In this document: positions 1-64,000 of the stretch, piece after piece
Numbering within the stretch: position 1 is the stretch's first letter
How the letters are laid out: each line of letters starts with the position of its first letter
From: Fluviicola sp.
GTDB taxonomy: Bacteria > Bacteroidota > Bacteroidia > Flavobacteriales_D > Crocinitomicaceae
Assembly: GCF_039596395.1 (NCBI RefSeq)
Contig: NZ_JBCNJT010000002.1
Span: forward strand, 930,001 to 994,000
Direction: 5' to 3'
DNA: 64,000 nucleotides
The notes under the pieces: generated by a model
Told to the model about the DNA's origin: nothing
The model's input: the letters and a program-made list of their open reading frames with translations, nothing else
The model's database searches: none
Program-made: the position numbers and the translations under genes

Positions 1-1
1 G

Positions 2-835
2 CAATCCTTTAGTACATATTTGACCGTAAAAGACCATTTTCTTTCCGGAGAAATCTTTAAGTTGGAGCTTTGTGGTTCGTGCAGTTTACTGTTTACAAAT
101 CCCCGGCCGAGCCTGGGACATATCGGTGATTATTATAAGTCGGAAGAGTATGTTTCACACAGTTCTACAAAGAAAGGATTCGTCAATAAAGTTTACGGCT
201 GGGTTCGATCCTATACCCTGAAGAAAAAGATTGCTCTGTTGAAACAACTAACAGATGGGAAACGTCTCTTGGATATCGGTGCTGGAACCGGCCATTTCCT
301 GGCTAAAGCAAAAGAATCCGGTTATACTGTTTTGGGGTTGGAACCGGATAAAGATGCAAGAAAGGTTGCTTTATCTGAAAATGGAATTGAACTGAAAGAC
401 CTGGGATTGCTGCATGAACTGAATGAGTCGTTTGATGTTGTTTCCATGTGGCATGTGTTGGAACATGTTTATAACCTGCAAACTGATTTAGAGAAAATCG
501 TTTCGTTGATAAACCAGAATGGTGTGTTAATTATTGCTGTTCCGAATTACACTTCTTTCGATGCACAGTATTACAAAGAGTATTGGGCGGCTTATGATGT
601 TCCACGACACTTGTATCATTTTTCTCCGAAGTCCATTATTCCCTTAGTTGAATCGAAAGGCTTGAAATTTGAAAAAATGCTTCCGATGAAATTCGATAGT
701 TATTATGTTTCGATGCTCAGTGAAAAATACAAGGGCGGTTCGATGCTGAAAGCGATGAGAATTGGATTTTTGTCGAATAAGAAAGCTAAAGAAGGTTTTT
801 CGAGCTCCCAGATCTATATTTTCCGTAAGAAATAG
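2..835 (+). CDS. Class I SAM-dependent methyltransferase, 5' end outside window
   Basis: The frame is open to the left edge, so the N-terminus is missing; the visible part is 277 codons ending in TAG. It begins with a Cys-containing stretch (CGSC) followed by LFTNPRP, seen in methyltransferases that carry a zinc-ribbon-like N-terminal segment. Then comes the SAM-binding motif I LDIGAGTGHFL, an acidic LEPD after the next strand, and WHVLEHV in the motif IV region. Relatives methylate sugars or lipids, often in surface polysaccharide synthesis; the substrate here is unknown. A TTG codon at 20 could be read as a start, but the frame continues upstream and the CGSC segment suggests a missing partner Cys pair. 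A strong terminator follows directly. Confidence 0.8.
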   Translation, partial: QSFSTYLTVKDHFLSGEIFKLELCGSCSLLFTNPRPSLGHIGDYYKSEEYVSHSSTKKGFVNKVYGWVRSYTLKKKIALLKQLTDGKRLLDIGAGTGHFLAKAKESGYTVLGLEPDKDARKVALSENGIELKDLGLLHELNESFDVVSMWHVLEHVYNLQTDLEKIVSLINQNGVLIIAVPNYTSFDAQYYKEYWAAYDVPRHLYHFSPKSIIPLVESKGLKFEKMLPMKFDSYYVSMLSEKYKGGSMLKAMRIGFLSNKKAKEGFSSSQIYIFRKK

Positions 836-842
836 TGTTTTT

Positions 843-865
843 AAGCCCTCTGAAGGGCTTTTTTT
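843..865 (+). terminator. Rho-independent terminator of the methyltransferase gene
   Basis: A 7-bp perfect stem (AAGCCCT / AGGGCTT) with a 4-nt loop is followed by a run of T, 7 nt after the stop codon. Confidence 0.9.
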
Positions 866-950
866 GTGTTTGGAAGGGAAAGACCTTGGTTGTCGGGAGA
901 TCTGGCAGGAAATCGAGTGAAATTCTTAACTTTTTTGAGCCATTTTTGGA

Positions 951-987
951 TAATACGGCACTTCGACTCCGCTCAGTGACCGTATTA
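951..987. repeat. Structured palindromic element in the intergenic region
   Basis: Outer arms TAATACGG (951-958) and CCGTATTA (980-987) are perfectly complementary. Inner arms CACT (959-962) and AGTG (975-978) extend the stem with one bulged A. The loop holds the phrase TCGACTCCGCTC. There is no T tract on either side, so it is a poor terminator. The core resembles short interspersed repeats I recall from Bacteroidota intergenic regions; this is recollection, not a search result. Confidence 0.55.
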
Positions 988-1095
988 AGAAAAGATTCAA
1001 ATTAGTGTAAAGTGTTCTTAAAATCATAGAATTTTTTGACCTGAAAATTTTGCAAGTTCATTGGATGGAAATCGAAATGACCTCAACCGCAAGAA

Positions 1096-3006
1096 TTAGT
1101 TATTCGGTTCAATCCAATCTCCGTTTTCCCGGATCAATTCTATCAACGCGTCTACCGCTTCCTCTTCGGATACATTTTTTCTTACAACTGTTTTTTCTTT
1201 ATAGAGATTGATCTTTCCCGGACCGGTTCCAACGTATCCGTAATCTGCATCGGCCATTTCTCCCGGACCATTTACAATGCAACCCATAATTCCTATTTTG
1301 ATTCCTTTCAAGTGCGATGTACGTTCCCGGATCTTCGCAGTGGTTTCCTGGAGATCAAACAGGGTTCTTCCACAAGACGGACAGGAAATGTATTCTGTTT
1401 TAGAGATTCGTGCGCGTGTGGCCTGAAGAATTCCAAAAGATAAGCTGTTCAGGTCGACAAGTGACCTCGGAGCCGTAATCCAAAGTCCGTCAGCAAATCC
1501 GTCGATGAAGTGAATTCCGGCATCGGAACTGGCGTATAACTGGAGCATTTCCAATTCTGCCAATTCGTAATTCAGTTTGAGAATAACCGGTATCTGGTTA
1601 TTTAATTTCGCTAATTCATGTTGAAATTTGCGGATAATTTGTGTTTTTTGCTTCTTTTTAGTTTCAACTACGTAAATAATTTTTGTTGTCGGAAGAGTTG
1701 AAACCTCAAATTCCGAGTCGAGATCCACCAACAAAAAGACAATCCCCGCCGGACGGTATTTCCGGTATTCCTCCAGAGTGCAAAGCGGATGAGCATCCGG
1801 CCTTTCGTGTTTTTTCCAGGTTTCGTAATTCTGTACCAAACGAAGCGTTCCCGGAAGTTCGAAATCAATGTTCTGATCTCCAAGGTATACATAGTCTGCG
1901 GCCTGGTCAAAAATGTTCCATTTGTCCAACTGCTCGGAATACCCATATCCAAACCCAAAAAAATTAGTTGAAACTATTTTTTCTTTTTTTGATAAGTCTG
2001 AAAAAACAATTGAAGTATTGCTTCCACCTATGTTTAATAAAGAATTGGTTATTCGTCTATTATGATGAAAATAATCGAAATTTATTTTTGACGAATAATT
2101 TAGTTTGTAATCCGGTTTTTCTTCAAATTTCTTCACCAGTTTTTGTGCTACGGGGATCTCGAATTCCGGATCTTCTGTGAGCGAAACACGAATCGTATCT
2201 CCCAATCCGTCTTCCAGCAAAGCGCCGATCCCGACCGCCGATTTGATCCGTCCGTCTTCACCGTCTCCCGCTTCTGTTACTCCAAGGTGCAAAGGATAAT
2301 TCATACCTTGCTCTTTCATAGTTTTCACCAGCAGACGATAAGCCTGAACCATGACCAGCGTATTGCTTGCTTTCATGGAAATGATGAGATCGTGGTAATC
2401 ATTCTTTCTGCAAATGTGAATGAATTCCATGGCTGATTGCACCATTCCTTCCGGCGTGTCGCCGTATCTGCTTAAAATGCGGTCTGAAAGCGAGCCGTGA
2501 TTGGTCCCGATCCGCATGGCTGTTCCGTGCTCTTTGCAAAGCAAAACAAGCGGTGTGAATTTCTCTTCGATGCGCACCAATTCGGCTTGGTAGCTTTCTT
2601 CGGTGTAATCGATTTCTTCGAATTTCTTTTTGTCGGCATAGTTGCCCGGGTTCACGCGGACCTTTTCAATGAGTTTAGCGGCGATTTCCGCAGCGTTTGG
2701 TGTAAAATGAATATCTGCTACAAGCGGAGTTTCGTAACCGCGTTTAACAAGCTCTTTTTTGATGATATCCAGGTTTTCTGCTTCCTTTTTGGAAGGCGCG
2801 GTCAATCGAACCAATTCGCAACCTGCATCAATCATGCGGATAGATTGTTCCACGGAACCTTCCGTATCCATCGTATCGGTAGTGGTCATGGATTGGATGC
2901 GGATTGGATTTTTACCTCCGATTGCAGTAATCCCGATCTTTACCTCACGAGTCTCAAAGCGTTCGCGATTGAATAAATCGTTGCAGAATTCTGTTCTATC
3001 AGACAT
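1096..3006 (-). CDS. ispG: 4-hydroxy-3-methylbut-2-en-1-yl diphosphate synthase, long form
   Basis: IspG (GcpE) converts methylerythritol cyclodiphosphate to HMBPP in the MEP isoprenoid pathway, using a [4Fe-4S] cluster. The 636-residue protein has the N-terminal TIM barrel (IGGKNPIRIQSMTTTDT near residue 30) and a C-terminal ferredoxin-reductase-like domain with cluster ligands C542, C545 and C576 and the fourth ligand E583 in GCIVNGPGE. It is much longer than the roughly 370-residue E. coli enzyme because of a middle insert (about residues 260-520), the form typical of Bacteroidota, Chlamydia and plants. It has its own -7 box 20 nt upstream, so it need not depend on the ArsR-like gene located 38 nt upstream. 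Confidence 0.97.
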   Translation of the reverse strand: MSDRTEFCNDLFNRERFETREVKIGITAIGGKNPIRIQSMTTTDTMDTEGSVEQSIRMIDAGCELVRLTAPSKKEAENLDIIKKELVKRGYETPLVADIHFTPNAAEIAAKLIEKVRVNPGNYADKKKFEEIDYTEESYQAELVRIEEKFTPLVLLCKEHGTAMRIGTNHGSLSDRILSRYGDTPEGMVQSAMEFIHICRKNDYHDLIISMKASNTLVMVQAYRLLVKTMKEQGMNYPLHLGVTEAGDGEDGRIKSAVGIGALLEDGLGDTIRVSLTEDPEFEIPVAQKLVKKFEEKPDYKLNYSSKINFDYFHHNRRITNSLLNIGGSNTSIVFSDLSKKEKIVSTNFFGFGYGYSEQLDKWNIFDQAADYVYLGDQNIDFELPGTLRLVQNYETWKKHERPDAHPLCTLEEYRKYRPAGIVFLLVDLDSEFEVSTLPTTKIIYVVETKKKQKTQIIRKFQHELAKLNNQIPVILKLNYELAELEMLQLYASSDAGIHFIDGFADGLWITAPRSLVDLNSLSFGILQATRARISKTEYISCPSCGRTLFDLQETTAKIRERTSHLKGIKIGIMGCIVNGPGEMADADYGYVGTGPGKINLYKEKTVVRKNVSEEEAVDALIELIRENGDWIEPNN

Positions 3007-3025
3007 TAAAGCATTTTTACAGAAG

Positions 3026-3033
3026 CAAAGGTA
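3026..3033 (-). promoter_or_regulatory. Candidate -7 box (TACCTTTG) for ispG
   Basis: The minus strand reads TACCTTTG, an exact match to the Bacteroidota -7 consensus TAnnTTTG, 19 nt from the ispG ATG. No good -33 TTTG is visible at the usual spacing. Confidence 0.5.
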
Positions 3034-3044
3034 CGGAATGAATT

Positions 3045-3347
3045 TTACTGATGAATCTCTTGCACAAGCATTTCGATGAGATGTGCGGCTTCTTTCTTTA
3101 AATAATAGTTGCCTTCAAAATCCCTGTAGTCGGAATAAACCAGATCGGCATGTATCAATTCTTTAATATGTTTTGAAATAGTTGATTTGTTGAGTGTTGT
3201 AATTCCCTGAAAAGTGTCATTGGTTGCAATTCTGTTTTCGAAAAGATATTTTAAAATCGTAATTCTTGCTGGATGCCCTAAGGCCTTTGCAATTTGGGCT
3301 AATTGCAGAGTTTGGTTTGAATAAGGATAGATTTTAGTTGTTCCCAT
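3045..3347 (-). CDS. ArsR-like winged-helix transcriptional regulator
   Basis: A 100-residue single-domain winged helix. Residues 18-37 resemble the ArsR opening (IAKALGHPARITILKYL), the recognition helix is STISKHIKEL (55-64), and the wing is around SDYRDFEGNYYLKKE. It contains no cysteine, which rules out a classical thiolate metal site, so the inducer is unknown. The region just upstream holds three palindromes (3364-3374, 3411-3428, 3447-3464) that are candidate operators for autoregulation. It lies 38 nt upstream of ispG in the same direction, but ispG has its own promoter-like box, so co-regulation is only possible. Confidence 0.88.
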   Translation of the reverse strand: MGTTKIYPYSNQTLQLAQIAKALGHPARITILKYLFENRIATNDTFQGITTLNKSTISKHIKELIHADLVYSDYRDFEGNYYLKKEAAHLIEMLVQEIHQ

Positions 3348-3363
3348 AATTTATCGTTTCTTA

Positions 3364-3464
3364 CTTAATTTAAGAAAAAAGTTGATTCGAAACAAAATTT
3401 CCTCGCCTCGGTTTGCCATTTGGCAAACAGGCAAATTGGCATCTTGGCAAATTCGCGAATTTGC
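3364..3464. promoter_or_regulatory. Palindrome cluster upstream of the ArsR-like gene, candidate operators
   Basis: Three perfect inverted repeats: CTTAATTTAAG (3364-3374), an 18-bp GTTTGCCA-TT-TGGCAAAC (3411-3428), and an 18-bp GCAAATTCG/CGAATTTGC (3447-3464). The two 18-bp palindromes are 36 bp apart centre to centre and share the half-motif GGCAAAY; another GCAAATTGGC lies between them. They sit 17-117 nt upstream of the regulator start, where operators would be expected. They also lie after the stop at 3521, but there is no T tract to suggest a terminator. Confidence 0.5.
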
Positions 3465-3520
3465 GTAGCTGTGTGAATTTTACGAGGGAATGATTGAGTT
3501 TTTTGATTTAAGAGAAGACA

Positions 3521-3919
3521 CTATCGAATGATTTTCCAGATCCCTTTAAACTGCACTTCCTCCCTTCCGGGTTGCAACTCGGCCATTCCAAATACCGAAA
3601 GGAACAAATTATTGCAGCCTTTGCAGGAAATAAGTTCATAGCGGGCATCCATGTTCCAGAGAATGTACTTTCTCAGATTCGAATGCACACTACTCGTTTC
3701 GTCTTTGATATTCACGATTCGTTTTTCAACCAATTCATCAATCAGCTGCGGACCATACACATCTGCAAGCCCTTCTACCAATTTCCCCGATTGATAAATC
3801 CGAATGGGTAATCGAATATCCGAACCGCAATCCGGACAGGTACATGAAATAATTCCGCCATTCAGGAAGTAATCAAAAGAAAACGTGGCGTATCCGGCTA
3901 GATTCTGGTTTGAAAGCAT
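3521..3919 (-). CDS. Hypothetical protein with two Cys pairs (possible zinc ribbon)
   Basis: 132 residues, family not recognised. A first knuckle CTCPDCG (C26, C28, C31) and a second CKGC (C99, C102) could form a zinc site across a 67-residue middle that carries charged helical sequence (IDELVEKRIVNIKDE). There is no signal peptide or membrane segment, so it is probably cytoplasmic. It follows the lipoprotein gene by only 4 nt, so the two are likely cotranscribed. Metal binding is inference from cysteine spacing only. Confidence 0.75.
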   Translation of the reverse strand: MLSNQNLAGYATFSFDYFLNGGIISCTCPDCGSDIRLPIRIYQSGKLVEGLADVYGPQLIDELVEKRIVNIKDETSSVHSNLRKYILWNMDARYELISCKGCNNLFLSVFGMAELQPGREEVQFKGIWKIIR

Positions 3920-3923
3920 GAAA

Positions 3924-4349
3924 TTACTTGTCTCCGATTAAATGATAACTATAGCTTTCACCTAGCGGGCCGGGCTGACAAGTGTCGTCAGTGTATGCGA
4001 ACTCGAAGTGATGATCATTTGTAAAACTGCCGATCTCAACAGAATCGCAGAAGAGTATTTTTCCCGTTTCCGTAACTTTAAACTCCTGGTAAGTGCTGTC
4101 GCGCCATAAGAACTTAAGTGTATTCGACGTGCTTCCAAGCATTACCTGGCCGGTATACGTAAAGGTTGTATCTTCAGTGATGCCACTCATTTGCCAATAG
4201 GTGGAATGCCACAAAATGGAATAATTGCCCGTATATTTTTCCCGGTAATCTACTGTTGGTGATTCAATTGTGGGTTCTACCTTTTTCTTGGAACAATTAA
4301 CTGCAAAAAGGGCCGCGAATGAAAGAATGATGATGGATGATCGGTGCAT
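3924..4349 (-). CDS. Small lipoprotein, unknown function
   Basis: 141 residues beginning with a signal peptide whose hydrophobic core (IIILSFAALFAV) runs into NC-SKKK, giving a lipidated cysteine at C19. The mature part is small and mostly predicted beta, with many aromatic and Thr residues and a C-terminal CQPGPLGESYSYHL, a lipocalin-like or beta-barrel-like look that is not diagnostic. It is the first gene of a pair with the Cys-pair protein (4-nt gap). Lipidation is well supported; the function is unknown. Confidence 0.8.
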   Translation of the reverse strand: MHRSSIIILSFAALFAVNCSKKKVEPTIESPTVDYREKYTGNYSILWHSTYWQMSGITEDTTFTYTGQVMLGSTSNTLKFLWRDSTYQEFKVTETGKILFCDSVEIGSFTNDHHFEFAYTDDTCQPGPLGESYSYHLIGDK

Positions 4350-4401
4350 AAGATTGAATATTTATACCCGAAAGCTAAAAAATTAATGACAATTAAAAAA
4401 A

Positions 4402-5307
4402 TCAAACGCTTGTTTTTTTGGTGTAATGCACATTTCCGCAGCAGTGTTTGAATTTTTTACCGCTGTTACAGAAGCACGGATCATTTCTTCCAATGACTTT
4501 TGCTCTCCTGGAAAGGTTCCGGTCGGACATGTGTTGATTGAAAATTTTCTCCAGCAAGGCATAAAGTTCCGGGTGTTTTTCTTCCAGTAATTTCGGGCGT
4601 TCGAAGAAATACTCACTGATCACGGAAAAGAACTCCGCACGATTGGTTCCGCCATAAGGATTAATGTCCGACTTTCCGGCGTATATCCGCTCGATTTCTT
4701 TGTTCATCAAGTTGATCCAGGGAAGTGCATATTGTTTGTTCATCAACACTTTCGGAAGTCCGTCAACTTCACCGTCTGTTTTGTCAATCAGGTGCACGAA
4801 TTCATGAATGGCGGTATTCTGTTTGTCCGATTCGTTTTTAAATCCCAGTCTCAGCGCTTCTTTCGAAAGGATCATAATGCCTTCCATGCTTTGATTGCCG
4901 ACCATTCCCAGGATACGCCGCTCGGATTCTCCTTCAAATTCATAATTTTCATTGAACATGGCCGGATAGAGCAGGACTTCCCGGATATTCGTGTATTTCC
5001 AGGAATCGAAGCCGAAAATCGGGATCACTGCGCTGGAAGCAACCAGTAACTTATCCTTTAAACTCACATCTGTTTTGATCCCGGTAATCCGGCAATTGAG
5101 CAAAAATTCCTGCACTTTGAATTCAAAACGGGTTTTTTCTTCAGCGTCCAAAGAGTTGTAAAATGCGACTTCCTGTACCAGGATTTCTCTCCACTGCAGC
5201 GGGAATGTTTCACGTGGGACTTTCCACTTTGGATTTGCAGCTTTGTTGTAGGAAACCCATCCGAATCCGACGAGCAGGATAATGAAGATGAAAGCAATAA
5301 TGACCAT
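4402..5307 (-). CDS. MtfA-type zinc peptidase (M90) with C-terminal SEC-C motif
   Basis: 301 residues. An N-terminal membrane anchor (about 2-18) precedes an M90/MtfA metallopeptidase domain whose zinc motif is H168-E169-F-V-H172 in AIHEFVHLIDKTDG. The C-terminal 20 or so residues form a SEC-C zinc-binding motif (NDPCFCNSGKKFKHCCG), known from SecA and other proteins as a small metal-binding module. E. coli MtfA (about 265 residues) binds the Mlc repressor and has peptidase activity, but lacks this tail. The N-terminal anchor and SEC-C tail suggest a membrane-bound enzyme with an extra docking or metal module; partner unknown. It diverges from the MmcQ/YjbR gene 63 nt away. Confidence 0.9.
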   Translation of the reverse strand: MVIIAFIFIILLVGFGWVSYNKAANPKWKVPRETFPLQWREILVQEVAFYNSLDAEEKTRFEFKVQEFLLNCRITGIKTDVSLKDKLLVASSAVIPIFGFDSWKYTNIREVLLYPAMFNENYEFEGESERRILGMVGNQSMEGIMILSKEALRLGFKNESDKQNTAIHEFVHLIDKTDGEVDGLPKVLMNKQYALPWINLMNKEIERIYAGKSDINPYGGTNRAEFFSVISEYFFERPKLLEEKHPELYALLEKIFNQHMSDRNLSRRAKVIGRNDPCFCNSGKKFKHCCGNVHYTKKTSV

Positions 5308-5370
5308 ATCAGAATAATAAAATTAATTCAGAACTATCTCTAAAAGTATCAATTTTACTACCTTTCCACC

Positions 5371-5724
5371 ATGCATTTCGACGAATTGATCCATTTTTGT
5401 TTTCAGCTTCCCGGAGCTACGGAAACATTTCCCTTTGATAAACGCACACTGGTAATCAAGGTACAAAACAAGATGTTTGCTTTGGTAGATGTGGAAGATC
5501 CTACGGGAATTAATTTAAAATGTGATCCGGAAAAAGCCATTGAACTGCGTGAGCGTTACGACGGGATTCAACCGGGTTACCACATGAGCAAAAAACATTG
5601 GAATACCGTTTCACTCGAAGGATTGGTGGATGACTCGCTCATAAAAGAACTGATCGTACATTCTTACGATTTAGTGGTTTCGTCGTTGCCGAAAAAATTA
5701 CAGGATGAGCTTAAGAATAGATAA
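5371..5724 (+). CDS. MmcQ/YjbR family protein
   Basis: 117 residues covering the whole MmcQ/YjbR fold, with the conserved TFPFDKRTLVIKVQNKMFALV stretch split by turns and HMSKKHWNTVSL near the middle. The family has a CyaY-like fold and is often annotated as DNA-binding, though its role is poorly defined. It is the first gene of a rightward group; its stop overlaps the S4-protein start by 20 nt, so the two are translationally linked. A near match to the -7 box (TACCTTTC, 5359-5366) ends only 4 nt before the ATG, implying a very short leader. Confidence 0.92.
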   Translation: MHFDELIHFCFQLPGATETFPFDKRTLVIKVQNKMFALVDVEDPTGINLKCDPEKAIELRERYDGIQPGYHMSKKHWNTVSLEGLVDDSLIKELIVHSYDLVVSSLPKKLQDELKNR

Positions 5725-6100
5725 ATACGTGTGGTTTGTGCGCCTTGCAAAAACCCGGACATTGGCCACAGAACTCGTTCAGCGGAACAAGATCAAGTTG
5801 AACGATATGCCCGTGAAACCTTCAAAGGAAGTAAAGATCGGTGATACGGTTTCCATTATCAAAAACAACGCAACTTTCAGCTACAAGATCAAAGATTTAC
5901 TGGATCGGAGAGTGGGAGCGAAACTCGTTGCGGATTACCTGATCGATATTACGGATCCGCTGGAACTGGAAAAATTCAAAACATACCAGGCGGCACAAAG
6001 TGTTTACCGGGAGTATGGAACAGGCCGTCCGTCGCGTAAAGACCGCGATAACCTGGATTCATTTTTCGAATGGCTGGAAGAGGATGATGACGAAGATTAA
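5705..6100 (+). CDS. S4-domain RNA-binding protein, Hsp15-like
   Basis: 131 residues with an N-terminal S4 domain (about 3-60): LRIDKYVWFVRLAKTRTLA followed by VQRNKIKLNDMPVKPSKEVKIGD in shorter blocks, the alpha-L RNA-binding motif. The C-terminus is very acidic (EWLEEDDDED). E. coli Hsp15 (HslR) binds 50S subunits with stalled nascent chains and helps recycle them; this protein has the same size and layout, so a ribosome-recycling role is likely but inferred. It overlaps the MmcQ/YjbR gene by 20 nt and is followed 29 nt later by the carbamoyltransferase. Confidence 0.9.
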   Translation: MSLRIDKYVWFVRLAKTRTLATELVQRNKIKLNDMPVKPSKEVKIGDTVSIIKNNATFSYKIKDLLDRRVGAKLVADYLIDITDPLELEKFKTYQAAQSVYREYGTGRPSRKDRDNLDSFFEWLEEDDDED

Positions 6101-6129
6101 AATTCACTAACTACCGTAAACCGCTATTC

Positions 6130-7830
6130 ATGTCAAAACCCATTTACGTCCTGGGAACAGGACTTTCGCACAATGGTTCTGCAGTGTTGTTGAAAGACGG
6201 CGTTATTTGTGTGGCCATTGAAAAAGAACGCATTACCCGCATCAAGCACGATGGCGGAAACGATTCGGATGCTATTCAGTATTGCCTGGATGCGGAAGGA
6301 ATTTCACTCGAAGATGTGAAACTGGTTGTTCAAACGGCCAATTTCGAAATTCCGGACCGGGAAAGGTTTCACGGAAAAAGAGTGTTTGCCGGAAATGAAA
6401 AACCCGAATTGGTAAGTATTTCACATCATTTGGCACATGCTTACAGCGCGGCTGGGACGTGTGAGTTTGATGCATGCGTTGTCATGGTGATTGATGGTTG
6501 CGGAAGTCCTTATCAACAGTGCATGGATGTTTCACAGGGAACGCTGTTTCCGGCGAATATTTCCAGACTTTCCGGAACAGGAATGTGGTGCGAAAAAGAC
6601 AGTTTTTACCTATTCGACGGGCAAAAAATGACCCCGCTTTTAAAAGATTTCAGCCCGGTTGAAACTCCGGCTCAGGACCAATTGAAACTTCCGGTAACTT
6701 CCCATTCCATCGGTGGATTTTATGCTGCGATCAGTCACTATGTCTTCGGAAATATGGACGATGTGGGGAAATTGATGGGGCTTGCTCCCTATGGGAAAGC
6801 AGGCCTGATTGGGCAGGAAGCTTTTGATTTCAAGGACGGATCTTTGCTGGTGCGGAACGAATGGCGGGAAGTGCTGAACATGCCTTCAAGCGGGTATGCT
6901 TTTTTCAGAGAACATTTTCAATACTATGCCGATGTGGCTTTTTGGGCACAGCAGGAAGTGGAAAAAGCCGTTTTTTGGTGTTTTAAAGACCGTTTAACGC
7001 GGTTTCCGCATAAAAATGTGTGTTATAGCGGCGGTGTTGCTTTAAATGCCGTAGCGAACGCTAAATTGTTAAACGAGCAAGTCGTCGGTAATTTCTATAT
7101 CGAACCGGCTGCCGGAGATAACGGTCTGGCTCTGGGTTGCGCATATTACGGCTGGTTGGAAGTATTGAAAAAACAAAAGGTAAAACACAACGCAAGCACC
7201 TGTTTCGGGAAAAGCTATGCGAAAGAGGAAATACAAAAAGCGCTGGAAGTTTTACCGGAGAATTATATCCTTCAGGAATTGCAACCGGAGGACTTGGTGC
7301 AACTTACGGCAAAGAAACTGGCGGTTGGAAAAACAATTGGCTGGTTCCAGAATCAGTGTGAGTTCGGGCCGAGAGCGTTGGGACATCGCAGTATTTTGGG
7401 GCATCCCGGAATAGAAGGATTGGGAGACCATATCAATGCCAATATCAAGTTCCGGGAAGATTTTCGGCCTTTTGCGCCGGCTGTGCTTTCCGGATTTGCG
7501 GAGACTTATTTCCGTTCCGGAAGAAAAAGCCCGTACATGATTTTGGTGGATCACACCAAACCCGAATACCTCGAAGTTTTGCGAAATGTTACGCATGTAA
7601 ACGGAACGGCGCGTGTTCAAACTGTCGAGAAGGACTGGAATCCCTTGTTTTACCAATTGATTGAAGCCTTTCAGGAAGAAAGCGGAATAGGAGTGTTGCT
7701 CAATACCAGCTTCAACAAAAAGGGAATGCCCATTGTGGAAACACCGGAACAAGCGCTCAATTTGTTCCTAGAATCCGCTTTGGATGTATTGGTGCTGAAT
7801 CACTTCCTGGTAGAAAAGCCCGACCGGTAA
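6130..7830 (+). CDS. NodU/CmcH-family carbamoyltransferase
   Basis: 566 residues. The N-terminal Kae1-like domain has LGTGLSHNGSAVLL, the metal-binding HHLAHA (H99, H100, H103) and VIDGCGS; the middle has YSGGVALNAVANAKL; and the C-terminal domain has FGPRALGHRSILG, characteristic of NodU, CmcH and TobZ. The family moves a carbamoyl group from carbamoyl phosphate, via carbamoyl-AMP, onto hydroxyls of nodulation factors, antibiotics or sugars. No biosynthetic cluster surrounds it, so the acceptor is unknown; a surface glycan is a guess. It ends 2 nt from the convergent DUF2207 gene. Confidence 0.93.
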   Translation: MSKPIYVLGTGLSHNGSAVLLKDGVICVAIEKERITRIKHDGGNDSDAIQYCLDAEGISLEDVKLVVQTANFEIPDRERFHGKRVFAGNEKPELVSISHHLAHAYSAAGTCEFDACVVMVIDGCGSPYQQCMDVSQGTLFPANISRLSGTGMWCEKDSFYLFDGQKMTPLLKDFSPVETPAQDQLKLPVTSHSIGGFYAAISHYVFGNMDDVGKLMGLAPYGKAGLIGQEAFDFKDGSLLVRNEWREVLNMPSSGYAFFREHFQYYADVAFWAQQEVEKAVFWCFKDRLTRFPHKNVCYSGGVALNAVANAKLLNEQVVGNFYIEPAAGDNGLALGCAYYGWLEVLKKQKVKHNASTCFGKSYAKEEIQKALEVLPENYILQELQPEDLVQLTAKKLAVGKTIGWFQNQCEFGPRALGHRSILGHPGIEGLGDHINANIKFREDFRPFAPAVLSGFAETYFRSGRKSPYMILVDHTKPEYLEVLRNVTHVNGTARVQTVEKDWNPLFYQLIEAFQEESGIGVLLNTSFNKKGMPIVETPEQALNLFLESALDVLVLNHFLVEKPDR

Positions 7831-7832
7831 AA

Positions 7833-9578
7833 TTACCAGCCACCGCCGCCACCGCCACCTCCTCCTCCGCCGGAAAACCCACCACCACCGGAGAAAGAAG
7901 ATCCACCCGATGATCCGCCGCTAGCACTTGGCGGAACAGAAGCGGAAGAAATCGCTGAGGAAAAAGTGTCTGAATTAAAATGGGAGAAGCCATGCATTCC
8001 CATGCCGACATACCAATAGCCGGGCATGCCATATCCTGTTTGCAACTCTTCCGAATTGAACTGGCCTTCCCATTCTTTAGCAAGTCCCAACACAATAGCA
8101 AAAGGAAGAAGCCGCTCAAAGGTTTCAAAGTTGAGTGTCGGAGGATTGTTGAAAGCGATGCGTTTTTTGTCTGCGTATTGGATATATAGTTTCAGCCCCG
8201 AAATGTGATCCATGATCTTGCGTCCCTCCGGAGTAGGCTGTTCCAGTAAATACCCGAATAACAAATTGATAGCCAGGCCAACGACCGCTATTGTTCCGAT
8301 AATCAGGTAAGAACCGCCGAACAGGAATTTCAGCCCGAAAGCCAATGCCAGGAAACCCAACCAGAAAAAGTACTGTGTTCCGTTAATCCGGGAATTCAGT
8401 TTCCGGTATTTTTCACCGTGAGTTTTCAGGATGTGTACTATCAGGGAATCCATTCCTTTTTTCAGGGTTGGATTGTAGCTGTTCTCATGGAACACGAAGG
8501 TTTTTGCATGAGCGAAAAGTGCATCGTAAACCTTCTTTTCCGCAGAAGTCAATTCCTTTTTGGGATTTTCCAATTGGGTAAATGTATATTTCGGAGCACC
8601 GTGAACTTCTTCCTGATCGATTTTCATCCAGCCTTTTGCTCCGAGAGAAGCAATCTGACCGGTAAAGGCGTCGGAAGTAACCAAGCCGCGGTTCATTACT
8701 GCAGAAACATCCGCAGGTGAAAATCCCTCAGGAGCATCGTATTGCGGCATAATGGTGCCTGGTTTCGGGTCGCGGCCATAACGGAACCACAACAGCATGC
8801 TGCGTGAAACCTGGAAGATGACCATAACGATCAGCAGCGTCCAGAGCGCGTGGGATTTCACCCAATACAGGAAGTTTTCCATCGCCGACGGATAAGTCAG
8901 CTTGTTTTTATCCCAGGATGCTGCGAATGTCAGTCCCTGGTAACTGAATAAAGGCCCGGTAGTTTTATAAACCAATTCGTTGTCACGTGGTTGTGAAACC
9001 GTAAAATCCTTGCCTGCCTCTCCCTGGTTCCCGGTATAAGCGGTGAATTGTTTGAATTTAATTCCTTCCGGTAACTGCACGATTGCGCGCAAAGAGTCGA
9101 CTGAAAAAACCCAGCCGTTCCCGTTCGTATTCCAATACAGTTCATCCGAATTTTTCAAAAGACGCAGTACGTGATTCACTTCGTAAGTGAATTCGTAGGT
9201 GTGTTTTCCTACAGAAAGCATGGTTTCAGCACTCCCGAAATAGGTCCGGATTCCGTTGTCCATATTTTCCGTGTGATAATCCTCTGCCTTGCCGTCCCTT
9301 TTCAGGGAAATGAATCGGAAATCAACATCCGTTCTACCGCCCTGGTAGTCGTAATTCAGCGGAATGTCACGGTAAATTCCATGATTGATCTGGTTTAGGC
9401 CGCAGTAGATCGTAATGCGTTCTGTAATGCGCATCGAGCAGTTTTGTTTTACCTGGTAAGTGGCATCAAAGTAAATGATGCGTTCATATTCTTCTTCCTG
9501 TGCCAGTGTAGTCAGGCTGATCACTAAAAATAGCCCGGTGAGAAGAGCGCGAAGTGTTTTAAAGGTTCGGAATGTCAT
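7833..9578 (-). CDS. DUF2207 membrane protein with glycine-rich tail
   Basis: 581 residues from the ATG at 9578, chosen because it gives a proper signal peptide (FRTFKTLRALLTGLFLVI then LAQ); an upstream in-frame start at 9668 would add 30 non-signal residues inside lemA. A DUF2207 extracytoplasmic beta domain occupies about 30-230, then one transmembrane segment, a cytoplasmic helical domain, two more membrane segments, and a C-terminal tail of about 45 Ser/Gly ending in a run of 11 Gly plus Trp, as in many DUF2207 proteins. It overlaps the lemA end by 20 nt. Paired LemA/DUF2207 genes are common; the shared function is not established. Confidence 0.92.
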   Translation of the reverse strand: MTFRTFKTLRALLTGLFLVISLTTLAQEEEYERIIYFDATYQVKQNCSMRITERITIYCGLNQINHGIYRDIPLNYDYQGGRTDVDFRFISLKRDGKAEDYHTENMDNGIRTYFGSAETMLSVGKHTYEFTYEVNHVLRLLKNSDELYWNTNGNGWVFSVDSLRAIVQLPEGIKFKQFTAYTGNQGEAGKDFTVSQPRDNELVYKTTGPLFSYQGLTFAASWDKNKLTYPSAMENFLYWVKSHALWTLLIVMVIFQVSRSMLLWFRYGRDPKPGTIMPQYDAPEGFSPADVSAVMNRGLVTSDAFTGQIASLGAKGWMKIDQEEVHGAPKYTFTQLENPKKELTSAEKKVYDALFAHAKTFVFHENSYNPTLKKGMDSLIVHILKTHGEKYRKLNSRINGTQYFFWLGFLALAFGLKFLFGGSYLIIGTIAVVGLAINLLFGYLLEQPTPEGRKIMDHISGLKLYIQYADKKRIAFNNPPTLNFETFERLLPFAIVLGLAKEWEGQFNSEELQTGYGMPGYWYVGMGMHGFSHFNSDTFSSAISSASVPPSASGGSSGGSSFSGGGGFSGGGGGGGGGGGW

Positions 9579-10077
9579 GTTGTTCTGATTTTGCCTGAAC
9601 ATAATTGCGTTTGGTATGTTGCCCGCTTTTGGCAAACCAACTATAAGGAATTTTTTCCTGGAGGGCATTGTAAGCTTCTACGGTTCCGTTATAAAATTGA
9701 CGGGAATAAAGCAGGTGATTTTGGGTTTCTGCAATCTGCTGTAATAATTTTTCAAACGTTTGATCTGCTTTTAAATCGGGATACGCTTCTTTAATCACGT
9801 TGATTTTAGCTAAAATTTGCGGAAAATTGTCGTCTTTGTCCCAAATGCCCGCACGTTTTTCTGCCAGTTCTTCCAATAGCACCGCTTCGTGTTTCGCATA
9901 CCCGGATGCAACCCGGACCAATTTCGGGATGAGTTCATGACGCTTCAACAACTGAACATCCATATCTGCAAAAGCTGCATCCACTAAGTTCTGAGCACGG
10001 ATCAGGCTGTTTCGTAAGATCAGGAAAATGATCAAAATCACGAACAACAATATACCGGCAATAAGCAAGATAACCAT
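9559..10077 (-). CDS. lemA: LemA family protein
   Basis: 172 residues: an N-terminal membrane segment (about 2-22), then a long helical domain with the family phrases RNSLIRAQNLVDAAFADMDV and KRHELIPKLVRVASGYAKHE (each an antiparallel-helix segment) and YNGTVEAYNALQEKIPYSW near the end. LemA proteins are membrane-anchored helical bundles exposed outside the cytoplasmic membrane, of unclear role. It is the first gene of a pair with the DUF2207 protein, overlapping by 20 nt; a terminator separates it from the von Willebrand gene upstream. Confidence 0.95.
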   Translation of the reverse strand: MVILLIAGILLFVILIIFLILRNSLIRAQNLVDAAFADMDVQLLKRHELIPKLVRVASGYAKHEAVLLEELAEKRAGIWDKDDNFPQILAKINVIKEAYPDLKADQTFEKLLQQIAETQNHLLYSRQFYNGTVEAYNALQEKIPYSWFAKSGQHTKRNYVQAKSEQHDIPNL

Positions 10078-10109
10078 GCCGAAAAATACTCAAATAATTC
10101 ATGTCGGAG

Positions 10110-10147
10110 GAAAAAGAAAAATGCAGAGATCGTAAAATCCCTGCATT
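10110..10147 (-). terminator. Terminator after the von Willebrand A gene
   Basis: On the minus strand AATGCAG and CTGCATT (10120-10126 / 10141-10147) form a stem followed by a T-rich tract, 20 nt after the stop of the 10168-12426 gene. Confidence 0.8.
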
Positions 10148-10167
10148 CCAACATTCAATGAGCAATT

Positions 10168-12426
10168 TTAGGGCTCTGTACGCAACTGCTCAAACACGCT
10201 CACGTATTCCTGTAATTTCTCAAACAAACCTTTCAAATCTGCCGGAATTGCCTGCGGGAAAAGCTTTTGGATCTGTGCCACTCCGCCACTGGCTGCTTTT
10301 TCTGCTCCTGCTTTATCTCCGGCACCGAATCGTTCGGCCATGAGTTTCATACTTTGATTGACGATTGCCACGGTCATCATGCGTTTGTGGTTCATATCCA
10401 GTGTCATGTCCAGCAAACCGGTTGCCGTGCTCCACTCCGGGTGAAGTTCTTTTTCGACCACTTTTTGCTTCTTGCTTACCGGATCGGTGTAAGTCATACG
10501 CGCGACCACTTTTTGTTGTTCGATTGCCGGCGTAGAGTGAATGATATCCATTTTCACAAGGGCCATTTTTTGCAGTCCCGGGAATAAATGATCCACGTCT
10601 ACGGTTACTTTTCCGGCACCGACCTTCGCGTTTTCATAGCCCAGTAATTGACGGTAAACGATCTGGTCATTGAACAGGATTTCCAGTTTCACGTCCGTCC
10701 CGATCGGATCAATAATTCCGTCGAAAGTTTTCAAAAAAGCCTGGCTATAGTGCGAAGGATCGCCTGCCATTTGCATGGTTCCTCCACCGATTGTTGCCAG
10801 TTGTTCCAGTAAAGCGGCATTGTAGTCGTAGCCCACACCGATGGCCGAAATCTGCAACCCTTTTGTGGCGTAAGTTTTTGCCAGTTTCACGGAAATTTCG
10901 GGTTCGTCTCCGCCGTAGCCGTCTGTCAGCAAAATCAGTCGATTGACCATTCCCGCTTTTTTGTTGGCTTCCAGCTGTTTCAAGCCTTCTTCGAAACCGA
11001 TGGAGATATTTGTTCCTCCCATGGGCTGCAGGGCGTTGATGATGTCGCAGATAGCGGCTTTATTCGTAATTGCCTGGGAAGGCAGCGCTTTGTATACTTT
11101 GTCGTCAAAAGCCACAATTCCGATCCGGTCTTGCGGTGACATGCGGTTTACGAGTTCGGTCAGGGTTTTTTTCAATAGTTCGAGCCTGTTGTCATTCGAC
11201 ATAGATCCGGAAACATCGATTACCAGCATCAGGTTTTTGGGAATGGCTGCTTTTTTGTTTTTGGAATTCACTTTAAAACCTACTTCCAGCACGGCTTCCT
11301 TGGAAGAGGCGTTGAATTTATTTCCCCACTTCAGGAAGAGTTCTACCTCGTTTTCGCCGGACGGATATTGTGCGGTTACAAAGTCGTTCACATTCAAAGC
11401 CACCAAATCTTTTACTCGTGGAATAAAGGATTCGATGTTCTCCAGGCGCGGGTCCGGAATGTAATTTACGGTGCGGCTCATGGTAGCAAATCCTTTCATC
11501 CGGCTTAAGTCAACCACTCCGGCGTCTTTCTGAAAGGTAAAATCAACGACGTATTTTGTTTTTAGTGGAAGCATGAAAACCACTTTGCCGCTTGCATCGG
11601 TTTTTCCCTTGTATTTGATGGAACCGCCAACGGTTTTCAGGTAAACGGGTTCATTGGAAATGGGCGAACCTCCTTTTCGAATTGTCAGATCTACCACTGC
11701 ATGGGAACTGCTTGGTTTGATTCCGGCCGGAATGGTTTGGACAGTGTATTTGCCTTCTGTTTTCTCAGTGAACGCTTTTTTCTCGTAGGTCAGAAATGCA
11801 GTTCTGGCTGTGGACTCAGCGCCGAAGTCAGCCCAGTCCATGGAGTTGATATCTGCAACGTCAATCTCGTAATCATTCTTATTCGGTACGAGGAAAATGC
11901 ATTCTCCCTGGGCGTTTGTTGTTCCGGTGAATTGTTCCGACAAAGCAAAGCAAGTCAAAGTAACCGGGATGTTTGCCTGTGGCCTGTCTTCACGCGTTTT
12001 TACAACCACCTTCAAGGCGCAGTGTGCAGCATCCGGACGTGGCATTGTCGGGTATTTTTGAGGTGTTTTTTTGAAAACGATGGTCGAGCGATCCGGTAAA
12101 ATGCGGTTTTCGCGTTCCCAGACTTCGAGGTCGTAAGTGATGTGGCCGCTGGCACTGCCTTTTCCCCAGGCTTCCACCCAAAGGCAGTTGGTCATATCGC
12201 CCACGGATCCGATCCACAGGGAACCGTGATCAAAAACCATGTCTAAAGAGCCGGAAGAATTGGTTTTTTTCTCGATGCGTTCAAAAGTCGTGGATTCTAC
12301 GAACCGCACGGAGAGATTGGCAGCGGGCTGGTTTTGATTATTGACGACCTGCAAATGATAGCTGGTTTGAGCGCCTGCAATAGGGATGCAGCAAAGCGCC
12401 GCCAAAAAGAGTCGAATTGGTTTCAT
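10168..12426 (-). CDS. Secreted von Willebrand factor A protein with N-terminal Ig-like repeats
   Basis: 752 residues with a signal peptide ending near GAQ (20). Three repeats resembling carboxypeptidase-regulatory-like beta domains follow (about 22-120, 135-200, 240-310), each with a pattern of novel argument, Gly/Ser turn and VFMLP-type strand. The VWA domain (about 396-580) has an intact MIDAS motif D404-x-S406-x-S408 in LVIDVSGSMS, later T and D ligands (GGTNIS; LLTDGYG), so it can bind a divalent metal and a protein ligand. The C-terminal 170 residues are beta-rich then helical. Similar proteins are called YfbK-like or VWA-domain proteins. It is flanked by the Feo and LemA units with no obvious functional link. 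Periplasmic or surface location is inferred. Confidence 0.88.
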   Translation of the reverse strand: MKPIRLFLAALCCIPIAGAQTSYHLQVVNNQNQPAANLSVRFVESTTFERIEKKTNSSGSLDMVFDHGSLWIGSVGDMTNCLWVEAWGKGSASGHITYDLEVWERENRILPDRSTIVFKKTPQKYPTMPRPDAAHCALKVVVKTREDRPQANIPVTLTCFALSEQFTGTTNAQGECIFLVPNKNDYEIDVADINSMDWADFGAESTARTAFLTYEKKAFTEKTEGKYTVQTIPAGIKPSSSHAVVDLTIRKGGSPISNEPVYLKTVGGSIKYKGKTDASGKVVFMLPLKTKYVVDFTFQKDAGVVDLSRMKGFATMSRTVNYIPDPRLENIESFIPRVKDLVALNVNDFVTAQYPSGENEVELFLKWGNKFNASSKEAVLEVGFKVNSKNKKAAIPKNLMLVIDVSGSMSNDNRLELLKKTLTELVNRMSPQDRIGIVAFDDKVYKALPSQAITNKAAICDIINALQPMGGTNISIGFEEGLKQLEANKKAGMVNRLILLTDGYGGDEPEISVKLAKTYATKGLQISAIGVGYDYNAALLEQLATIGGGTMQMAGDPSHYSQAFLKTFDGIIDPIGTDVKLEILFNDQIVYRQLLGYENAKVGAGKVTVDVDHLFPGLQKMALVKMDIIHSTPAIEQQKVVARMTYTDPVSKKQKVVEKELHPEWSTATGLLDMTLDMNHKRMMTVAIVNQSMKLMAERFGAGDKAGAEKAASGGVAQIQKLFPQAIPADLKGLFEKLQEYVSVFEQLRTEP

Positions 12427-12524
12427 AAGTTTTGGAAAAATGGGTTTGTATCATTCAAACTCACTGATTCCAATTTGGTTACAGGTTCAAACTAAAATTG
12501 ACGGATCAATGAACCGGTTTCCCC

Positions 12525-12671
12525 TTAGATAACCTGCTTTTCCTTCTGATTTGGATTGAGCCCGCATTTTTCACACCCGGCCTGTTTCTTGCGTTGTGAA
12601 GACAAGTAGAAACGACGAACCAGGTAAAAGACCGCTGCGGAAATGGCTGCTATGACTAAAACGATCTGCAT
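12525..12671 (-). CDS. FeoB-associated Cys-rich membrane protein
   Basis: 48 residues starting at the ATG at 12671, which overlaps the feoB stop as TGATG; upstream in-frame starts would lie inside feoB. It has one transmembrane segment (about 2-18), a basic stretch (RRFYLSSQRKKQ) and a C-terminal Cys pair (GCEKCGLN). This is the typical small companion of FeoB in Bacteroidota, proposed to help ferrous iron transport (a FeoC-like position without the winged helix). The stop-start overlap implies translation coupled to FeoB. Confidence 0.88.
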   Translation of the reverse strand: MQIVLVIAAISAAVFYLVRRFYLSSQRKKQAGCEKCGLNPNQKEKQVI

Positions 12672-14614
12672 CAGCTGAATACGATAAAAGTAATGTAAGC
12701 TCCAAGATACGCCAAAACGCCCATATATCCAACCTGGATGATTGGCCATTTCCAGGATTTGGTTTCACGTTTTACCACCGCAAGAGTTGCCATACACTGC
12801 ATGGCGAAGACGTAAAACACCAATAGCGAAAGACCGCTTGCGAGCGTGTAAGTGGGAGTTCCGTCGTCGCGTTTCTGGACTTTCAGTTTATCAATCAGTT
12901 GTTTGGGATTGTCGTCTACTTCATGCACGGAATAGATGGTTGCGAGTGAACCTACAAAAACTTCGCGGGCTGCAAAGGAAGTGAGCAATGAAATACCCAT
13001 TTTCCAGTCGTAGCCCAAAGGTTTGATCACCGGTTCGATGAATTTCCCCAAATGGCCCATGTAAGAATGTTCCAATTTCACGGAAGCAACCTGGCTTTCA
13101 TAGTCTTCCATGGCTTCTGCGGTTTGAACCTTCGGTTCCTGGATTTTTTCGGAGTAACGCTCCATGTCGTTGCCCGGCCCGAAACTTGCCAGAGCCCATA
13201 GAATGATGGAAATTGCAAGGATGATTTTCCCGGCATCGAACACGAAAATCTTTACTTTTTCAAAGACTTCAATGCCCACATTCCCCCAGCGCGGAGTTTT
13301 GTAAGCAGGCATTTCCAGCAGGAAAACACTCAATTCTTTCTTTTTGAAAAACTGCTTGATGGTCCAGGCTACGAGTAAAGCAGAAATCACTCCCAGCAGG
13401 TATAATCCGAAAAGTACCAATCCCTGGAGATTGAGAAAACCAAAGAATGTTTTAGCAGGAATCACCAATGCGATCAACAAGGTATAAACAGGCAGGCGAG
13501 CCGAACAGCTGATCAGGGGTGCGACCAAAATGGTAGTCAGACGTTCCTGCCACGAACTGATGGTGCGTGTAGCCATAATTCCCGGAATTGCACAGGCAGC
13601 GCTGGATAACAATGGAACAACACTTTTCCCGTTCAGCCCGAAAGGACGCATTAATTTATCGGTGATGAAGACCACGCGGGCCATGTAGCCGGTTTCTTCC
13701 AAAATGGCAAGCATGAAAAAGAGCAGGGCAATCTGGGGAATAAAAATCAACACACCGCCAATTCCAGGGATTACTCCGTCTACGATCAGCGAAGTGAAAA
13801 TACCTTCCGGCATGATGGTTCCCAACCACGATGCGAGTGATGAGGTTCCCAGGTCGATCCAGTCCATCGGGTAGGAAGCCAACGTGAAAACCGTTTGGAA
13901 AATAATCAGCAAAAGAGCCAGGAAAATCAAATAACCGAAAACGGGATGGATCAGCCACTTGTCCAGTTTGGTGGAAAAAGTAACTTCTGTAGGTTTTTTA
14001 TGGACAACCTGTCCGACAATTTGCTGAATCCGTTCAAAACGGCTGTTTGTATCGGCGATTTGTCCTTGCAAATCGTTTTTTGCTTTTAAGGTTCCGGTTT
14101 TGATTTCACGTGGAACAGCATCTTCATTCATCCATTCCTTGAGTTCGGAAAGGCCTGTCCCGATCCGCGCATTGGTACGAATAATCTTTGCATCCGGAAA
14201 AGAATCCTGCAAGGCAGACAGATTGATCTCAAAACCGTTCCTGGAAGCAACATCTGTCATGTTCAGCACCAATGCAGTATGGAATCCCAGGTCGTAAATC
14301 TGGGTAAATAGTAAAAGATTACGTTCTAAGTTGGTGCTGTCCAGCACCACGATTGTTTTCTCCGGGAAATTAGGATCGGTCGGATTTGAAATGACCTTGT
14401 AAACAATCTCTTCATCTTTGCTCCTTGGGTAAATACTGTAAGTTCCCGGAAAATCAATGAGTTCGATTTCAGTTCCGCTGATATTCAGAAAGCCGGAATG
14501 TTTGTCGACCGTTACACCCGGGAAGTTCCCAACATGCTGACGAAGACCGGTCAAGCGGTTGAAAAGCGAACTTTTTCCTGTATTGGGATTTCCGAAGAGT
14601 GCGATCTTTTTCAT
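12671..14614 (-). CDS. feoB: Ferrous iron transport protein B
   Basis: 647 residues. The N-terminal G domain has G1 GNPNTGKSS (8-16), G3 DFPG (54-57) and G4 NMTD (118-121), driving or gating Fe2+ import. The remainder is the polytopic core with two Gate domains (for example MARVVFITDKLMRP and the conserved PCSARLPVYT-type phrase, here ISCSARLPVYTLLI). It is on the short side for the family. The start overlaps the feoA stop as TAATG and its own stop overlaps the next gene as TGATG, so the three proteins are translationally coupled. Confidence 0.97.
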   Translation of the reverse strand: MKKIALFGNPNTGKSSLFNRLTGLRQHVGNFPGVTVDKHSGFLNISGTEIELIDFPGTYSIYPRSKDEEIVYKVISNPTDPNFPEKTIVVLDSTNLERNLLLFTQIYDLGFHTALVLNMTDVASRNGFEINLSALQDSFPDAKIIRTNARIGTGLSELKEWMNEDAVPREIKTGTLKAKNDLQGQIADTNSRFERIQQIVGQVVHKKPTEVTFSTKLDKWLIHPVFGYLIFLALLLIIFQTVFTLASYPMDWIDLGTSSLASWLGTIMPEGIFTSLIVDGVIPGIGGVLIFIPQIALLFFMLAILEETGYMARVVFITDKLMRPFGLNGKSVVPLLSSAACAIPGIMATRTISSWQERLTTILVAPLISCSARLPVYTLLIALVIPAKTFFGFLNLQGLVLFGLYLLGVISALLVAWTIKQFFKKKELSVFLLEMPAYKTPRWGNVGIEVFEKVKIFVFDAGKIILAISIILWALASFGPGNDMERYSEKIQEPKVQTAEAMEDYESQVASVKLEHSYMGHLGKFIEPVIKPLGYDWKMGISLLTSFAAREVFVGSLATIYSVHEVDDNPKQLIDKLKVQKRDDGTPTYTLASGLSLLVFYVFAMQCMATLAVVKRETKSWKWPIIQVGYMGVLAYLGAYITFIVFS

Positions 14615-14832
14615 TATTCGACTTCAATCAGGTTCGCTTCGGAAAGGCGCATGGACAAGGTGTAACCCGAAATATCAACCGCGATAGGATCTCCGAAAGG
14701 TGCTTTAAAAAGAACCTCAACTTCTTTCCCCGGGTAAAGACCCATCTCCAACAGTTTGGGTTTGAGCTCACTTTCAGAAATACCAAGTACCCTGGTTTTT
14801 TGATGCAATGGAAGCTGCGCGAGTTTTTTCAT
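14614..14832 (-). CDS. feoA: Ferrous iron transport protein A
   Basis: 72 residues from the ATG at 14832 (MKKLAQLPLHQKTRV), the point where FeoA proteins normally begin; an in-frame start at 14868 would add 12 residues. It has the SH3-like FeoA fold: LLEMGLYPGKEVEVLFKAPFGDP in two strands, and ISGYTLSMRLSEA. FeoA is a small cytoplasmic partner needed for FeoB function. It is first in the feoA-feoB unit and its TAA stop overlaps the feoB ATG. Confidence 0.92.
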   Translation of the reverse strand: MKKLAQLPLHQKTRVLGISESELKPKLLEMGLYPGKEVEVLFKAPFGDPIAVDISGYTLSMRLSEANLIEVE

Positions 14833-14915
14833 GAAAACCGAATCGAATTTGAAAATTTTGTGCAGCAAAATTAACGGAAGTCGGGCAAAAACTAAATACC
14901 TTGTTTGTGGTATAT

Positions 14916-15122
14916 CTACTGATCTGATTTCAGGTCGTTCAGGATCTGCTGAACGTCGTTTTCAGTAGACGTCAGCTTGTTTTTGCAGATTTGTATCAAA
15001 GCGGCAGCACGCTTCACTTTTTCAGACAGCAGGTCTACAGAGATCTCACCGGATTCAATGTCCGAAATGATTTGCTGCAACTCTTCGTAAGCCTTTTCGT
15101 ATGTCAATCCTTCTTCGTTCAC
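14916..15122 (-). CDS. xseB: Exodeoxyribonuclease VII small subunit
   Basis: 68 residues matching XseB: LTYEKAYEELQQIISDIESG, then helices with KVKRAAALIQICKNKLTS. Several copies bind each XseA subunit in exonuclease VII, which degrades single-stranded DNA from both ends. The start codon is GTG at 15122; no in-frame ATG exists upstream before the stop or inside the gene. It lies 38 nt after xseA. Confidence 0.95.
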   Translation of the reverse strand: MNEEGLTYEKAYEELQQIISDIESGEISVDLLSEKVKRAAALIQICKNKLTSTENDVQQILNDLKSDQ

Positions 15123-15160
15123 TACACGAATTTACGAAAAATTTAATCACATTGGAGACA

Positions 15161-16612
15161 TTAATTCTTATCGGAAGAAGCGGCTTTCACTTCAGCCGTC
15201 AGTGTTTGTGCATCCGTAACAATTTTCAATTCCTCACCCACTTTACTTTTGTTTTTGGCAGAAAGCACGCCCTTTTCGTTGGTCACAATGGCGTAACCGC
15301 GTTGCAGAACAGTAATGGGATCAAGCAGTTTTAAGCGAACTTCAGCCTTTTCCAGTTTCAATTCTTCCGATTCGAATGTTCGCGGAAGGGAACGGATCAA
15401 TTGGTTTTCCTGGTTCAGGACACTTTGACGCCCGGTATTAATGAATGATTTCCCATGAATCTGTAGCAGATCGATGTTATTGTCCAGTTTTCGTTTCTGG
15501 GTTTCCAGGCGGTAGGACGAAGAAGAACGTATTTGATTACGAAGTTCTGATAACAGTTGGTTCGAATAAGACATTTTGTGTTTTACACGGAATTCAAAAT
15601 CCTTCACCGTATTCAAAAAATCATTCTTTTCAAATTGGATAGCTGCCTGTACTTCCTGTTGGAATGCCCGTGCCAGTTGAGCGAATTGGTTCGTTGCTCC
15701 CTGCATGAAATGCTGGATTTGCTGGGGAAGTTTCACTAGAATTTCATCCAGTGGTTCATCCAGTTCTTCAAAAATGCGGAGCAGGAAATAAGCCATATCT
15801 GAAGGAGTGATTCCATTCCGGAAAGCGATCATTTCACAAACGGTGAGGTTGGTGGAATGCCCGATTCCTGTGAGGACGGGCAAGGGGAAAGTTGCAATGG
15901 CTTTGGACAGTTCGTAATTGTTGTAGCAATGCATTCCTATTTCACCGCCACCACCGCGAATAATCACCACGGCATCGAAATGGTGCTTTATTTTTTCGAT
16001 GCGTTTCAATTGATTCTGAATCGAGGTAATGGCCGCATCTCCCTGCAAAGTTGCTTCGAACAGGAAGGTGCTGAAATGATAGCGTTTCGGATGGCCGTTG
16101 AGCAAAGTCACAAAATCCGAATACCCTTTGCTGTCGGCTTGCGAGATGATTGCCAGCCGTTTGGGAACCAAAGCCATTTCGAGATCCTGGTTGGCGTTCA
16201 GGATTCCTTCCCTGTTGAGGCGTTCGAGTGTTTCCTGGCGTTCGCGCTGCAGAGCACCCAGAGTATAATTCGGATCGATATCGATAATCTCCAGCCCGAT
16301 GTTGTAGAGCGGGTGGTAGGTGATTTTCACATGGAACAATAATTCCATGCCGTCGTGCAAAGGTTCTTTAACGATCTCGAAGAATTTTTGCTGAATGCGC
16401 TCAAAGTGCTGTTTCCAGATCGTTCCGCGCATTTCTACTACGATCGATTCGTCTTCTTTCTGGACCAGTTCCGGGTAGCAATGGCCTTTCCGGGTCTGGT
16501 TCAGTTTGTGCATTTCGGCAGTTACCCAGTAGGTACGCGAATAGCGTTCTGCAATGGTTTTGCGGATCGATTCTGCGACTTGTTTGAGGGTAAAATGCTG
16601 CGGACTTTCCAT
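15161..16612 (-). CDS. xseA: Exodeoxyribonuclease VII large subunit
   Basis: 483 residues. An N-terminal OB-fold binds ssDNA (TYWVTAEMHKLNQTRKGHCY region), the catalytic core has AIISQADSKGYSDF, the Gly-rich VVIIRGGGGEIG and PVLTGIGHSTN, and a long coiled-coil arm follows (about 280-410), ending in the conserved LDPITVLQRGYAIV. Exonuclease VII acts in mismatch repair and recombination clean-up. It is immediately upstream of xseB in the same direction, as in most genomes. Confidence 0.97.
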   Translation of the reverse strand: MESPQHFTLKQVAESIRKTIAERYSRTYWVTAEMHKLNQTRKGHCYPELVQKEDESIVVEMRGTIWKQHFERIQQKFFEIVKEPLHDGMELLFHVKITYHPLYNIGLEIIDIDPNYTLGALQRERQETLERLNREGILNANQDLEMALVPKRLAIISQADSKGYSDFVTLLNGHPKRYHFSTFLFEATLQGDAAITSIQNQLKRIEKIKHHFDAVVIIRGGGGEIGMHCYNNYELSKAIATFPLPVLTGIGHSTNLTVCEMIAFRNGITPSDMAYFLLRIFEELDEPLDEILVKLPQQIQHFMQGATNQFAQLARAFQQEVQAAIQFEKNDFLNTVKDFEFRVKHKMSYSNQLLSELRNQIRSSSSYRLETQKRKLDNNIDLLQIHGKSFINTGRQSVLNQENQLIRSLPRTFESEELKLEKAEVRLKLLDPITVLQRGYAIVTNEKGVLSAKNKSKVGEELKIVTDAQTLTAEVKAASSDKN

Positions 16613-16713
16613 TACCTAAAAGTACGGAAAGCAATTCACTTAGTCAACAAACAGGATGCGGCAGCTGGAAATCATCTCTAGAAGCAGCTAAAAGAAACTC
16701 GGGAGAGCTATTG

Positions 16714-17067
16714 TTATTTATAATCGGAATAGTTTACGATCACCTTCTCAAACAGAGGATTTTCTGCAAGAATCCAGTCGAGCTTCAGGATATCCGGCTG
16801 ATTGTTTTCACCCAGGAGGAAAAAGAAATCCCAAACGGTATCCCGGGAAAGCAGGATGGTTCCTGCTTCGGAATGAAAGTGAAAAATCCACTCATCATTC
16901 TGCCAGATATCCTCCGTTTTTCCTTGTTCGAAACCGTTTTGCAGCAGGATTCGAATGAGATCGATTTCCAGTTGATCTGGTTGATCTTTTCCGTCGAGTT
17001 CGATCAACAGTTCTTCCGAACCATAACCCGGGCGGAGCTTGTACGTGTATTTTGCTGTGGTTTTCAT
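16714..17067 (-). CDS. Conserved hypothetical protein, 117 aa
   Basis: Family not recognised. The start chosen is the ATG at 17067 because it overlaps the stop of the VOC gene as ATGA; an ATG 12 nt upstream is also in frame. The sequence is soluble, without signal peptide or membrane segment, acidic, and mixed alpha/beta, with SEELLIELDGKDQPDQLEID near the middle and aromatic residues at WDFFFLLG. It is the last gene of the lipoprotein/VOC unit. No function proposed. Confidence 0.75.
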   Translation of the reverse strand: MKTTAKYTYKLRPGYGSEELLIELDGKDQPDQLEIDLIRILLQNGFEQGKTEDIWQNDEWIFHFHSEAGTILLSRDTVWDFFFLLGENNQPDILKLDWILAENPLFEKVIVNYSDYK

Positions 17068-17438
17068 TGGATTCTCCACGGTGGATTTAATCTGTTTTCA
17101 CCTGCAAAGAACAAAATCAACTGGTTCCCGTCGGGATCTTTCAGGTATGCCTCGCGCCAGAGCCAGGATTTATCGTTCGGAAGCTCGTCAAATACAATCC
17201 CTTTCTGAACCAGTTCTTCCACCTTTTCATCCAGGCCTTCACATTCAAAATACACGGAAACACCGTGTCCGGTTGGAAGCCGGTCTGTTGCATGTATCGA
17301 AAAAGTGGATGTTCCATCCGGGCATTCGAAACGCGCGTAATGCTCCGATTTGACGATCAGTTTCAATCCCAATGCCTGGTAGAAAGCAATCGACTTTGGA
17401 ATGTCCAATGAAGGAACGGTAATTTGGTTTAAGTTCAT
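17064..17438 (-). CDS. VOC-fold (glyoxalase/bleomycin resistance family) protein
   Basis: 124 residues forming two beta-alpha-beta-beta-beta units: VPSLDIPKSIAFYQALGLKL at the start and AYLKDPDGNQLILF near the end, the usual VOC signature. Members include glyoxalase I, dioxygenases and antibiotic-binding proteins; substrate unknown. Its start overlaps the stop of the upstream lipoprotein gene by 4 nt (ATGA) and its stop overlaps the next start in the same way, so the three genes are one coupled unit. Confidence 0.9.
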   Translation of the reverse strand: MNLNQITVPSLDIPKSIAFYQALGLKLIVKSEHYARFECPDGTSTFSIHATDRLPTGHGVSVYFECEGLDEKVEELVQKGIVFDELPNDKSWLWREAYLKDPDGNQLILFFAGENRLNPPWRIQ

Positions 17439-17905
17439 TTTCGCTTAAAGATCCATTTCACTTTCGAAGAAACGGTTGGCTCGCTGTCGGTGCAGCCGGC
17501 TCCTTCACAAAATCCCAGATTCCAACCGGATGGAAGTGTGACGTAATAACCCCAACCAGGTTCTTTGGATAGCGTTTTCCGCAATTTTCCAGGAATTTCT
17601 GCGAAAGTAGTTCCCACATGCAACTTTTCAGGTGTCCGGAACAAGTGGTCGGAGGTGGCTAAATAAGTCGTGTCTTTTCCTTCAACCGCCAGGTCAAATT
17701 TGTAGCTGTTAATCCACACTTCCCTGCAGGAACTGAATTGATTTGCTGAGGTTAAAACCTTTTTCAGCATGATTCCGTCGGGTGTTTTGGTAACCTCGTT
17801 CTTATTAAAAGTAATTTCATTTGACGGAGTTGGTTTTTCGGAGCTTTCCGAAGAACAGGAGGCCAGGATTGAACAAGCACTAAATAGAGCCAATAGATGT
17901 TTCAT
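17435..17905 (-). CDS. Small lipoprotein, unknown function
   Basis: 156 residues from the ATG at 17905, chosen because it gives a clean lipoprotein signal (HLLALFSACSILASC, lipidated C17); an upstream in-frame start would put 32 non-signal residues in front. The mature protein is beta-rich and has further cysteines in SSCREVW and GFCEGAGC that could form disulfides. It lies 13 nt downstream of the SecD-P1-like lipoprotein gene and overlaps the VOC gene by 4 nt. Confidence 0.8.
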   Translation of the reverse strand: MKHLLALFSACSILASCSSESSEKPTPSNEITFNKNEVTKTPDGIMLKKVLTSANQFSSCREVWINSYKFDLAVEGKDTTYLATSDHLFRTPEKLHVGTTFAEIPGKLRKTLSKEPGWGYYVTLPSGWNLGFCEGAGCTDSEPTVSSKVKWIFKRK

Positions 17906-17918
17906 ACCGCGTTTTAAA

Positions 17919-18638
17919 CTATTTCTTTCCCAGATAAATACCAGCGGCCAGTTCTTCTGCTTGCGCTTTGGTAAAGTTTCCGCTGATTTCTGTTTCTCCA
18001 CCTGTAATTACACTATTCACAACCGGGCAGGAAATCACATGATCATTAACGCTGATGGCAATTGCCCTACCGATATTCCTGCGGGTCATCACTTCCCAGT
18101 CATGAGCTCCCTGGTCGTTCATGGTAATCCGGATAACCGGCATTCCATTGTAATCGGCAATAGCCGCTTCAGCATTTTCAATGTGCCTTCCGTCTATGAT
18201 TGCTTTACCGCTTTCAGGGACTTTAATAGCATACAACGCATACATTTTGTGATAGTTTTGTATGTCTTCTTCTCTGTAAGAAAACATAAACCGCAAGTTT
18301 TTGGGGAATTTGGCTTTAACCTCCGGAAGTGCAAGCAAAGTCTCTACCTCCAACAGATCTTCGGCTTTCACGTACCCAATCATAAAATTGGTGTGCGGGC
18401 GAACAAGCGCAGTTAAACCCCTTGGATTTTCTGTGAGGGGTATATTTTCATGCATGGCTACTGTATCCTGTTCATGAACCCACTTGCAGGCCGCGTCCCA
18501 GGAAGGAGCTATTTCAGAAAAGGTGTAAGTCTCAAAAAATTCCAGTTTACCGGGTTTTGCATTTTTCAGGTTTCGTGGTTTGGATCCGGAGCTACAGGAG
18601 AAAATCGCCAGGAGCAGCAGTAAAGGAATACATTTCAT
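17919..18638 (-). CDS. Lipoprotein carrying a detached SecD/SecDF P1 (base and head) domain
   Basis: 239 residues from the ATG at 18638, which gives a lipoprotein signal with C15 in LLAIFSC. Residues 30-140 match the base part of the P1 periplasmic domain of Bacteroidota SecDF (KLEFFETYTFSEI; LLALPEVKAKFPKNLRF; ALYAIKV). Residues 150-235 match the P1 head: IRITMNDQGAHDW, IGRAIAISVNDHVISCPVV, ITGGETEISGNFTKAQAEEL. The SecD membrane segments are absent. In SecDF, P1 binds emerging substrates and moves with proton flow; a lipid-anchored version could bind clients or translocase but cannot be proton-driven. A paralogue lies 480 bp upstream. Domain assignment is strong, role is inference. Confidence 0.85.
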   Translation of the reverse strand: MKCIPLLLLLAIFSCSSGSKPRNLKNAKPGKLEFFETYTFSEIAPSWDAACKWVHEQDTVAMHENIPLTENPRGLTALVRPHTNFMIGYVKAEDLLEVETLLALPEVKAKFPKNLRFMFSYREEDIQNYHKMYALYAIKVPESGKAIIDGRHIENAEAAIADYNGMPVIRITMNDQGAHDWEVMTRRNIGRAIAISVNDHVISCPVVNSVITGGETEISGNFTKAQAEELAAGIYLGKK

Positions 18639-19116
18639 AAGGCCGTTATTTCTGCTAAAAGTACAAATGATTTGATTGGAATTCACAGTTGCCGGAACAC
18701 TATGTAGAATTCCAATCGATTTAAAGAGCAATTGAGCTGTTTCCGAAGGTATTTTATGCCTGTTTACAGTTGTGTGAAGTGAAGTTTGACTTGTACCTCC
18801 GGGTGTGAATGGTTTACTTCTGGCTTTTTTGTTTATAGGTTTTCGTCCTGAATTTATTCCGTAATCCTGCTCTCACTAAGTTTACGGGGCTTTTTGAAGA
18901 TGGGTTGTTAAAAATCAGGGATTTTGTTACAGGAATAACGTTTTGATACTATACCCATACTTGACCTATACATGATCCGTACTTGACCCATACGTGACAA
19001 TCCTTATGTGTTTTTGAGAAAAATTTACTGAACTTTATTTCTCACCCTTGTGAATTTTGAAGGTGTTTTGCTCTGATTTAGTTGAGTGCAATGGAAGCTA
19101 TTTCTTCCTTTTAAAA
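18639..19116. other. 478-bp intergenic region with an 11-bp direct-repeat array
   Basis: No convincing coding sequence on either strand. It separates the two SecD-P1-like lipoprotein genes. It contains four 11-bp direct repeats (18955-18998) with a degenerate fifth unit before them, and otherwise AT-rich sequence. No strong hairpin terminator was found after the stop at 19117. Confidence 0.6.
18944..18998. repeat. 11-bp tandem direct repeats, consensus CCATACTTGAC
   Basis: Units: CCATACTTGAC (18955), CTATACATGAT (18966), CCGTACTTGAC (18977), CCATACGTGAC (18988), and a degenerate unit TGATACTATAC (18944, 7 of 11 matching). The 11-bp period is one helical turn, so each unit faces the same side of the DNA. 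The array lies 306-360 nt upstream of the 18638 start. Confidence 0.75.
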
Positions 19117-19854
19117 TTATTTCTTAGTTGTTTCATACCTTCCGGCATTGATCCGGTCCGAGATTTCCCCAGCCTGTTCCATGGTAAAACTGCTGATATT
19201 CATTTGGTATTTAATTGGCTCACGGATAAGCGGACAACTGACCACTTTTCCTTCCAGGATTACTGCAATGGCTTTGTTTTCATTTTTACGTGTAAATTTT
19301 TCCAGTTTACGCGCTCCATTTTCGGTCATGGTGATATGCAGATCTACCAGTTGGTTTTGGTCACTATCTGCGGGAATCGATTCCAGGATGTCGTGGGAAT
19401 CAACGGGTGCTTTTTGGTTTGCCGGTATCCGGACAGCATAAAGGAAACAGCCTTTAAATGGTGTGGCAGGATCTTCCTGTTCGTATTTGGACCACATAAA
19501 CCTGAGGTCTTTCGGAAAGCGTTTCGCTACTTCGGGAATGGCCAGCATGGAGTCAACTGCCGGAATATCTTCTGTTTTAACCAGTGCGATGGCATGTTCG
19601 TATCCGTTGATCACTACGGATCTCAATCCTTTGACAGTGAACTGTTCCGCCCATTCCTTTTCGGAATCCGTTGATTGAGGACTTGTTTCGGCAGTCCATT
19701 TAAAAGCATCCAGCCATTCTTCCTTTATATCGTCTATATCGTAAGTCTCGAAGAACTGAACCGTAACGGGATTTTCCTTTTTATTTTCAGGCGCTTCCGG
19801 CTCGTTTCCGCAGGAACATATGATCATAAGTAAGAGTAGGGGAAGGTGTTTCAT
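19117..19854 (-). CDS. Second SecD/SecDF P1-domain lipoprotein (paralogue)
   Basis: 245 residues with a lipoprotein signal (HLPLLLLMIICSC; C13 or C15). It is collinear with the 17919-18638 product: FFETYDIDDI, MLAIPEVAKRFPKDLRFMW, FLYAVRIP in the base part, and LHITMTENGARKLEKFTRKN, AIAVILEGKVVSCPLI in the head. The head is more degenerate: the ITGG and GNFT turns of SecD are replaced by IKYQMNISSFT. No membrane segments follow. The 7-nt gap to the upstream lipoprotein gene (start 20386) marks an operon. It probably arose by duplication then divergence; function unknown. Confidence 0.82.
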   Translation of the reverse strand: MKHLPLLLLMIICSCGNEPEAPENKKENPVTVQFFETYDIDDIKEEWLDAFKWTAETSPQSTDSEKEWAEQFTVKGLRSVVINGYEHAIALVKTEDIPAVDSMLAIPEVAKRFPKDLRFMWSKYEQEDPATPFKGCFLYAVRIPANQKAPVDSHDILESIPADSDQNQLVDLHITMTENGARKLEKFTRKNENKAIAVILEGKVVSCPLIREPIKYQMNISSFTMEQAGEISDRINAGRYETTKK

Positions 19855-19861
19855 AGCGTTA

Positions 19862-20386
19862 CTAAATGTACACGTGTTCTACGTATTTGTCCAATTCATT
19901 CCGGGAAATTCCTTTGTAAAAGGTAATCGCCAGGTATTTTTTACCGGGCATACTTTGCAATGCGGTTGTTTTCAGAACCACGAACAATCCATTGCTTGTC
20001 TGAAAATAGGAATAATTTTTCCGGTCAATAAATTTCTTACCATACTTGACTTCCAGAGCCTTTGCTTGATTTTGATAGACTTCTACCGGTTGCATGAACG
20101 AAATACCTACAAAATAGTCATCGTAATATTCTTCCTCGGAATCGTTATCACTTCCCATAAACAAAGGATATCCTTCGAGTTGCGCCTTGATAACCGGCGC
20201 TTCTTTTGTTGCATGTCCCAAAAAGCCATAATAAGGCATATACATCATGCCAAAAAGCTTCTTTGCTTTTTCTACGCGGATAGGAAGTTCAAATTTTCTG
20301 CCGTCAAAAGCAATCTTTGTCGGAGACGGATGGCTGCAGGAGTAAAAAACAGCCAGCAAAATGAGTAAGATGAGGTTGTTTTTCAC
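19862..20386 (-). CDS. Small lipoprotein, unknown function
   Basis: 174 residues with a lipoprotein signal (NLILLILLAVFYSC, C17). The start codon is GTG at 20386. The mature domain is beta-rich with an acidic loop (DNDSEEEYYDDY) and a basic, aromatic C-terminal half. It is the first gene of a pair with the second SecD-P1-like lipoprotein (7 nt apart), so the two are likely made together and may act together at the same membrane. Not recognised as a known family. Confidence 0.78.
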   Translation of the reverse strand: MKNNLILLILLAVFYSCSHPSPTKIAFDGRKFELPIRVEKAKKLFGMMYMPYYGFLGHATKEAPVIKAQLEGYPLFMGSDNDSEEEYYDDYFVGISFMQPVEVYQNQAKALEVKYGKKFIDRKNYSYFQTSNGLFVVLKTTALQSMPGKKYLAITFYKGISRNELDKYVEHVYI

Positions 20387-20418
20387 AGGAGCCGGTTTTA
20401 GATAACAAAGAAACTAAA

Positions 20419-20778
20419 TTACACAATTTCCTGTCCGAAAGTCAGCAAATTATGATCCGGATCGAGGATGGAGAATTCGCGTTGTCCCCAGGGTTTGTCG
20501 GACAAATGCCCGTTGGGGTGAATAGGGGCGCCGCACTCTGAAAAATGGGTGTAAGCCGCATCGATATCATTAGTTCGAATATATACCTGCCCGTAGTTTT
20601 CCTTCGGATCCAGGTCTTTAAACAGGAAAAAGTGGATCTGAATACCTTCTTTTTCGACCATCAGGTAATCCGGAAAATCGCCATTCCCGAAGACATGAAA
20701 GCCGAGGCTATTCACGTAGAAATCGCGGGTAATCTGTTTGTCCCGCATGGGAAGTTTGGGATGTATGGATGTGAACAT
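20419..20778 (-). CDS. VOC-fold protein (bleomycin-resistance-like)
   Basis: 119 residues with a VOC fold: KLPMRDKQITRDFYVNSLGF at the start, then QVYIRTNDIDAAYTHF and FSILDPDHNLLTFGQ at the end. The layout is that of small bleomycin-resistance-like proteins that bind a hydrophobic ligand or a metal as dimers. The ligand is unknown. Directly before the start (7 nt) lies a 7-bp tandem repeat array that must cover or abut the promoter, so expression may depend on repeat number. Confidence 0.88.
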   Translation of the reverse strand: MFTSIHPKLPMRDKQITRDFYVNSLGFHVFGNGDFPDYLMVEKEGIQIHFFLFKDLDPKENYGQVYIRTNDIDAAYTHFSECGAPIHPNGHLSDKPWGQREFSILDPDHNLLTFGQEIV

Positions 20779-20784
20779 TTTTTA

Positions 20785-20840
20785 TAATTATGAATTATGA
20801 ATTGCGAATTGCGAATTGCGAATTGCGAATTGCGAATGAT
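20785..20840. repeat. 7-bp tandem repeat array (GAATTGC)
   Basis: Five exact GAATTGC units (20799-20833) flanked by degenerate units TAATTAT and GAATTAT on one side and GAATGAT on the other. It sits in the 203-bp divergent intergenic region, 7 nt before the VOC-gene start and about 140 nt upstream of metG. Confidence 0.85.
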
Positions 20841-20969
20841 TGAAGTTAAAGATAAGGAAATTGAACTGTGGTACTAATCCATTTACCGGTATTCCTTACC
20901 ATTTCTTCACATTTGAAGGTTTTCACCTGCTAAAATCCGTATGTAAGTCGGTCTTCACATGCAAAAACT

Positions 20970-20977
20970 TATCTTTG
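20970..20977 (+). promoter_or_regulatory. Candidate -7 box (TATCTTTG) for metG
   Basis: An exact TAnnTTTG match ends 4 nt before the metG ATG, which would place the transcription start at or within a few bases of the start codon. No clear -33 element at the usual spacing. Confidence 0.5.
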
Positions 20978-20981
20978 TTGT

Positions 20982-23039
20982 ATGAACAAATCCAAATTTA
21001 CTGTAACAGCTGCGCTCCCATATGCGAACGGACCCCTTCATTTAGGACACGTTGCCGGTGTTTACCTGCCTGCTGATATTTTTGTGCGTTTCCTGCGCAC
21101 CAACGGACACGATGTGGCATTTATCTGCGGATCGGATGAGCACGGTGCTGCAATCACTTTGCGTGCCAAGAAGGAAGGAATTACGCCTCGTGAGATCGTA
21201 GACAAGTACAACAAAATTATCGGTGATTCATTCAAACAGTTTAATATTTCATTCGATATTTTCCACCGTACTTCCGAGCAGATCCACATCGAAACGGCTC
21301 AGGATTTCTTCAAGGTGCTGGAGAAAAACGGGAAATTCATTGAGGAAACAACCGAACAATATTACGACGAAGAATACCAGCAATTTTTAGCTGACAGATA
21401 CATTACCGGGGAATGTCCGAATTGCGGGAACCCGAATGCTTACGGAGACCAATGTGAGAAATGCGGTTCGGATTTGAGCCCTACGGATTTGAAAAACCCG
21501 GTTTCTACCCTGAGCGGGAAATCGCCGGTATTGCGAACAACTTCCCATTGGTTCCTGCCGATGGACCGTCATGAAGAATGGCTGCGTCCGTGGATCAAAG
21601 AAGGAATCCTGGATGGTAAGAAACAACACGACCCGAAAACGTGGAGAAACCAGGTAATCGGCCAGTGCATGTCCTGGATCGACGGTGGTTTGCACCCGCG
21701 TGCCATGACCCGCGATTTGGATTGGGGAGTTCCTGTTCCGCTTCCGGGTGCCGACGGAAAAGTATTGTATGTGTGGCTGGACGCGCCTATAGGGTATATT
21801 TCCGCTACCAAGCAATGGGCTTTGGACAATGGAAAAGACTGGAAAGATTACTGGTGCAACGAAGAGCGCAAACTGGTACATTTCATCGGGAAGGACAACA
21901 TTGTGTTCCATGCCATCATTTTCCCGATCCTGTTAAAGGATCACGGCGGGTTCATTTTACCGGACAACGTACCGGCTTACGAGTTTCTGAACCTGGAAGG
22001 AGATAAATTCTCTACTTCCCGCAACTGGGCTGTTTGGCTGCACGAGTATCTGGAAAGATACCCGGATAAGATCGATGAGTTGAAATATACGCTGACCTGC
22101 ATTGCCCCGGAAACGAAGGATGCCGAATTTACCTGGAAAGAATACCAGGCACGTGTAAACAATGAATTGGCCGATATTCTCGGGAATTTCATCAATCGCG
22201 CATTGGTACTGACGCAAAAATACTACGAAGGAAAAGTTCCTGTGTGCGGTGAACTGACAGCCGAAGACCAGCAGGTTTTGACTGATATGAAAGCAATTCC
22301 GCAGCGTATTGCAGACTTGGTTTACCAGTACAAACTGCGTGATGCACAGGCGGAAGCAATGATGCTGGCGCGTATCGGGAATAAGTACCTGGCAGATAAC
22401 GAACCGTGGAAATTGGTGAAAACCGATCCGAAGCGTGTGGAAACGATTATGAATATTGCTTTGCAGATCACAGCCAACTTAGGCTTGGTGCTGGACCCGT
22501 TCTTACCGGAAACAGCTGCAAAGATCCGTGGGTTTGTCGGAACGCAGCCACAATCGTGGGATAAAGCAGGAGAAATTTTATTAAACGCAGGAGATCAGAC
22601 AAATGCGCCGACTATTTTGTTCCAAAAGATCGACGACGAATTCGTAGCGAAGGAAGTGGAATATTTGCATGCTTCCCAGCCCGCTGCCGCTACAAATTTC
22701 CCTCCGCAGAAGGAAGAAACCTCTTTCGATGATTTTACCAAAATGGACATCCGTTTGGGAACGATCACGGAAGCGATCCGTGTTCCGAAGGCAGACAAAT
22801 TATTGCAGTTGACAGTAAACACGGGAATCGATACACGTACCATTGTATCCGGAATAGCAGAACATTATACGCCGGAAGAAGTAGTAGGTAAAACAGTTGC
22901 TGTGCTGATGAACCTGGCACCAAGAAAGATCCGCGGAGTAGAATCGCAGGGAATGATCTTAATGGCAGAAAATGAAGAAGGAAAACTGAGTTTCATGATC
23001 CCGGAAAAGGGATTTGAGGCCGGCGGAGAAATCCGTTAA
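20982..23039 (+). CDS. metG: Methionyl-tRNA synthetase
   Basis: 685 residues. It attaches methionine to tRNA-Met. The class I signatures are the HIGH-type HLGH (20-23) in PYANGPLHLGH and the KMSKS-type KFSTS (342-346). The zinc knuckle is C145-x2-C148-x9-C158-x2-C161. After the anticodon-binding helices, a C-terminal EMAP/Trbp111-like tRNA-binding domain (about 580-685, FTKMDIRLGTI onwards, with SQGMILMAE) makes the enzyme a dimer, as in E. coli. It is likely monocistronic. Confidence 0.98.
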   Translation: MNKSKFTVTAALPYANGPLHLGHVAGVYLPADIFVRFLRTNGHDVAFICGSDEHGAAITLRAKKEGITPREIVDKYNKIIGDSFKQFNISFDIFHRTSEQIHIETAQDFFKVLEKNGKFIEETTEQYYDEEYQQFLADRYITGECPNCGNPNAYGDQCEKCGSDLSPTDLKNPVSTLSGKSPVLRTTSHWFLPMDRHEEWLRPWIKEGILDGKKQHDPKTWRNQVIGQCMSWIDGGLHPRAMTRDLDWGVPVPLPGADGKVLYVWLDAPIGYISATKQWALDNGKDWKDYWCNEERKLVHFIGKDNIVFHAIIFPILLKDHGGFILPDNVPAYEFLNLEGDKFSTSRNWAVWLHEYLERYPDKIDELKYTLTCIAPETKDAEFTWKEYQARVNNELADILGNFINRALVLTQKYYEGKVPVCGELTAEDQQVLTDMKAIPQRIADLVYQYKLRDAQAEAMMLARIGNKYLADNEPWKLVKTDPKRVETIMNIALQITANLGLVLDPFLPETAAKIRGFVGTQPQSWDKAGEILLNAGDQTNAPTILFQKIDDEFVAKEVEYLHASQPAAATNFPPQKEETSFDDFTKMDIRLGTITEAIRVPKADKLLQLTVNTGIDTRTIVSGIAEHYTPEEVVGKTVAVLMNLAPRKIRGVESQGMILMAENEEGKLSFMIPEKGFEAGGEIR

Positions 23040-23044
23040 ATTCC

Positions 23045-23071
23045 CGCAGATCACGCTGATTTCGCAGATAT
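23045..23071. repeat. Three 9-bp direct repeats (CGCAGATNN)
   Basis: CGCAGATCA, CGCTGATTT and CGCAGATAT follow each other directly after the metG stop codon. Similar CGCAGAT arrays are common in Bacteroidota intergenic regions as I recall them; function unknown. Confidence 0.55.
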
Positions 23072-23072
23072 T

Positions 23073-23106
23073 GAAAGGTGAATGAGTTTGTAATTATTCA
23101 CCTTTC
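23073..23106 (+). terminator. Hairpin after metG, probable terminator
   Basis: An 11-bp perfect stem GAAAGGTGAAT / ATTCACCTTTC with a 12-nt loop, 33 nt after the metG stop. The following sequence is only weakly T-rich, so termination efficiency is uncertain. Confidence 0.6.
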
Positions 23107-23241
23107 TGATTATATTGCTGTTCAGGTCGTCATACTCTAAATTAGAACGGGAACATTTCCAAAAAAGTAACCAAATGGTTGATAGCGAAAATTTTATCGT
23201 GCCGGTTGCTTGCGCTATTTTTAGCGGGAGAAATACGTTTT

Positions 23242-23664
23242 ATGAAGAACTATAAATCACTGCTGTTCACCGGACTCCTTTCATTTTCTATGATTTTCTG
23301 TGCTTGTGATCAGTCAACGCAGCATCGGAAACTGATCATCAATAATTCCGACTACGACCTGATTATTATTTCACGGAATACATCAGCAGATATTGTCGGA
23401 TACGTGTCTGATTCTATTTTCGTGGGAAAGCACAGCCGGACAGCGATTTTCGACATGAGGCAAATAAGCGGGCTAAAAGATTACAAATCGTGCAGCGCCT
23501 TCGCGGATACACTCCAGGCTATCGTAGTGGGAAATAACAGCCTGCATCTGACTCTTGATTTGACTGACAGATCCAACTGGAACTATTTTACCAAGAATAA
23601 AGAACTTGGAGGCGGAGGTGACTGCGAATGCCAGATTGGAATTACAAATGCAGATATTCAGTAA
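23242..23664 (+). CDS. Small lipoprotein, unknown function
   Basis: 140 residues from the ATG at 23242; an in-frame upstream start would add a second, out-of-place hydrophobic stretch. The signal LLFTGLLSFSMIFCACDQS gives a lipidated C20 or C22. The mature part is beta-rich (KLIINNSDYDLIIIS) and ends with a glycine cluster and CECQIG. No family recognised. It lies between metG and the large T9SS gene, with over 180 bp on each side, so it is probably transcribed alone. Confidence 0.72.
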   Translation: MKNYKSLLFTGLLSFSMIFCACDQSTQHRKLIINNSDYDLIIISRNTSADIVGYVSDSIFVGKHSRTAIFDMRQISGLKDYKSCSAFADTLQAIVVGNNSLHLTLDLTDRSNWNYFTKNKELGGGGDCECQIGITNADIQ

Positions 23665-23853
23665 CTTCACTATGTGAATCTTTAGAGGTGTTTGCTCGTG
23701 TTTTTTTTGAAGAATTTTTGGAACCACACGATTTATCTCTAGTTACATTTAATTATTTTTCGGCCTTTTTGAAAAGAATTTCCCGATTAAGTTTGATCTG
23801 TCAGATTTTTTTTACCAATATTTACCTGACATATCAATCAAATTTGATCGCCG

Positions 23854-26800
23854 ATGAAACATTTAATCACTATTTTTTTTGCCTTGGCTTCCTTTGCCAT
23901 ACAGGCGCAGGTTGAACCGGGTAATATTTCTCCCGGAGGTAATTTCGACCGGGTATTTGACCAAAACGGGAATAAATATTCCCTGGATGAAATAAAAATT
24001 ATCCGGAATGGAGATCCGGGCGGGCCGCCAAAAGCCTTAATGCTTTGTTCCAGCGGTTATTTCGATTTGTATTTCGAAACCGGAAGCGGGATGGAAGGGA
24101 ATTCCACTACGGAGATGGCACGAAGAAATCTCATTTGCCAGGTTTTCTCGGATATTTCCAACTTTATTCAAACTCCAAACCCCTCGGTTAAGGTAAATAT
24201 CCTGATTAAAAACATTAATACACTTTTACCTAATTATAATCCCAACACCAACCCGAATCCAGCGGCTACAAGTGGTGTTTTGGGATTAGCATCCGGTTTT
24301 TATGTGCTTCCTTCCAATGCTCCTTCAGCTTCCGGAATTGCGGATAATGAAATTTGGAAAACGATTAATTCCGGGACGGATTCTTATACCAATGTGGTAT
24401 CTCCCTTGATTGCAAGTAATGGAGCAGGATCAAGTTCAGCTGCCTATTTTTATCATGGGATGGCGGCGTTTAACTTCAACAATCCGGCCATAAACTGGCA
24501 TCTTGACCTGTCAAATCCGACTGCCACCGGTTTGTATGACCTGTATACGGTGGCTTTGCACGAAATTACACATGCACTCGGTTTTGCTTCACTGATTTCC
24601 GCCAACGGAACATCCAAGTTCGGAACGGGGTTCAATTATTATTCCCGCTACGATCAATACCTGAAAACCGCCGGAAATGTTCCTTTGATTACCAATTCAG
24701 GCGGATGTTCCATGTACAATTACGGGTTTAATCCTTCGCTGAATACCAATGTAATGGCACCATCTACGTTCAGCTGTTCTACGCAGATCAAGTTTGCGGG
24801 ATCCGTAAACCAGTCTGCATACACACCTGCTACATTTACCAATGAGAGCAGTTTGAGCCACTTGGAAGATTTATGCCACCTTCCAGCTGTTCCAAGTTAT
24901 CCGGACGATCAATATTACGTGATGTCAAATGCAAACGGGCAGGGTTCGGCTTACATGAAAAGGTACCTGAAACCCGAAGAACGAAGTGTATTATGTGACA
25001 TCGGTTATAAAGTAAATACGACCTATGGCTCCAGTGGAAACCTGACTAATTACAATTACGGAGGATCTGTGTGTCCCGGGCTTCAAGTGGTTGGAATTAA
25101 TGACGGAATTGATCCGAACGGGGTCTTTCAACATGTTGTTTCGGTGGGTTCCAGCCTTCCCATTTCCGGTTTTCTTAGCAATGACTTGGGCGGAAATTCT
25201 TATGATTGCTTGCAGGATCTTTACGGAAACGGAACGCCCAGTCCTGCATCTGCGACAAGTTTCAGCTATTTAGCAACCACACCCGGGATTGCTATTGTAA
25301 GGTATGTTCCTGTTTCAGCTTCAGGAGTTCGCGGAAACATTACCTATATCTACATTTATGTGAAATCCGGAAATTGTACTCCATCGAGTTGCAGCTTCCT
25401 GAATAATTCAACTTTTGAGAACTCCACTACCTGTGGACAGATGGATAATATGTCACCGGTTGCTGTTACCAGCAATTGCTGGACGGGTGCGACCAATACG
25501 CCGGATATTTTCCAACGGAATTGTTTGAATCCGTCTAACGGGTTACCTTCCCAGCATACTATTCCAACCGGTAACACTTACACCACTTCCCCCTCGGATA
25601 CCTGGAGCGGAACACCGAATAATACTTTTATCGGGATCGGTAGTTCCGGGGGCTCGGGGACTCCTCACTGGAATGAAGGTACCCAGAGTATGTTGAATTC
25701 TCCGTTGATTGCGGGTCATACCTATGTACTTAGTCTTCGTGCGAAAGTAGCTAATAACCAAGGAACCAGTTTTGGTCCGGTTTTCCCAGCGGGTGCAAGC
25801 GGGCAATTGAGATTCGGAGGAACAGCGTCTGTTCTGGCCCCGATTTCGGGTCCGTTTACGGTTTGGCCAAGCTCAATAACTTCTTTGGGAACGCCTATTT
25901 CTATTGTGAATGACAACGCGTGGCATTTGTTTACACAAACATTTACCTACAACAGCGGTTCAAATTTGAATAATTTCATTTTGATCAACACTTCCAATAT
26001 GAATACGCTAACAGGTCAGCCATATGTTTATTTCTTCATAGATGATGTGAATATCACGGAGGTATTACCAACAACATCTCTCACTTTACCGAATGTGATG
26101 TGTATCAATCAAACGATTTCAGACATGATGCTTTATGCGCCGGTACCGGGTGGTGTTTTTGCCGGAAACGGAGTTTCAGCCAGTGGAAGTACTTATAGCT
26201 TCAGTGCATCTGCTGCCGGAGTTGGAACCCATACGATCAGTTATACTTATACCAATAACAACGGATGCGTGTTAACCATTTACGATGATATTCAAGTTGT
26301 AAATTCAACGTTAACAGCCAGCGCCAGTGCGGCCTCTACCAATGTTTGTACAGGTTCGTCGACTACGCTGACTGCCAATAGTCCCGGAGCGGTTTCCTAT
26401 AACTGGAATCCGGGTAATTTGAGCGGAAATCCTGTAACGGGTCCGGTCAATGCGACGACCACTTATAACCTTACTACCACCAACGCTCAGGGATGTATTG
26501 CAACAGCTTCAGTGAATGTTACAGCTATTCCCCTTCCGGTCATTTCAGTAAATCCCGCCAGCAGTTCTATTTGTTCCGGACAACAGGTTTTACTTACCGC
26601 GAGCGGAGCCAATAATTATACGTGGTCACCGTCAACGGGATTATCAGCTACCACGGGAGCTTCAGTAACGGCTTCACCGACATCTACTATTACCTATACG
26701 GTTAACGGAACATCGACCACTACCGGATGTACCGGCAGTGCTACGAATACCATTACGGTTAATGCCTGCACGGATTGTACCGGGGGAACATTGTTATCTG

Positions 26801-29523
26801 GTAACATCAGTACATCACCGACTGCCGGAACAACTTTAAGAGTTGCCAATAACATTACCATTTCGGCAAACGTTACTTTTACCAATAATGCGGTGAAGAT
26901 TATGCCGGGCGTTACTATTACTGTTGCTTCGAATGCGACGTTGAATATTACCGGATCTCATTTTTATGGTTGTCAGGATATGTGGAACGGAATTGTTGTT
27001 CAGCCGGGCGGAAGAGTGAATATGCAGCCTTATATTGTTTCCTCAACAGTCACAAAAACGCCATTTATCGAAGATGCGGCGGTTGCGGTAGATTTTCTTC
27101 CTGTGACGACTCAGCAAAGTGTTGTGATGCTTCAGGTAAATAATTCGACCTTTAACAGGAATGGGATCGGTATACGGGTGCAGGGTTATGCTTTTGCCAA
27201 TGCTGGAACGATGTTTACAGTAAAGAATAGTTTGTTTACCTGCAGAGATATCGCGTCAACCACTACAAGCTGGCCTTTGACTACTAATTTAAAAGCAGCA
27301 AGCGGAAACAGCAGTGCATTCCTGAACCCTTATATTCCATCCGGATATCCTGTGACAACGTTGAAAGCACCACAAAGCACGACGTTTTCCAACAAGGGAA
27401 TCCAATTAATCAATGTAGGTACTACTACCGGGACTTCTCCGATTACTTACAATTCGGTGACAATCGGATCCTCTGTATTGGCTGAATACAATGTCTTTGA
27501 CTATTTGAAAACGGGTATTCATGCCAATAACTCGAATGTCAAGGTAATCAATACCACGATGCAGTTTACAGCAGCAATTACCAATTCGATGGTTAATGCC
27601 GGAAGTTCTCCGAGTATCGGAACCGGAGTATTTGCTGAAAACACCAGTGGTGGCAGGTTCAAAATGGATATTGCCGGTACGTCCGCTCAACCTAACGGAT
27701 TTTATGGATTATACTATGGCCTGGACGTTAAGAAGTATAACGACCTGCAGGTTGTTTATACTACAATCAGAAGTTACAGACCGCCGCATCCACCGGCATC
27801 CGGTCAGAATAACGGTAAATACGGTATTTATGCAGACCATGCCAAGTTTGATAATTTCGGAATTGCGAACAATACGATCTATAACATTGAGAAGGGAGTT
27901 TCCATCGTTCCGTCTTCGGTTCCGGTTGGCGGGCAAGTAGCAACTATTAAGGTTACGAACAACACTTTTGATAAGGATTTGGGTTCAACGGTTGGTATTA
28001 ATACCCAGGATGCAATCATTATCCAGGAATCGGTTGGAATTATGAACAGCGGAGGATTGATCTGGGTGAACAATAACAGTATTAAGGCTACCAGAAGAGC
28101 GATTACCCTGGACAACTGGAAGCGTTTGAATATACAGGTCAATGCCAATTTGATCATGCTTGGCGGAGATGGTACGTTTTTGCTGACCCCGAGTTACGGT
28201 ATCAAATTAAACCAGTGTACTCAGGGTAGTTCGGCAAGTCAGATTTATGACAATACGATCAACGGTTTTGTAGGATCAAGCACTAATTTTTATGGGATTG
28301 CCCTGGATCTTTCCATTGGAAACGATATCCGATGCAACAGCGTCAACACAGGTTATCATGGATTATATTTCAGTGGAAACTGTAGCCCGACCAAGACTTT
28401 CAATAACAGTATGGAAAACCTGAAATACGGATTTGTACTGGATAATAACGGAATTATCGGTCAGCAGGGATCCAATACAGTGCCGGCAGATAACCGTTGG
28501 TTGGGAACTAACTGGAGCACTACCGGAACTGCTAACGGCAGCTTTAAGAATGCTTCTCTGAATACAAGTAGCACCCTGAACTCAAAAATGTACGTTAGAA
28601 CCCTCACAGGAGCTTATTCTCCGTTAAATTCAACCACTAATTTTGCCGGAACAATCTGGTATTCAACAACGACACCTGCGAGTCTTTTTGCGGTAACAAG
28701 TCCGCCGAACTATACTGCCTGTACCGTAGGCTCCACACCTAGCGGAAGCAGTTTTTTCCCGCAGGTGGATATCGTTGCAGGAATGGAAACAGCTGTAGAT
28801 TTGGCAAACATTCTCGACGGAACTGACCCGGGAGCAGTAGTGAAGAACCAAAGTTACCGTTACCTGTACGAAGATCCTTCATTGATTTCTGCTTCCGGTA
28901 AACTAAATACTTTTTATTCCGATCTTAATCCGACGAATACAGGTGCTTTCCAGGCGGTAGAGAAAATGGTTAATCTGGGTGATTATGTAACTTCCACCCA
29001 GGTCATTTCGGCTGTTATTCCTGAAAATCTCCTGGAAGAAAGCTTCAAACGGTATTACGAGGCATTGCTAAATTATGAAAACGGGGTGTTTACAGAGGAT
29101 GACAAGCGTGCTATTGTTGATATAGCGCAAGGATGTCCTGCTTTGCAGGGAGGTGTCGTATACCTGGCTGGTGCATTGTACAATGAAGTTTTCAGAGAAG
29201 CGGAAGTCTTTACACAGGTTTGCCCGTCTTATTTTGATAAGAGCGCACCTTCTTCCGGATTGGAACTGTCTGATACTCCGAACTATGGGTTATACCCTGT
29301 TCCGAATGGGGGAACTTTCTATCTGACAGGGAAGGTTTCAAACGGCGACAGAATGCGTATTCTTTCCATGGACGGGAAAATTGTTTGCGAGCAGGAATTA
29401 GCTGAAACAGAAGCAGAGACGGAAATCCATACAAAACTAAGTACCGGAACGTATTTGGTGGTACTTCAGAACAAATCCGGAATGGAACTTTATCGAAACA
29501 GAATCGTTATCTTGCAGAAATGA
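23854..29523 (+). CDS. Very large T9SS-secreted protein: leishmanolysin-like zincin plus beta-helix
   Basis: 1889 residues. A signal peptide (19) is followed by a zinc-protease-like domain with H236-E-I-T-H240-ALGF; position 246, where metzincins have the third ligand, is Ser, but H336 in SLSHLEDL followed by VLCDIGY fits the distant third His of leishmanolysin-type (M8) enzymes. Then come a jelly-roll-like segment (about 500-650), two or three Ig/PKD-like domains rich in Thr and Asn (about 740-970), a right-handed parallel beta-helix (about 975-1600) and a C-terminal type A sorting domain (LYPVPNGGTFYL, MDGKIV, GTYLVVLQNK) for T9SS export and surface anchoring. Its stop overlaps the next gene as ATGA. 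Likely a surface protease or adhesin; activity unproven. Confidence 0.88.
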   Translation: MKHLITIFFALASFAIQAQVEPGNISPGGNFDRVFDQNGNKYSLDEIKIIRNGDPGGPPKALMLCSSGYFDLYFETGSGMEGNSTTEMARRNLICQVFSDISNFIQTPNPSVKVNILIKNINTLLPNYNPNTNPNPAATSGVLGLASGFYVLPSNAPSASGIADNEIWKTINSGTDSYTNVVSPLIASNGAGSSSAAYFYHGMAAFNFNNPAINWHLDLSNPTATGLYDLYTVALHEITHALGFASLISANGTSKFGTGFNYYSRYDQYLKTAGNVPLITNSGGCSMYNYGFNPSLNTNVMAPSTFSCSTQIKFAGSVNQSAYTPATFTNESSLSHLEDLCHLPAVPSYPDDQYYVMSNANGQGSAYMKRYLKPEERSVLCDIGYKVNTTYGSSGNLTNYNYGGSVCPGLQVVGINDGIDPNGVFQHVVSVGSSLPISGFLSNDLGGNSYDCLQDLYGNGTPSPASATSFSYLATTPGIAIVRYVPVSASGVRGNITYIYIYVKSGNCTPSSCSFLNNSTFENSTTCGQMDNMSPVAVTSNCWTGATNTPDIFQRNCLNPSNGLPSQHTIPTGNTYTTSPSDTWSGTPNNTFIGIGSSGGSGTPHWNEGTQSMLNSPLIAGHTYVLSLRAKVANNQGTSFGPVFPAGASGQLRFGGTASVLAPISGPFTVWPSSITSLGTPISIVNDNAWHLFTQTFTYNSGSNLNNFILINTSNMNTLTGQPYVYFFIDDVNITEVLPTTSLTLPNVMCINQTISDMMLYAPVPGGVFAGNGVSASGSTYSFSASAAGVGTHTISYTYTNNNGCVLTIYDDIQVVNSTLTASASAASTNVCTGSSTTLTANSPGAVSYNWNPGNLSGNPVTGPVNATTTYNLTTTNAQGCIATASVNVTAIPLPVISVNPASSSICSGQQVLLTASGANNYTWSPSTGLSATTGASVTASPTSTITYTVNGTSTTTGCTGSATNTITVNACTDCTGGTLLSGNISTSPTAGTTLRVANNITISANVTFTNNAVKIMPGVTITVASNATLNITGSHFYGCQDMWNGIVVQPGGRVNMQPYIVSSTVTKTPFIEDAAVAVDFLPVTTQQSVVMLQVNNSTFNRNGIGIRVQGYAFANAGTMFTVKNSLFTCRDIASTTTSWPLTTNLKAASGNSSAFLNPYIPSGYPVTTLKAPQSTTFSNKGIQLINVGTTTGTSPITYNSVTIGSSVLAEYNVFDYLKTGIHANNSNVKVINTTMQFTAAITNSMVNAGSSPSIGTGVFAENTSGGRFKMDIAGTSAQPNGFYGLYYGLDVKKYNDLQVVYTTIRSYRPPHPPASGQNNGKYGIYADHAKFDNFGIANNTIYNIEKGVSIVPSSVPVGGQVATIKVTNNTFDKDLGSTVGINTQDAIIIQESVGIMNSGGLIWVNNNSIKATRRAITLDNWKRLNIQVNANLIMLGGDGTFLLTPSYGIKLNQCTQGSSASQIYDNTINGFVGSSTNFYGIALDLSIGNDIRCNSVNTGYHGLYFSGNCSPTKTFNNSMENLKYGFVLDNNGIIGQQGSNTVPADNRWLGTNWSTTGTANGSFKNASLNTSSTLNSKMYVRTLTGAYSPLNSTTNFAGTIWYSTTTPASLFAVTSPPNYTACTVGSTPSGSSFFPQVDIVAGMETAVDLANILDGTDPGAVVKNQSYRYLYEDPSLISASGKLNTFYSDLNPTNTGAFQAVEKMVNLGDYVTSTQVISAVIPENLLEESFKRYYEALLNYENGVFTEDDKRAIVDIAQGCPALQGGVVYLAGALYNEVFREAEVFTQVCPSYFDKSAPSSGLELSDTPNYGLYPVPNGGTFYLTGKVSNGDRMRILSMDGKIVCEQELAETEAETEIHTKLSTGTYLVVLQNKSGMELYRNRIVILQK

Positions 29524-30686
29524 TAAGAAACGGATGGATATTGTTGTTATTGCTGCCCCAGTTTTTACTGGGGCAGAGTAACCTCGTCCCGAATCCAAGT
29601 TTTGAGAATTGCCTGATCAATCCGGGAGGTGGCGGATCTTTTTATGATTTTGATCTGTATGATTGGTTTAATCCTAACACCGCTACACCTGATTATTACA
29701 GCATTTCTGTTTATCCTGAGTTTATAGACCAGAATATCCCGGACGGACAAGCATGCATAGGGATATCTGCTTATGATCCTGCACTTTCCAACTTGAGGGA
29801 GTACGTTTCATGTGAACTACTGGACACATTGATTGCGAACAAGTTGTATTACGTTTCATTCTATGCGAGTCTCTCGGAAGGGTTGTCTCATTCTACAGCT
29901 GATAACCTGGGAGTAAATTTCAGTGACACTGCATTGCATGCTGCTAACACCCTTTATTTCAATGTGGAAACCCATGTTTTGAATTTCAATAACGAAATCA
30001 TCGAAGATACGGTTAACTGGGTAAGAATAAGTGGTTTGTATGAGGCAACGGGGAGTGAACTGTTCTTAACAATCGGAAATTTTCATTCGGATACAGCAAC
30101 AACGCCAGGCCATTTGTTTCCGGGAAATCCAGCCTGGCAGGCCTATTATTTTATTGATAATGTTTCCGTAATTCCGCTTGACAGCCTAACCGGAGGGATT
30201 CCTGCTTATGCAGGACCGGACCAAACGATCTATATTGAGGACTCGGTATTTATAGGTCAGAAAATCAGTAATTTGCCGGGATTTTGGTCGAAACTTGATG
30301 GAACTCCTATAGCTTCTAACACCGGAGGATTGTACGTTTCGCCACAGGTGACAACTACTTATGTGGTTGAGCAAACACTGAATGGAATTTATTCCACGGA
30401 CACCGTAACCGTTTTCGTAATCGGTTTGGGTCTGGAGGAGTTAGCACTTTCGAACTTTAAAATAGCACCAAATCCGAATAAAGGAGCTTTCACGCTTGAT
30501 ATGGATCAACCTTTACAAGAGAAGGCCCAATTGATTTTATCCGATAATACTGGCCGTGAAGTGTACGTACAGGAACTGTCTGCACAAAGCAGCCAGATTC
30601 GCGTCGCGGTTTCGCCTGGGACCTATTTTGCTGAGCTTTGCAGTGGGCAAAAGAAAAGCGCTATTCAACGGATTATCGTTGAGTAA
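29520..30686 (+). CDS. T9SS-secreted protein with jelly-roll-like N-terminal domain
   Basis: 388 residues. A signal peptide (LLLLLPQFLLGQ) leads into NLVPNPSFENC, the usual opening of Bacteroidota galactose-binding-like jelly rolls, then an Ig-like domain with AGPDQTIYIEDSVFIG (about 220-310), and a C-terminal type A sorting domain (FKIAPNPNKGAFTL, SDNTGREVY, GTYFAEL). The ATG overlaps the stop of the large protein (ATGA), so the two are made together and may act together on the cell surface. Ligand unknown. Confidence 0.88.
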   Translation: MIRNGWILLLLLPQFLLGQSNLVPNPSFENCLINPGGGGSFYDFDLYDWFNPNTATPDYYSISVYPEFIDQNIPDGQACIGISAYDPALSNLREYVSCELLDTLIANKLYYVSFYASLSEGLSHSTADNLGVNFSDTALHAANTLYFNVETHVLNFNNEIIEDTVNWVRISGLYEATGSELFLTIGNFHSDTATTPGHLFPGNPAWQAYYFIDNVSVIPLDSLTGGIPAYAGPDQTIYIEDSVFIGQKISNLPGFWSKLDGTPIASNTGGLYVSPQVTTTYVVEQTLNGIYSTDTVTVFVIGLGLEELALSNFKIAPNPNKGAFTLDMDQPLQEKAQLILSDNTGREVYVQELSAQSSQIRVAVSPGTYFAELCSGQKKSAIQRIIVE

Positions 30687-30867
30687 TCGATTCTACAGGT
30701 TTTAAGATAATTGGACATCCGAACGGTTATGTATTATTCCTTCCGGTTTTGATAAGCAGTTTCCTCGCTCAGCGCATTGCAAAATCCATTTTGCCGTATA
30801 ATATTTACACGTATGAAGGAATGGAGAATCCGTCAGCGAAAGAAGGATAAATACCCCGGATAAGTTC

Positions 30868-31089
30868 TTATTTGCCGAATACCGGGCTACAGGTACGTTC
30901 CGGGTTTGAAAATGCGGCACAGGTTTCTTCTGCTTTTTCTTTTTTGGCCTTCGGATAAGATTCTCCGACCGGTTCTCCAAAACCGCTGCTTCCGGGTGTT
31001 TTGCAATTGCAGGTATAGGAATATTTTTTGGTGCAGGAAGTTGAAACGATTAGAAGAATGGCAGTTGAAACAAGGATTACTTTTTTCAT
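30868..31089 (-). CDS. Small Cys-rich lipoprotein, unknown function
   Basis: 73 residues with a lipoprotein signal (VILVSTAILLIVSTSC, C19). The mature 54 residues contain YTCNC, ETCAAF and RTCSPVFG, so four further cysteines and many Lys; disulfides in the periplasm are likely. It converges with the T9SS gene ending at 30686 across 181 bp that hold no other supported gene, and diverges from the membrane protein gene at 31132. Confidence 0.75.
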   Translation of the reverse strand: MKKVILVSTAILLIVSTSCTKKYSYTCNCKTPGSSGFGEPVGESYPKAKKEKAEETCAAFSNPERTCSPVFGK

Positions 31090-31131
31090 AGTGTGTTTTT
31101 TAGGAAGCTGAAAGTTATTAATTTCATTCCA

Positions 31132-31530
31132 ATGAAATACAGACTCCTCCTTAGTTATTTGCTGGCTTCTTTTCTGCCGCCAATAGCACTCATTATCAGC
31201 GGACTAATTACTCAGGAAGAAGACTGTAGTCAATGTAACGTGTTGATTTTCGTAGCGGCTCTTTTGGTTTTAGGCAGGTTGCTGCTGATTCATGCCGTTC
31301 AGTTTTTGGGATTAATCCGTTTGAAGAACCGCCTGTTGGATTTGATCCTGCTGATTGGCTGTTCTTTTAGTTCATCCCTGGTACTGGTGTTTTTCCTGTT
31401 GAATGATTTGATCGAAGGACATGAAATAGGTTCTGACGGGCGAATTTTGCTTGTTCCGGCACTTGTAAATTTCTTGTTGGGATTTTTTACCCTTTGGGTT
31501 TTATCGAGTGTAAGAAGACTGAAAAGCTGA
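31132..31530 (+). CDS. Four-helix integral membrane protein, unknown function
   Basis: 132 residues from the ATG at 31132. Four predicted transmembrane segments (about 6-24, 36-58, 68-92, 106-124), with a CSQC motif in the first loop (EEDCSQCNVL) and a charged loop (NDLIEGHEIGSDGR) between segments three and four. No family recognised. The stop lies 7 nt from the convergent MpaB-like gene. Confidence 0.72.
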   Translation: MKYRLLLSYLLASFLPPIALIISGLITQEEDCSQCNVLIFVAALLVLGRLLLIHAVQFLGLIRLKNRLLDLILLIGCSFSSSLVLVFFLLNDLIEGHEIGSDGRILLVPALVNFLLGFFTLWVLSSVRRLKS

Positions 31531-31537
31531 TTCCTTC

Positions 31538-32731
31538 TCAAGCAATCGTTTTCCTCCCGTGACTTTCCAGGTAGGCATTGACTACTTTCTTTTGTGCCTT
31601 TCGGTTCCGTAGTACGGAGCGCCGGTAACTTTTAGCGGAACGGTGAACGAAGATTTGCCCCAGGCTTACAAAGAAAGATTGAATAGGAGGGAAGAAGCGC
31701 CAGGCTGTTTGTGGCAGTTGCATAGTTTGGCAGGAACTCTTTCCCAGGAAAAACCAATTGTATCCCAAATGCGTTTTGTAAACAAGGTTCTTTTGCCAAT
31801 TCTTATCCGGGAACGGTCCGTCGAGGGGTTCGAGGGTCAATGCTTTGGCAAGTGCAAGTGTGTCTTCGTCTGCGGGTGCCTGTGTAATGGTCCAGGCATA
31901 AATGGCGCGAATGGCATCGGATTCTGTTTCTGGGAAATAAGATTCGGGAGTTCCGAGTAAGTAACCGACGTATTTCCAGAAGTGGAACAGGCCTTTTATT
32001 TCGGCTTCCGTTGGTTTCATTCCCAGTCTTCGCAAGCCGTCCAGGAAAATAATGGAAAACCCCAGGTTGGTTGCCAGCATGTCCCATTGGTTGAGCGGTG
32101 CTCCCCAGTTTGCTTCCTGCCAGTTTCCTTCTTCCAGGATACTAACCCGGGCATAGGCATGCATCAACCGGATCTTCAAACATTCTTTCAGGCCGTTTTG
32201 AGGACTCGTAATGGCATTTTCTCCTACAATACGAACCCAGAACTCGGTAGTTTCCGTTAAGCGCTTAGCTGCGCCCTTTTTCAATGCCCCGGTAAAAACA
32301 AGCGGTTTGTTAATTGCCGACGATTCATATCCGCCCATCAGGCAGTAATTGCGCAGGACCATTAACCCGAGTGAACCGGATCTTCTGCAAAGGGATGCTC
32401 CCTGTTCCAGCAACTCGTCATTTAACCAGTCTGGCCTGCGGGTAATTTGACGGATAATGGTTTGCAATGATTCCGGAACATTATCGGGTGTTTCACCGTC
32501 GAGCAGTTGATTGATCCATTGGTCTGCCTGTTTGAAGCCATGTACCTGGTAAACTTCCCGGATAACCCGGTCTGCCAGTTCGTCTGTTTCAAACAAACGC
32601 GGAACGAGGTGTTCGATTGCTGCTTTTTCAGGAAAAGCTCCGGTCATTTTTTCGGCCAGTTTTTTTCCGTTACCTTTTTCCCAGTAAATGGAAAACCCCG
32701 GAGAAGGATAATAGAAGCGGGTTGGTATCAT
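31538..32731 (-). CDS. MpaB/DUF2236-family oxygenase-like protein
   Basis: 397 residues. Matches the DUF2236 family (latex-clearing rubber oxygenase Lcp, MpaB), all-helical b-type haem proteins. Key phrases: RSGSLGLMVLRNY, RLMHAYAR with the conserved haem-ligand candidate H191, PLNQWDMLATNLGFS, and GYLLGTPESYFP. Family members oxidise isoprenoids or polyketides, or have unknown substrates; no signal peptide is seen, so it is probably cytoplasmic or membrane-associated. Its start overlaps the stop of the DUF1003 gene by 4 nt, so both are made together. Confidence 0.88.
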   Translation of the reverse strand: MIPTRFYYPSPGFSIYWEKGNGKKLAEKMTGAFPEKAAIEHLVPRLFETDELADRVIREVYQVHGFKQADQWINQLLDGETPDNVPESLQTIIRQITRRPDWLNDELLEQGASLCRRSGSLGLMVLRNYCLMGGYESSAINKPLVFTGALKKGAAKRLTETTEFWVRIVGENAITSPQNGLKECLKIRLMHAYARVSILEEGNWQEANWGAPLNQWDMLATNLGFSIIFLDGLRRLGMKPTEAEIKGLFHFWKYVGYLLGTPESYFPETESDAIRAIYAWTITQAPADEDTLALAKALTLEPLDGPFPDKNWQKNLVYKTHLGYNWFFLGKSSCQTMQLPQTAWRFFPPIQSFFVSLGQIFVHRSAKSYRRSVLRNRKAQKKVVNAYLESHGRKTIA

Positions 32732-33429
32732 TCCTTTCCTTCTTTGTGTTTGATCAGCATGTCTTTCAGGGTATCCAGCTGGATCTTTTGCATTTCCAGT
32801 AATTCCTGCTGCTGGTGAATGATGAGGTGATCGATTTTATCGTGCAGCAAGCGGATTTCCACTTCAGATTTCAGGTTGATCATGTAATCTTTTTTGGCAC
32901 GTTCACGGTCCTTTTCTTCCTGCCTGTTCTGGCTCATCATAATTACCGGGGCCTGAAGGGCTGCCAAACAAGATAAAATCAGGTTCAGGAGAATGAAAGG
33001 ATAGGGATCAAATCCTTTGTTGAGCAGGAAAAAAGCGTTGAAACCGATCCAGGCCAGTAAAAAGGACATGAAAGAAATAATGAAAGTCCAGCTTCCTCCA
33101 AAGCTTGCTACCCGGTCTGCCACGCGTTGACCAAAAGTATCGGCCGGCCCCTGGTCTTCCAATTGGTCGGAAAGCAGTTTTTTCTCATTGAGCGAGTTCA
33201 GAACTGTTTTGTCCAGGTCGGATAGTTCGCCCAATTGCGCCTGCATCATATCGGTAAGGTATTTTTCCCGGTAATTGTTCAGTTCACCGATCGATAAATG
33301 GCAGCTTTCGTCGAAATCGGGGTTTTCCTTTTGGATCAATTCCAAAATAGAACCGCGGATAGTTTTTGCGGAAATGCGTTCGGAAATCGGGAAATCTGTT
33401 TTGGATAAATCGCTGCGGAAAGTGCCCAT
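32728..33429 (-). CDS. DUF1003 membrane protein
   Basis: 233 residues. The DUF1003 core is FGQRVADRVASFGGSW with two transmembrane segments (about 115-135 and 145-165), PYPFILLNLILS and APVIMMSQNRQ, then a helical cytoplasmic tail (DRERAKKDYMINLKSEVEI) with a coiled-coil look. The N-terminal 100 residues are helical and charged. Function is unknown. It is the first gene of a pair with the MpaB-like gene, overlapping by 4 nt. Confidence 0.88.
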   Translation of the reverse strand: MGTFRSDLSKTDFPISERISAKTIRGSILELIQKENPDFDESCHLSIGELNNYREKYLTDMMQAQLGELSDLDKTVLNSLNEKKLLSDQLEDQGPADTFGQRVADRVASFGGSWTFIISFMSFLLAWIGFNAFFLLNKGFDPYPFILLNLILSCLAALQAPVIMMSQNRQEEKDRERAKKDYMINLKSEVEIRLLHDKIDHLIIHQQQELLEMQKIQLDTLKDMLIKHKEGKE

Positions 33430-33478
33430 ATCGGTATGAATTTGTCCGGTAAATTTACGGAGAAGAAACGATTTAAAC

Positions 33479-33510
33479 TAAAAATGCCCTCCACTGAGCG
33501 GAAGGCATTT
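33479..33510 (-). terminator. Terminator after the 33527-34132 gene
   Basis: AAATGCC / GGCATTT stem extending inward to about 11 bp with one mismatch, followed by a T tract on the minus strand. It insulates the DUF1003 gene. Confidence 0.85.
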
Positions 33511-33526
33511 GATTTAAAAGAACAGA

Positions 33527-34132
33527 TTACTTGATGCTTTTAAGCATATATGCTGCAAGCATTTTTGCACCTTTCGCATAGGATTCGGAAATACGTGCGC
33601 CTGTATCGTAATCATAACCTCCGAATTGTGACCCGGGTACATCCGGCTGTTTCAATTTGGCCATTACTTTTGATTCATCGTCACCCTCGATAAAGATGTA
33701 TTCGAACGCAACTGCTGCATTTCTGCGTGCCACACCGATATTGAACCCCGGTTCAATGAACGTTGTTTTAACGATCAAGGTGTAAGTTGCTTTGCTGTTG
33801 TTTTGAGCAGCGTGAATTTTTCCGGTTAAACCTTTGTCAAACAATTCCTCGAATTTGTTCGGGAAACGTTCTTTTTTATCGCGTTCCCAGGATTTTTCCC
33901 AGGTATCGCCTCTTCCTGCTTCCTTTTCGTTGTATTCTTTGATTTTCTTTTTCTTGTAATCGCCTTCACTGGAAAAACCTCCAACCTGGAAATCCGAGAA
34001 ATCGTATTTCACGTTCAATTCTGTTTGTCCTTTCAAAAAGGAAAGGTCTCCTGATTCGGTGCGAATTTTCTGAGCCAGGGACGTTAACCCAAAGCCGGCA
34101 ATAAATAATAGTCCTAAACTAAGTTTTTTCAT
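33527..34132 (-). CDS. Secreted hypothetical protein, 201 aa
   Basis: A signal peptide (LSLGLLFIAGFGLTSLAQ) precedes a 180-residue domain with a charged helical stretch (KKKKIKEYNEKEAGRGDTWE) in the middle and a beta-rich C-terminal half (YTLIVKTTFIEPGFNIGVARR). No sorting domain, so periplasmic. Family not recognised. Thirty-eight nucleotides downstream of PhoH in the same direction with no terminator visible between them, so read-through is possible; a strong terminator follows. Confidence 0.78.
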   Translation of the reverse strand: MKKLSLGLLFIAGFGLTSLAQKIRTESGDLSFLKGQTELNVKYDFSDFQVGGFSSEGDYKKKKIKEYNEKEAGRGDTWEKSWERDKKERFPNKFEELFDKGLTGKIHAAQNNSKATYTLIVKTTFIEPGFNIGVARRNAAVAFEYIFIEGDDESKVMAKLKQPDVPGSQFGGYDYDTGARISESYAKGAKMLAAYMLKSIK

Positions 34133-34170
34133 AATTGATTTTTAGGATGTTAAATTACATTTTTATTCGT

Positions 34171-35496
34171 TTATAACAAATCATTTGCGAGGTTTGCCAG
34201 CTCGGACCGTTCTCCTTTTTCCAGACGAACGTGTGCAAACAGGTTTTGACCTTTCAGGCGGTCGATGAGGTATGCAAGCCCGTTACTGTTTTCATCCAGG
34301 TAAGGCGTATCGATCTGGTGCACATCTCCTGTAAACACGATTTTCGTTCCTTCGCCTGCACGGGTAATGATCGTTTTTACTTCATGCGGAGTTAAGTTTT
34401 GCGCTTCATCTACAATGAACAGGATGTTGGACAAGCTTCTACCACGGATGAAAGCAAGCGGAGTAATCAGGATGCGGCCACTTTCTTCCATTTCAACAAT
34501 GTGTTTGTGGCGCTTCTCGTTTTCACCGAATTGCGATTTGATGAACTTCAGGTTGTCCCACAATGGTTCCATGTACGGGCCGATCTTGTCTTTGGCATCA
34601 CCCGGAAGGAAACCGATTTCCTTGTTGGATAACGGGACAAGCGGCCGTGCCAGAATGATCTGCTGGAAGAGTTTATGCTGTTCCAACGCCGCCGCCAGAG
34701 CAAGCAATGTTTTCCCGGTTCCGGCTACACCCTGCAGGGCAACTAATTTGATGTTATTATTCATCAGTGCGTTGATGGCAAATGCCTGTTCTGCATTTTT
34801 GGGCTTGATCCCGGAAGTATATTCTTTCTCCACGCGCTGAAGGGTGTCCGTATGCGGATCGAAATAGGCCAAACCGGAGCTTTTCCCGTTTTTCAGGATG
34901 TAATATCCGTTGGCTACTTTCTGATTTCCCAAAATACCTTCTTCGTCAATTGTTCCTTTCAGGAAGAGTTGTTTGATCGTTTCCGATTCGATGCCTTCAA
35001 TGGTGGAACTGGAAGTTTGGGTCAATTCGTGTGAATGGACTTTGCCCGTTTCATAATCTTCCGCAAGAATTCCAAGCGCTTTTGCCTTGATGCGCAGGTT
35101 GATGTCCTTTGTAACCAGGATCACTTCCTTTTTGGGTTCCTGTTCTTTCACTGCAAGGGTTGCATTGATGATCTTGTGGTCATTCTTTCCAACACCATAA
35201 ACCGCTTCTGCATCCACACCTTTCGGTTGTGAGTCGAGAAGGACTTTAAATGACCCTAAATTCGGTCCCAGGTTGATCCACTGTTGTAAACCTCCGTTTG
35301 CTGATATTTTATCAATGAAACGAATTACTTCACGGGCTGAGAAATTTTTGGTGTCATTTCCAATCTTGAACTTGTCCAATTCTTCCAAAACGGTAATCGG
35401 AATGGCGACGTCATGTCTTTCAAAGTGCATGATCGCATCGTGGTCGTGTAATAGTACAGAAGTATCTAATACGAATAGTTTGTTCTTTTTAGCCAT
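34171..35496 (-). CDS. PIN-PhoH fusion: RNase-like domain with ATPase
   Basis: 441 residues. An N-terminal PIN domain (1-150) has the acidic residues D11 (VLDTSVLL), E38/E39 (TVLEELDKF) and D130s, the nuclease fold. The PhoH P-loop ATPase (about 235-440) has Walker A GVAGTGKT (256-263), Walker B IVDEAQ (361-366), and motif TGD (389-391). PhoH2 of actinobacteria with the same layout unwinds and cleaves RNA. An RNA-processing role is inferred. Although PIN domains occur in toxins, there is no antitoxin gene, so it is not a toxin-antitoxin module. Confidence 0.93.
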   Translation of the reverse strand: MAKKNKLFVLDTSVLLHDHDAIMHFERHDVAIPITVLEELDKFKIGNDTKNFSAREVIRFIDKISANGGLQQWINLGPNLGSFKVLLDSQPKGVDAEAVYGVGKNDHKIINATLAVKEQEPKKEVILVTKDINLRIKAKALGILAEDYETGKVHSHELTQTSSSTIEGIESETIKQLFLKGTIDEEGILGNQKVANGYYILKNGKSSGLAYFDPHTDTLQRVEKEYTSGIKPKNAEQAFAINALMNNNIKLVALQGVAGTGKTLLALAAALEQHKLFQQIILARPLVPLSNKEIGFLPGDAKDKIGPYMEPLWDNLKFIKSQFGENEKRHKHIVEMEESGRILITPLAFIRGRSLSNILFIVDEAQNLTPHEVKTIITRAGEGTKIVFTGDVHQIDTPYLDENSNGLAYLIDRLKGQNLFAHVRLEKGERSELANLANDLL

Positions 35497-35580
35497 GCTG
35501 AAGTATTTCTATTAAAGTACTTCTTTCGCAAACCTGTTACACGCAAAAACAATCAAACTTATTGACAAAGATATGTGATT

Positions 35581-35607
35581 AAAAAAGGGAGCTTTTAACT
35601 CCCTTTT
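35581..35607 (-). terminator. Terminator after the 35618-39013 gene
   Basis: A 9-bp perfect stem AAAAGGGAG / CTCCCTTTT with a 7-nt loop; the minus strand continues with a run of T. Confidence 0.92.
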
Positions 35608-35617
35608 AATGTTCTCT

Positions 35618-38600
35618 TTATCTTTCTATCACAAAGCGCTTCAGTGTTTTAGCGCCCAGTGATTGCAATTCGATGTTGTAGACTCCTGCTGCTAGTTTTC
35701 CACAGTCCATTTTAGTTTGACCCGGCACAAGTGTTGTCGAAGAAATCACTCTGCCTGTTTGATCCAGGATATGTGCTTCGATCGTTTGGCTGGAACCATT
35801 GTCAATATTGAGGAAAGTATTGGCCGGATTCGGATAGATATCCACCACCTGGTTCAGCAATTCAGAAACGGAATTCGGTTGTCCTGTTGAAAGGCGGTTA
35901 TCGCGGTTTGATCTCGTTGTGTTGAAGTCCTGGGCCACTTTTGTCGTGGAGCACAAACTCGGAGCCGCAACGGTAACTTCGTAGAACAATCCGTCTGTAT
36001 CCAAAGCCTGATCTGTGAACGTAAACAAGTTATTCGGCATGGTTTGAATGGTTGTCCATCCTGCGGCATCTGTATGTTTTCTCACGATGAAATTCGAATA
36101 GTTGAAGCCTTCGTAGCTGTCCCAGAACAGGTTGATATCATTCCCCAACCCGTGGCTGATCACTAAATGGATCGTTTTATGGGTCTGGCTCAATTCGGAT
36201 TCATTTCCGCAAGCATCCACCGAGGAAATCTTGTATCTCCAGGAACGCACATTCGGTGATGCCACCAAATCGTTGTAAATGGATTCATCGGAATAAAGCA
36301 CGGAGCCTACTAATTGATACAGACCGGCCTGGGAAGTTTCACGATAAATATTGAAGTGGTCAATCCCTGTGGTGATTGGTTTTTCCCAAACTACCAGGTT
36401 GGTATTCGTAGTGGAATCAACGGTAACCATACAAATCTCGATCGGATCCGGTAAAGTAGATTCTACCGTTCCGCCCAATACGGTAATACATCCGCTTGCA
36501 CCAGTTACAGAAACGGAATAGAAACCGGGATTCAGGTTCGTGATATTGGGTGTCGTTGCACCGTTGGTCCACAGGTAATCTGTCGGGTTCCCGGAAATAA
36601 CCGTCAACTGGATTTGTCCGTCACCTGAACAGGAAGAAGGAATAATGGTATCAATTGCCAGGGTCGGTCCGAAATTATTGGAAACCATAGCTGACGAAGT
36701 GAATGAACACCCGTTTGCATCGGTAATGTTACACGTATAAGTTCCGGCACCGATGCTTGCCAGCGTTGCACTGTTGGTTCCTATGCTGTTTCCCTGTGCG
36801 TCTTCCCATGCATAGGTGAAAGGAGTTGTTCCACCGTTGAAAGTAGCAACTACTTGTCCGTTTGTTGTGGAACATGACGGCTGGGTAACGGTCATTTGGT
36901 TCAACATGATTTGTTGCGGTTCCTGAACGGTATATGTTGCCGTAGAAACACATCCCACAGCGTCGGTAATAGTCAATTCGTAAGGTCCGCCGGCCAAACC
37001 TGTGATGTCTTCGCTGGTTGCACCGTTTGACCATGCATAAGTTAAAGGAGCAGTTCCGTTTGAAACCGTTACGTTGATAGCACCATTATTGGTGCCGTAG
37101 CAAGATGCTCCCACAGGAACTCCTGTTTGGGAAATTCCGTTCGACCCAACCATTGCAGTAGAAGTGGATAAACACCCGTTTGCATCCGTAACGGAAACAA
37201 GGTATTGCCCCGGAGCCAGATCGGAAGCACTGGAAATGGTAGAACCGTTACTCCAGTAGATGGAATATGGCGATTGCCCGTTGGTGATGGCTACCGAAGC
37301 ACTTCCCGTACTTTGATTACAGTTCGAGGAACCTGTTGTAACACTCAGATCCGGAGTTTGATTGATCGTAAACGGAAGCTGCGCTGAGCTTGTACACCCG
37401 AATTGATTGGTTTTCGTGTAATTCATCGTTACGTTTGAAACAGTCGGGTAGGAAGGGTAGAACGTATTGTTCGTAATACCCGTTCCGGACCAGGTTCCTC
37501 CGTTTGGTGAGGACCAGTTATTTAAGTTGATCGGATTTGCGTTTTCACAGACCGCATTTACCGGGTTGGTGAATGTAATGACCGGTTTCGGATTGACGGT
37601 AATCGGGATCAGCATGGTTCCGCAAGAGATTCCATTGTCGAATAGCTCAAACTGAAGATCCACGATTGTCGGTGAACTGACATCATTCGTATTATTGATA
37701 TTCAGCGAAAAGGTTAAACCTCCGGTAGTTGGGAATACAGTGATTGCAGAGTTCGGAATAATTCCCACGTTCTGAGAAACACAGGTCATTGTTAAGCCCT
37801 GGTGACTGAAATTCGGATCCAGGCAGTAAACGGAATTACTTGCAGAGTTATTGAAAACGGAAGATTCACACATAGCGAACAAATCGTAATCTTCAATGTT
37901 TGCCAGGATATTGTATTCTTTGACATAGAATTTACCTCCGTCCACATAAGCGATGACGTAAACACCGTTGTTTACTTCTGTTCTCAGGCAGGTTGCCGTG
38001 GAAGGAACAAAGCCGGATCCGGAAGAAATGGTACTGATGGTTGGTGTAGCTGCCATCACAGAGCTTACTTTTTTAAAGAAGCAGGAAGTTGTTTTATAGA
38101 ATACGAATGCATCGTTGTTTTGGGTGTCGAAATCAAAATCTGCCACATTGGATCCGGTACTGACGTTTACCTGTGTCCCGAATGCCGATGTTGTGGGATT
38201 GTAGGCGCGGAATTTCAACGGGAAAGCAGAATAGGGAACTGCCCAGACTGAACTGATAGCAGAAGCGCCGTTATTTTTGTCGATCAGCATTTTAGAGGCC
38301 CCGTCGGAGTTGTCAATGGTGTTGTTGGTATAAACACCACCGTTCACGGAAATGTCGAACGGAATATAGTTTGACATGTCTGCTTCTTCATGGATTACGT
38401 AAGCGGTATTTCCGTCTACATGAGAAGCAAGAATACCTGTCATATCCGTTTGTTCCAGGTTGGCACTCGCTCCACCCAATACTGTTTGACTTCCCATATT
38501 CACGGTCATCAATGCATCATCCGGAGAATAGCCGGTTGCCTGTTCGTTTTCATTGTAAAATGTCAGGATCAGCTGGTTCGTGGAATTTACTTTTAAGGAG

Positions 38601-39013
38601 TAGTTGTGGTTGTAATTCACGGTATTGTAACCTCCGGGCCCCATGGTTTGGAAAATCCAGGATGTTCCATTGAATTTGTAAATGTACAGGAATTGGCTTG
38701 GTAAAGCTCCCTGGTTTGATTTTACGGCAAAAACAGGTGTTGTTTCCCCGATTACCAGTAAATCCAGTCCGGATGATGTTCCGGGAATAGTAGCTCCCGA
38801 CATGGATACCCACTGAGCGGTTACAGGGCTCCATTTGTATACGGTAACAACTCCGCCGCTAAGAGCGGCAGCGTATAGATTTCCGCCCGGAGTAGTTTCA
38901 ATATCGACTTCTGTAGCATTTGCGATACCGAGATTACTTCCTATGAAGTTCCAACCCTGTGAAAAGGAAACCGTTGAAACAAGCAGGACGAATAGCGTAA
39001 GTAGTTTTTTCAT
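35618..39013 (-). CDS. T9SS-secreted SprB-repeat protein 1 of three in tandem
   Basis: 1131 residues. A signal peptide (LLTLFVLLVSTVSFSQ) is followed by a beta-propeller-like N-terminal region (about 20-385) and a Ig-like region (about 385-540). Then come four SprB-type repeats, each ending in G-x-Y-x-V/C-x-(I/V)-T-x-x-x-GC, for example YAWSNGATSEDITGLAGGPY. A fibronectin-III-like pair (TNLVVWE, HFNIYRE, SWRYKIS), the linker AQDFNTTRSNRD, and a type A sorting domain (VDIYPNPANTFLNI, TGRVIS, AGVYNIEL) complete it. SprB repeats occur in gliding adhesins and large surface proteins of Bacteroidota. Own terminator and -7 box make it a separate transcription unit. Confidence 0.88.
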   Translation of the reverse strand: MKKLLTLFVLLVSTVSFSQGWNFIGSNLGIANATEVDIETTPGGNLYAAALSGGVVTVYKWSPVTAQWVSMSGATIPGTSSGLDLLVIGETTPVFAVKSNQGALPSQFLYIYKFNGTSWIFQTMGPGGYNTVNYNHNYSLKVNSTNQLILTFYNENEQATGYSPDDALMTVNMGSQTVLGGASANLEQTDMTGILASHVDGNTAYVIHEEADMSNYIPFDISVNGGVYTNNTIDNSDGASKMLIDKNNGASAISSVWAVPYSAFPLKFRAYNPTTSAFGTQVNVSTGSNVADFDFDTQNNDAFVFYKTTSCFFKKVSSVMAATPTISTISSGSGFVPSTATCLRTEVNNGVYVIAYVDGGKFYVKEYNILANIEDYDLFAMCESSVFNNSASNSVYCLDPNFSHQGLTMTCVSQNVGIIPNSAITVFPTTGGLTFSLNINNTNDVSSPTIVDLQFELFDNGISCGTMLIPITVNPKPVITFTNPVNAVCENANPINLNNWSSPNGGTWSGTGITNNTFYPSYPTVSNVTMNYTKTNQFGCTSSAQLPFTINQTPDLSVTTGSSNCNQSTGSASVAITNGQSPYSIYWSNGSTISSASDLAPGQYLVSVTDANGCLSTSTAMVGSNGISQTGVPVGASCYGTNNGAINVTVSNGTAPLTYAWSNGATSEDITGLAGGPYELTITDAVGCVSTATYTVQEPQQIMLNQMTVTQPSCSTTNGQVVATFNGGTTPFTYAWEDAQGNSIGTNSATLASIGAGTYTCNITDANGCSFTSSAMVSNNFGPTLAIDTIIPSSCSGDGQIQLTVISGNPTDYLWTNGATTPNITNLNPGFYSVSVTGASGCITVLGGTVESTLPDPIEICMVTVDSTTNTNLVVWEKPITTGIDHFNIYRETSQAGLYQLVGSVLYSDESIYNDLVASPNVRSWRYKISSVDACGNESELSQTHKTIHLVISHGLGNDINLFWDSYEGFNYSNFIVRKHTDAAGWTTIQTMPNNLFTFTDQALDTDGLFYEVTVAAPSLCSTTKVAQDFNTTRSNRDNRLSTGQPNSVSELLNQVVDIYPNPANTFLNIDNGSSQTIEAHILDQTGRVISSTTLVPGQTKMDCGKLAAGVYNIELQSLGAKTLKRFVIER

Positions 39014-39044
39014 AAGTACTTTGATGTTAGCAATTCACAAGGAG

Positions 39045-39052
39045 CAAAGGTA
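39045..39052 (-). promoter_or_regulatory. Candidate -7 box (TACCTTTG) for the 35618-39013 gene
   Basis: The minus strand carries TACCTTTG, a perfect TAnnTTTG, 31 nt before the ATG; a second match TATATTTG lies just upstream (39055-39062). No good -33 element. Confidence 0.5.
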
Positions 39053-39135
39053 TGCAAATATACCTTGGAGGTTTATGGAGACTCGTGTCTAGTAATTTTC
39101 TTTGAGTGTTTTCGGTCTTTCTGCAAATGGATGGT

Positions 39136-39165
39136 AAAAAAAAGAGCCTGCCAAGGCAGACTCTC
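39136..39165 (-). terminator. Terminator after the 39188-42664 gene
   Basis: AGAG-x-CTGCC / GGCAG-x-CTCT stem (9 bp with one mismatch) followed on the minus strand by eight T. Confidence 0.85.
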
Positions 39166-39187
39166 TTATGTACTAAAACCATATAGT

Positions 39188-42100
39188 TTACTCTTTACAG
39201 ATTCTTTTGGTTATTTTGGAACCGGCTGAACGGATCTCCACCAGGTAGATACCTGATTGAATATCATTCAATTGAATGGAAACTTTGGAGTCGGAACTGG
39301 TTGCAGTAATCACCTCTTTTCCGGAAAGATCCGTTACACGGTAAGTAATCGTTTCATTCCCTTCTTGTACAAAAGTAATTGCTCCCTGAGTCGGATTCGG
39401 GTACATGTTGATTCCATTCAGGTAATTTTCGTCTATTCCATTTGAAGACGCTCCGTCAACACCTTCTCCTGTTGCAAACTGGCCGCGCTCACGATTGGAA
39501 CGGGTGGTATTGAAATCCTGTGCTTTTTCAGCGGTACAAAAGGAGTTTAAGAGCATTTCCACGTAATAATCCACCCCGGTTGATCCGGTAGGCGGAGCAT
39601 CATTGTAAAAAGAAGTTCCCAATGAAATGGGTGCACTTGCCGGAGTCCAGCCGGCCTGGTCCGTTTTTCTCCAGACTACATAACTGCTTACGTTACCCGA
39701 ACCTTCATAATCATCCCAAAACACATCAAACGATCCGTTCCCTACATTCACGATGGTATTCAAATGCAGTGTTTTGTGTTCTGTAGAGATGGGACTTTCT
39801 GCTCCACAAGCATTAACAGCAGAAATTTTGTACCTCCAGGAACGATCCATCGGTGAAGCAACCACATCATTGAAATAGGACAGACTGGATGCGTTTACGG
39901 TGTCGATCAACAGGTAATTTCCTGCCAGATCCGATTCCCGGTAAATGTTGTAATGGTCAATTCGGGAAGTTTCTGTTCTTTCCCAAACAATCAGGTTTGT
40001 TGTTGTGGAAGTATCAACCGTTACCAAACAGATTGGCTGAGCAAGCGGAGCTCTCGTTCCAACAAAAACGGTTTTTTCAGAATAACAAGGTTGTGCAACC
40101 GGGCCGCTCAAAGCTGTAATGGTATAAGAACCTTCTCCCAGGTTGAAGTTACTTTGGGTAGTTGTCCCATTCGACCAGGTCCAGGAATAAGGAAGGCCTC
40201 CGCCATTCGGATCTGCGGAGAAGTTTACAGTAATTCCACCGTTGCTTTGGTTACACTGTGTATTCAAAACGCTTGTGTTGATGTCTGCGGCAAATTCATC
40301 ATCCAGCTGGTGCGTGAATTGTTTGATACATCCTGTTCCGTCGGTAACTTTCAATGTATATAAACCGTGTCCTACACCTGTTAAATTTGGTCCCGTTTGC
40401 CCGGTCCCGATCCAATCGTAAGCCGGAGTTCCGGTTGCATTGACAACTGCCGAGATACTTCCGTCGGTAGCACCGCAAGTTGGTTCTGTTCCAACCAGGT
40501 TTGCAGTAATCGGTGCAGGTTCGGTGATCACATAGGAACCTGAAACCTGGCAGCCGTTATCATCCCAAACGTTTACCGAATAAGATCCCGGAGCCAAATT
40601 TGAAATGGTTTGTGTTCCGTAACCGTTCGACCAGATGAAATGATAGGTATTCGGATTCACAATGTTGATAGAGATAGATCCGTCGTTTGCACCGTTACAA
40701 CTGATATTGGTAATGGTTGGAGTGATGGAAACTCCTGTTGCAGCAACAGATGTAACTCCGGTAATGTGACAGTTGTAATCATCCGTGACGTTGTAATAGT
40801 ATGGCCCCGGCGCTAAATTGGAAATGGTAGTGGAACTTTCTCCTGTCGACCATTCCAACGTATAGTTGGCAGAAGTACCGGGAGTGAATGTCACTGTTGC
40901 AGTTCCTGAGGAAGCTCCGCAGGCGCTTGGTGTAGAAACTACAGAAGCACTTCCGAGAGCCGGGAATGTCATAGTGGCGGATGCAATGATCATACACCCG
41001 TCAATTTCATCATTCAGGATGATGGTTCCACCGGTAAATGTTTGTGAAAACACGGTTCCGTCGATGGTTGTTCCTGAAACGGGAGTTCCGTTAACGCTAA
41101 AAGTTCCATGATCGTAGTAATTGACGTAGTTCGTCAGATCAATCAGGTTGTCGTTTTTACACAGAGTCAGCGGGTTGGAAGAGAAACTCACTACGGGAGC
41201 GGGAGTTGTTCCGACCGTAATTTGCGGCAAATTGACAGGAGTAATACTGTATCCGTCGAAGAGCTGCAACTGGATGTTCGCATTTCCTCCGGAAGAGATA
41301 TACCCGTAAATAGCATATTTGCTGATGGATGGTGAAACGGTATTGTCGAAATAGATCAATTGCGCGGTCATACCGGAAATCGTACCGGTTGCATCTGCCA
41401 GGTTCTGTATTTTCAAAGGCCCGTCCTTATTGTCGTCGTAAAATTCCAATGCATGGTAAATGAGGTTCTGATTGCCTGCACAGGTTCCTCCGGTTGCCAC
41501 AATGGAAGCAGGATTGATTTCCGGCTTGATATTATATACTTTGTAGTAGTAATATCCGTCATTCTGGTAATTGATGGCCAAATGTTCCGCATTCTGGTCC
41601 AGTGAGATCATCAGTAAATCGTTCAAACCGGCCGTAAGCGGAACCATAATTCCCAGGGTATCCCAATCACCCGTTCCCCAATCTTTCCGGAAGACATATG
41701 TATCTCCGAAAGAACCGTTCCCGGCTAGTGTAAAGTTGGAAAGCAGGAAGGAATAACTGGCGTTTTGAGTAGTAGCAAAGTGAAGCGTATCAAAGTTGAA
41801 GAACAGGGAAGGATCTGTAGTTGTATTCAATTGCACGTTTCCTGTTCCGGAGAGCGATTTTTCGTACGTTTTCTGATCGCTGTAATTGCGCATGTACACA
41901 TTCGGTTCATTTTGCCCGTTTCCGACCAGGATATAACTTCCGGATGTAAAATTCACCCCGGAATTGGTTTTCAAACGGCCGTCATTCGCTCCGGTTGAAT
42001 TGTAATACGTTAAAGCATACGGATTGCTGATAGGAGCAACGGCTAAGCGGTTGTTTCCTCCTCCGGAAATACCGTAGTAAATGAAGTTGGAGGAAAAATG

Positions 42101-42664
42101 GATCACAAACCGTCCGTTTGAACTGAAAGTGGGATCAAGCAGCGTGTTTACACCGAATTCCGAATTCCAGGTATTGGTAGTTGTGTTAAAGGTACAAATA
42201 CTCGTATTGGTGTTCTCTGTATACATCACCACGATTGTTCCGGATACAGGATCTGCTTTGAATGCCCAGGAACCCGGCCCGAGAGTAGCGATCAGGGAGT
42301 TGTACCCGACAATGGTATTGGTTGTAAAGTCGAACATGTGTGCATACAAGCCGCCGAAACCACATGTTACGAGGTAAGCCTTGTTGCCGATTACTTCTCC
42401 TTCTATTTGGGTCAAGGCAGAAATGTAAGTGTTTTCAGCATCCAGCCAAACCCAGCTACCCACTTCGGGGTTATACATGGTTACCCGGATGTAATTTCCG
42501 ATGGAGTCACTAAAGTGATAGAGTTTTCCCTGGTACATCAACGATTTCACTTGTCCGGCAGAAACATATGGATCTGCGGGCATGTCAGACGACCAGTCGT
42601 ACGTTTGTCCCTGTGCATTCGCAGCACCAAGCAGCAGAAACAGGAAGAATAAGAGCTTTTTCAT
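39188..42664 (-). CDS. T9SS-secreted SprB-repeat protein 2 of three in tandem
   Basis: 1158 residues from the ATG at 42664, which gives a proper signal peptide (LLFFLFLLLGAANAQGQ); an upstream in-frame start would add 17 residues. The layout matches its neighbour: a beta-propeller-like region, an Ig-like segment, four SprB-type repeats (for example TNISCNGANDGSISI and IWSNGYGTQTISNLAPGSY), the fibronectin-III-like pair (TNLIVWE, HYNIYRE), AQDFNTTRSNRE, then GEGVDGASSNGIDENYLN and a type A sorting domain (INMYPNPTQGAITF, SGKEVI, SGIYLVEI). The C-terminal segment is very close to that of the next gene. Own terminator. Confidence 0.87.
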   Translation of the reverse strand: MKKLLFFLFLLLGAANAQGQTYDWSSDMPADPYVSAGQVKSLMYQGKLYHFSDSIGNYIRVTMYNPEVGSWVWLDAENTYISALTQIEGEVIGNKAYLVTCGFGGLYAHMFDFTTNTIVGYNSLIATLGPGSWAFKADPVSGTIVVMYTENTNTSICTFNTTTNTWNSEFGVNTLLDPTFSSNGRFVIHFSSNFIYYGISGGGNNRLAVAPISNPYALTYYNSTGANDGRLKTNSGVNFTSGSYILVGNGQNEPNVYMRNYSDQKTYEKSLSGTGNVQLNTTTDPSLFFNFDTLHFATTQNASYSFLLSNFTLAGNGSFGDTYVFRKDWGTGDWDTLGIMVPLTAGLNDLLMISLDQNAEHLAINYQNDGYYYYKVYNIKPEINPASIVATGGTCAGNQNLIYHALEFYDDNKDGPLKIQNLADATGTISGMTAQLIYFDNTVSPSISKYAIYGYISSGGNANIQLQLFDGYSITPVNLPQITVGTTPAPVVSFSSNPLTLCKNDNLIDLTNYVNYYDHGTFSVNGTPVSGTTIDGTVFSQTFTGGTIILNDEIDGCMIIASATMTFPALGSASVVSTPSACGASSGTATVTFTPGTSANYTLEWSTGESSTTISNLAPGPYYYNVTDDYNCHITGVTSVAATGVSITPTITNISCNGANDGSISINIVNPNTYHFIWSNGYGTQTISNLAPGSYSVNVWDDNGCQVSGSYVITEPAPITANLVGTEPTCGATDGSISAVVNATGTPAYDWIGTGQTGPNLTGVGHGLYTLKVTDGTGCIKQFTHQLDDEFAADINTSVLNTQCNQSNGGITVNFSADPNGGGLPYSWTWSNGTTTQSNFNLGEGSYTITALSGPVAQPCYSEKTVFVGTRAPLAQPICLVTVDTSTTTNLIVWERTETSRIDHYNIYRESDLAGNYLLIDTVNASSLSYFNDVVASPMDRSWRYKISAVNACGAESPISTEHKTLHLNTIVNVGNGSFDVFWDDYEGSGNVSSYVVWRKTDQAGWTPASAPISLGTSFYNDAPPTGSTGVDYYVEMLLNSFCTAEKAQDFNTTRSNRERGQFATGEGVDGASSNGIDENYLNGINMYPNPTQGAITFVQEGNETITYRVTDLSGKEVITATSSDSKVSIQLNDIQSGIYLVEIRSAGSKITKRICKE

Positions 42665-42688
42665 CAGCGTAGAATTAAATAGTGCAGG

Positions 42689-42727
42689 AAAAATCATTGC
42701 TCCCGGTTGGAGCAATGATTCTTTTTA
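42689..42727. terminator. Bidirectional terminator between SprB-repeat genes 3 and 2
   Basis: A 12-bp perfect stem AATCATTGCTCC / GGAGCAATGATT with a 5-nt loop, T-rich on both sides. It terminates the 42749-45133 gene on the minus strand. Confidence 0.92.
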
Positions 42728-42748
42728 TCATGTTTATTATCGGGCAAT

Positions 42749-45133
42749 TTAAAGTTTAACTACCCGCTTAATGATTTTAATGTCGTTTAATTTCAGTTCC
42801 ACCAGGTATACGCCTGCATTCAACTGGCTCATATCAAGAACCGTATTCGATTGGCTGCTCTGGCTTGTCTGCATCAATTGCCCGGACAATGAAAGAACCG
42901 TATAAGTTACGTTTTCATTTCCATCCTGTACAAAAGTCAATTTATCGGTAGTCGGGTTCGGGTACATCCCGATGCTGTTCAGGTAATTTTCACCGATTCC
43001 ATTAGACGAAGCTCCGTCAACTCCTTCTCCGGCTGTAAGCTGGCCTCTTTCGCGGTTGGATCTTACAGTATTGAAATCCTGTGCTTTTTCTGCAGAACAC
43101 GGCGTGGTTAATTCAAATTCCACCAGGTAGTCCAATCCCGGAGTAGCGTAATCTACCCCATCCGTAAATGTCAATGTGGTATTTGGAACAGTATCTGCCG
43201 CCACCCAGCCATCTGCTGTGGTGTATCTCCAAACAATGTAATCTGTAAAGGCAGTTGTTCCTTCGTAAGCATTCCAGTTTACCTGTACGGAATTGCTTCC
43301 CAAATCCAGCAAGTCCAGGTGAATGGTGCGGTGAGGAATACTCAGCGGGCTTTCCGTTCCGCAAACATTTACGGCACTGATTTTATAACTCCATGAACGC
43401 TCGGAAGGTGATGCGATTACGTCGTTGAAAAGGGAAATGTTATCAAAATTCACGGTATCAATCAGGACATATTCACCCTGAACGGATGTTTCGCGGTAAA
43501 TGTTGTAATGATCGATTCCAACTGTTTGTGTTTTTTCCCAAACAATCAGGTTGGAAGTTGTCAAACTGTCAACAGTGATGATACAAATATCCTGTCTCAA
43601 TGGTTTTACAACCGGGATATCCCATCCTTTGATCGCTCTACAGCCCGTATTGGCTACTGTCAGCGTACAAACATAGTTTGCAGCAGGGACATCCAGTAAG
43701 TTTTGGGTTGTTGCTCCGTTCGACCAAACAATAGACTGGATCGGATCTCCTGACCACACCCACACATTGGTAAAGATTTTTCCGTCGTCGTCCCCGCATC
43801 CCGCCGGAATAACCTGTCCGGAAATATCTGCGGAGTTATCTTCGCTCAAGTAAACGGGTTTCACAGCCATACAGTTATTCGCATCTTTCACGGTTGCCGA
43901 GTAAATACCCATTGCAAGGTTTGAATTGATATCACCTGTTGCGCCGTTTGACCAGGTTGTAGTGTAGGGAGGAGTTCCACCTGTTATTCCCCAAACTTCG
44001 ATTTCTCCGTCTGTACCGCCACCACATGTAGGTCCAACGTTTACGCCTGCTTCAAAGGTAATTTTATCCGGTTGTGTAATCGTAATTGCTTTGGAAACCG
44101 TACAGTTATTGGCATCTGTTGCGTAAACGGTGTAGGTTCCAGCCAACAAACCGGTAACAGACGTTCCCGTATGCCCGGAAGACCAGATGTAGCTTACAGG
44201 AGTTGTTAAACCTGTTTGAGAGATCGTAATTCCACCGTTTGCCTGGCTGTAACAAACCACATTGGAAACTGTTTCGTTGATTGAAACTCCTGCAGGATCA
44301 ATGGAAAACGCTGCGGTAGTAGAACAATTGTTCGTGTCGACAAAATAGTACATATATTGGCCTGCCGGCAAATTGGATATGCTGGAAGTTCCGGTAACTC
44401 CGTTAGACCAGCTTTGGCTGGAAAGTGGTGCTCCGCCGCTTACTGTTGCAACGGCTGTTCCGGTTGCGCCACCACAGGAAGTTGGTGTTGTAGCTACGGA
44501 AACTGTCGGTGACATAAATAAATTCAGCGTCAGGAAATCATACGATGAACAAACCCCGTTGGATACGGTGTAGTTAATCCCGATGACATCATTGAAAGTA
44601 TATCCTTGTTCAATCATATTGAATTCTGCATTCGGATAAACCATTCCGTCATAGTCAAAAACGCCTCCTGCCGGGCTCACGAACTGGTTCAGGTCAACTG
44701 TTCCCTGGCTGGAGCAGATTTGTGCGTAAGGTGCTACAGTAATGTTTGGAGATTCAGTAACCGTAACGGTAGGAAGTTGTAAGAATACGGTTTGTGTTCC
44801 GTCACTGACTTCCAAAGTGATGATGCAGGTACCTGCACCGCTGAAACCCCAGCTGGAATATAAATAAGAACTCAACGTTCCTGTAGAACCCGTATTTCCT
44901 GCATACAAGGAAGCATCCTGGATAACAGATTGGTTCGAAGAAGTCATTCCGACAATGGTAATGAAGTCACCGTCCGCGTCCGTAATCTCGAAAGGCTGGA
45001 AAATCTGAACCTCACTATCGTCCGAAGAACAAAGAAAAGAATTAAGAACTGTTTGAGATAGATTTAGTACAGGGGCGCTTGCAAACGAACTGAAACCCAA
45101 TAAGATCATGGCAGTGGCAGCTAATACTCTCAT
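42749..45133 (-). CDS. T9SS-secreted SprB-repeat protein 3 of three in tandem
   Basis: 794 residues, shorter than the other two because the N-terminal propeller-like region is missing. After the signal peptide (AATAMILLGFSSFASA) comes a cadherin/Ig-like domain (about 25-120), a bridging segment, then four SprB-type repeats (for example SCGGATGTAVATVSGGAPL and TWSNGATGDINSNLAMGIY), the fibronectin-III-like pair (TSNLIVWE, HYNIYRE), AQDFNTVRSNRE, GEGVDGASSNGIGENYLN and a type A sorting domain (IGMYPNPTTDKLTF, SGQLMQ, AGVYLVEL). It is the first of the three in transcription order, with a -7 box 27 nt upstream and a strong terminator after it. Confidence 0.87.
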   Translation of the reverse strand: MRVLAATAMILLGFSSFASAPVLNLSQTVLNSFLCSSDDSEVQIFQPFEITDADGDFITIVGMTSSNQSVIQDASLYAGNTGSTGTLSSYLYSSWGFSGAGTCIITLEVSDGTQTVFLQLPTVTVTESPNITVAPYAQICSSQGTVDLNQFVSPAGGVFDYDGMVYPNAEFNMIEQGYTFNDVIGINYTVSNGVCSSYDFLTLNLFMSPTVSVATTPTSCGGATGTAVATVSGGAPLSSQSWSNGVTGTSSISNLPAGQYMYYFVDTNNCSTTAAFSIDPAGVSINETVSNVVCYSQANGGITISQTGLTTPVSYIWSSGHTGTSVTGLLAGTYTVYATDANNCTVSKAITITQPDKITFEAGVNVGPTCGGGTDGEIEVWGITGGTPPYTTTWSNGATGDINSNLAMGIYSATVKDANNCMAVKPVYLSEDNSADISGQVIPAGCGDDDGKIFTNVWVWSGDPIQSIVWSNGATTQNLLDVPAANYVCTLTVANTGCRAIKGWDIPVVKPLRQDICIITVDSLTTSNLIVWEKTQTVGIDHYNIYRETSVQGEYVLIDTVNFDNISLFNDVIASPSERSWSYKISAVNVCGTESPLSIPHRTIHLDLLDLGSNSVQVNWNAYEGTTAFTDYIVWRYTTADGWVAADTVPNTTLTFTDGVDYATPGLDYLVEFELTTPCSAEKAQDFNTVRSNRERGQLTAGEGVDGASSNGIGENYLNSIGMYPNPTTDKLTFVQDGNENVTYTVLSLSGQLMQTSQSSQSNTVLDMSQLNAGVYLVELKLNDIKIIKRVVKL

Positions 45134-45159
45134 TTATGTAGCGTTTTAATTTAGAAAGC

Positions 45160-45167
45160 CAAAATTA
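45160..45167 (-). promoter_or_regulatory. Candidate -7 box (TAATTTTG) for the 42749-45133 gene
   Basis: A perfect TAnnTTTG on the minus strand, 26 nt from the ATG. No clear -33 element at the usual spacing. Confidence 0.45.
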
Positions 45168-45245
45168 AGGAAAGTATTGCAATAGAGGTCATTGGAATAA
45201 GTAATTTCCCAGTTAGAGTGTGTAGCTTACAAAATATGGATTGTT

Positions 45246-46607
45246 TTATGCGAATAAAGCCTTTAAAACTTCGTCAATTCGCGAACAAGGTACTAATTCG
45301 ATTTTGAAGTTCGATTGATCGATTCCTTTGTTGTGTTTGGAAATAATGATTTTCTCAAAACCTAATTTTTCGGCCTCACGGATTCGCTGATCAATGCGGT
45401 TTACCGGGCGGATCTCTCCCGATAGCCCGACTTCTGCGGAACAGCAGATCGAACGGTCAATGGCAATATCGGCATTGCTTGACAATACAGCGGCTACTAC
45501 TGCCAAGTCAATGGCCGGGTCGTCTACCCGGATTCCACCGGCAATGTTCAAAAAGACATCTTTTGCGCCCAGTTTGAATCCGCAGCGTTTTTCCATAACG
45601 GCCAGCAGCATGTTTAACCGGCGGAGGTCAAATCCGGTGGATGAACGCTGAGGTGTTCCGTAAGCAGCTGTGCTTACCAAAGCTTGTACTTCGATCAGTA
45701 AAGGTCTTAATCCTTCGAGCGTTGCAGCGATGGCAACACCGCTCAGTTTGCTGTCCCCGGAAGAGATCAGGATTTCGGATGGATTCTCTACCGTTCTCAA
45801 ACCTGAACCGTTCATTTCGTAGATTCCCAGTTCGTTGGTGCTTCCAAAGCGGTTTTTGATCCCGCGGAGCAAGCGGTAAACGTGGTGCTGATCGCCTTCG
45901 AACTGCAAGACGGCGTCTACCATGTGTTCCAATACTTTCGGGCCGGCCAATGAACCTTCTTTGGTAATGTGCCCGATCAAAAATACCGGAACTTCGGTCA
46001 TTTTCGCATAACGCAATAGCTGTGCGGTACATTCGCGGATCTGGGAAATGCTTCCCGGCGCACTTTCAATCTGTGAACTGAAAAGCGTTTGGATGGAATC
46101 GACTATCAAAAGCTCCGGGCTGGTGTCTTCAGCTTGTTTGAAAATGTTTTGGATATTGGTTTCGGTCAGGATAAAGCAGGATTCGTTTTTCTGCCCGATC
46201 CGTTCGGCGCGCATTTTGATTTGCTGCTCACTTTCTTCCCCGGAAACATACAAAACGCGTAAAGAGGTTTGTACGGCCAATTGAAGGAGCAGGGTAGATT
46301 TCCCGATTCCCGGCTCGCCGCCGAAAAGAATGAGTGATCCGGGAACCAATCCGTCTCCGAGCACGCGGTTGATCTCACTGTCCGGAAGAACGATCCTGCG
46401 CTGACCGTTTGAAACGATCTCCTGCAAAACCTGTGCTTTGGCCGTACGCCCGGATGAGGTGGAAAAGGCGATGACTTGTGGCAATTGCTTTTCAACCAGT
46501 TCTTCCACAAAAGTGTTCCATTCCCCGCAAGAAGGGCATTTGCCCAACCATTTCGGAGTTTCGTACCCGCAATTCTGACAGAAGAAAGCTGATTTTATTT
46601 TAGCCAT
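45246..46607 (-). CDS. radA: DNA repair protein RadA
   Basis: 453 residues. The N-terminal zinc finger has C10-x2-C13 and C24-x2-C27 (PSCGEWNTF). The RecA-like core has Walker A GEPGIGKST (97-105, K103) and the RadA-specific motif KNRFGSTNELGIY. The C-terminal Lon-protease-like domain contains LNIAGGIRVDDPAIDLAVVAA in two blocks, without the catalytic dyad function. RadA (Sms) drives branch migration in recombination repair. Its promoter region overlaps the terminator of the protease gene upstream. Confidence 0.97.
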   Translation of the reverse strand: MAKIKSAFFCQNCGYETPKWLGKCPSCGEWNTFVEELVEKQLPQVIAFSTSSGRTAKAQVLQEIVSNGQRRIVLPDSEINRVLGDGLVPGSLILFGGEPGIGKSTLLLQLAVQTSLRVLYVSGEESEQQIKMRAERIGQKNESCFILTETNIQNIFKQAEDTSPELLIVDSIQTLFSSQIESAPGSISQIRECTAQLLRYAKMTEVPVFLIGHITKEGSLAGPKVLEHMVDAVLQFEGDQHHVYRLLRGIKNRFGSTNELGIYEMNGSGLRTVENPSEILISSGDSKLSGVAIAATLEGLRPLLIEVQALVSTAAYGTPQRSSTGFDLRRLNMLLAVMEKRCGFKLGAKDVFLNIAGGIRVDDPAIDLAVVAAVLSSNADIAIDRSICCSAEVGLSGEIRPVNRIDQRIREAEKLGFEKIIISKHNKGIDQSNFKIELVPCSRIDEVLKALFA

Positions 46608-46651
46608 AGTGTAAAAATAAAAAAAGCCGCCTACCTGAGCAGACGGCTTTT
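46608..46651 (-). terminator. Terminator after the 46670-48943 gene
   Basis: An 8-bp stem AAAAGCCG / CGGCTTTT followed on the minus strand by a long T tract (TTTTTTTATTTTTA), ending just before the radA start. Confidence 0.88.
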
Positions 46652-46669
46652 AAAAATAGTTCTAAGGAA

Positions 46670-48943
46670 TTATTTAATGATCAACTGTTTTGTGCTGTTT
46701 CCAAGGGCATTTTTCATTTGCACGAAATATACTCCTGAAGACAAATCAGCAATATTCATACTGGTTGAAACACCGTATGTACTTACTTGTCTGACAACTG
46801 CACCTTGTGCTGTGATCAACGTAATTTCTTTCAGTAAGTCATCATTTGTCAACCCGAATTGAACAAACTCATTCGCAGGGTTCGGATACAAACTCCAGGA
46901 TTCCTGCAAGGCAGATAACTCATTCAGTCCTGCAGGCCCACCTACACAGAAAATAGTGGTGTGAGAATCTCCGAAATCGGCATCTGCCTCCAACAATGCC
47001 CCAAGCGTATCTGCACCGGACATGATTTCGTAATGTCCGCTTGGAGTTCCTGCTATACCATCACCGAAATCATCGTTGATGATGAAATGATAACAACCAT
47101 CCGATAAACAAAAGGAAGAAGAATAGGTAGCAACGCCGCTGGATAAATCTGCATAAGGCCCACCTGTATAATAAGTAATATTTTCTGCTTCATTGGTCAA
47201 AGACCAGGTTACTTCGCTTCCCCATTTATCGGTTGTCAGGGATAAATCAACAGTAGTTGGATTGACAACAGTTGTGAAATTAGATTGGATCGTATCGTTA
47301 TTGTTGTTTTCGTCTGTTCCTGTATTCGGATTTGTCACATACGCGTTGAAAACGTGATTTCCTCCTGCGAGAGTAGCAGATGGTAAAGCAACGACCTGAT
47401 TTTGGTATTGATTGAGTGAACCTGTCCAGGAATAAGTTTGCCCGAAATTACCATCGTATCCGTAATGGATAGTTGCAGCGGTCAATGGAGTGCTTCCATA
47501 ATTTACCAGGGTAAAAGAAGGAGTTACTGTTCCGGAACAAATTGTTCCCGAAGCTCCGGATATGGTTCCCAGACCTGCGTCTAATGCAACTCCCGGTCCG
47601 GCCGGATCAACTCCATCCAGGGTTAAGGTTCCTGTGTTTGATGGATCTAACCAAAATTTAAGCTGTGAAGCGCTTGTTCCGCCCCCTAACCAGGAAGTGT
47701 ACAATTTTCCGTATTCATCCGATAGGGAAGAGCCACCGCAAATAGATGCACCCCCGTGTAATTGACCGACAGTTCTGTGATTTTGGTCAAACAAAGGAGA
47801 ACCTGACGAACCTCCTTCAGTCACACCATTGTCCCAACTGGTTACTCCCCAATGGCTATCCGCAGGACTTGGACCAAAGGTAGTAGAGATCAGCGGGGTG
47901 TTTTCAAAGGAGATTTTTTTAATGTCTCCTGCAGGATGGTGAATACCCACTGCGGATGTTGCCGGGACGTTGGTTGCATTGAACCCATTGTAATAAACTC
48001 CCCATGCAGGATTCGGAGCCGAATTCAATTCGGTTAAAGTAAAATCTGAAGGAGAATAATTGGCACGCAATGTTCCACCATTTATGTTCATAGTCGTTGG
48101 TCCGTTATTGGACGTATTATTTGCTGTTGCGCAAATTGCATTAGCTGCGGTTCTTTCCCATCTGAATCGAAAAACCCAGCTTGCAGGAGTTGTTCCGCAG
48201 TGGTTTGCCGAAAGGAAGTAAGGGATAATTGTTCCCGAAGTGTTGTTGATTAATGATCCTGTACAGAATCCACCTCCGTTTACCATCATGGCAACGGCAT
48301 TTCGCTGATTTTCCCAGCCTGCCCCGATCGGGCAATTCACATCATACTCACAATTTCCGGAGCTACCCAGGGCTTTTACTTCTGATTCCAGGTCGAAATA
48401 GCCGTGCACAACCGTTCCGATGTGTAATTGAGAAGTACCTGCCTCGTTTGCCGGTTCCTGCAATTCAATTACTACGACATCATCGTGAATCAACTCCGTT
48501 CCCAATACGTGGTTTTCGTTGTTATTCAAGCTGGTGTGAGCACCGATAAACTCTTTTTTATCTCCATCGGACAAATAAAGCCTTGCGTTTTCGGATAGCT
48601 GAAAGGCATCAAAAATCAAATTCAATGACAAGGCCCCTGGCGATTTTATTTTTAATTGCCTTACTACCGTTCCATTGGGAAGTGTTTTGATTTCTGCGGT
48701 GGTCATGAAATTGATGTTCACCGGCAATTCTTTTCCGAAACGTAGTTCTTTTTCCAGAGTACCACCTCTTCGGGTCATTTCATTGTTGCCTTCCAGTTCA
48801 TTGTCAACAGCAACCATTTGAATGGTTTCCTTAGGCATTCCAACCTTTTCTTTCCAGGAAACGGGAGTTCCTAAGAGTTGCACCTGTGAAATCCCGGAGA
48901 AGGCAATTCCTAACAGTGCAACTGTGAGTAGTTTTTTGTTCAT
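46670..48943 (-). CDS. T9SS-secreted serine protease of the lysyl endopeptidase type
   Basis: 757 residues. A signal peptide (LLTVALLGIAFSGISQ) and a propeptide-like region (to about 195) precede a trypsin-fold (S1) domain: H248 in LSANHCG, D300 in SPSDFTL and S380 in GGSSGSPLF, the same active-site wording as Achromobacter lysyl endopeptidase. Two further beta domains follow (about 445-680), then a type A sorting domain (WSLYPNPANEFVQF, AQGAVV, SGVYFVQM). Lys specificity is inferred from family. It is exported by T9SS, so either secreted or surface-bound. The gene lies 22 nt downstream of the redoxin, so co-expression is likely. Confidence 0.9.
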   Translation of the reverse strand: MNKKLLTVALLGIAFSGISQVQLLGTPVSWKEKVGMPKETIQMVAVDNELEGNNEMTRRGGTLEKELRFGKELPVNINFMTTAEIKTLPNGTVVRQLKIKSPGALSLNLIFDAFQLSENARLYLSDGDKKEFIGAHTSLNNNENHVLGTELIHDDVVVIELQEPANEAGTSQLHIGTVVHGYFDLESEVKALGSSGNCEYDVNCPIGAGWENQRNAVAMMVNGGGFCTGSLINNTSGTIIPYFLSANHCGTTPASWVFRFRWERTAANAICATANNTSNNGPTTMNINGGTLRANYSPSDFTLTELNSAPNPAWGVYYNGFNATNVPATSAVGIHHPAGDIKKISFENTPLISTTFGPSPADSHWGVTSWDNGVTEGGSSGSPLFDQNHRTVGQLHGGASICGGSSLSDEYGKLYTSWLGGGTSASQLKFWLDPSNTGTLTLDGVDPAGPGVALDAGLGTISGASGTICSGTVTPSFTLVNYGSTPLTAATIHYGYDGNFGQTYSWTGSLNQYQNQVVALPSATLAGGNHVFNAYVTNPNTGTDENNNNDTIQSNFTTVVNPTTVDLSLTTDKWGSEVTWSLTNEAENITYYTGGPYADLSSGVATYSSSFCLSDGCYHFIINDDFGDGIAGTPSGHYEIMSGADTLGALLEADADFGDSHTTIFCVGGPAGLNELSALQESWSLYPNPANEFVQFGLTNDDLLKEITLITAQGAVVRQVSTYGVSTSMNIADLSSGVYFVQMKNALGNSTKQLIIK

Positions 48944-48965
48944 AGTTTATATTTATTTGGAGAGT

Positions 48966-49613
48966 TTACTTTTTGACACGTTTGATGCTGCATCCTCTTG
49001 GCGGAGTGGAATTCGTCGGGATTTCCTTTCCTGCAGAAGCAGCTTCAATGGCATTTTTCAGGTAGTTTTCATCGGAAGTGCGTTTTCCGTCGACTTTATT
49101 GTCGATTGCACCTGTATAGATCAATTCCGTTTTGGTGTTCAACAGGAAAATATGCGGTGTGGTTCTTGCGCCGAACGCATCTGCCAGCACGGAGTTCTTA
49201 TCGATCACGTAAGGCATGGTATATCCTTTGTCTTTGGCTCTTTTTTTCATGGCTTCCGCTGAATCGTCGTCGTTGCGTTTTGCTTCATTGGAGTTTACCA
49301 GGACCATTTTGTAACCATGATCGGAGGCGAATTTGTTCAGGTCGTTGTATTGTTTCTCCCAGCCTTCGAAATTATCGCTTCCTACTACGAACGGACAGGT
49401 GTTGCATGAAAAAACAACCACCAATCCTTTTTCTCCCATTAGAGACGCCAGCTGGGTGCTTTTACCGTCCAAACTTTCCAGCTTGTGGTCCATCATGGGA
49501 ACCGGCTGGCCGATCGGGAGGTTTTTCATGTCTTCATTTTGGGCAAACGAACCGGTGGATACCAACAGGGAAATTCCGGTGATGGCATTTTTAATTGCAC
49601 GGGAGAATAACAT
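48966..49613 (-). CDS. Exported thioredoxin-fold protein (AhpC/TSA-redoxin type)
   Basis: 215 residues from the ATG at 49613 (signal AITGISLLVSTGSFAQ); an upstream in-frame start would add 31 non-signal residues. The redoxin fold has GLVVVFSCNTCPFVVG with active-site pair C70-x2-C73, then TPHIFLLNTKTELIYTGAI with the cis-Pro. The sequence CNTCP differs from classical CGPC and suggests a TlpA- or resA-like thiol protein or peroxiredoxin-like reductase in the periplasm. It is encoded 22 nt upstream of the T9SS protease, which has cysteines, so a disulfide-related role in its folding is possible but inferred. Confidence 0.85.
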   Translation of the reverse strand: MLFSRAIKNAITGISLLVSTGSFAQNEDMKNLPIGQPVPMMDHKLESLDGKSTQLASLMGEKGLVVVFSCNTCPFVVGSDNFEGWEKQYNDLNKFASDHGYKMVLVNSNEAKRNDDDSAEAMKKRAKDKGYTMPYVIDKNSVLADAFGARTTPHIFLLNTKTELIYTGAIDNKVDGKRTSDENYLKNAIEAASAGKEIPTNSTPPRGCSIKRVKK

Positions 49614-49665
49614 ATTCAGTTGAAATATTTTACATTTATCTGCCAATTTACGCTTTATTCCCAAT

Positions 49666-50880
49666 ATGAAAAAATCTTTAATCATTCTTTTTGCGCTGGT
49701 TAGCATTTCTAATTATGCCCAGAATTTCGAAATCCCACCGTTGAAACAGCCTTATTTTGATATCATTGAGTGGAAAGGCATCGGTGCTTTGGCACTAAGC
49801 CGGGATTTGTCATTAACCCAGAAACAGGTAGACCTGACAATGGTTTCGGGTGACGGAAAGAGTGCCTGGCAGCAGGTGTATAACCCGATGGCGAAGGAAA
49901 CTTATTTCATATCGGAAGACGGAGGTAAATATGCTTACTTTCTTGAAAACCTGGAACTCAAAGATAACAAGGTTTTTATCCACCAGTTGAGTGCTGCCGG
50001 GAACATTAAAGTCATGAATCTCACCTTTTTGGCACCTTTAAAGCGCCTGGGAGATTTCAGTCCTTCGGATCTGTACTTAACGGATATCATTACTACGGAA
50101 AAAGCGCTTCTGTGGATATTCAAACACCGCGACAAGGAAAAATTGACTACGATCGCGGTTTCCATGACTCATCATAATTTCAATATGTATGCTTTCGTGG
50201 TTTCTGAAAATGTGATCAGTTCAACAAAGATCGAAGACCAGATTTCCTGGTACGTTGCCGGCGAGAAAGGAGAGAATATTTTGTTTGCTGCACGTTTGCA
50301 CGCCGGAAAGGAAGCCGGATGGAAAGTGAAAGAATACAATCCGAAAGGTGTGATGGTTTCAGAACAGGTCCTGGAACAGCGCGGAACGAATTTCATGGCT
50401 CATGCACGTGTCGGTTTCGGAAGAAGAGGAAGTGCCTTGCTGAAAAGAAGTGAACCCAATGAAAAAGGAACGCTGGTTTTTGCAAACGGTGCATATTATG
50501 TAGGTGGAATTGAAATGAACGGAACTTCAGCAAACCTGATCAGTTACAAGATGGAAGAAAAGGAATGGAAGAAAGTTTGTACTTCTCCGTATTCGTCATA
50601 CAATACTAAAAAAGACCTGGAAGTCGGCTGTTTCAGAATGGATGAAGGGATCGGCTGGTACGTCAATTCCGGAAAGCCGGAAGGGCATTTTCACCCTTTT
50701 ACATCGGGTACCGGAATCGTATCCGGAACGATCGATCAGGCAACTTCTAATCCAAGTCGTTTGCTTACTGCGGAATTTCCGAGTAAATTTGTAGTTGAAT
50801 TGAATACGAAATGGTTGGTTTTTGATCCAAAACAATTACCGACAAAGAACAGTTTAACCTTCGAATACATACAGAAATGA
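49666..50880 (+). CDS. Secreted hypothetical protein, 404 aa
   Basis: A signal peptide (SLIILFALVSISNYAQ) is followed by a beta-rich protein of repeated short strands, reminiscent of a propeller, with no sorting domain. Phrases such as YFISEDGGKYAYFLENLEL and ISWYVAGEKGENILFAARL show the strand-turn rhythm. Family not recognised. Its stop overlaps the uridine kinase start as ATGA, tying it to an unexpected cytoplasmic enzyme. Divergent from the redoxin gene across 52 bp. Periplasmic location inferred. Confidence 0.78.
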   Translation: MKKSLIILFALVSISNYAQNFEIPPLKQPYFDIIEWKGIGALALSRDLSLTQKQVDLTMVSGDGKSAWQQVYNPMAKETYFISEDGGKYAYFLENLELKDNKVFIHQLSAAGNIKVMNLTFLAPLKRLGDFSPSDLYLTDIITTEKALLWIFKHRDKEKLTTIAVSMTHHNFNMYAFVVSENVISSTKIEDQISWYVAGEKGENILFAARLHAGKEAGWKVKEYNPKGVMVSEQVLEQRGTNFMAHARVGFGRRGSALLKRSEPNEKGTLVFANGAYYVGGIEMNGTSANLISYKMEEKEWKKVCTSPYSSYNTKKDLEVGCFRMDEGIGWYVNSGKPEGHFHPFTSGTGIVSGTIDQATSNPSRLLTAEFPSKFVVELNTKWLVFDPKQLPTKNSLTFEYIQK

Positions 50881-51494
50881 TCATTGGAATTTGTGGCGGA
50901 AGTGGATCCGGAAAAACAACTCTTTTAAAGCGCCTGGCGGCATTTTACGGTGAAATTCACCCTACGGTTTTTTCCATGGATAATTACTATCGTCCTATCG
51001 ATCAGCAGCTTTCAGATGAGAATGGTCACGTGAATTTCGACTTGCCTACAGCTTTGGACAGAGAGCGCCTTGTAAAAGACCTGAGAGATTTGAAGGAAGG
51101 AAAGTCCATCGAAGTGAAGGAATATCATTTCAATGCTCCGCCGAATAAAAATGTACTGATTACCCTGGACCCTTCCCCGATTATTATTGTTGAAGGATTG
51201 TTTTTGTTCGAGTATTCGGAAGTTAATGAGTTATTGGATTTTTCCATTTTTATGGATGTGGACCCGGATGTACAGCTGGACAGACGATTGTATCGCGACC
51301 AGGAAACAAGAGGCTATTCGCGTGAAGCGATTATGTACCAGTGGAAAAATCACGTGGTTCCATGCTACGAGCAATACCTGGAGCCGTTTATGCATTTGGC
51401 GGATTTCGTTTTTGAGAATGACCAGCAGGCAGATTTGGAATTTGAACGGTTGATCCAGATGCTGACTCCCAAATTATTATGTTTAAAGGAATAA
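50877..51494 (+). CDS. udk: Uridine kinase
   Basis: 205 residues. Phosphorylates uridine and cytidine in pyrimidine salvage. Walker A is GGSGSGKTT (7-15, K13), followed by FSMDNYYRPI, the conserved DHPxAxD-equivalent NFDLPTALDRE, HFNAPP, and IIIVEGLFLF. The C-terminus is typical in length. Start overlaps the preceding stop (ATGA) and the last 16 nt overlap the histidine kinase gene, so all three are translationally coupled. Confidence 0.93.
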   Translation: MIIGICGGSGSGKTTLLKRLAAFYGEIHPTVFSMDNYYRPIDQQLSDENGHVNFDLPTALDRERLVKDLRDLKEGKSIEVKEYHFNAPPNKNVLITLDPSPIIIVEGLFLFEYSEVNELLDFSIFMDVDPDVQLDRRLYRDQETRGYSREAIMYQWKNHVVPCYEQYLEPFMHLADFVFENDQQADLEFERLIQMLTPKLLCLKE

Positions 51495-54400
51495 TTCAAT
51501 TTTTCGCAAAAAGAGGATTTGCATTTATTCTAAGTGCATGTTTTTTGCTATTAATCGGATTATTGATCAGCTTAAAGCGATCCGGGCGCGAAGACATGCG
51601 GCAATTCCAGCAGGTTTTTTTAAGCCAGACTGCGAAAGCGAAAAATCAATTGAATCACGTTCCCGGAGATTGGAAATCCCTTAGCAAAGGCGCATTTTCA
51701 AAGAAATACAACAACCTGGAAAACACGCTTTTCGTGCATGTTTATCACGGAGATTCCCTGGTTTTCTGGAATACGAATAAATGTCCCGTAAACCGGTTCA
51801 CGGATCTTCATTTTCCGACCAACGGTGTCGTGCAGCTGCAAAATGGCTGGTATTACGCGCAGTTGCTGAAGCAAGGCCCCGATATTTTTGTTGTCACATT
51901 CGGAATCAAACGTGTTTTTCCAATTGCCAATGATCAGCTGAAAGATTACTTTTTCAAACCTTTTCCGGCCATACATGGAACGGTTTCACTGGTAACGGAA
52001 AAAGACCATACTATTTTTGATCAGCACGGGGAAGCTATTTTCGGAATAGACCAGCTGGAGCAAAACCCCGACAATGGATTTTTACTGACCACTATTTTTG
52101 CAACGATCGGTGCAATTATCCTGCTGCTTGCCTTCAGGATCCGGTCTTACCTGAAAACGACACTTTCACGGGTGATTTTCGTGTTTGCGGTTCTGATGCT
52201 CCGCTACCTGGCTTTACGCTTCGATTGGTTTGACTGGATGGAGAATACTTCTTTGTTTGATCCGGGCCTTATGGCTTTAAACAGCTGGATCCCGAATTTC
52301 GGAGAAGTACTCGTGTGGTTTGTTGCACTACTCATGATCACTCCTTCCATTGGAAAAATCATTGCCGGTGTGACCAATCGATTTTTGGTATATGCACTGT
52401 TGCTGCTCATCCCGGTATTGATGATGATTTACCCGCAGATCATCAAGCTGATAATTGTCAATTCCACGATCCCGATTCATTTGAGTGAGCTTCTGAAGCT
52501 GAATATTTTCTCCATTGTATTTATTTTCCTGATCGGTCTGAGTTCTTTAATGCTGTTCCGGTTTTACTTGCTGGTGCTGGAAAGATGGAGAAACCTGAAA
52601 CCGGCACGGATTGAAATTTATGGGATACTTCTTGCGGTATTCGCTTCCGTGATTATTGCCAACGAATGGATTTTCCGCCTGCACGGTTTCTGGATCATCT
52701 GGATGTTTGCGCTTTTCATCGTTTCTGTAGTCATTCACTTTCGCGGAAGCTGGAATTTCACGTTTTACTTGCTGGCTACTTTCCTGGTTTCCTTTGGAAT
52801 TACCATGAACCTTGAAATGGAAGCCAAGAAGAAGGAGCGGGAAGAGCGCCTGCTTTTTGCCAATCAATTGGCCGATGACCGGGATATCAATGCAGAAGTT
52901 GATTTCACCTATGCAAAAGAAAAACTGATTTCGGAACCATTCCTGAAACGATTATTCCACCACGATACCAAACCCAGTTTTTCCGAATTGAAAGAGGCCA
53001 TGGAGTACCAGGTTTTCAAAGGATACTGGGACCGTTTTGATGTGGATTTTTACTACTACCTGGAAGACAGTTTGGGTATCCGTTTGAACGGGATGTACAA
53101 AAAGCAATTGGATGAATTGATTGAAAGACACGGAATCCGGTCTGAAATTGATTCCAGTTTGTACTACGTAAAAGATTATACCAGCCAGTTTAACTACGTC
53201 TTTTACCTGCCGCTGGAACGGAACGGGGTAAATGTGGAGTTTTACGGAACCATGAAATCCAAGCGCATCCCTGAAAAAATTGGTTTCCCGCGCCTGCTTA
53301 TCTCAAAACAAACCGCTGTTTTTGAATCCCTGGAACGCTATTCCATCGCCAAGTATTTTAACAGCCAACTGGTCCTGAATTACGGGATTTACAGTTACCC
53401 GACAGATCTGAGAGTCTTTGGTGATGACAATGAGGGCGGGCATCAGTGGTATGAAAAAGACGGTTTTGAGCACCTGATTTTTAAGAAATCCAGGACGGAT
53501 GCCATTATATTGAGCAAAACCATTCCTTCCTGGCTGTCTTACCTGACAACCACTTCCATCTTACTGGTTTGTTTCGGTGCGATGCTAACGATTGTGCTGC
53601 TGTTGAAACAATTGAACCAGGTCAAAGTTTCGACCGGAATTTCGATGATTACCAAAATCCAATTGGTGCTGATCGGATTGATTGTCATTTCCCTGGGTGG
53701 ATTCAGTATTGCGAGTACCACCATGCTGAGTGGCCAGTACCGCAGTTATTCCACCGACCAGATCCGTGAAAAAGTGAAATCGGTGATCAACGAGATCAAT
53801 TCCAGGCAACGGTTCATGTCGGAGAAATTCAGCGATAAAAACCAGGAAGAACTGGATTATCAGTTGCGCCGGTGGTCGAAAGTATTCCTGGCAGATATCA
53901 ATTTGTATCAATCTGACGGGATCCTGGCGGGAACATCGCGCACCAAGATCTACAACATGGGCTTGCTCAGTGAACAAATGAACCCGAAGGCTTTGTATGA
54001 GCTTCAGTTCAGTATGCGTTCGGAGTTTATCCACGAAGAAAATATCGGTTCGTTGGTTTATTTGTCGGGATATGTTCCGGTATTCAACCACGAGAATGAA
54101 TTGCTGGGTTACCTGAATATTCTTCACTTTGACCAGCGCAATGTTTTCGAGGAACAATTACGGCAATTCTTTGTGGCTATCCTGAACGTTTTCATGCTTT
54201 TGCTGGTTTTGTCCATCCTGGTTGCGTTGCTTGTTTCTTCCTGGTTGACGGGTCCGTTGATGTTATTGCGAAAAAGTTTCTCCCAGTTTGAATTGGGAAA
54301 AAACAGTTCGCAGATCAATTACAAAGCACAGGACGAGATTGGTTCGCTGGTTGCCGAGTACAATCATAAATTAAATGAACTGGCGGAAGCTGCAGCAAAA

Positions 54401-55087
54401 CTGGCCCAATCGGAGCGTGAAAGTGCGTGGAGGGAAATGGCAAAACAAGTTGCGCATGAAATTAAGAATCCGCTTACCCCGATGAAATTGAGCATTCAGC
54501 ACCTACAGCGCGTGTTTGATCCGAATGATCCCAAGGCTGCGGAGCGCATCGAACGTGTGACGAGTTCTTTGATCGAACAAATAGACGCATTAACCCACAT
54601 TGCAAACGAGTTTTCGAATTTCGCGAAACTTCCGCAACCAGTCATTGCTGAAATTGACCTGGGGAGCTTAATTAAGGCCGTTGTGGCGTTATTTGACAGT
54701 GATTCGAACGTGGATATCAGTTTGGAGTTAAACAACTCACAGCAGCGGATTTTGATACCCGGTGACAAAGAAATGCTGCTCCGTGTATTGAACAATTTGG
54801 TGTCGAACGGAATTCAGGCAGTTGCAATGAACCGGAAAGCAACTATTTTGATTACTGTTGAAACTACCGGAGAGCTTGCTCTTGTCCGTGTGAAGGACAA
54901 TGGTACGGGTATTCCGGAAGATCAGATCCAAACGATATTCGAGCCGTATTTCACCACGAAATCAACCGGCACAGGTTTGGGGCTGGCAATGGTGAAACAA
55001 ATTGTTGAAACGCATCACGGTTCGATTGAAATAGAACATACGTCATCCGAAGGAACGACGGTTTTGGTGACGCTTCCAAGATTATAA
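51479..55087 (+). CDS. NtrY-like membrane sensor histidine kinase, orphan
   Basis: 1202 residues, very long for the type. A first membrane segment (about 11-29), an extracytoplasmic domain to about 195, a block of eight or more membrane segments (about 200-450), a large extracytoplasmic domain (about 455-680) and a further sensor domain flanked by membrane segments (to about 920). HAMP follows (WLTGPLMLLRKSF), then the kinase core: phospho-acceptor H993 in HEIKNPLTPMKLSIQH, G1 DNGTGIPED, F-box IFEPYFTTK and G2 GTGLGLAMV. The HEIKNPLTP wording is that of NtrY-type kinases. No response regulator is adjacent. Overlap with udk is 16 nt. Confidence 0.9.
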   Translation: MFKGIIQFFAKRGFAFILSACFLLLIGLLISLKRSGREDMRQFQQVFLSQTAKAKNQLNHVPGDWKSLSKGAFSKKYNNLENTLFVHVYHGDSLVFWNTNKCPVNRFTDLHFPTNGVVQLQNGWYYAQLLKQGPDIFVVTFGIKRVFPIANDQLKDYFFKPFPAIHGTVSLVTEKDHTIFDQHGEAIFGIDQLEQNPDNGFLLTTIFATIGAIILLLAFRIRSYLKTTLSRVIFVFAVLMLRYLALRFDWFDWMENTSLFDPGLMALNSWIPNFGEVLVWFVALLMITPSIGKIIAGVTNRFLVYALLLLIPVLMMIYPQIIKLIIVNSTIPIHLSELLKLNIFSIVFIFLIGLSSLMLFRFYLLVLERWRNLKPARIEIYGILLAVFASVIIANEWIFRLHGFWIIWMFALFIVSVVIHFRGSWNFTFYLLATFLVSFGITMNLEMEAKKKEREERLLFANQLADDRDINAEVDFTYAKEKLISEPFLKRLFHHDTKPSFSELKEAMEYQVFKGYWDRFDVDFYYYLEDSLGIRLNGMYKKQLDELIERHGIRSEIDSSLYYVKDYTSQFNYVFYLPLERNGVNVEFYGTMKSKRIPEKIGFPRLLISKQTAVFESLERYSIAKYFNSQLVLNYGIYSYPTDLRVFGDDNEGGHQWYEKDGFEHLIFKKSRTDAIILSKTIPSWLSYLTTTSILLVCFGAMLTIVLLLKQLNQVKVSTGISMITKIQLVLIGLIVISLGGFSIASTTMLSGQYRSYSTDQIREKVKSVINEINSRQRFMSEKFSDKNQEELDYQLRRWSKVFLADINLYQSDGILAGTSRTKIYNMGLLSEQMNPKALYELQFSMRSEFIHEENIGSLVYLSGYVPVFNHENELLGYLNILHFDQRNVFEEQLRQFFVAILNVFMLLLVLSILVALLVSSWLTGPLMLLRKSFSQFELGKNSSQINYKAQDEIGSLVAEYNHKLNELAEAAAKLAQSERESAWREMAKQVAHEIKNPLTPMKLSIQHLQRVFDPNDPKAAERIERVTSSLIEQIDALTHIANEFSNFAKLPQPVIAEIDLGSLIKAVVALFDSDSNVDISLELNNSQQRILIPGDKEMLLRVLNNLVSNGIQAVAMNRKATILITVETTGELALVRVKDNGTGIPEDQIQTIFEPYFTTKSTGTGLGLAMVKQIVETHHGSIEIEHTSSEGTTVLVTLPRL

Positions 55088-55095
55088 TAAAAACA

Positions 55096-55123
55096 GTAGG
55101 GACGCAATTAATCACGTCCCTAC
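55096..55123. repeat. 28-bp palindromic REP-like element
   Basis: Arms GTAGGGACG and CGTCCCTAC flank a 10-nt centre CAATTAATCA. No T tract, so not a terminator. Same length and same GTAGG...CCTAC ends as the element at 57996-58023. Confidence 0.65.
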
Positions 55124-55140
55124 CTGTTAAAACAACCCAT

Positions 55141-55176
55141 AAAAAAAACCGACCCCGTGGATACGAGATCGGTTTT
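55141..55176. terminator. Bidirectional terminator between the kinase and PA-domain genes
   Basis: AAAACCGA / TCGGTTTT stem with an inner CGT/ACG pair, T tracts on both strands, placed between two convergent genes. Confidence 0.9.
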
Positions 55177-55193
55177 TGAATTTTTATAGCTGA

Positions 55194-56984
55194 TTACTTG
55201 GATACAACCACGTTGAAGCGGCTTGTAGTACCGTTTGCGTAATCCAATGTGAATACGTAAGTACCAGCGTTCATTCCGGCAACGGAAGTCTGGAACTGAC
55301 CGTTCTCAATTTTCACTTGCTGAGCAGAAACCTGACGACCAGCCATGTCTACAATTTTCAATGCAGCATCTCCGGAAGCATTTACTTTAACTGTAATTGT
55401 TTCTTTCGCAGGAACCGGGAATGCAGAAGCACTTACCAATTCATTTTCAGAAACACCTAAGTTAGTTCCTGTATGCAATGCGATAGCAGGAACCGGAAGT
55501 CCGCTGAATCCTGCAGGAGTCCATGTACCGGCATCCGAACGGATAGGGAAACGGATTTCGTCATCATCATTCATTGCAAGATCGTAATGATCTGATGTGC
55601 TGTAAGCCATGTATACTTTCGGAGAATAGTTGTTGATACATACCAAGTAAGTTTGGTTATTTACCAATTGGTAGTTTGGTGCACTTGTAATCGGCATGAA
55701 AACAGGTTTTTCCAACATCGGATCAGCCGGATCCGGGTAAATATAAGATCCTTCAGCAACCTGGCTCAACAGATCAAAAGTTCCGGTTGAAACTGAATGA
55801 TCCGCATCATTCCATGCGTACAATGTCCATGTTACCTCAACTCCGTCTAATGTTACAGTTGCTGTATCAGCTGCACCAACAGTCATACCACCGTACATTA
55901 CACCGTCCATTTTCAATCTTCCTGCATTTGGATCTTTCAATACGATACAAGATTCGAACTGTGTTGTAGGCAATGTAGCTGCGCGGTAGAAACCATCAGA
56001 TTTGATCGTATCCGCAGTCGCGTTCAAACCTGCCAATGACCAAAGACCATTGCTTGTTAAAGCGAAAGTGTTCGAAGATACGTTATCCCCGGAGAATTCA
56101 TCTGCGTTTGTCATGGCAACTGTGTAAGTAACCTCATACTGACCAGCTGTATAAGAAGCAGCAGAGAAAGTAGGAGTTGTCATGTAAACAGAGTCTCCTG
56201 AAGGAATTGTAATTGCGGAAGATGTTTGTGTGTAGATCTGTGTTCCGTTTCTTTTGATCACAGTATTCAAAGTAACACCTGACTGGCTGTTTTGACCAAA
56301 GTTGTACACCCATGTTCCCGGATCGAAAGAGAATTCAGTAGCATTTTGTGCTAATTCCACTGGTTTGGAACCAAACTCTGCTCTTGCGGAACTGTTATCA
56401 AATGTAGATAGGTCATCCCCGTAGTAACCGGTTTTGTCACCGATCATTGCAACTACATCAGCGCCACCATTAATAGCGTTCATGATTGCCTGACCTGTAG
56501 CCAGGTTTACCATCACAACAGGAATCGGAACTGCCGCACCTTCCGTACCACCGTTCATTGCAAGAACAGTTGCATCACGGTTTACGATAATTACCGCAAC
56601 TGCTCCGGCATTGTAACAATTCTGTGCTTTCACACCGAATCCGCATGCACCAACTCCCGGGTTTCCTCCGTCACCACGGAATACCAGTGCAATTTTTCCC
56701 GCCAAATTTTGTGCTTGTGGAGCAGTAAAAGCATTACAACCTGTAGCTGATGCCGGGTTTCCCTGCGCATTGAAACCAGGAGTACCATCATCTGCAACTA
56801 CAACTGTGTCGATAACCGGTGGCAGACCTGCCAGCGTTGCTGTTCCCCAGCTTGAACCATCACCATTTGATGTGAAATCGTAGAACCCTGCGATAGAAGC
56901 TGGCGCTTCAACTGAAAATATCACTTGTGACATAGCAGTTGAACCAACCAGTACTAACCCAAGGGAAAGTAAAAGTTTTTTCAT
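55194..56984 (-). CDS. T9SS-secreted protein with PA domain
   Basis: 596 residues. Signal peptide (LLLSLGLVLVGSTAMSQ), then a protease-associated (PA) domain (about 60-195: NLAGKIALVFRGDGGNPGVG, AVAVIIVNRD, IPVVMVNLATGQAIM), typical of a lid or substrate-binding module. Ig-like and jelly-roll-like domains follow (about 210-500). The C-terminal type A sorting domain is SAFPVPAKETITVKV, MAGRQVS, AGTYVFTLD. There is no protease domain, so PA here may bind peptides or proteins on the cell surface. Inference only. Confidence 0.88.
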   Translation of the reverse strand: MKKLLLSLGLVLVGSTAMSQVIFSVEAPASIAGFYDFTSNGDGSSWGTATLAGLPPVIDTVVVADDGTPGFNAQGNPASATGCNAFTAPQAQNLAGKIALVFRGDGGNPGVGACGFGVKAQNCYNAGAVAVIIVNRDATVLAMNGGTEGAAVPIPVVMVNLATGQAIMNAINGGADVVAMIGDKTGYYGDDLSTFDNSSARAEFGSKPVELAQNATEFSFDPGTWVYNFGQNSQSGVTLNTVIKRNGTQIYTQTSSAITIPSGDSVYMTTPTFSAASYTAGQYEVTYTVAMTNADEFSGDNVSSNTFALTSNGLWSLAGLNATADTIKSDGFYRAATLPTTQFESCIVLKDPNAGRLKMDGVMYGGMTVGAADTATVTLDGVEVTWTLYAWNDADHSVSTGTFDLLSQVAEGSYIYPDPADPMLEKPVFMPITSAPNYQLVNNQTYLVCINNYSPKVYMAYSTSDHYDLAMNDDDEIRFPIRSDAGTWTPAGFSGLPVPAIALHTGTNLGVSENELVSASAFPVPAKETITVKVNASGDAALKIVDMAGRQVSAQQVKIENGQFQTSVAGMNAGTYVFTLDYANGTTSRFNVVVSK

Positions 56985-57112
56985 AACATAAGTAAATTAA
57001 AGATGCACTAAATGTAAAGAAAAATTAACAAACAAAAAATTTTTGTTTCAATAAACTAATTAATTATTGTCTTGATTTTGAACGATTACCCGCACGCTGG
57101 GTGTGTTAAATG

Positions 57113-57142
57113 AAAAAGGCCTTTCAATTGAAAGGCCTTTTT
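57113..57142 (-). terminator. Terminator of the sdhCAB operon
   Basis: A perfect 30-bp palindrome, arms AAAAAGGCCTTTCAA and its complement, ending in a T tract, about 60 nt after the sdhB stop. Confidence 0.93.
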
Positions 57143-57201
57143 AGTTGATATATCGTGGAAATATAACGAATCGATTATCACTTCCTGATTTTTAATCTTT
57201 T

Positions 57202-57966
57202 TTACTCCGCAGCAACCATTGCTTTGAAATATTCGCGGTTCATGCGTGCAATGTTCTCCAAAGAGATTTCTTTCGGGCACTCAACGGCACAAGCACCGGT
57301 ATTGGTACAGTTTCCGAATCCTTCCTCGTCCATTTGTTTCACCATATTCAGAACGCGCTGCTGAGCTTCAACCTGTCCTTGTGGCAATAATGCCAACTGG
57401 GATACTTTCGCTGAAACGAACAACATGGCAGAAGCGTTTTTACAGCTTGCAACACAAGCTCCGCAACCGATACATGTTGCAGCTTCAAATGCTTTGTCTG
57501 CTTCTGCTTTCCCGATCGGAATAGCATTTGCGTCCATGGTGCGCCCGGAAGTGTTTACAGAAACGAAACCTCCTGCTTGCTGGATACGGTCGAATGCCGA
57601 ACGGTCTACCACCAAATCCTTGATTACCGGGAAAGCTTTTGCTCTCCATGGCTCTACGTAGATCGTTTCTCCGTCTTTGAATTTACGCATGTGCAACTGG
57701 CAAGTTGTTACCGCGCGATCCGGTCCGTGAGCTTCTCCGTTGATGTACAGGGAACACATTCCGCAGATCCCTTCACGGCAATCATGGTCAAATGCGATAG
57801 GTTCTTTGCGTTCGTTTACCAGCTGCTCGTTCAATTGGTCCAGCATTTCCAGGAAAGAACTGTCTGTTGAAACATTGTCCAGTTTGTATGTTTCCATACT
57901 TCCTTTCGAATTCGCGTTCTTCTGACGCCAAATCTTCAGGTTTATATTAATTGTTTTTGATGCCAT
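57202..57966 (-). CDS. sdhB: Succinate dehydrogenase/fumarate reductase iron-sulfur subunit
   Basis: 254 residues. Carries electrons from the flavin to quinone. The [2Fe-2S] ligands are C63, C68, C71 (CREGICGMC) and C89; the [4Fe-4S] and [3Fe-4S] centres use C165, C168, C171, C175 ([11 protein letters not shown]) and C220, C226, C230 (ending CP). It is the last gene of the sdhC-sdhA-sdhB operon, 72 nt after sdhA, a gap that holds a 28-bp palindrome. Confidence 0.97.
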
Positions 57967-57995
57967 CTTTCAATATTTTAATGGTTGATTGGGTT

Positions 57996-58023
57996 GTAGG
58001 AATGCGATGCTTCGCCTTCCTAC
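57996..58023. repeat. 28-bp palindromic REP-like element in the sdhA-sdhB gap
   Basis: Arms GTAGGAA and TTCCTAC with inner imperfect pairing GCGA/TTCGC, loop TGC. Same size and ends as 55096-55123. It would form a hairpin in the operon mRNA between sdhA and sdhB. Confidence 0.6.
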
Positions 58024-58038
58024 CGGCCCATCATTCAA

Positions 58039-60051
58039 TTATTTGTAATTTCTCGCTGCGATTTTAATATACTCGTAATTCAATACTTCTTTGTGCAACT
58101 CGGATTGGTTGATGTCCATTCCTTTGTATTCCCATGCCCCAACGAAGTTGAAGTTCTGGTCATCACGCAGTGTTTCACCTTCAGCATCCTGGTACTCCTC
58201 GCGGAAGTGACCACCACAAGATTCGTTACGCTGCAAAGCATCTCTTGCCATCAATTGGCCCAATTCCATGAAGTCTGCTACGCGAAGTGCTTTCTCCAAT
58301 TCAGGGTTCAATTCATTTGCGTCTCCCGGAACGTAAACCTCTTTGTAGAATTCTTCACGTAAAGCCGCGATTTCCGAAATAGCTTCCGTTAATCCCTGTG
58401 CGTTACGGGCCATTCCTACTTTGTTCCACATGATGTGTCCCAAACGCTTGTGGAAATGATCTACTGTTTTTGAACCGTTGTTGTTCATGAATCTGGAGAT
58501 CAGACCTCTTACATGATTTTCTGCTTCTTCGAATTCCGGCGAATCCGTTGAGATTTTCCCTGTACGGATATCTCCTGCCAGGTAATCTGAAACGGTGTAA
58601 GGAAGAACGAAATACCCGTCTGCCAATCCCTGCATCAGGGCTGAAGCTCCCAAGCGGTTTGCACCGTGATCGGAGAAGTTTGCTTCACCTGCCACGAAAC
58701 ATCCCGGAATGGTAGACTGCAGGTTGTAATCCACCCAAACGCCACCCATCGTATAGTGAACCGCCGGATAAATTTTCATCGGAGTTTCATACGGGTTCTC
58801 ATCTGTAATTTTTTCATACATCTGGAACAAGTTTCCGTATTTCTCTTCTACCCAGGCTTTACCAAGCGCCATGATTTTTTCCTCTGAAGGATTGTGATCT
58901 CCGGCTACCAAAGCAGCTTGTTTTCCTTTTGAACGGATCTCCGAGGAGAAATCCAGGTAAACACCTTCCATCGTGTCATTTGCTTCGATACCGTATCCGG
59001 CATCACAACGCTCTTTCGCTGCGCGGGAAGCAACGTCACGAGGAACTAAGTTTCCGAAGGCCGGGTAACGGCGCTCCAGGTAATAATCTCTATCTTCTTC
59101 CGCAATCTGTGTAGGTTTTAATTTTCCTGCACGAATTGCTTCCGCATCTTCTTTTTTCTTTGGTACCCAAATACGACCTGAGTTACGCAATGATTCCGAC
59201 ATCAAAGTCAGTTTGGATTGGTTCGTTCCGTGAACCGGGATACATGTCGGGTGAATTTGTACGTAACATGGGTTAGCGAAGTAAGCACCACGTTTGTGTG
59301 CTTTCCATGCAGCCGTTACGTTTGATCCCATCGCGTTTGTTGAAAGGAAGTAAACGTTCCCGTATCCACCTGTACACAAGATTACAGCGTGAGCAGAATG
59401 GCGCTCAATTTCTCCTGTAATTAAGTTACGTGCAATGATTCCGCGAGCCTTTCCGTCCACTTTCACCAGGTCCAGCATTTCGTGACGGTTGTACATCTGT
59501 ACATTCCCCAAACCGATTTGGCGGGAAATGGCCGAGTAAGCACCCAGCAAAAGCTGTTGTCCTGTTTGTCCTGCAGCGTAGAACGTACGTTGTACCTGTG
59601 TACCACCGAATGAACGGTTATCCAGCAAACCTCCGTACTCACGTGCAAAAGGAACACCCTGGGCAACACACTGGTCGATGATGTTTCCGGAAACTTCCGC
59701 TAAACGGTGAACGTTTGCTTCACGTGCACGGTAGTCACCACCTTTGATCGTATCGTAAAATAAACGGTAAATGGAGTCACCGTCATTCTGGTAATTTTTT
59801 GCTGCGTTGATACCTCCCTGTGCTGCAATGGAGTGAGCACGACGTGGAGAATCCTGGAAACAGAACGCTTTTACGTTGTATCCCATTTCTCCAAGGGATG
59901 CTGCTGCAGAAGCTCCTGCCAAACCTGTACCCACAACGATAATGTCGATTTTCGGGCGGTTATTCGGAGCAACTAAGCGCAGGTGATCTTTGTAGTCGGT
60001 CCATTTTTTCGAAATGTGACCTTCTGGTATTTTTGAATCTAGAATAGACAT
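58039..60051 (-). CDS. sdhA: Succinate dehydrogenase/fumarate reductase flavoprotein subunit
   Basis: 670 residues. FAD-binding motif GTGLAG (41-46), covalent-FAD His H73 in [10 protein letters not shown], then substrate-site phrases HPTCIP and [12 protein letters not shown], and the FAD-binding [14 protein letters not shown]. It oxidises succinate to fumarate on the cytoplasmic side of the complex. The length and sequence match the B-type (Bacteroidota/epsilon) enzymes paired with a single cytochrome b subunit. It lies 18 nt after sdhC. Confidence 0.98.
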
Positions 60052-60069
60052 AAAGTACTTTTTTGAATA

Positions 60070-61029
60070 TTATCTTCTTAAATAAATAACAACTGGAATA
60101 ATCGCAAATAAGAACGGAACTACGATCGAGAATGCTCTTCCCACAAATAAGATCAATCCGTTGTATTTTCGGTGGTTTAGTCCCAATGACTGGAATGCAG
60201 AAGCGAAACCATGCCACAAATGGAACATTAAAACAAACATGGAAACCACGTATAGAATAACTGCAACCAAAGCCAGTTTGTTGGTAGGCTGTCCCTGCTG
60301 GGATTGCCCGAAGAAGTTCATAACCACCGTGTGCAGATCTTTGTAGCCTTCACCCACCTGCAAACCGGTTTGTTTGTCGTATAGGTGAGACACTTCTTTC
60401 ACATCGAAAAGTGCTGTGTCTTTTCCTGCAACTGCTTGTCCTGTTTGAGGATTGAAATAAATACCCTGATTCATTTCTTTGATGGTGTAAGGAATGTACT
60501 CACCTTTTGTCGTAAGCAAATAGTTGATGCGGATATTGGATACCGTAGTTTGTCCGGTCACCGGATTTTGCTGTTTTTCCGATCGGTCAACAATTTTGGT
60601 ATGTAACGGAACCGTTTCAGTGATCTTTTGGGACCACCAGAAATTCGCCATGTGCGTGACAATGAACACTAAAATGATCGTACCCAAAATCGCCATGTAG
60701 CGGGAAGCTGTGCTGGAGTTTGTTCCGGGACGGTTATAAGCATAGTTTTGCGGACGAGCTTTTTTGTTTTGAACCGCCAGGTACAATCCGATGCAGGCAT
60801 GCGCCAAAATGGAGAAGTAAGTGACATAAGCCAGGATCTTGATAAAGATGTTGTGGCCCATGAAGTAAGCATACTCATTGAAAGCACGTCTTCCTTCCTC
60901 TCCCGTTTTTGTAATTAGCTGCAAATTTCCCAGCAAGTGTCCGATAAGAAAGGTGATCAGGAAAAGCCCCGTGAGAGCCACCCAATACTTCTTTGCTAAT
61001 GAGGACGTAAATATTCCAGATTTACTCAT
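60070..61029 (-). CDS. sdhC: Succinate dehydrogenase cytochrome b subunit with extra periplasmic segment
   Basis: 319 residues, about 90 longer than usual. Five transmembrane helices (about 16-36, 60-86, 109-132, 250-271, 295-317) with haem-ligand-type His residues H31, H77, H126 and H270/H273 (HLWHGF), as in single-subunit di-haem cytochrome b of B-type enzymes. Between helices three and four, residues about 135-230 form a hydrophilic, Thr/Gln-rich insert (RINYLLTTKGEYIPYT; YFNPQTGQAV); in close relatives this loop is short. With N-in topology it is periplasmic. First gene of the operon; a -7 box lies 29 nt upstream. Confidence 0.93.
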   Translation of the reverse strand: MSKSGIFTSSLAKKYWVALTGLFLITFLIGHLLGNLQLITKTGEEGRRAFNEYAYFMGHNIFIKILAYVTYFSILAHACIGLYLAVQNKKARPQNYAYNRPGTNSSTASRYMAILGTIILVFIVTHMANFWWSQKITETVPLHTKIVDRSEKQQNPVTGQTTVSNIRINYLLTTKGEYIPYTIKEMNQGIYFNPQTGQAVAGKDTALFDVKEVSHLYDKQTGLQVGEGYKDLHTVVMNFFGQSQQGQPTNKLALVAVILYVVSMFVLMFHLWHGFASAFQSLGLNHRKYNGLILFVGRAFSIVVPFLFAIIPVVIYLRR

Positions 61030-61058
61030 AGTATTTTTAAAAAATGTTTCAAACGTTA

Positions 61059-61066
61059 CAAATTTA
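61059..61066 (-). promoter_or_regulatory. Candidate -7 box (TAAATTTG) of the sdhCAB operon
   Basis: A perfect TAnnTTTG on the minus strand, 29 nt before the sdhC ATG. No good -33 element is visible. Confidence 0.5.
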
Positions 61067-61156
61067 ATAGCTAGAACAACCCGAATGACCCTTTCCTCTT
61101 ATTTAGAAACAATATAGATTATTTTAGAAAAGTGAGAATAAATGCGGATTGGAGCC

Positions 61157-61183
61157 AAAAAAAGCGGCCAGATGACCGCTTTT
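61157..61183 (-). terminator. Terminator after the sugar transporter gene
   Basis: An 8-bp stem AAAAGCGG / CCGCTTTT with an 8-nt loop; T tract on the minus strand. It separates the transporter from sdhC. Confidence 0.9.
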
Positions 61184-61204
61184 CGAAAATTATGAACCGG
61201 GTAT

Positions 61205-62971
61205 TTAATGACTTACTACATCGCTATCAAGGGAAATACCTTGCTTTTTCAACAGTTTATTTACGAAAATCGCAAAGAAGGTAATGTAAGCGAAACAAAT
61301 AGCTCCAACAATGAAAGAAGGTTGGATTCCAATGATGTCGGATAATTTTCCCTGGATTGGCGGAATCAATCCACCACCCAAAATCATCATTACCAGGAAG
61401 CCTGAACCCTGCGCCTGGTGTTTTCCCAATCCGGCAAGGGAAAGTGAGAAAATACATGACCACATGGTTGAACAGAAAAGTCCTGCGCTTAAAAAGGCGT
61501 AAATGGCAACTGTTCCGGAACTTGTTAACCCGATAAGGATGCAGACCAATCCGAGTGTTCCGAATAAAGCAAGGGAAAAGGCAGGTTTGTCATTGGTTAC
61601 ATAGAATGCAAGAATTTGCAAAAGTACGCAGACAATGTACCAGTAAAGCATATCGATGCGGTAACCTGAAAGCTTGAAAACCCCCAAAATAATTCCGAAG
61701 GCAATGAGTGGAACAACAAATTTCAGGATCATTTTTGCCTGGTTCGACAAATTGAAGGCATTAATGGATCCCGACCAGCGACCGATCATCATACTTCCCC
61801 AATACATGGCAATGTAGGGTGTAGTTTCGGACGACTCCAAACTACCGAAAGCCGGTTGTTTCAATAATTCGCTCAGGTTACTTCCTATGGCAACTTCCAC
61901 ACCCACGTAAACGAAAATGGCAAGCATTCCGAGACTTAACTGCGGATATTGCATTGCTCCCCAGCCGCTTTCATTCTTTTTGGCAGAACGATTCGCAAAT
62001 AAAATTCCTCCAAGTACCACCAGGATTCCTGCAGAAAGCCAGATCATCCGTTTTTTCTCAAGTGGCCCGGAAATTTTTTTGATCTCTGTTTCGATGTCTT
62101 TTTTCGTCTCTTGCTGAGCAGTCGTTAGTTGCTTGATCGGTTTGTTGTCTTTTCCGATTGTCAGTTGTTCCAGATCTCCTTTTAATTCAGTTAATTGCTT
62201 GGCTTCATCGGAACGGTAGCTGTTGAAAACAGGAGCGAAACAAGCGATCAGCAAACCGGTTACGACTAATAGGGTTACCATGGTTTTCTTTGCTTTTTCA
62301 CTTGCGGGTATTTCCGAATCCATTTTACCTGCGGGAACTTTCTTAGAGAAACCGAATAACGCCGCGACTCCCAGGAATAAGCACCCTACGCAGGCATAAA
62401 GAAAGATTACTTTATTCAGGCTCAGTTTGGAGATCATTTCATCACTTACGGCCGCCGAACTTCCGAAAAGTGCCAGGGACACAACCACAGGCCCGATCGT
62501 TGTACCGAAGCTATTGATACCACCACCGAGGTTGATTCGGTTACTTCCGGTTTTTTCATCACCCAATGAAATCATGAATGGATTGGCCGCTGTTTGCTGC
62601 AGGGAAAATCCCAACGCAACAATAAACAAACCGAAGAGCATCGCTGCAAATACATTGAGGTAAACGGAAATGATCATCATGGTTGCACCCAAAGCAGAAA
62701 AAAGCAATCCGTTGACAATACTTTTCTTATATCCCCAGGTAGAAACCAGGTCCTGCCGGGTAAGAGTGCTGAACACGAAAAGACCCAATGCACCCAGGTA
62801 ATAAGCCCCGTAAAAAGCAAAATCAATCAGCTGGCTTTGAAACTGGTCCAGCCCGAAGTAATGTTTACAAAATGGAATGAAAATACTGTTTCCTGCCGCA
62901 ATGAATCCCCAGAAGAAGAAGACGGTCGTCAGGGTGGAAAGTGCTCCGTAGTTTGTTTTTGTAGTTTGCAT
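61205..62971 (-). CDS. FucP/NagP-type sugar MFS transporter with inserted membrane hairpin
   Basis: 588 residues from the ATG at 62971; a TTG 15 nt upstream is an alternative. The sequence matches the L-fucose/glucose-galactose permease family: FFFWGFIAAGNSIFIPFCK, IDFAFYGAYYLGAL, and LGFSLQQTAANPFM. After helix six there is an extra segment (about 230-325 of the product): a transmembrane helix, a charged coiled-coil-like stretch (ELKGDLEQLTIG; QQETKKDIETEIKKI) and a second helix, before the family pattern resumes at LGMLAIFVYVGVEVAIGSN. This gives about 14 membrane segments. Substrate probably a hexose or N-acetylglucosamine, by family only. Confidence 0.88.
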   Translation of the reverse strand: MQTTKTNYGALSTLTTVFFFWGFIAAGNSIFIPFCKHYFGLDQFQSQLIDFAFYGAYYLGALGLFVFSTLTRQDLVSTWGYKKSIVNGLLFSALGATMMIISVYLNVFAAMLFGLFIVALGFSLQQTAANPFMISLGDEKTGSNRINLGGGINSFGTTIGPVVVSLALFGSSAAVSDEMISKLSLNKVIFLYACVGCLFLGVAALFGFSKKVPAGKMDSEIPASEKAKKTMVTLLVVTGLLIACFAPVFNSYRSDEAKQLTELKGDLEQLTIGKDNKPIKQLTTAQQETKKDIETEIKKISGPLEKKRMIWLSAGILVVLGGILFANRSAKKNESGWGAMQYPQLSLGMLAIFVYVGVEVAIGSNLSELLKQPAFGSLESSETTPYIAMYWGSMMIGRWSGSINAFNLSNQAKMILKFVVPLIAFGIILGVFKLSGYRIDMLYWYIVCVLLQILAFYVTNDKPAFSLALFGTLGLVCILIGLTSSGTVAIYAFLSAGLFCSTMWSCIFSLSLAGLGKHQAQGSGFLVMMILGGGLIPPIQGKLSDIIGIQPSFIVGAICFAYITFFAIFVNKLLKKQGISLDSDVVSH

Positions 62972-63084
62972 GGGTAGTTTTTTCAAATTATATAAGCGAA
63001 AAATAAGTATAAAAAATTAATAATGGTACTTTTTACAATTTGTGATCATTTTATTAACTGATTCGTTTTGCGATAGTACGGATT

Positions 63085-63741
63085 TTATTTTTCATTCAGC
63101 AATTTTTGAATATCCTTAATCAGTTTATCCACTTCTTTGGAATCTGTTCCGTCGTAATATCCGCGAATGCGTTTTTGCGTGTCTACCAGCACAAAGTAGT
63201 TGGTATGTATAAAATCCGAACCGACATCTCCCTGGTTTTGAGCTTCAGCGGGTTTCAGAACAAAAAAACTTCTCCGGGCAAGCTTATACAGGTCTTTTTT
63301 CTCTCCGGTTAAAAAATGCCACTGGTTGGGATCGGCCCCATGTCCTTCTGCATACGTTTTCATTTGTGCAACGGAGTCGGTTTCAGGGTCCACCGTAAAA
63401 CTCAGAATTTTGAAGTTGTCGTTCCCCTTAAAGGCGGCCTGTACTCTTCGCATTTCAGAATTCATGATGGGGCAAATGGTTCCGCAAGTCGTAAAAAAGT
63501 ATTCGGCCACGTAGATTTTTCCTTTCAGGTCTTTGGATCCATAGGATTGACCTGTTTGATCGAGAAAAGAAAATTCCTGGATGCGGTGTCCATATCCTTT
63601 TCTTGCCAGGTCTTTGTCCACCATCTCGGATTCTACATCAATCGGATTGTAGATTTTCAATGGTTTCTCACCCGGCCGGGTAAAAAAATAAGCTACGATG
63701 ACTCCGGCAACGAAGATAAGGGCAACAATAAAAACGCGCAT
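63085..63741 (-). CDS. SCO1/SenC-family copper chaperone
   Basis: 218 residues with an N-terminal membrane anchor (about 2-20). The thioredoxin-like SCO domain has the copper ligands C86 and C90 (CGTIC) and H179 (DFIHT), all intact. SCO proteins deliver copper to the CuA site of cytochrome c oxidase. A perfect -7 box TATTTTTG (63755-63762) is 13 nt upstream, giving a short leader. It lies 45 nt after the TonB receptor gene, with its own promoter. Confidence 0.95.
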   Translation of the reverse strand: MRVFIVALIFVAGVIVAYFFTRPGEKPLKIYNPIDVESEMVDKDLARKGYGHRIQEFSFLDQTGQSYGSKDLKGKIYVAEYFFTTCGTICPIMNSEMRRVQAAFKGNDNFKILSFTVDPETDSVAQMKTYAEGHGADPNQWHFLTGEKKDLYKLARRSFFVLKPAEAQNQGDVGSDFIHTNYFVLVDTQKRIRGYYDGTDSKEVDKLIKDIQKLLNEK

Positions 63742-63754
63742 CTTTGTTTTTTCA

Positions 63755-63762
63755 CAAAAATA
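63755..63762 (-). promoter_or_regulatory. Candidate -7 box (TATTTTTG) for the SCO gene
   Basis: A perfect TAnnTTTG on the minus strand, 13 nt before the ATG. No clear -33 element. Confidence 0.45.
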
Positions 63763-63786
63763 CGCGCTAAATGAATTGGATGGATA

Positions 63787-64000
63787 TTAATCTCCCCCTA
63801 ATTTCAACGTATATTGAAGCATCACCGTTCTTGGCGGTTCAATTTTCAATGGTCTTAATGAATAGGTTCTATTCAAAATGTTACTTCCGATAATCGCAAA
63901 GCGGTGTTTGTCTTTTAATAAATACGAAATACGCGCATCGAAAATCCAGTTGCCATGTCGGTGTTTTTCGAAATAATCCATGTAATAAATATCCTGAAGG
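63787..64000 (-). CDS. TonB-dependent receptor, C-terminal end only
   Basis: The frame is open to the right edge, so the gene starts outside the window; about 70 codons are visible. The sequence RHGNWIFDARISYLLKD, IGSNILNRTYSLRPLKIEPPRT and the final strand MLQYTLKLGGD are the last beta-strands of a TonB-dependent outer-membrane barrel, where the NILN-R-Y turn before the closing strand is usual. Substrate cannot be deduced from this part. It is followed 45 nt later by the SCO gene. Confidence 0.8.
   Translation of the reverse strand, partial: LQDIYYMDYFEKHRHGNWIFDARISYLLKDKHRFAIIGSNILNRTYSLRPLKIEPPRTVMLQYTLKLGGD

Follow-up and report, generated by a model that had tools for sequence, protein, structure and literature searches.

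Predicted lipoproteins derived from the periplasmic P1 head of SecDF in Fluviicola and related free P1 copies in Bacteroidota

Introduction

SecDF couples proton flow to movement of its periplasmic P1 head by way of its membrane part and the P1 base. To our knowledge, how the P1 head handles chains, and whether it needs the proton motor to do so, is unsettled. Published work describes the head as critical in translocation (PMC9508474) and P1 as a domain thought to bind polypeptides, with an AlphaFold prediction that placed SurA on the P1 head (PMC9987972).

We found no description of free-standing or lipid-anchored SecDF P1 proteins in open-licence PubMed Central papers. Database annotation may already use names such as 'SecDF P1 head subdomain-containing protein'. 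Here, we describe two such predicted lipoproteins, P0001 and P0002, from a 64,000-nucleotide stretch of the Fluviicola sp. assembly GCF_039596395.1 (contig NZ_JBCNJT010000002.1, positions 930,001 to 994,000; hereafter the window). They share with the P1 domain of SecDF (PF22599, PF21760 and NF009585; structures 3aqo, 3aqp, 5xan and 5yhf) the head, in sequence and in predicted fold, as well as the LEFxETY strand and a Bacteroidota-specific alpha/beta part. Unlike SecDF, they have no membrane helices and no proton-transport domain, and the base is mostly lost; a putative lipobox replaces TM1, and the Ala of the SAP motif is replaced by Cys.

Results

Two predicted lipoproteins in two probable operons

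A preliminary description of this DNA had reported two lipoproteins with lipobox signals and the base-plus-head layout of SecD/SecDF P1, free of SecD membrane helices and encoded in two lipoprotein operons. Both open frames are indeed where it had placed them, on the minus strand (Table 1). When read by eye, the N-termini consist of a short n-region, a leucine-rich stretch and a Cys (IFSC in P0001, ICSC in P0002), in agreement with the reported lipoboxes, and the lipobox Cys is nearly invariant in an 11-row alignment. Inspection by eye revealed no other membrane-spanning stretch beyond the signal in either protein, so the SecD helices are absent, as had been described. P0001 and P0002, which are 37% identical to each other, are likely lipid-anchored, as read by eye, and presumably lipidated and periplasm-facing. 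According to PMC12578637, surface lipoproteins of Bacteroidota carry at least two acidic residues among the first six after the Cys. By eye, this stretch holds 0 acidic residues in P0001 and 2 in P0002, the only one with two among 12 N-termini. By the rule as given there, P0001 would be without a surface-export signal and P0002 would just have one, from which we infer their sidedness.

The four genes form two pairs 478 nt apart. P0003 ends 7 nt upstream of P0002 and P0004 begins 13 nt downstream of P0001, gaps that are consistent with the two operons proposed. Like P0001 and P0002, both mates show by eye a signal-like N-terminal stretch up to a Cys; they matched zero Pfam and NCBIfam families at E<=1. 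A consensus promoter pattern of Bacteroidota gave 13 matches where 12.9 were expected and was uninformative.

Table 1. Features of the two gene pairs (positions in the window)
Feature	Position	Strand	Evidence
P0001, 239-aa predicted lipoprotein with SecDF P1 head and Bacteroidota-specific P1 part	17919..18638	-	Profile, PDB-sequence and Foldseek matches; same-locus relatives
Predicted signal peptide and lipobox of P0001 (lipid Cys, residue 15)	18594..18638	-	Read from sequence; Cys nearly invariant in 11-row alignment
P0001 LEFFETY strand and Bacteroidota-specific alpha/beta part, residues 30-140	18219..18551	-	Alignment to own SecDF; AlphaFold2 secondary structure
P0001 P1 head, residues 145-233	17940..18206	-	PF22599 match, 1.4e-24
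P0001 Cys204 codon (SCP; Ala in SecDF, SAP)	18027..18029	-	Alignment rows
P0002, predicted lipoprotein of 245 aa; second P1 copy, lacking ITGG/GNFT	19117..19854	-	Profile, PDB-sequence and Foldseek matches
Predicted signal peptide and lipobox of P0002 (lipid Cys, residue 15)	19810..19854	-	Read from sequence
P0002 P1 head, residues 151-238	19141..19404	-	PF22599 match, 6.6e-13
P0003, 174-aa predicted lipoprotein, no family match, not P1-like; probable operon mate of P0002	19862..20386	-	Relative in G003
P0004, 156-aa predicted lipoprotein, no family match, not P1-like; probable operon mate of P0001	17435..17905	-	Relatives in G007 and G013

The head is retained and most of the base is gone

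The Pfam family SecDF_P1_head (PF22599; curated cut-off 27 bits) matched P0001 at 86.6 bits and P0002 at 49 bits, both above the cut-off. NF009585 (SecDF) was the top NCBIfam model for P0001 (2.7e-36, 125 bits) as well as for P0002 (1.1e-22, 79.9 bits); these matches were confined to the P1 region and far under the model's cut-off of 1037 bits, so neither protein qualifies as a SecD/SecDF translocase subunit. A PDB sequence search at E<=1 returned four distinct sequences for each protein, all of them SecD/SecDF. Weak additional Pfam matches lay under their cut-offs (FloA, 0.061, for P0001; RedAm-like_C, 0.031, for P0002).

AlphaFold2 models built from an 8-row alignment had a pLDDT of 84.4 (P0001) and 79.3 (P0002). 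Comparison of the models with known structures, which the preliminary description had suggested, put SecD/SecDF first: for both, Foldseek ranks 1-9 in the PDB were SecD/SecDF chains and rank 10 was a holo-translocon chain, with top-ten E-values of up to 9.2e-4 (P0001) and 1.8e-3 (P0002). These were followed by an acid-sensing channel for P0001 (E 0.37) and an Spt16-Pob3N chain for P0002 (E 0.056, probability 0.98). Whole-model TM-scores to SecDF were only 0.31-0.41 and the rmsd was mostly >10 A, as might perhaps be expected for models with an absent base and hinged parts; because of these values, the fold search backs the sequence result and is not independent proof of it. Taken together, the Pfam, NCBIfam, PDB-sequence and Foldseek results rule out a different fold or a better-matching family. 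They strongly support the view that P0001 and P0002 are homologues of the periplasmic P1 domain of SecD/SecDF, descended from the P1 region of a Bacteroidota-type SecDF.

The genome contains three PF22599 matches, namely P0001, P0002 and its own SecDF, which is encoded on another contig in one uninterrupted frame of 1015 codons. In the alignment to this SecDF, P0001 and P0002 begin at the LEF(F/Y)ETY strand and end at the last head helix. They retain the Bacteroidota-specific alpha/beta part and the head. What they lack are the TM1-side base strands preceding LEFxETY and, C-terminally, the strand that precedes TM2. PF21760 (SecD_1st, the N-terminal part of P1) had no match in either protein in the Pfam search; it is present in L054 and L063, two longer free copies found in other genomes. 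The reported base-plus-head layout thus holds for the head, and for the base it mostly does not: the correct description is a head plus the Bacteroidota-specific part, with most of the base gone. Since the N-terminal base part and the C-terminal base strand are missing, neither protein is a complete SecDF P1 domain, and neither has a membrane part able to carry a proton-driven conformational cycle. That the genes are remnants of a broken secD is refuted by the uninterrupted SecDF frame elsewhere, together with conservation of the lipoprotein genes at one locus and purifying selection on them.

Lipoprotein genes at the metG-xseA locus are under purifying selection in Fluviicola

A free P1 gene was found at the metG-xseA locus in 9 of 14 Fluviicola genomes. 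Eight of these carry it between metG and xseA; in the ninth, G002, it is split between two contig ends, and one of the two contigs continues to xseA. The neighbourhoods around the locus vary among the genomes. Four genomes (G006, G009, G010 and G011) yielded no free copy: metG and xseA are direct neighbours in G010, which represents an empty site, and xseA was not near metG within the stretch fetched from G009 and G011. The sole free copy of G004 is divergent, lies at another site and is accompanied by MORN_2 repeats. The function is therefore dispensable, as four of the 14 genomes yielded no free copy and one has only a divergent copy elsewhere.

Pairwise dN/dS was 0.13-0.25 in same-type pairs with dS <1.8, including the close pair G008/G002 (0.19; dS 0.34, 159 codons), and 0.36 for the two paralogues of G012; many other pairs were saturated in dS. 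This shows that the metG-xseA lipoproteins are under purifying selection. At the same time, they diverge fast. Between G000 and G012, lipoprotein dN was 0.24 and 0.23, as compared to 0.065 for the SecDF head region, and the ratio of P0001 dN to SecDF head dN in the same genome pairs (five genomes, including G008, G007, G003 and G013) was ~2 to 15. A rate like that of neighbouring lipoproteins was rejected: in the three genome pairs allowing the comparison, the P1 lipoproteins evolved 1.4 to 1.8 times faster, with a dN of 0.38 for P0001 versus 0.24 for P0004 in the G007 pair, 0.405 versus 0.30 for the same two proteins in the G013 pair, and 0.40 versus 0.23 for P0003 in the G003 pair. Given the dN/dS values and the fast divergence, the genes are therefore selected but quickly evolving.

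A tree of the LEF-to-head region was calculated from 71 rows (33 free copies and 38 SecDFs), leaving out seven ORFs with <110 aligned positions as well as the loci L001-L012 and L051, which duplicate other entries. The metG-xseA locus contributed 12 rows, and these formed one group, though not a strong one (80/88), with the G004 copy outside. Within this group, a P0001 group (99/89) and a P0002 group (100/97), the latter including the single copy of G001, were both well supported. The preliminary description had called for a search for the same lipoprotein pair elsewhere, and both types are kept in G000, G012 and G007. It had also noted the missing ITGG and GNFT turns of the second copy, and comparison of P0001 with P0002 bears this out; within the P0002 group, the loss of GG and GNF is confined to the inner three members, since L050 keeps them. 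Split roles for P0001 and P0002, which had been put forward earlier, are plausible because the two fall into separate groups and the turns are lost only in the inner P0002 group.

Core head positions are common to the lipoproteins and SecDF in the alignment. At position 204, all 38 SecDF rows have Ala, and 10 of the 11 locus-type rows with a letter there have Cys. Considered as a disulfide, C51 and C204 are not a strict pair: C51 is present in 8 of 12 rows and C204 in 10 of 11, and three rows have C204 but not C51.

Free P1 copies elsewhere in Bacteroidota

At least one free P1-type frame was found in 32 of 200 genomes of the family, a hand count for which single-match genomes were not inspected individually and which takes in one copy with in-frame stops (G520) and three weak head-only matches (G059, G411 and G466). 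Across the phylum sample, 8 of 296 genomes, our own included, had more than one PF22599 match when counted by eye, and the extra frames in the other seven measured 143-348 aa. One match, L080 in G513, resembled Skp on visual inspection and was excluded, and the short second matches of G055 and G495 were interpreted as split SecDF. Plasmid relatives were found in 26 records, all below 60% identity; among the 10 listed, three were annotated as secD or secDF under the match.

P1 heads also occur combined with MORN_2 repeats (L052) and with DUF4440 (L100). Furthermore, small head-only proteins of Bacteroidota (L073-L076, L101 and L103, with L075 just under the cut-off) resemble P0001 and P0002 in having a PF22599-type head outside the translocase, but differ from them in being about 150-175 aa long and in lacking the Bacteroidota-specific part. 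They are absent from the tree and probably represent separate recruitments.

Ten free copies (L054, L055, L057 and L063-L069) are encoded upstream of secDF in the same orientation, at distances of 79-753 nt; nine of them are in the family and L057 is in another family of the order. Like P0001 and P0002, they consist of P1 without the motor, and the six that look intact have an N-terminal signal or anchor: by eye, TM1-type anchors in L054, L063 (which also retains TM2) and L067, and lipoboxes in L055, L057 and L066. Unlike P0001 and P0002, they are located beside secDF, L054 and L063 keep the PF21760 part, and four (L064, L065, L068 and L069) look truncated. These forms may represent a series that leads from partial tandem duplication through a change of anchor to a dispersed lipoprotein.

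Several apparent origins and preservation of the head

A single origin of all free copies was rejected for the LEF-to-head region (33 free and 38 SecDF rows; AU p 2.7e-44; at least 7 changes). Conversion of the head could mimic multiple origins in this test, and a separate tree of the base region (47 rows) was therefore calculated. There, three positions remained distinct: the copy of G516, that of G496, and those of G042 and G401 together each attached next to SecDFs of their own lineages, though for the joint G042 and G401 branch this attachment had a support of only 98/74. L057, L059, L060, L066, L071 and L072, free copies on long branches, were not placed reliably. The trees thus support several origins of free P1 copies.

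The free copy of G042 has a base that groups with the G401 free copy (100/99), yet a head region that is 97% identical to the genome's own SecDF. Nucleotide identity to this SecDF is 95.7% over a 580-bp stretch that includes the head, versus 69.6% in the base. The simplest explanation is a gene conversion of the head, which we consider probable; an assembly duplication is unlikely, since identity over the similar tract, at 95.7%, falls short of 100%.

Head and base identity were compared, over about 150 columns per region, between seven of the ten secDF-adjacent copies and their own SecDFs. Among 703 SecDF pairs, head-minus-base identity had a mean of -0.03 and a maximum of +0.12. Five of the seven free/SecDF pairs, at +0.18 to +0.52, lay beyond all of these: G042 (0.52), G496 (0.31) and G401 (0.23), as well as G087 (0.38) and G037 (0.18), for which the difference is rough because base identity is only 0.24 and 0.15, respectively. 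The remaining two, G516 (-0.01) and G415 (+0.06), had no clear head bias. Because five of seven pairs exceed the whole range of SecDF pairs, the head region is the part that most compared secDF-adjacent copies preserve, by conversion, selection or both.

Discussion

Sequence, predicted fold, conservation and phylogeny all support the origin of P0001 and P0002 from P1 and their lack of a motor. A head that has no motor is unable to pull, yet it can still hold or recruit, and we therefore favour a tethered, passive binding module as their role. The preliminary description had put forward holdase activity, translocase binding and capture of exported lipoproteins as hypothetical roles. P0001 and P0002, SecDF-P1-derived and motorless, may be binding modules that are kept for the head, a tentative reading in which our confidence falls somewhat short of even. 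As a lipid-anchored, periplasm-facing protein, such a module would use the surface by which exported chains, or their chaperones, contact the SecDF head, and clients would be held or handed over without proton flow. P0002, which has lost the glycine turns, would probably have switched its partner or client. A shared fold alone would be no proof of shared binding, and whole-model TM-scores to SecDF are only 0.31-0.41; searches on surface grooves returned nothing on P1 residues.

A free head might instead bind the partners of the SecDF head (the SecYEG exit, SurA or SecDF itself) and thereby tune or inhibit SecDF. Shared partners would fit the probable conversion that keeps the head like that of the own SecDF, and ten free copies indeed lie upstream of secDF on its strand; however, linkage to secDF is missing in the Fluviicola copies, and P0001, being only 39% identical to its own SecDF, shows no such close matching, so that we regard this role as credible but unlikely here. 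Recruitment of the P1 head to an unrelated task, simply as a stable domain of the periplasm, is rather unlikely, too. The heads found with MORN_2 or DUF4440 and in small head-only proteins, the exchange of Ala204 for Cys in 10 of 11 locus-type lipoproteins and the fast divergence of the lipoproteins would suit such a recruitment, but core head positions remain common with SecDF, and the head is preferentially preserved in five of seven pairs beside secDF.

The duplicated domain on lipid anchors, the variable neighbourhoods, the one copy with MORN_2 repeats and a divergence that, in three genome pairs, outpaces neighbouring lipoproteins by a factor of 1.4 to 1.8 also call to mind a decoy or immunity protein that shields the SecDF head from a toxin or phage using it. 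We give this little credence, as PADLOC-DB gave no match for P0001-P0004 at E<=1, zero toxin families were found among the window proteins scanned, and dN/dS is well below 1. Partial secDF duplications could, furthermore, be repeatedly born and lost, the lipoproteins being survivors that serve no selected function. Such debris would account for the four truncated-looking copies beside secDF and the one free copy with in-frame stops, but the gene sits at one locus in 9 of 14 Fluviicola genomes, the lipobox is retained and dN/dS is 0.13-0.25 in same-type pairs; this makes debris very improbable, and for P0001 and P0002 it is disfavoured by purifying selection.

Returning to the tethered binding module, its extension to the phylum is possible, if doubtful: Bacteroidota would repeatedly excise the polypeptide-gripping head of SecDF and turn it into a membrane-tethered, motorless export factor and, beside secDF, gene conversion would keep the head in step while the base decays. 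If this is true, the Sec pathway would have an accessory layer that is so far uncatalogued, and P0001 and P0002 would form a split pair within it. The P1 lipoproteins point to a little-studied class of Bacteroidota lipoproteins, members of which annotation could mistake for translocase fragments. A natural head without base or motor, selected and apparently made several times, is a ready experiment: its several apparent origins suggest that the P1 head may be useful without the motor and, if the P1 lipoproteins bind exported chains or chaperones, the grip of the head would be separable from the motor.

Proteins carrying the P1 head

In the same genus as the window genome, one predicted lipoprotein (L052) combines the head of the periplasmic P1 domain of SecDF with two stretches of MORN_2 repeats, and by eye a similar repeat also precedes the P1 part. 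Judged from its sequence, the arrangement looks as if a P1 domain had been inserted into a repeat lipoprotein. The head is joined to a DUF4440 domain in a secreted-looking protein of another genome (L100). Seven loci (L101 in G132, L103 in G111, and L073-L077) encode very small, secreted or lipoprotein-like proteins of about 150-175 aa that consist mainly of a P1-head-like domain; in the Pfam scan, which covered L073-L076, L101 and L103, the L075 match was slightly below the cut-off.

Other genes in the window

Glyoxalase-superfamily (VOC) genes flank the cluster, one on each side. The window also encodes a secreted-looking protein of 1889 aa that matches Ig_7 and, below cut-off, a metalloprotease; judged by eye, its C-terminus resembles a signal for type IX secretion.

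Coordinates of the features described
Feature	Location	Positions	Strand
P1 head with MORN_2	L052 (G004)	6101-6952	
P1 head with DUF4440	L100 (G115)	1354-2196	
VOC gene	window	17064-17438	minus
VOC gene	window	20419-20778	minus
1889-aa protein	window	23854-29523	plus
Free P1 copy	L054 (G042)	5945-7336	
Adjacent SecDF	L054 (G042)	2629-5754	

Free P1 copies in G520 and G042

In-frame stops lie within the free, lipoprotein-like P1 copy of G520 (L062). Because the SecDF match of this genome likewise has one stop, those in L062 are attributable indistinguishably to sequence quality or to decay. In G042, gene conversion has probably taken place over a 580 bp tract between the free copy of P1 and the secDF next to it.
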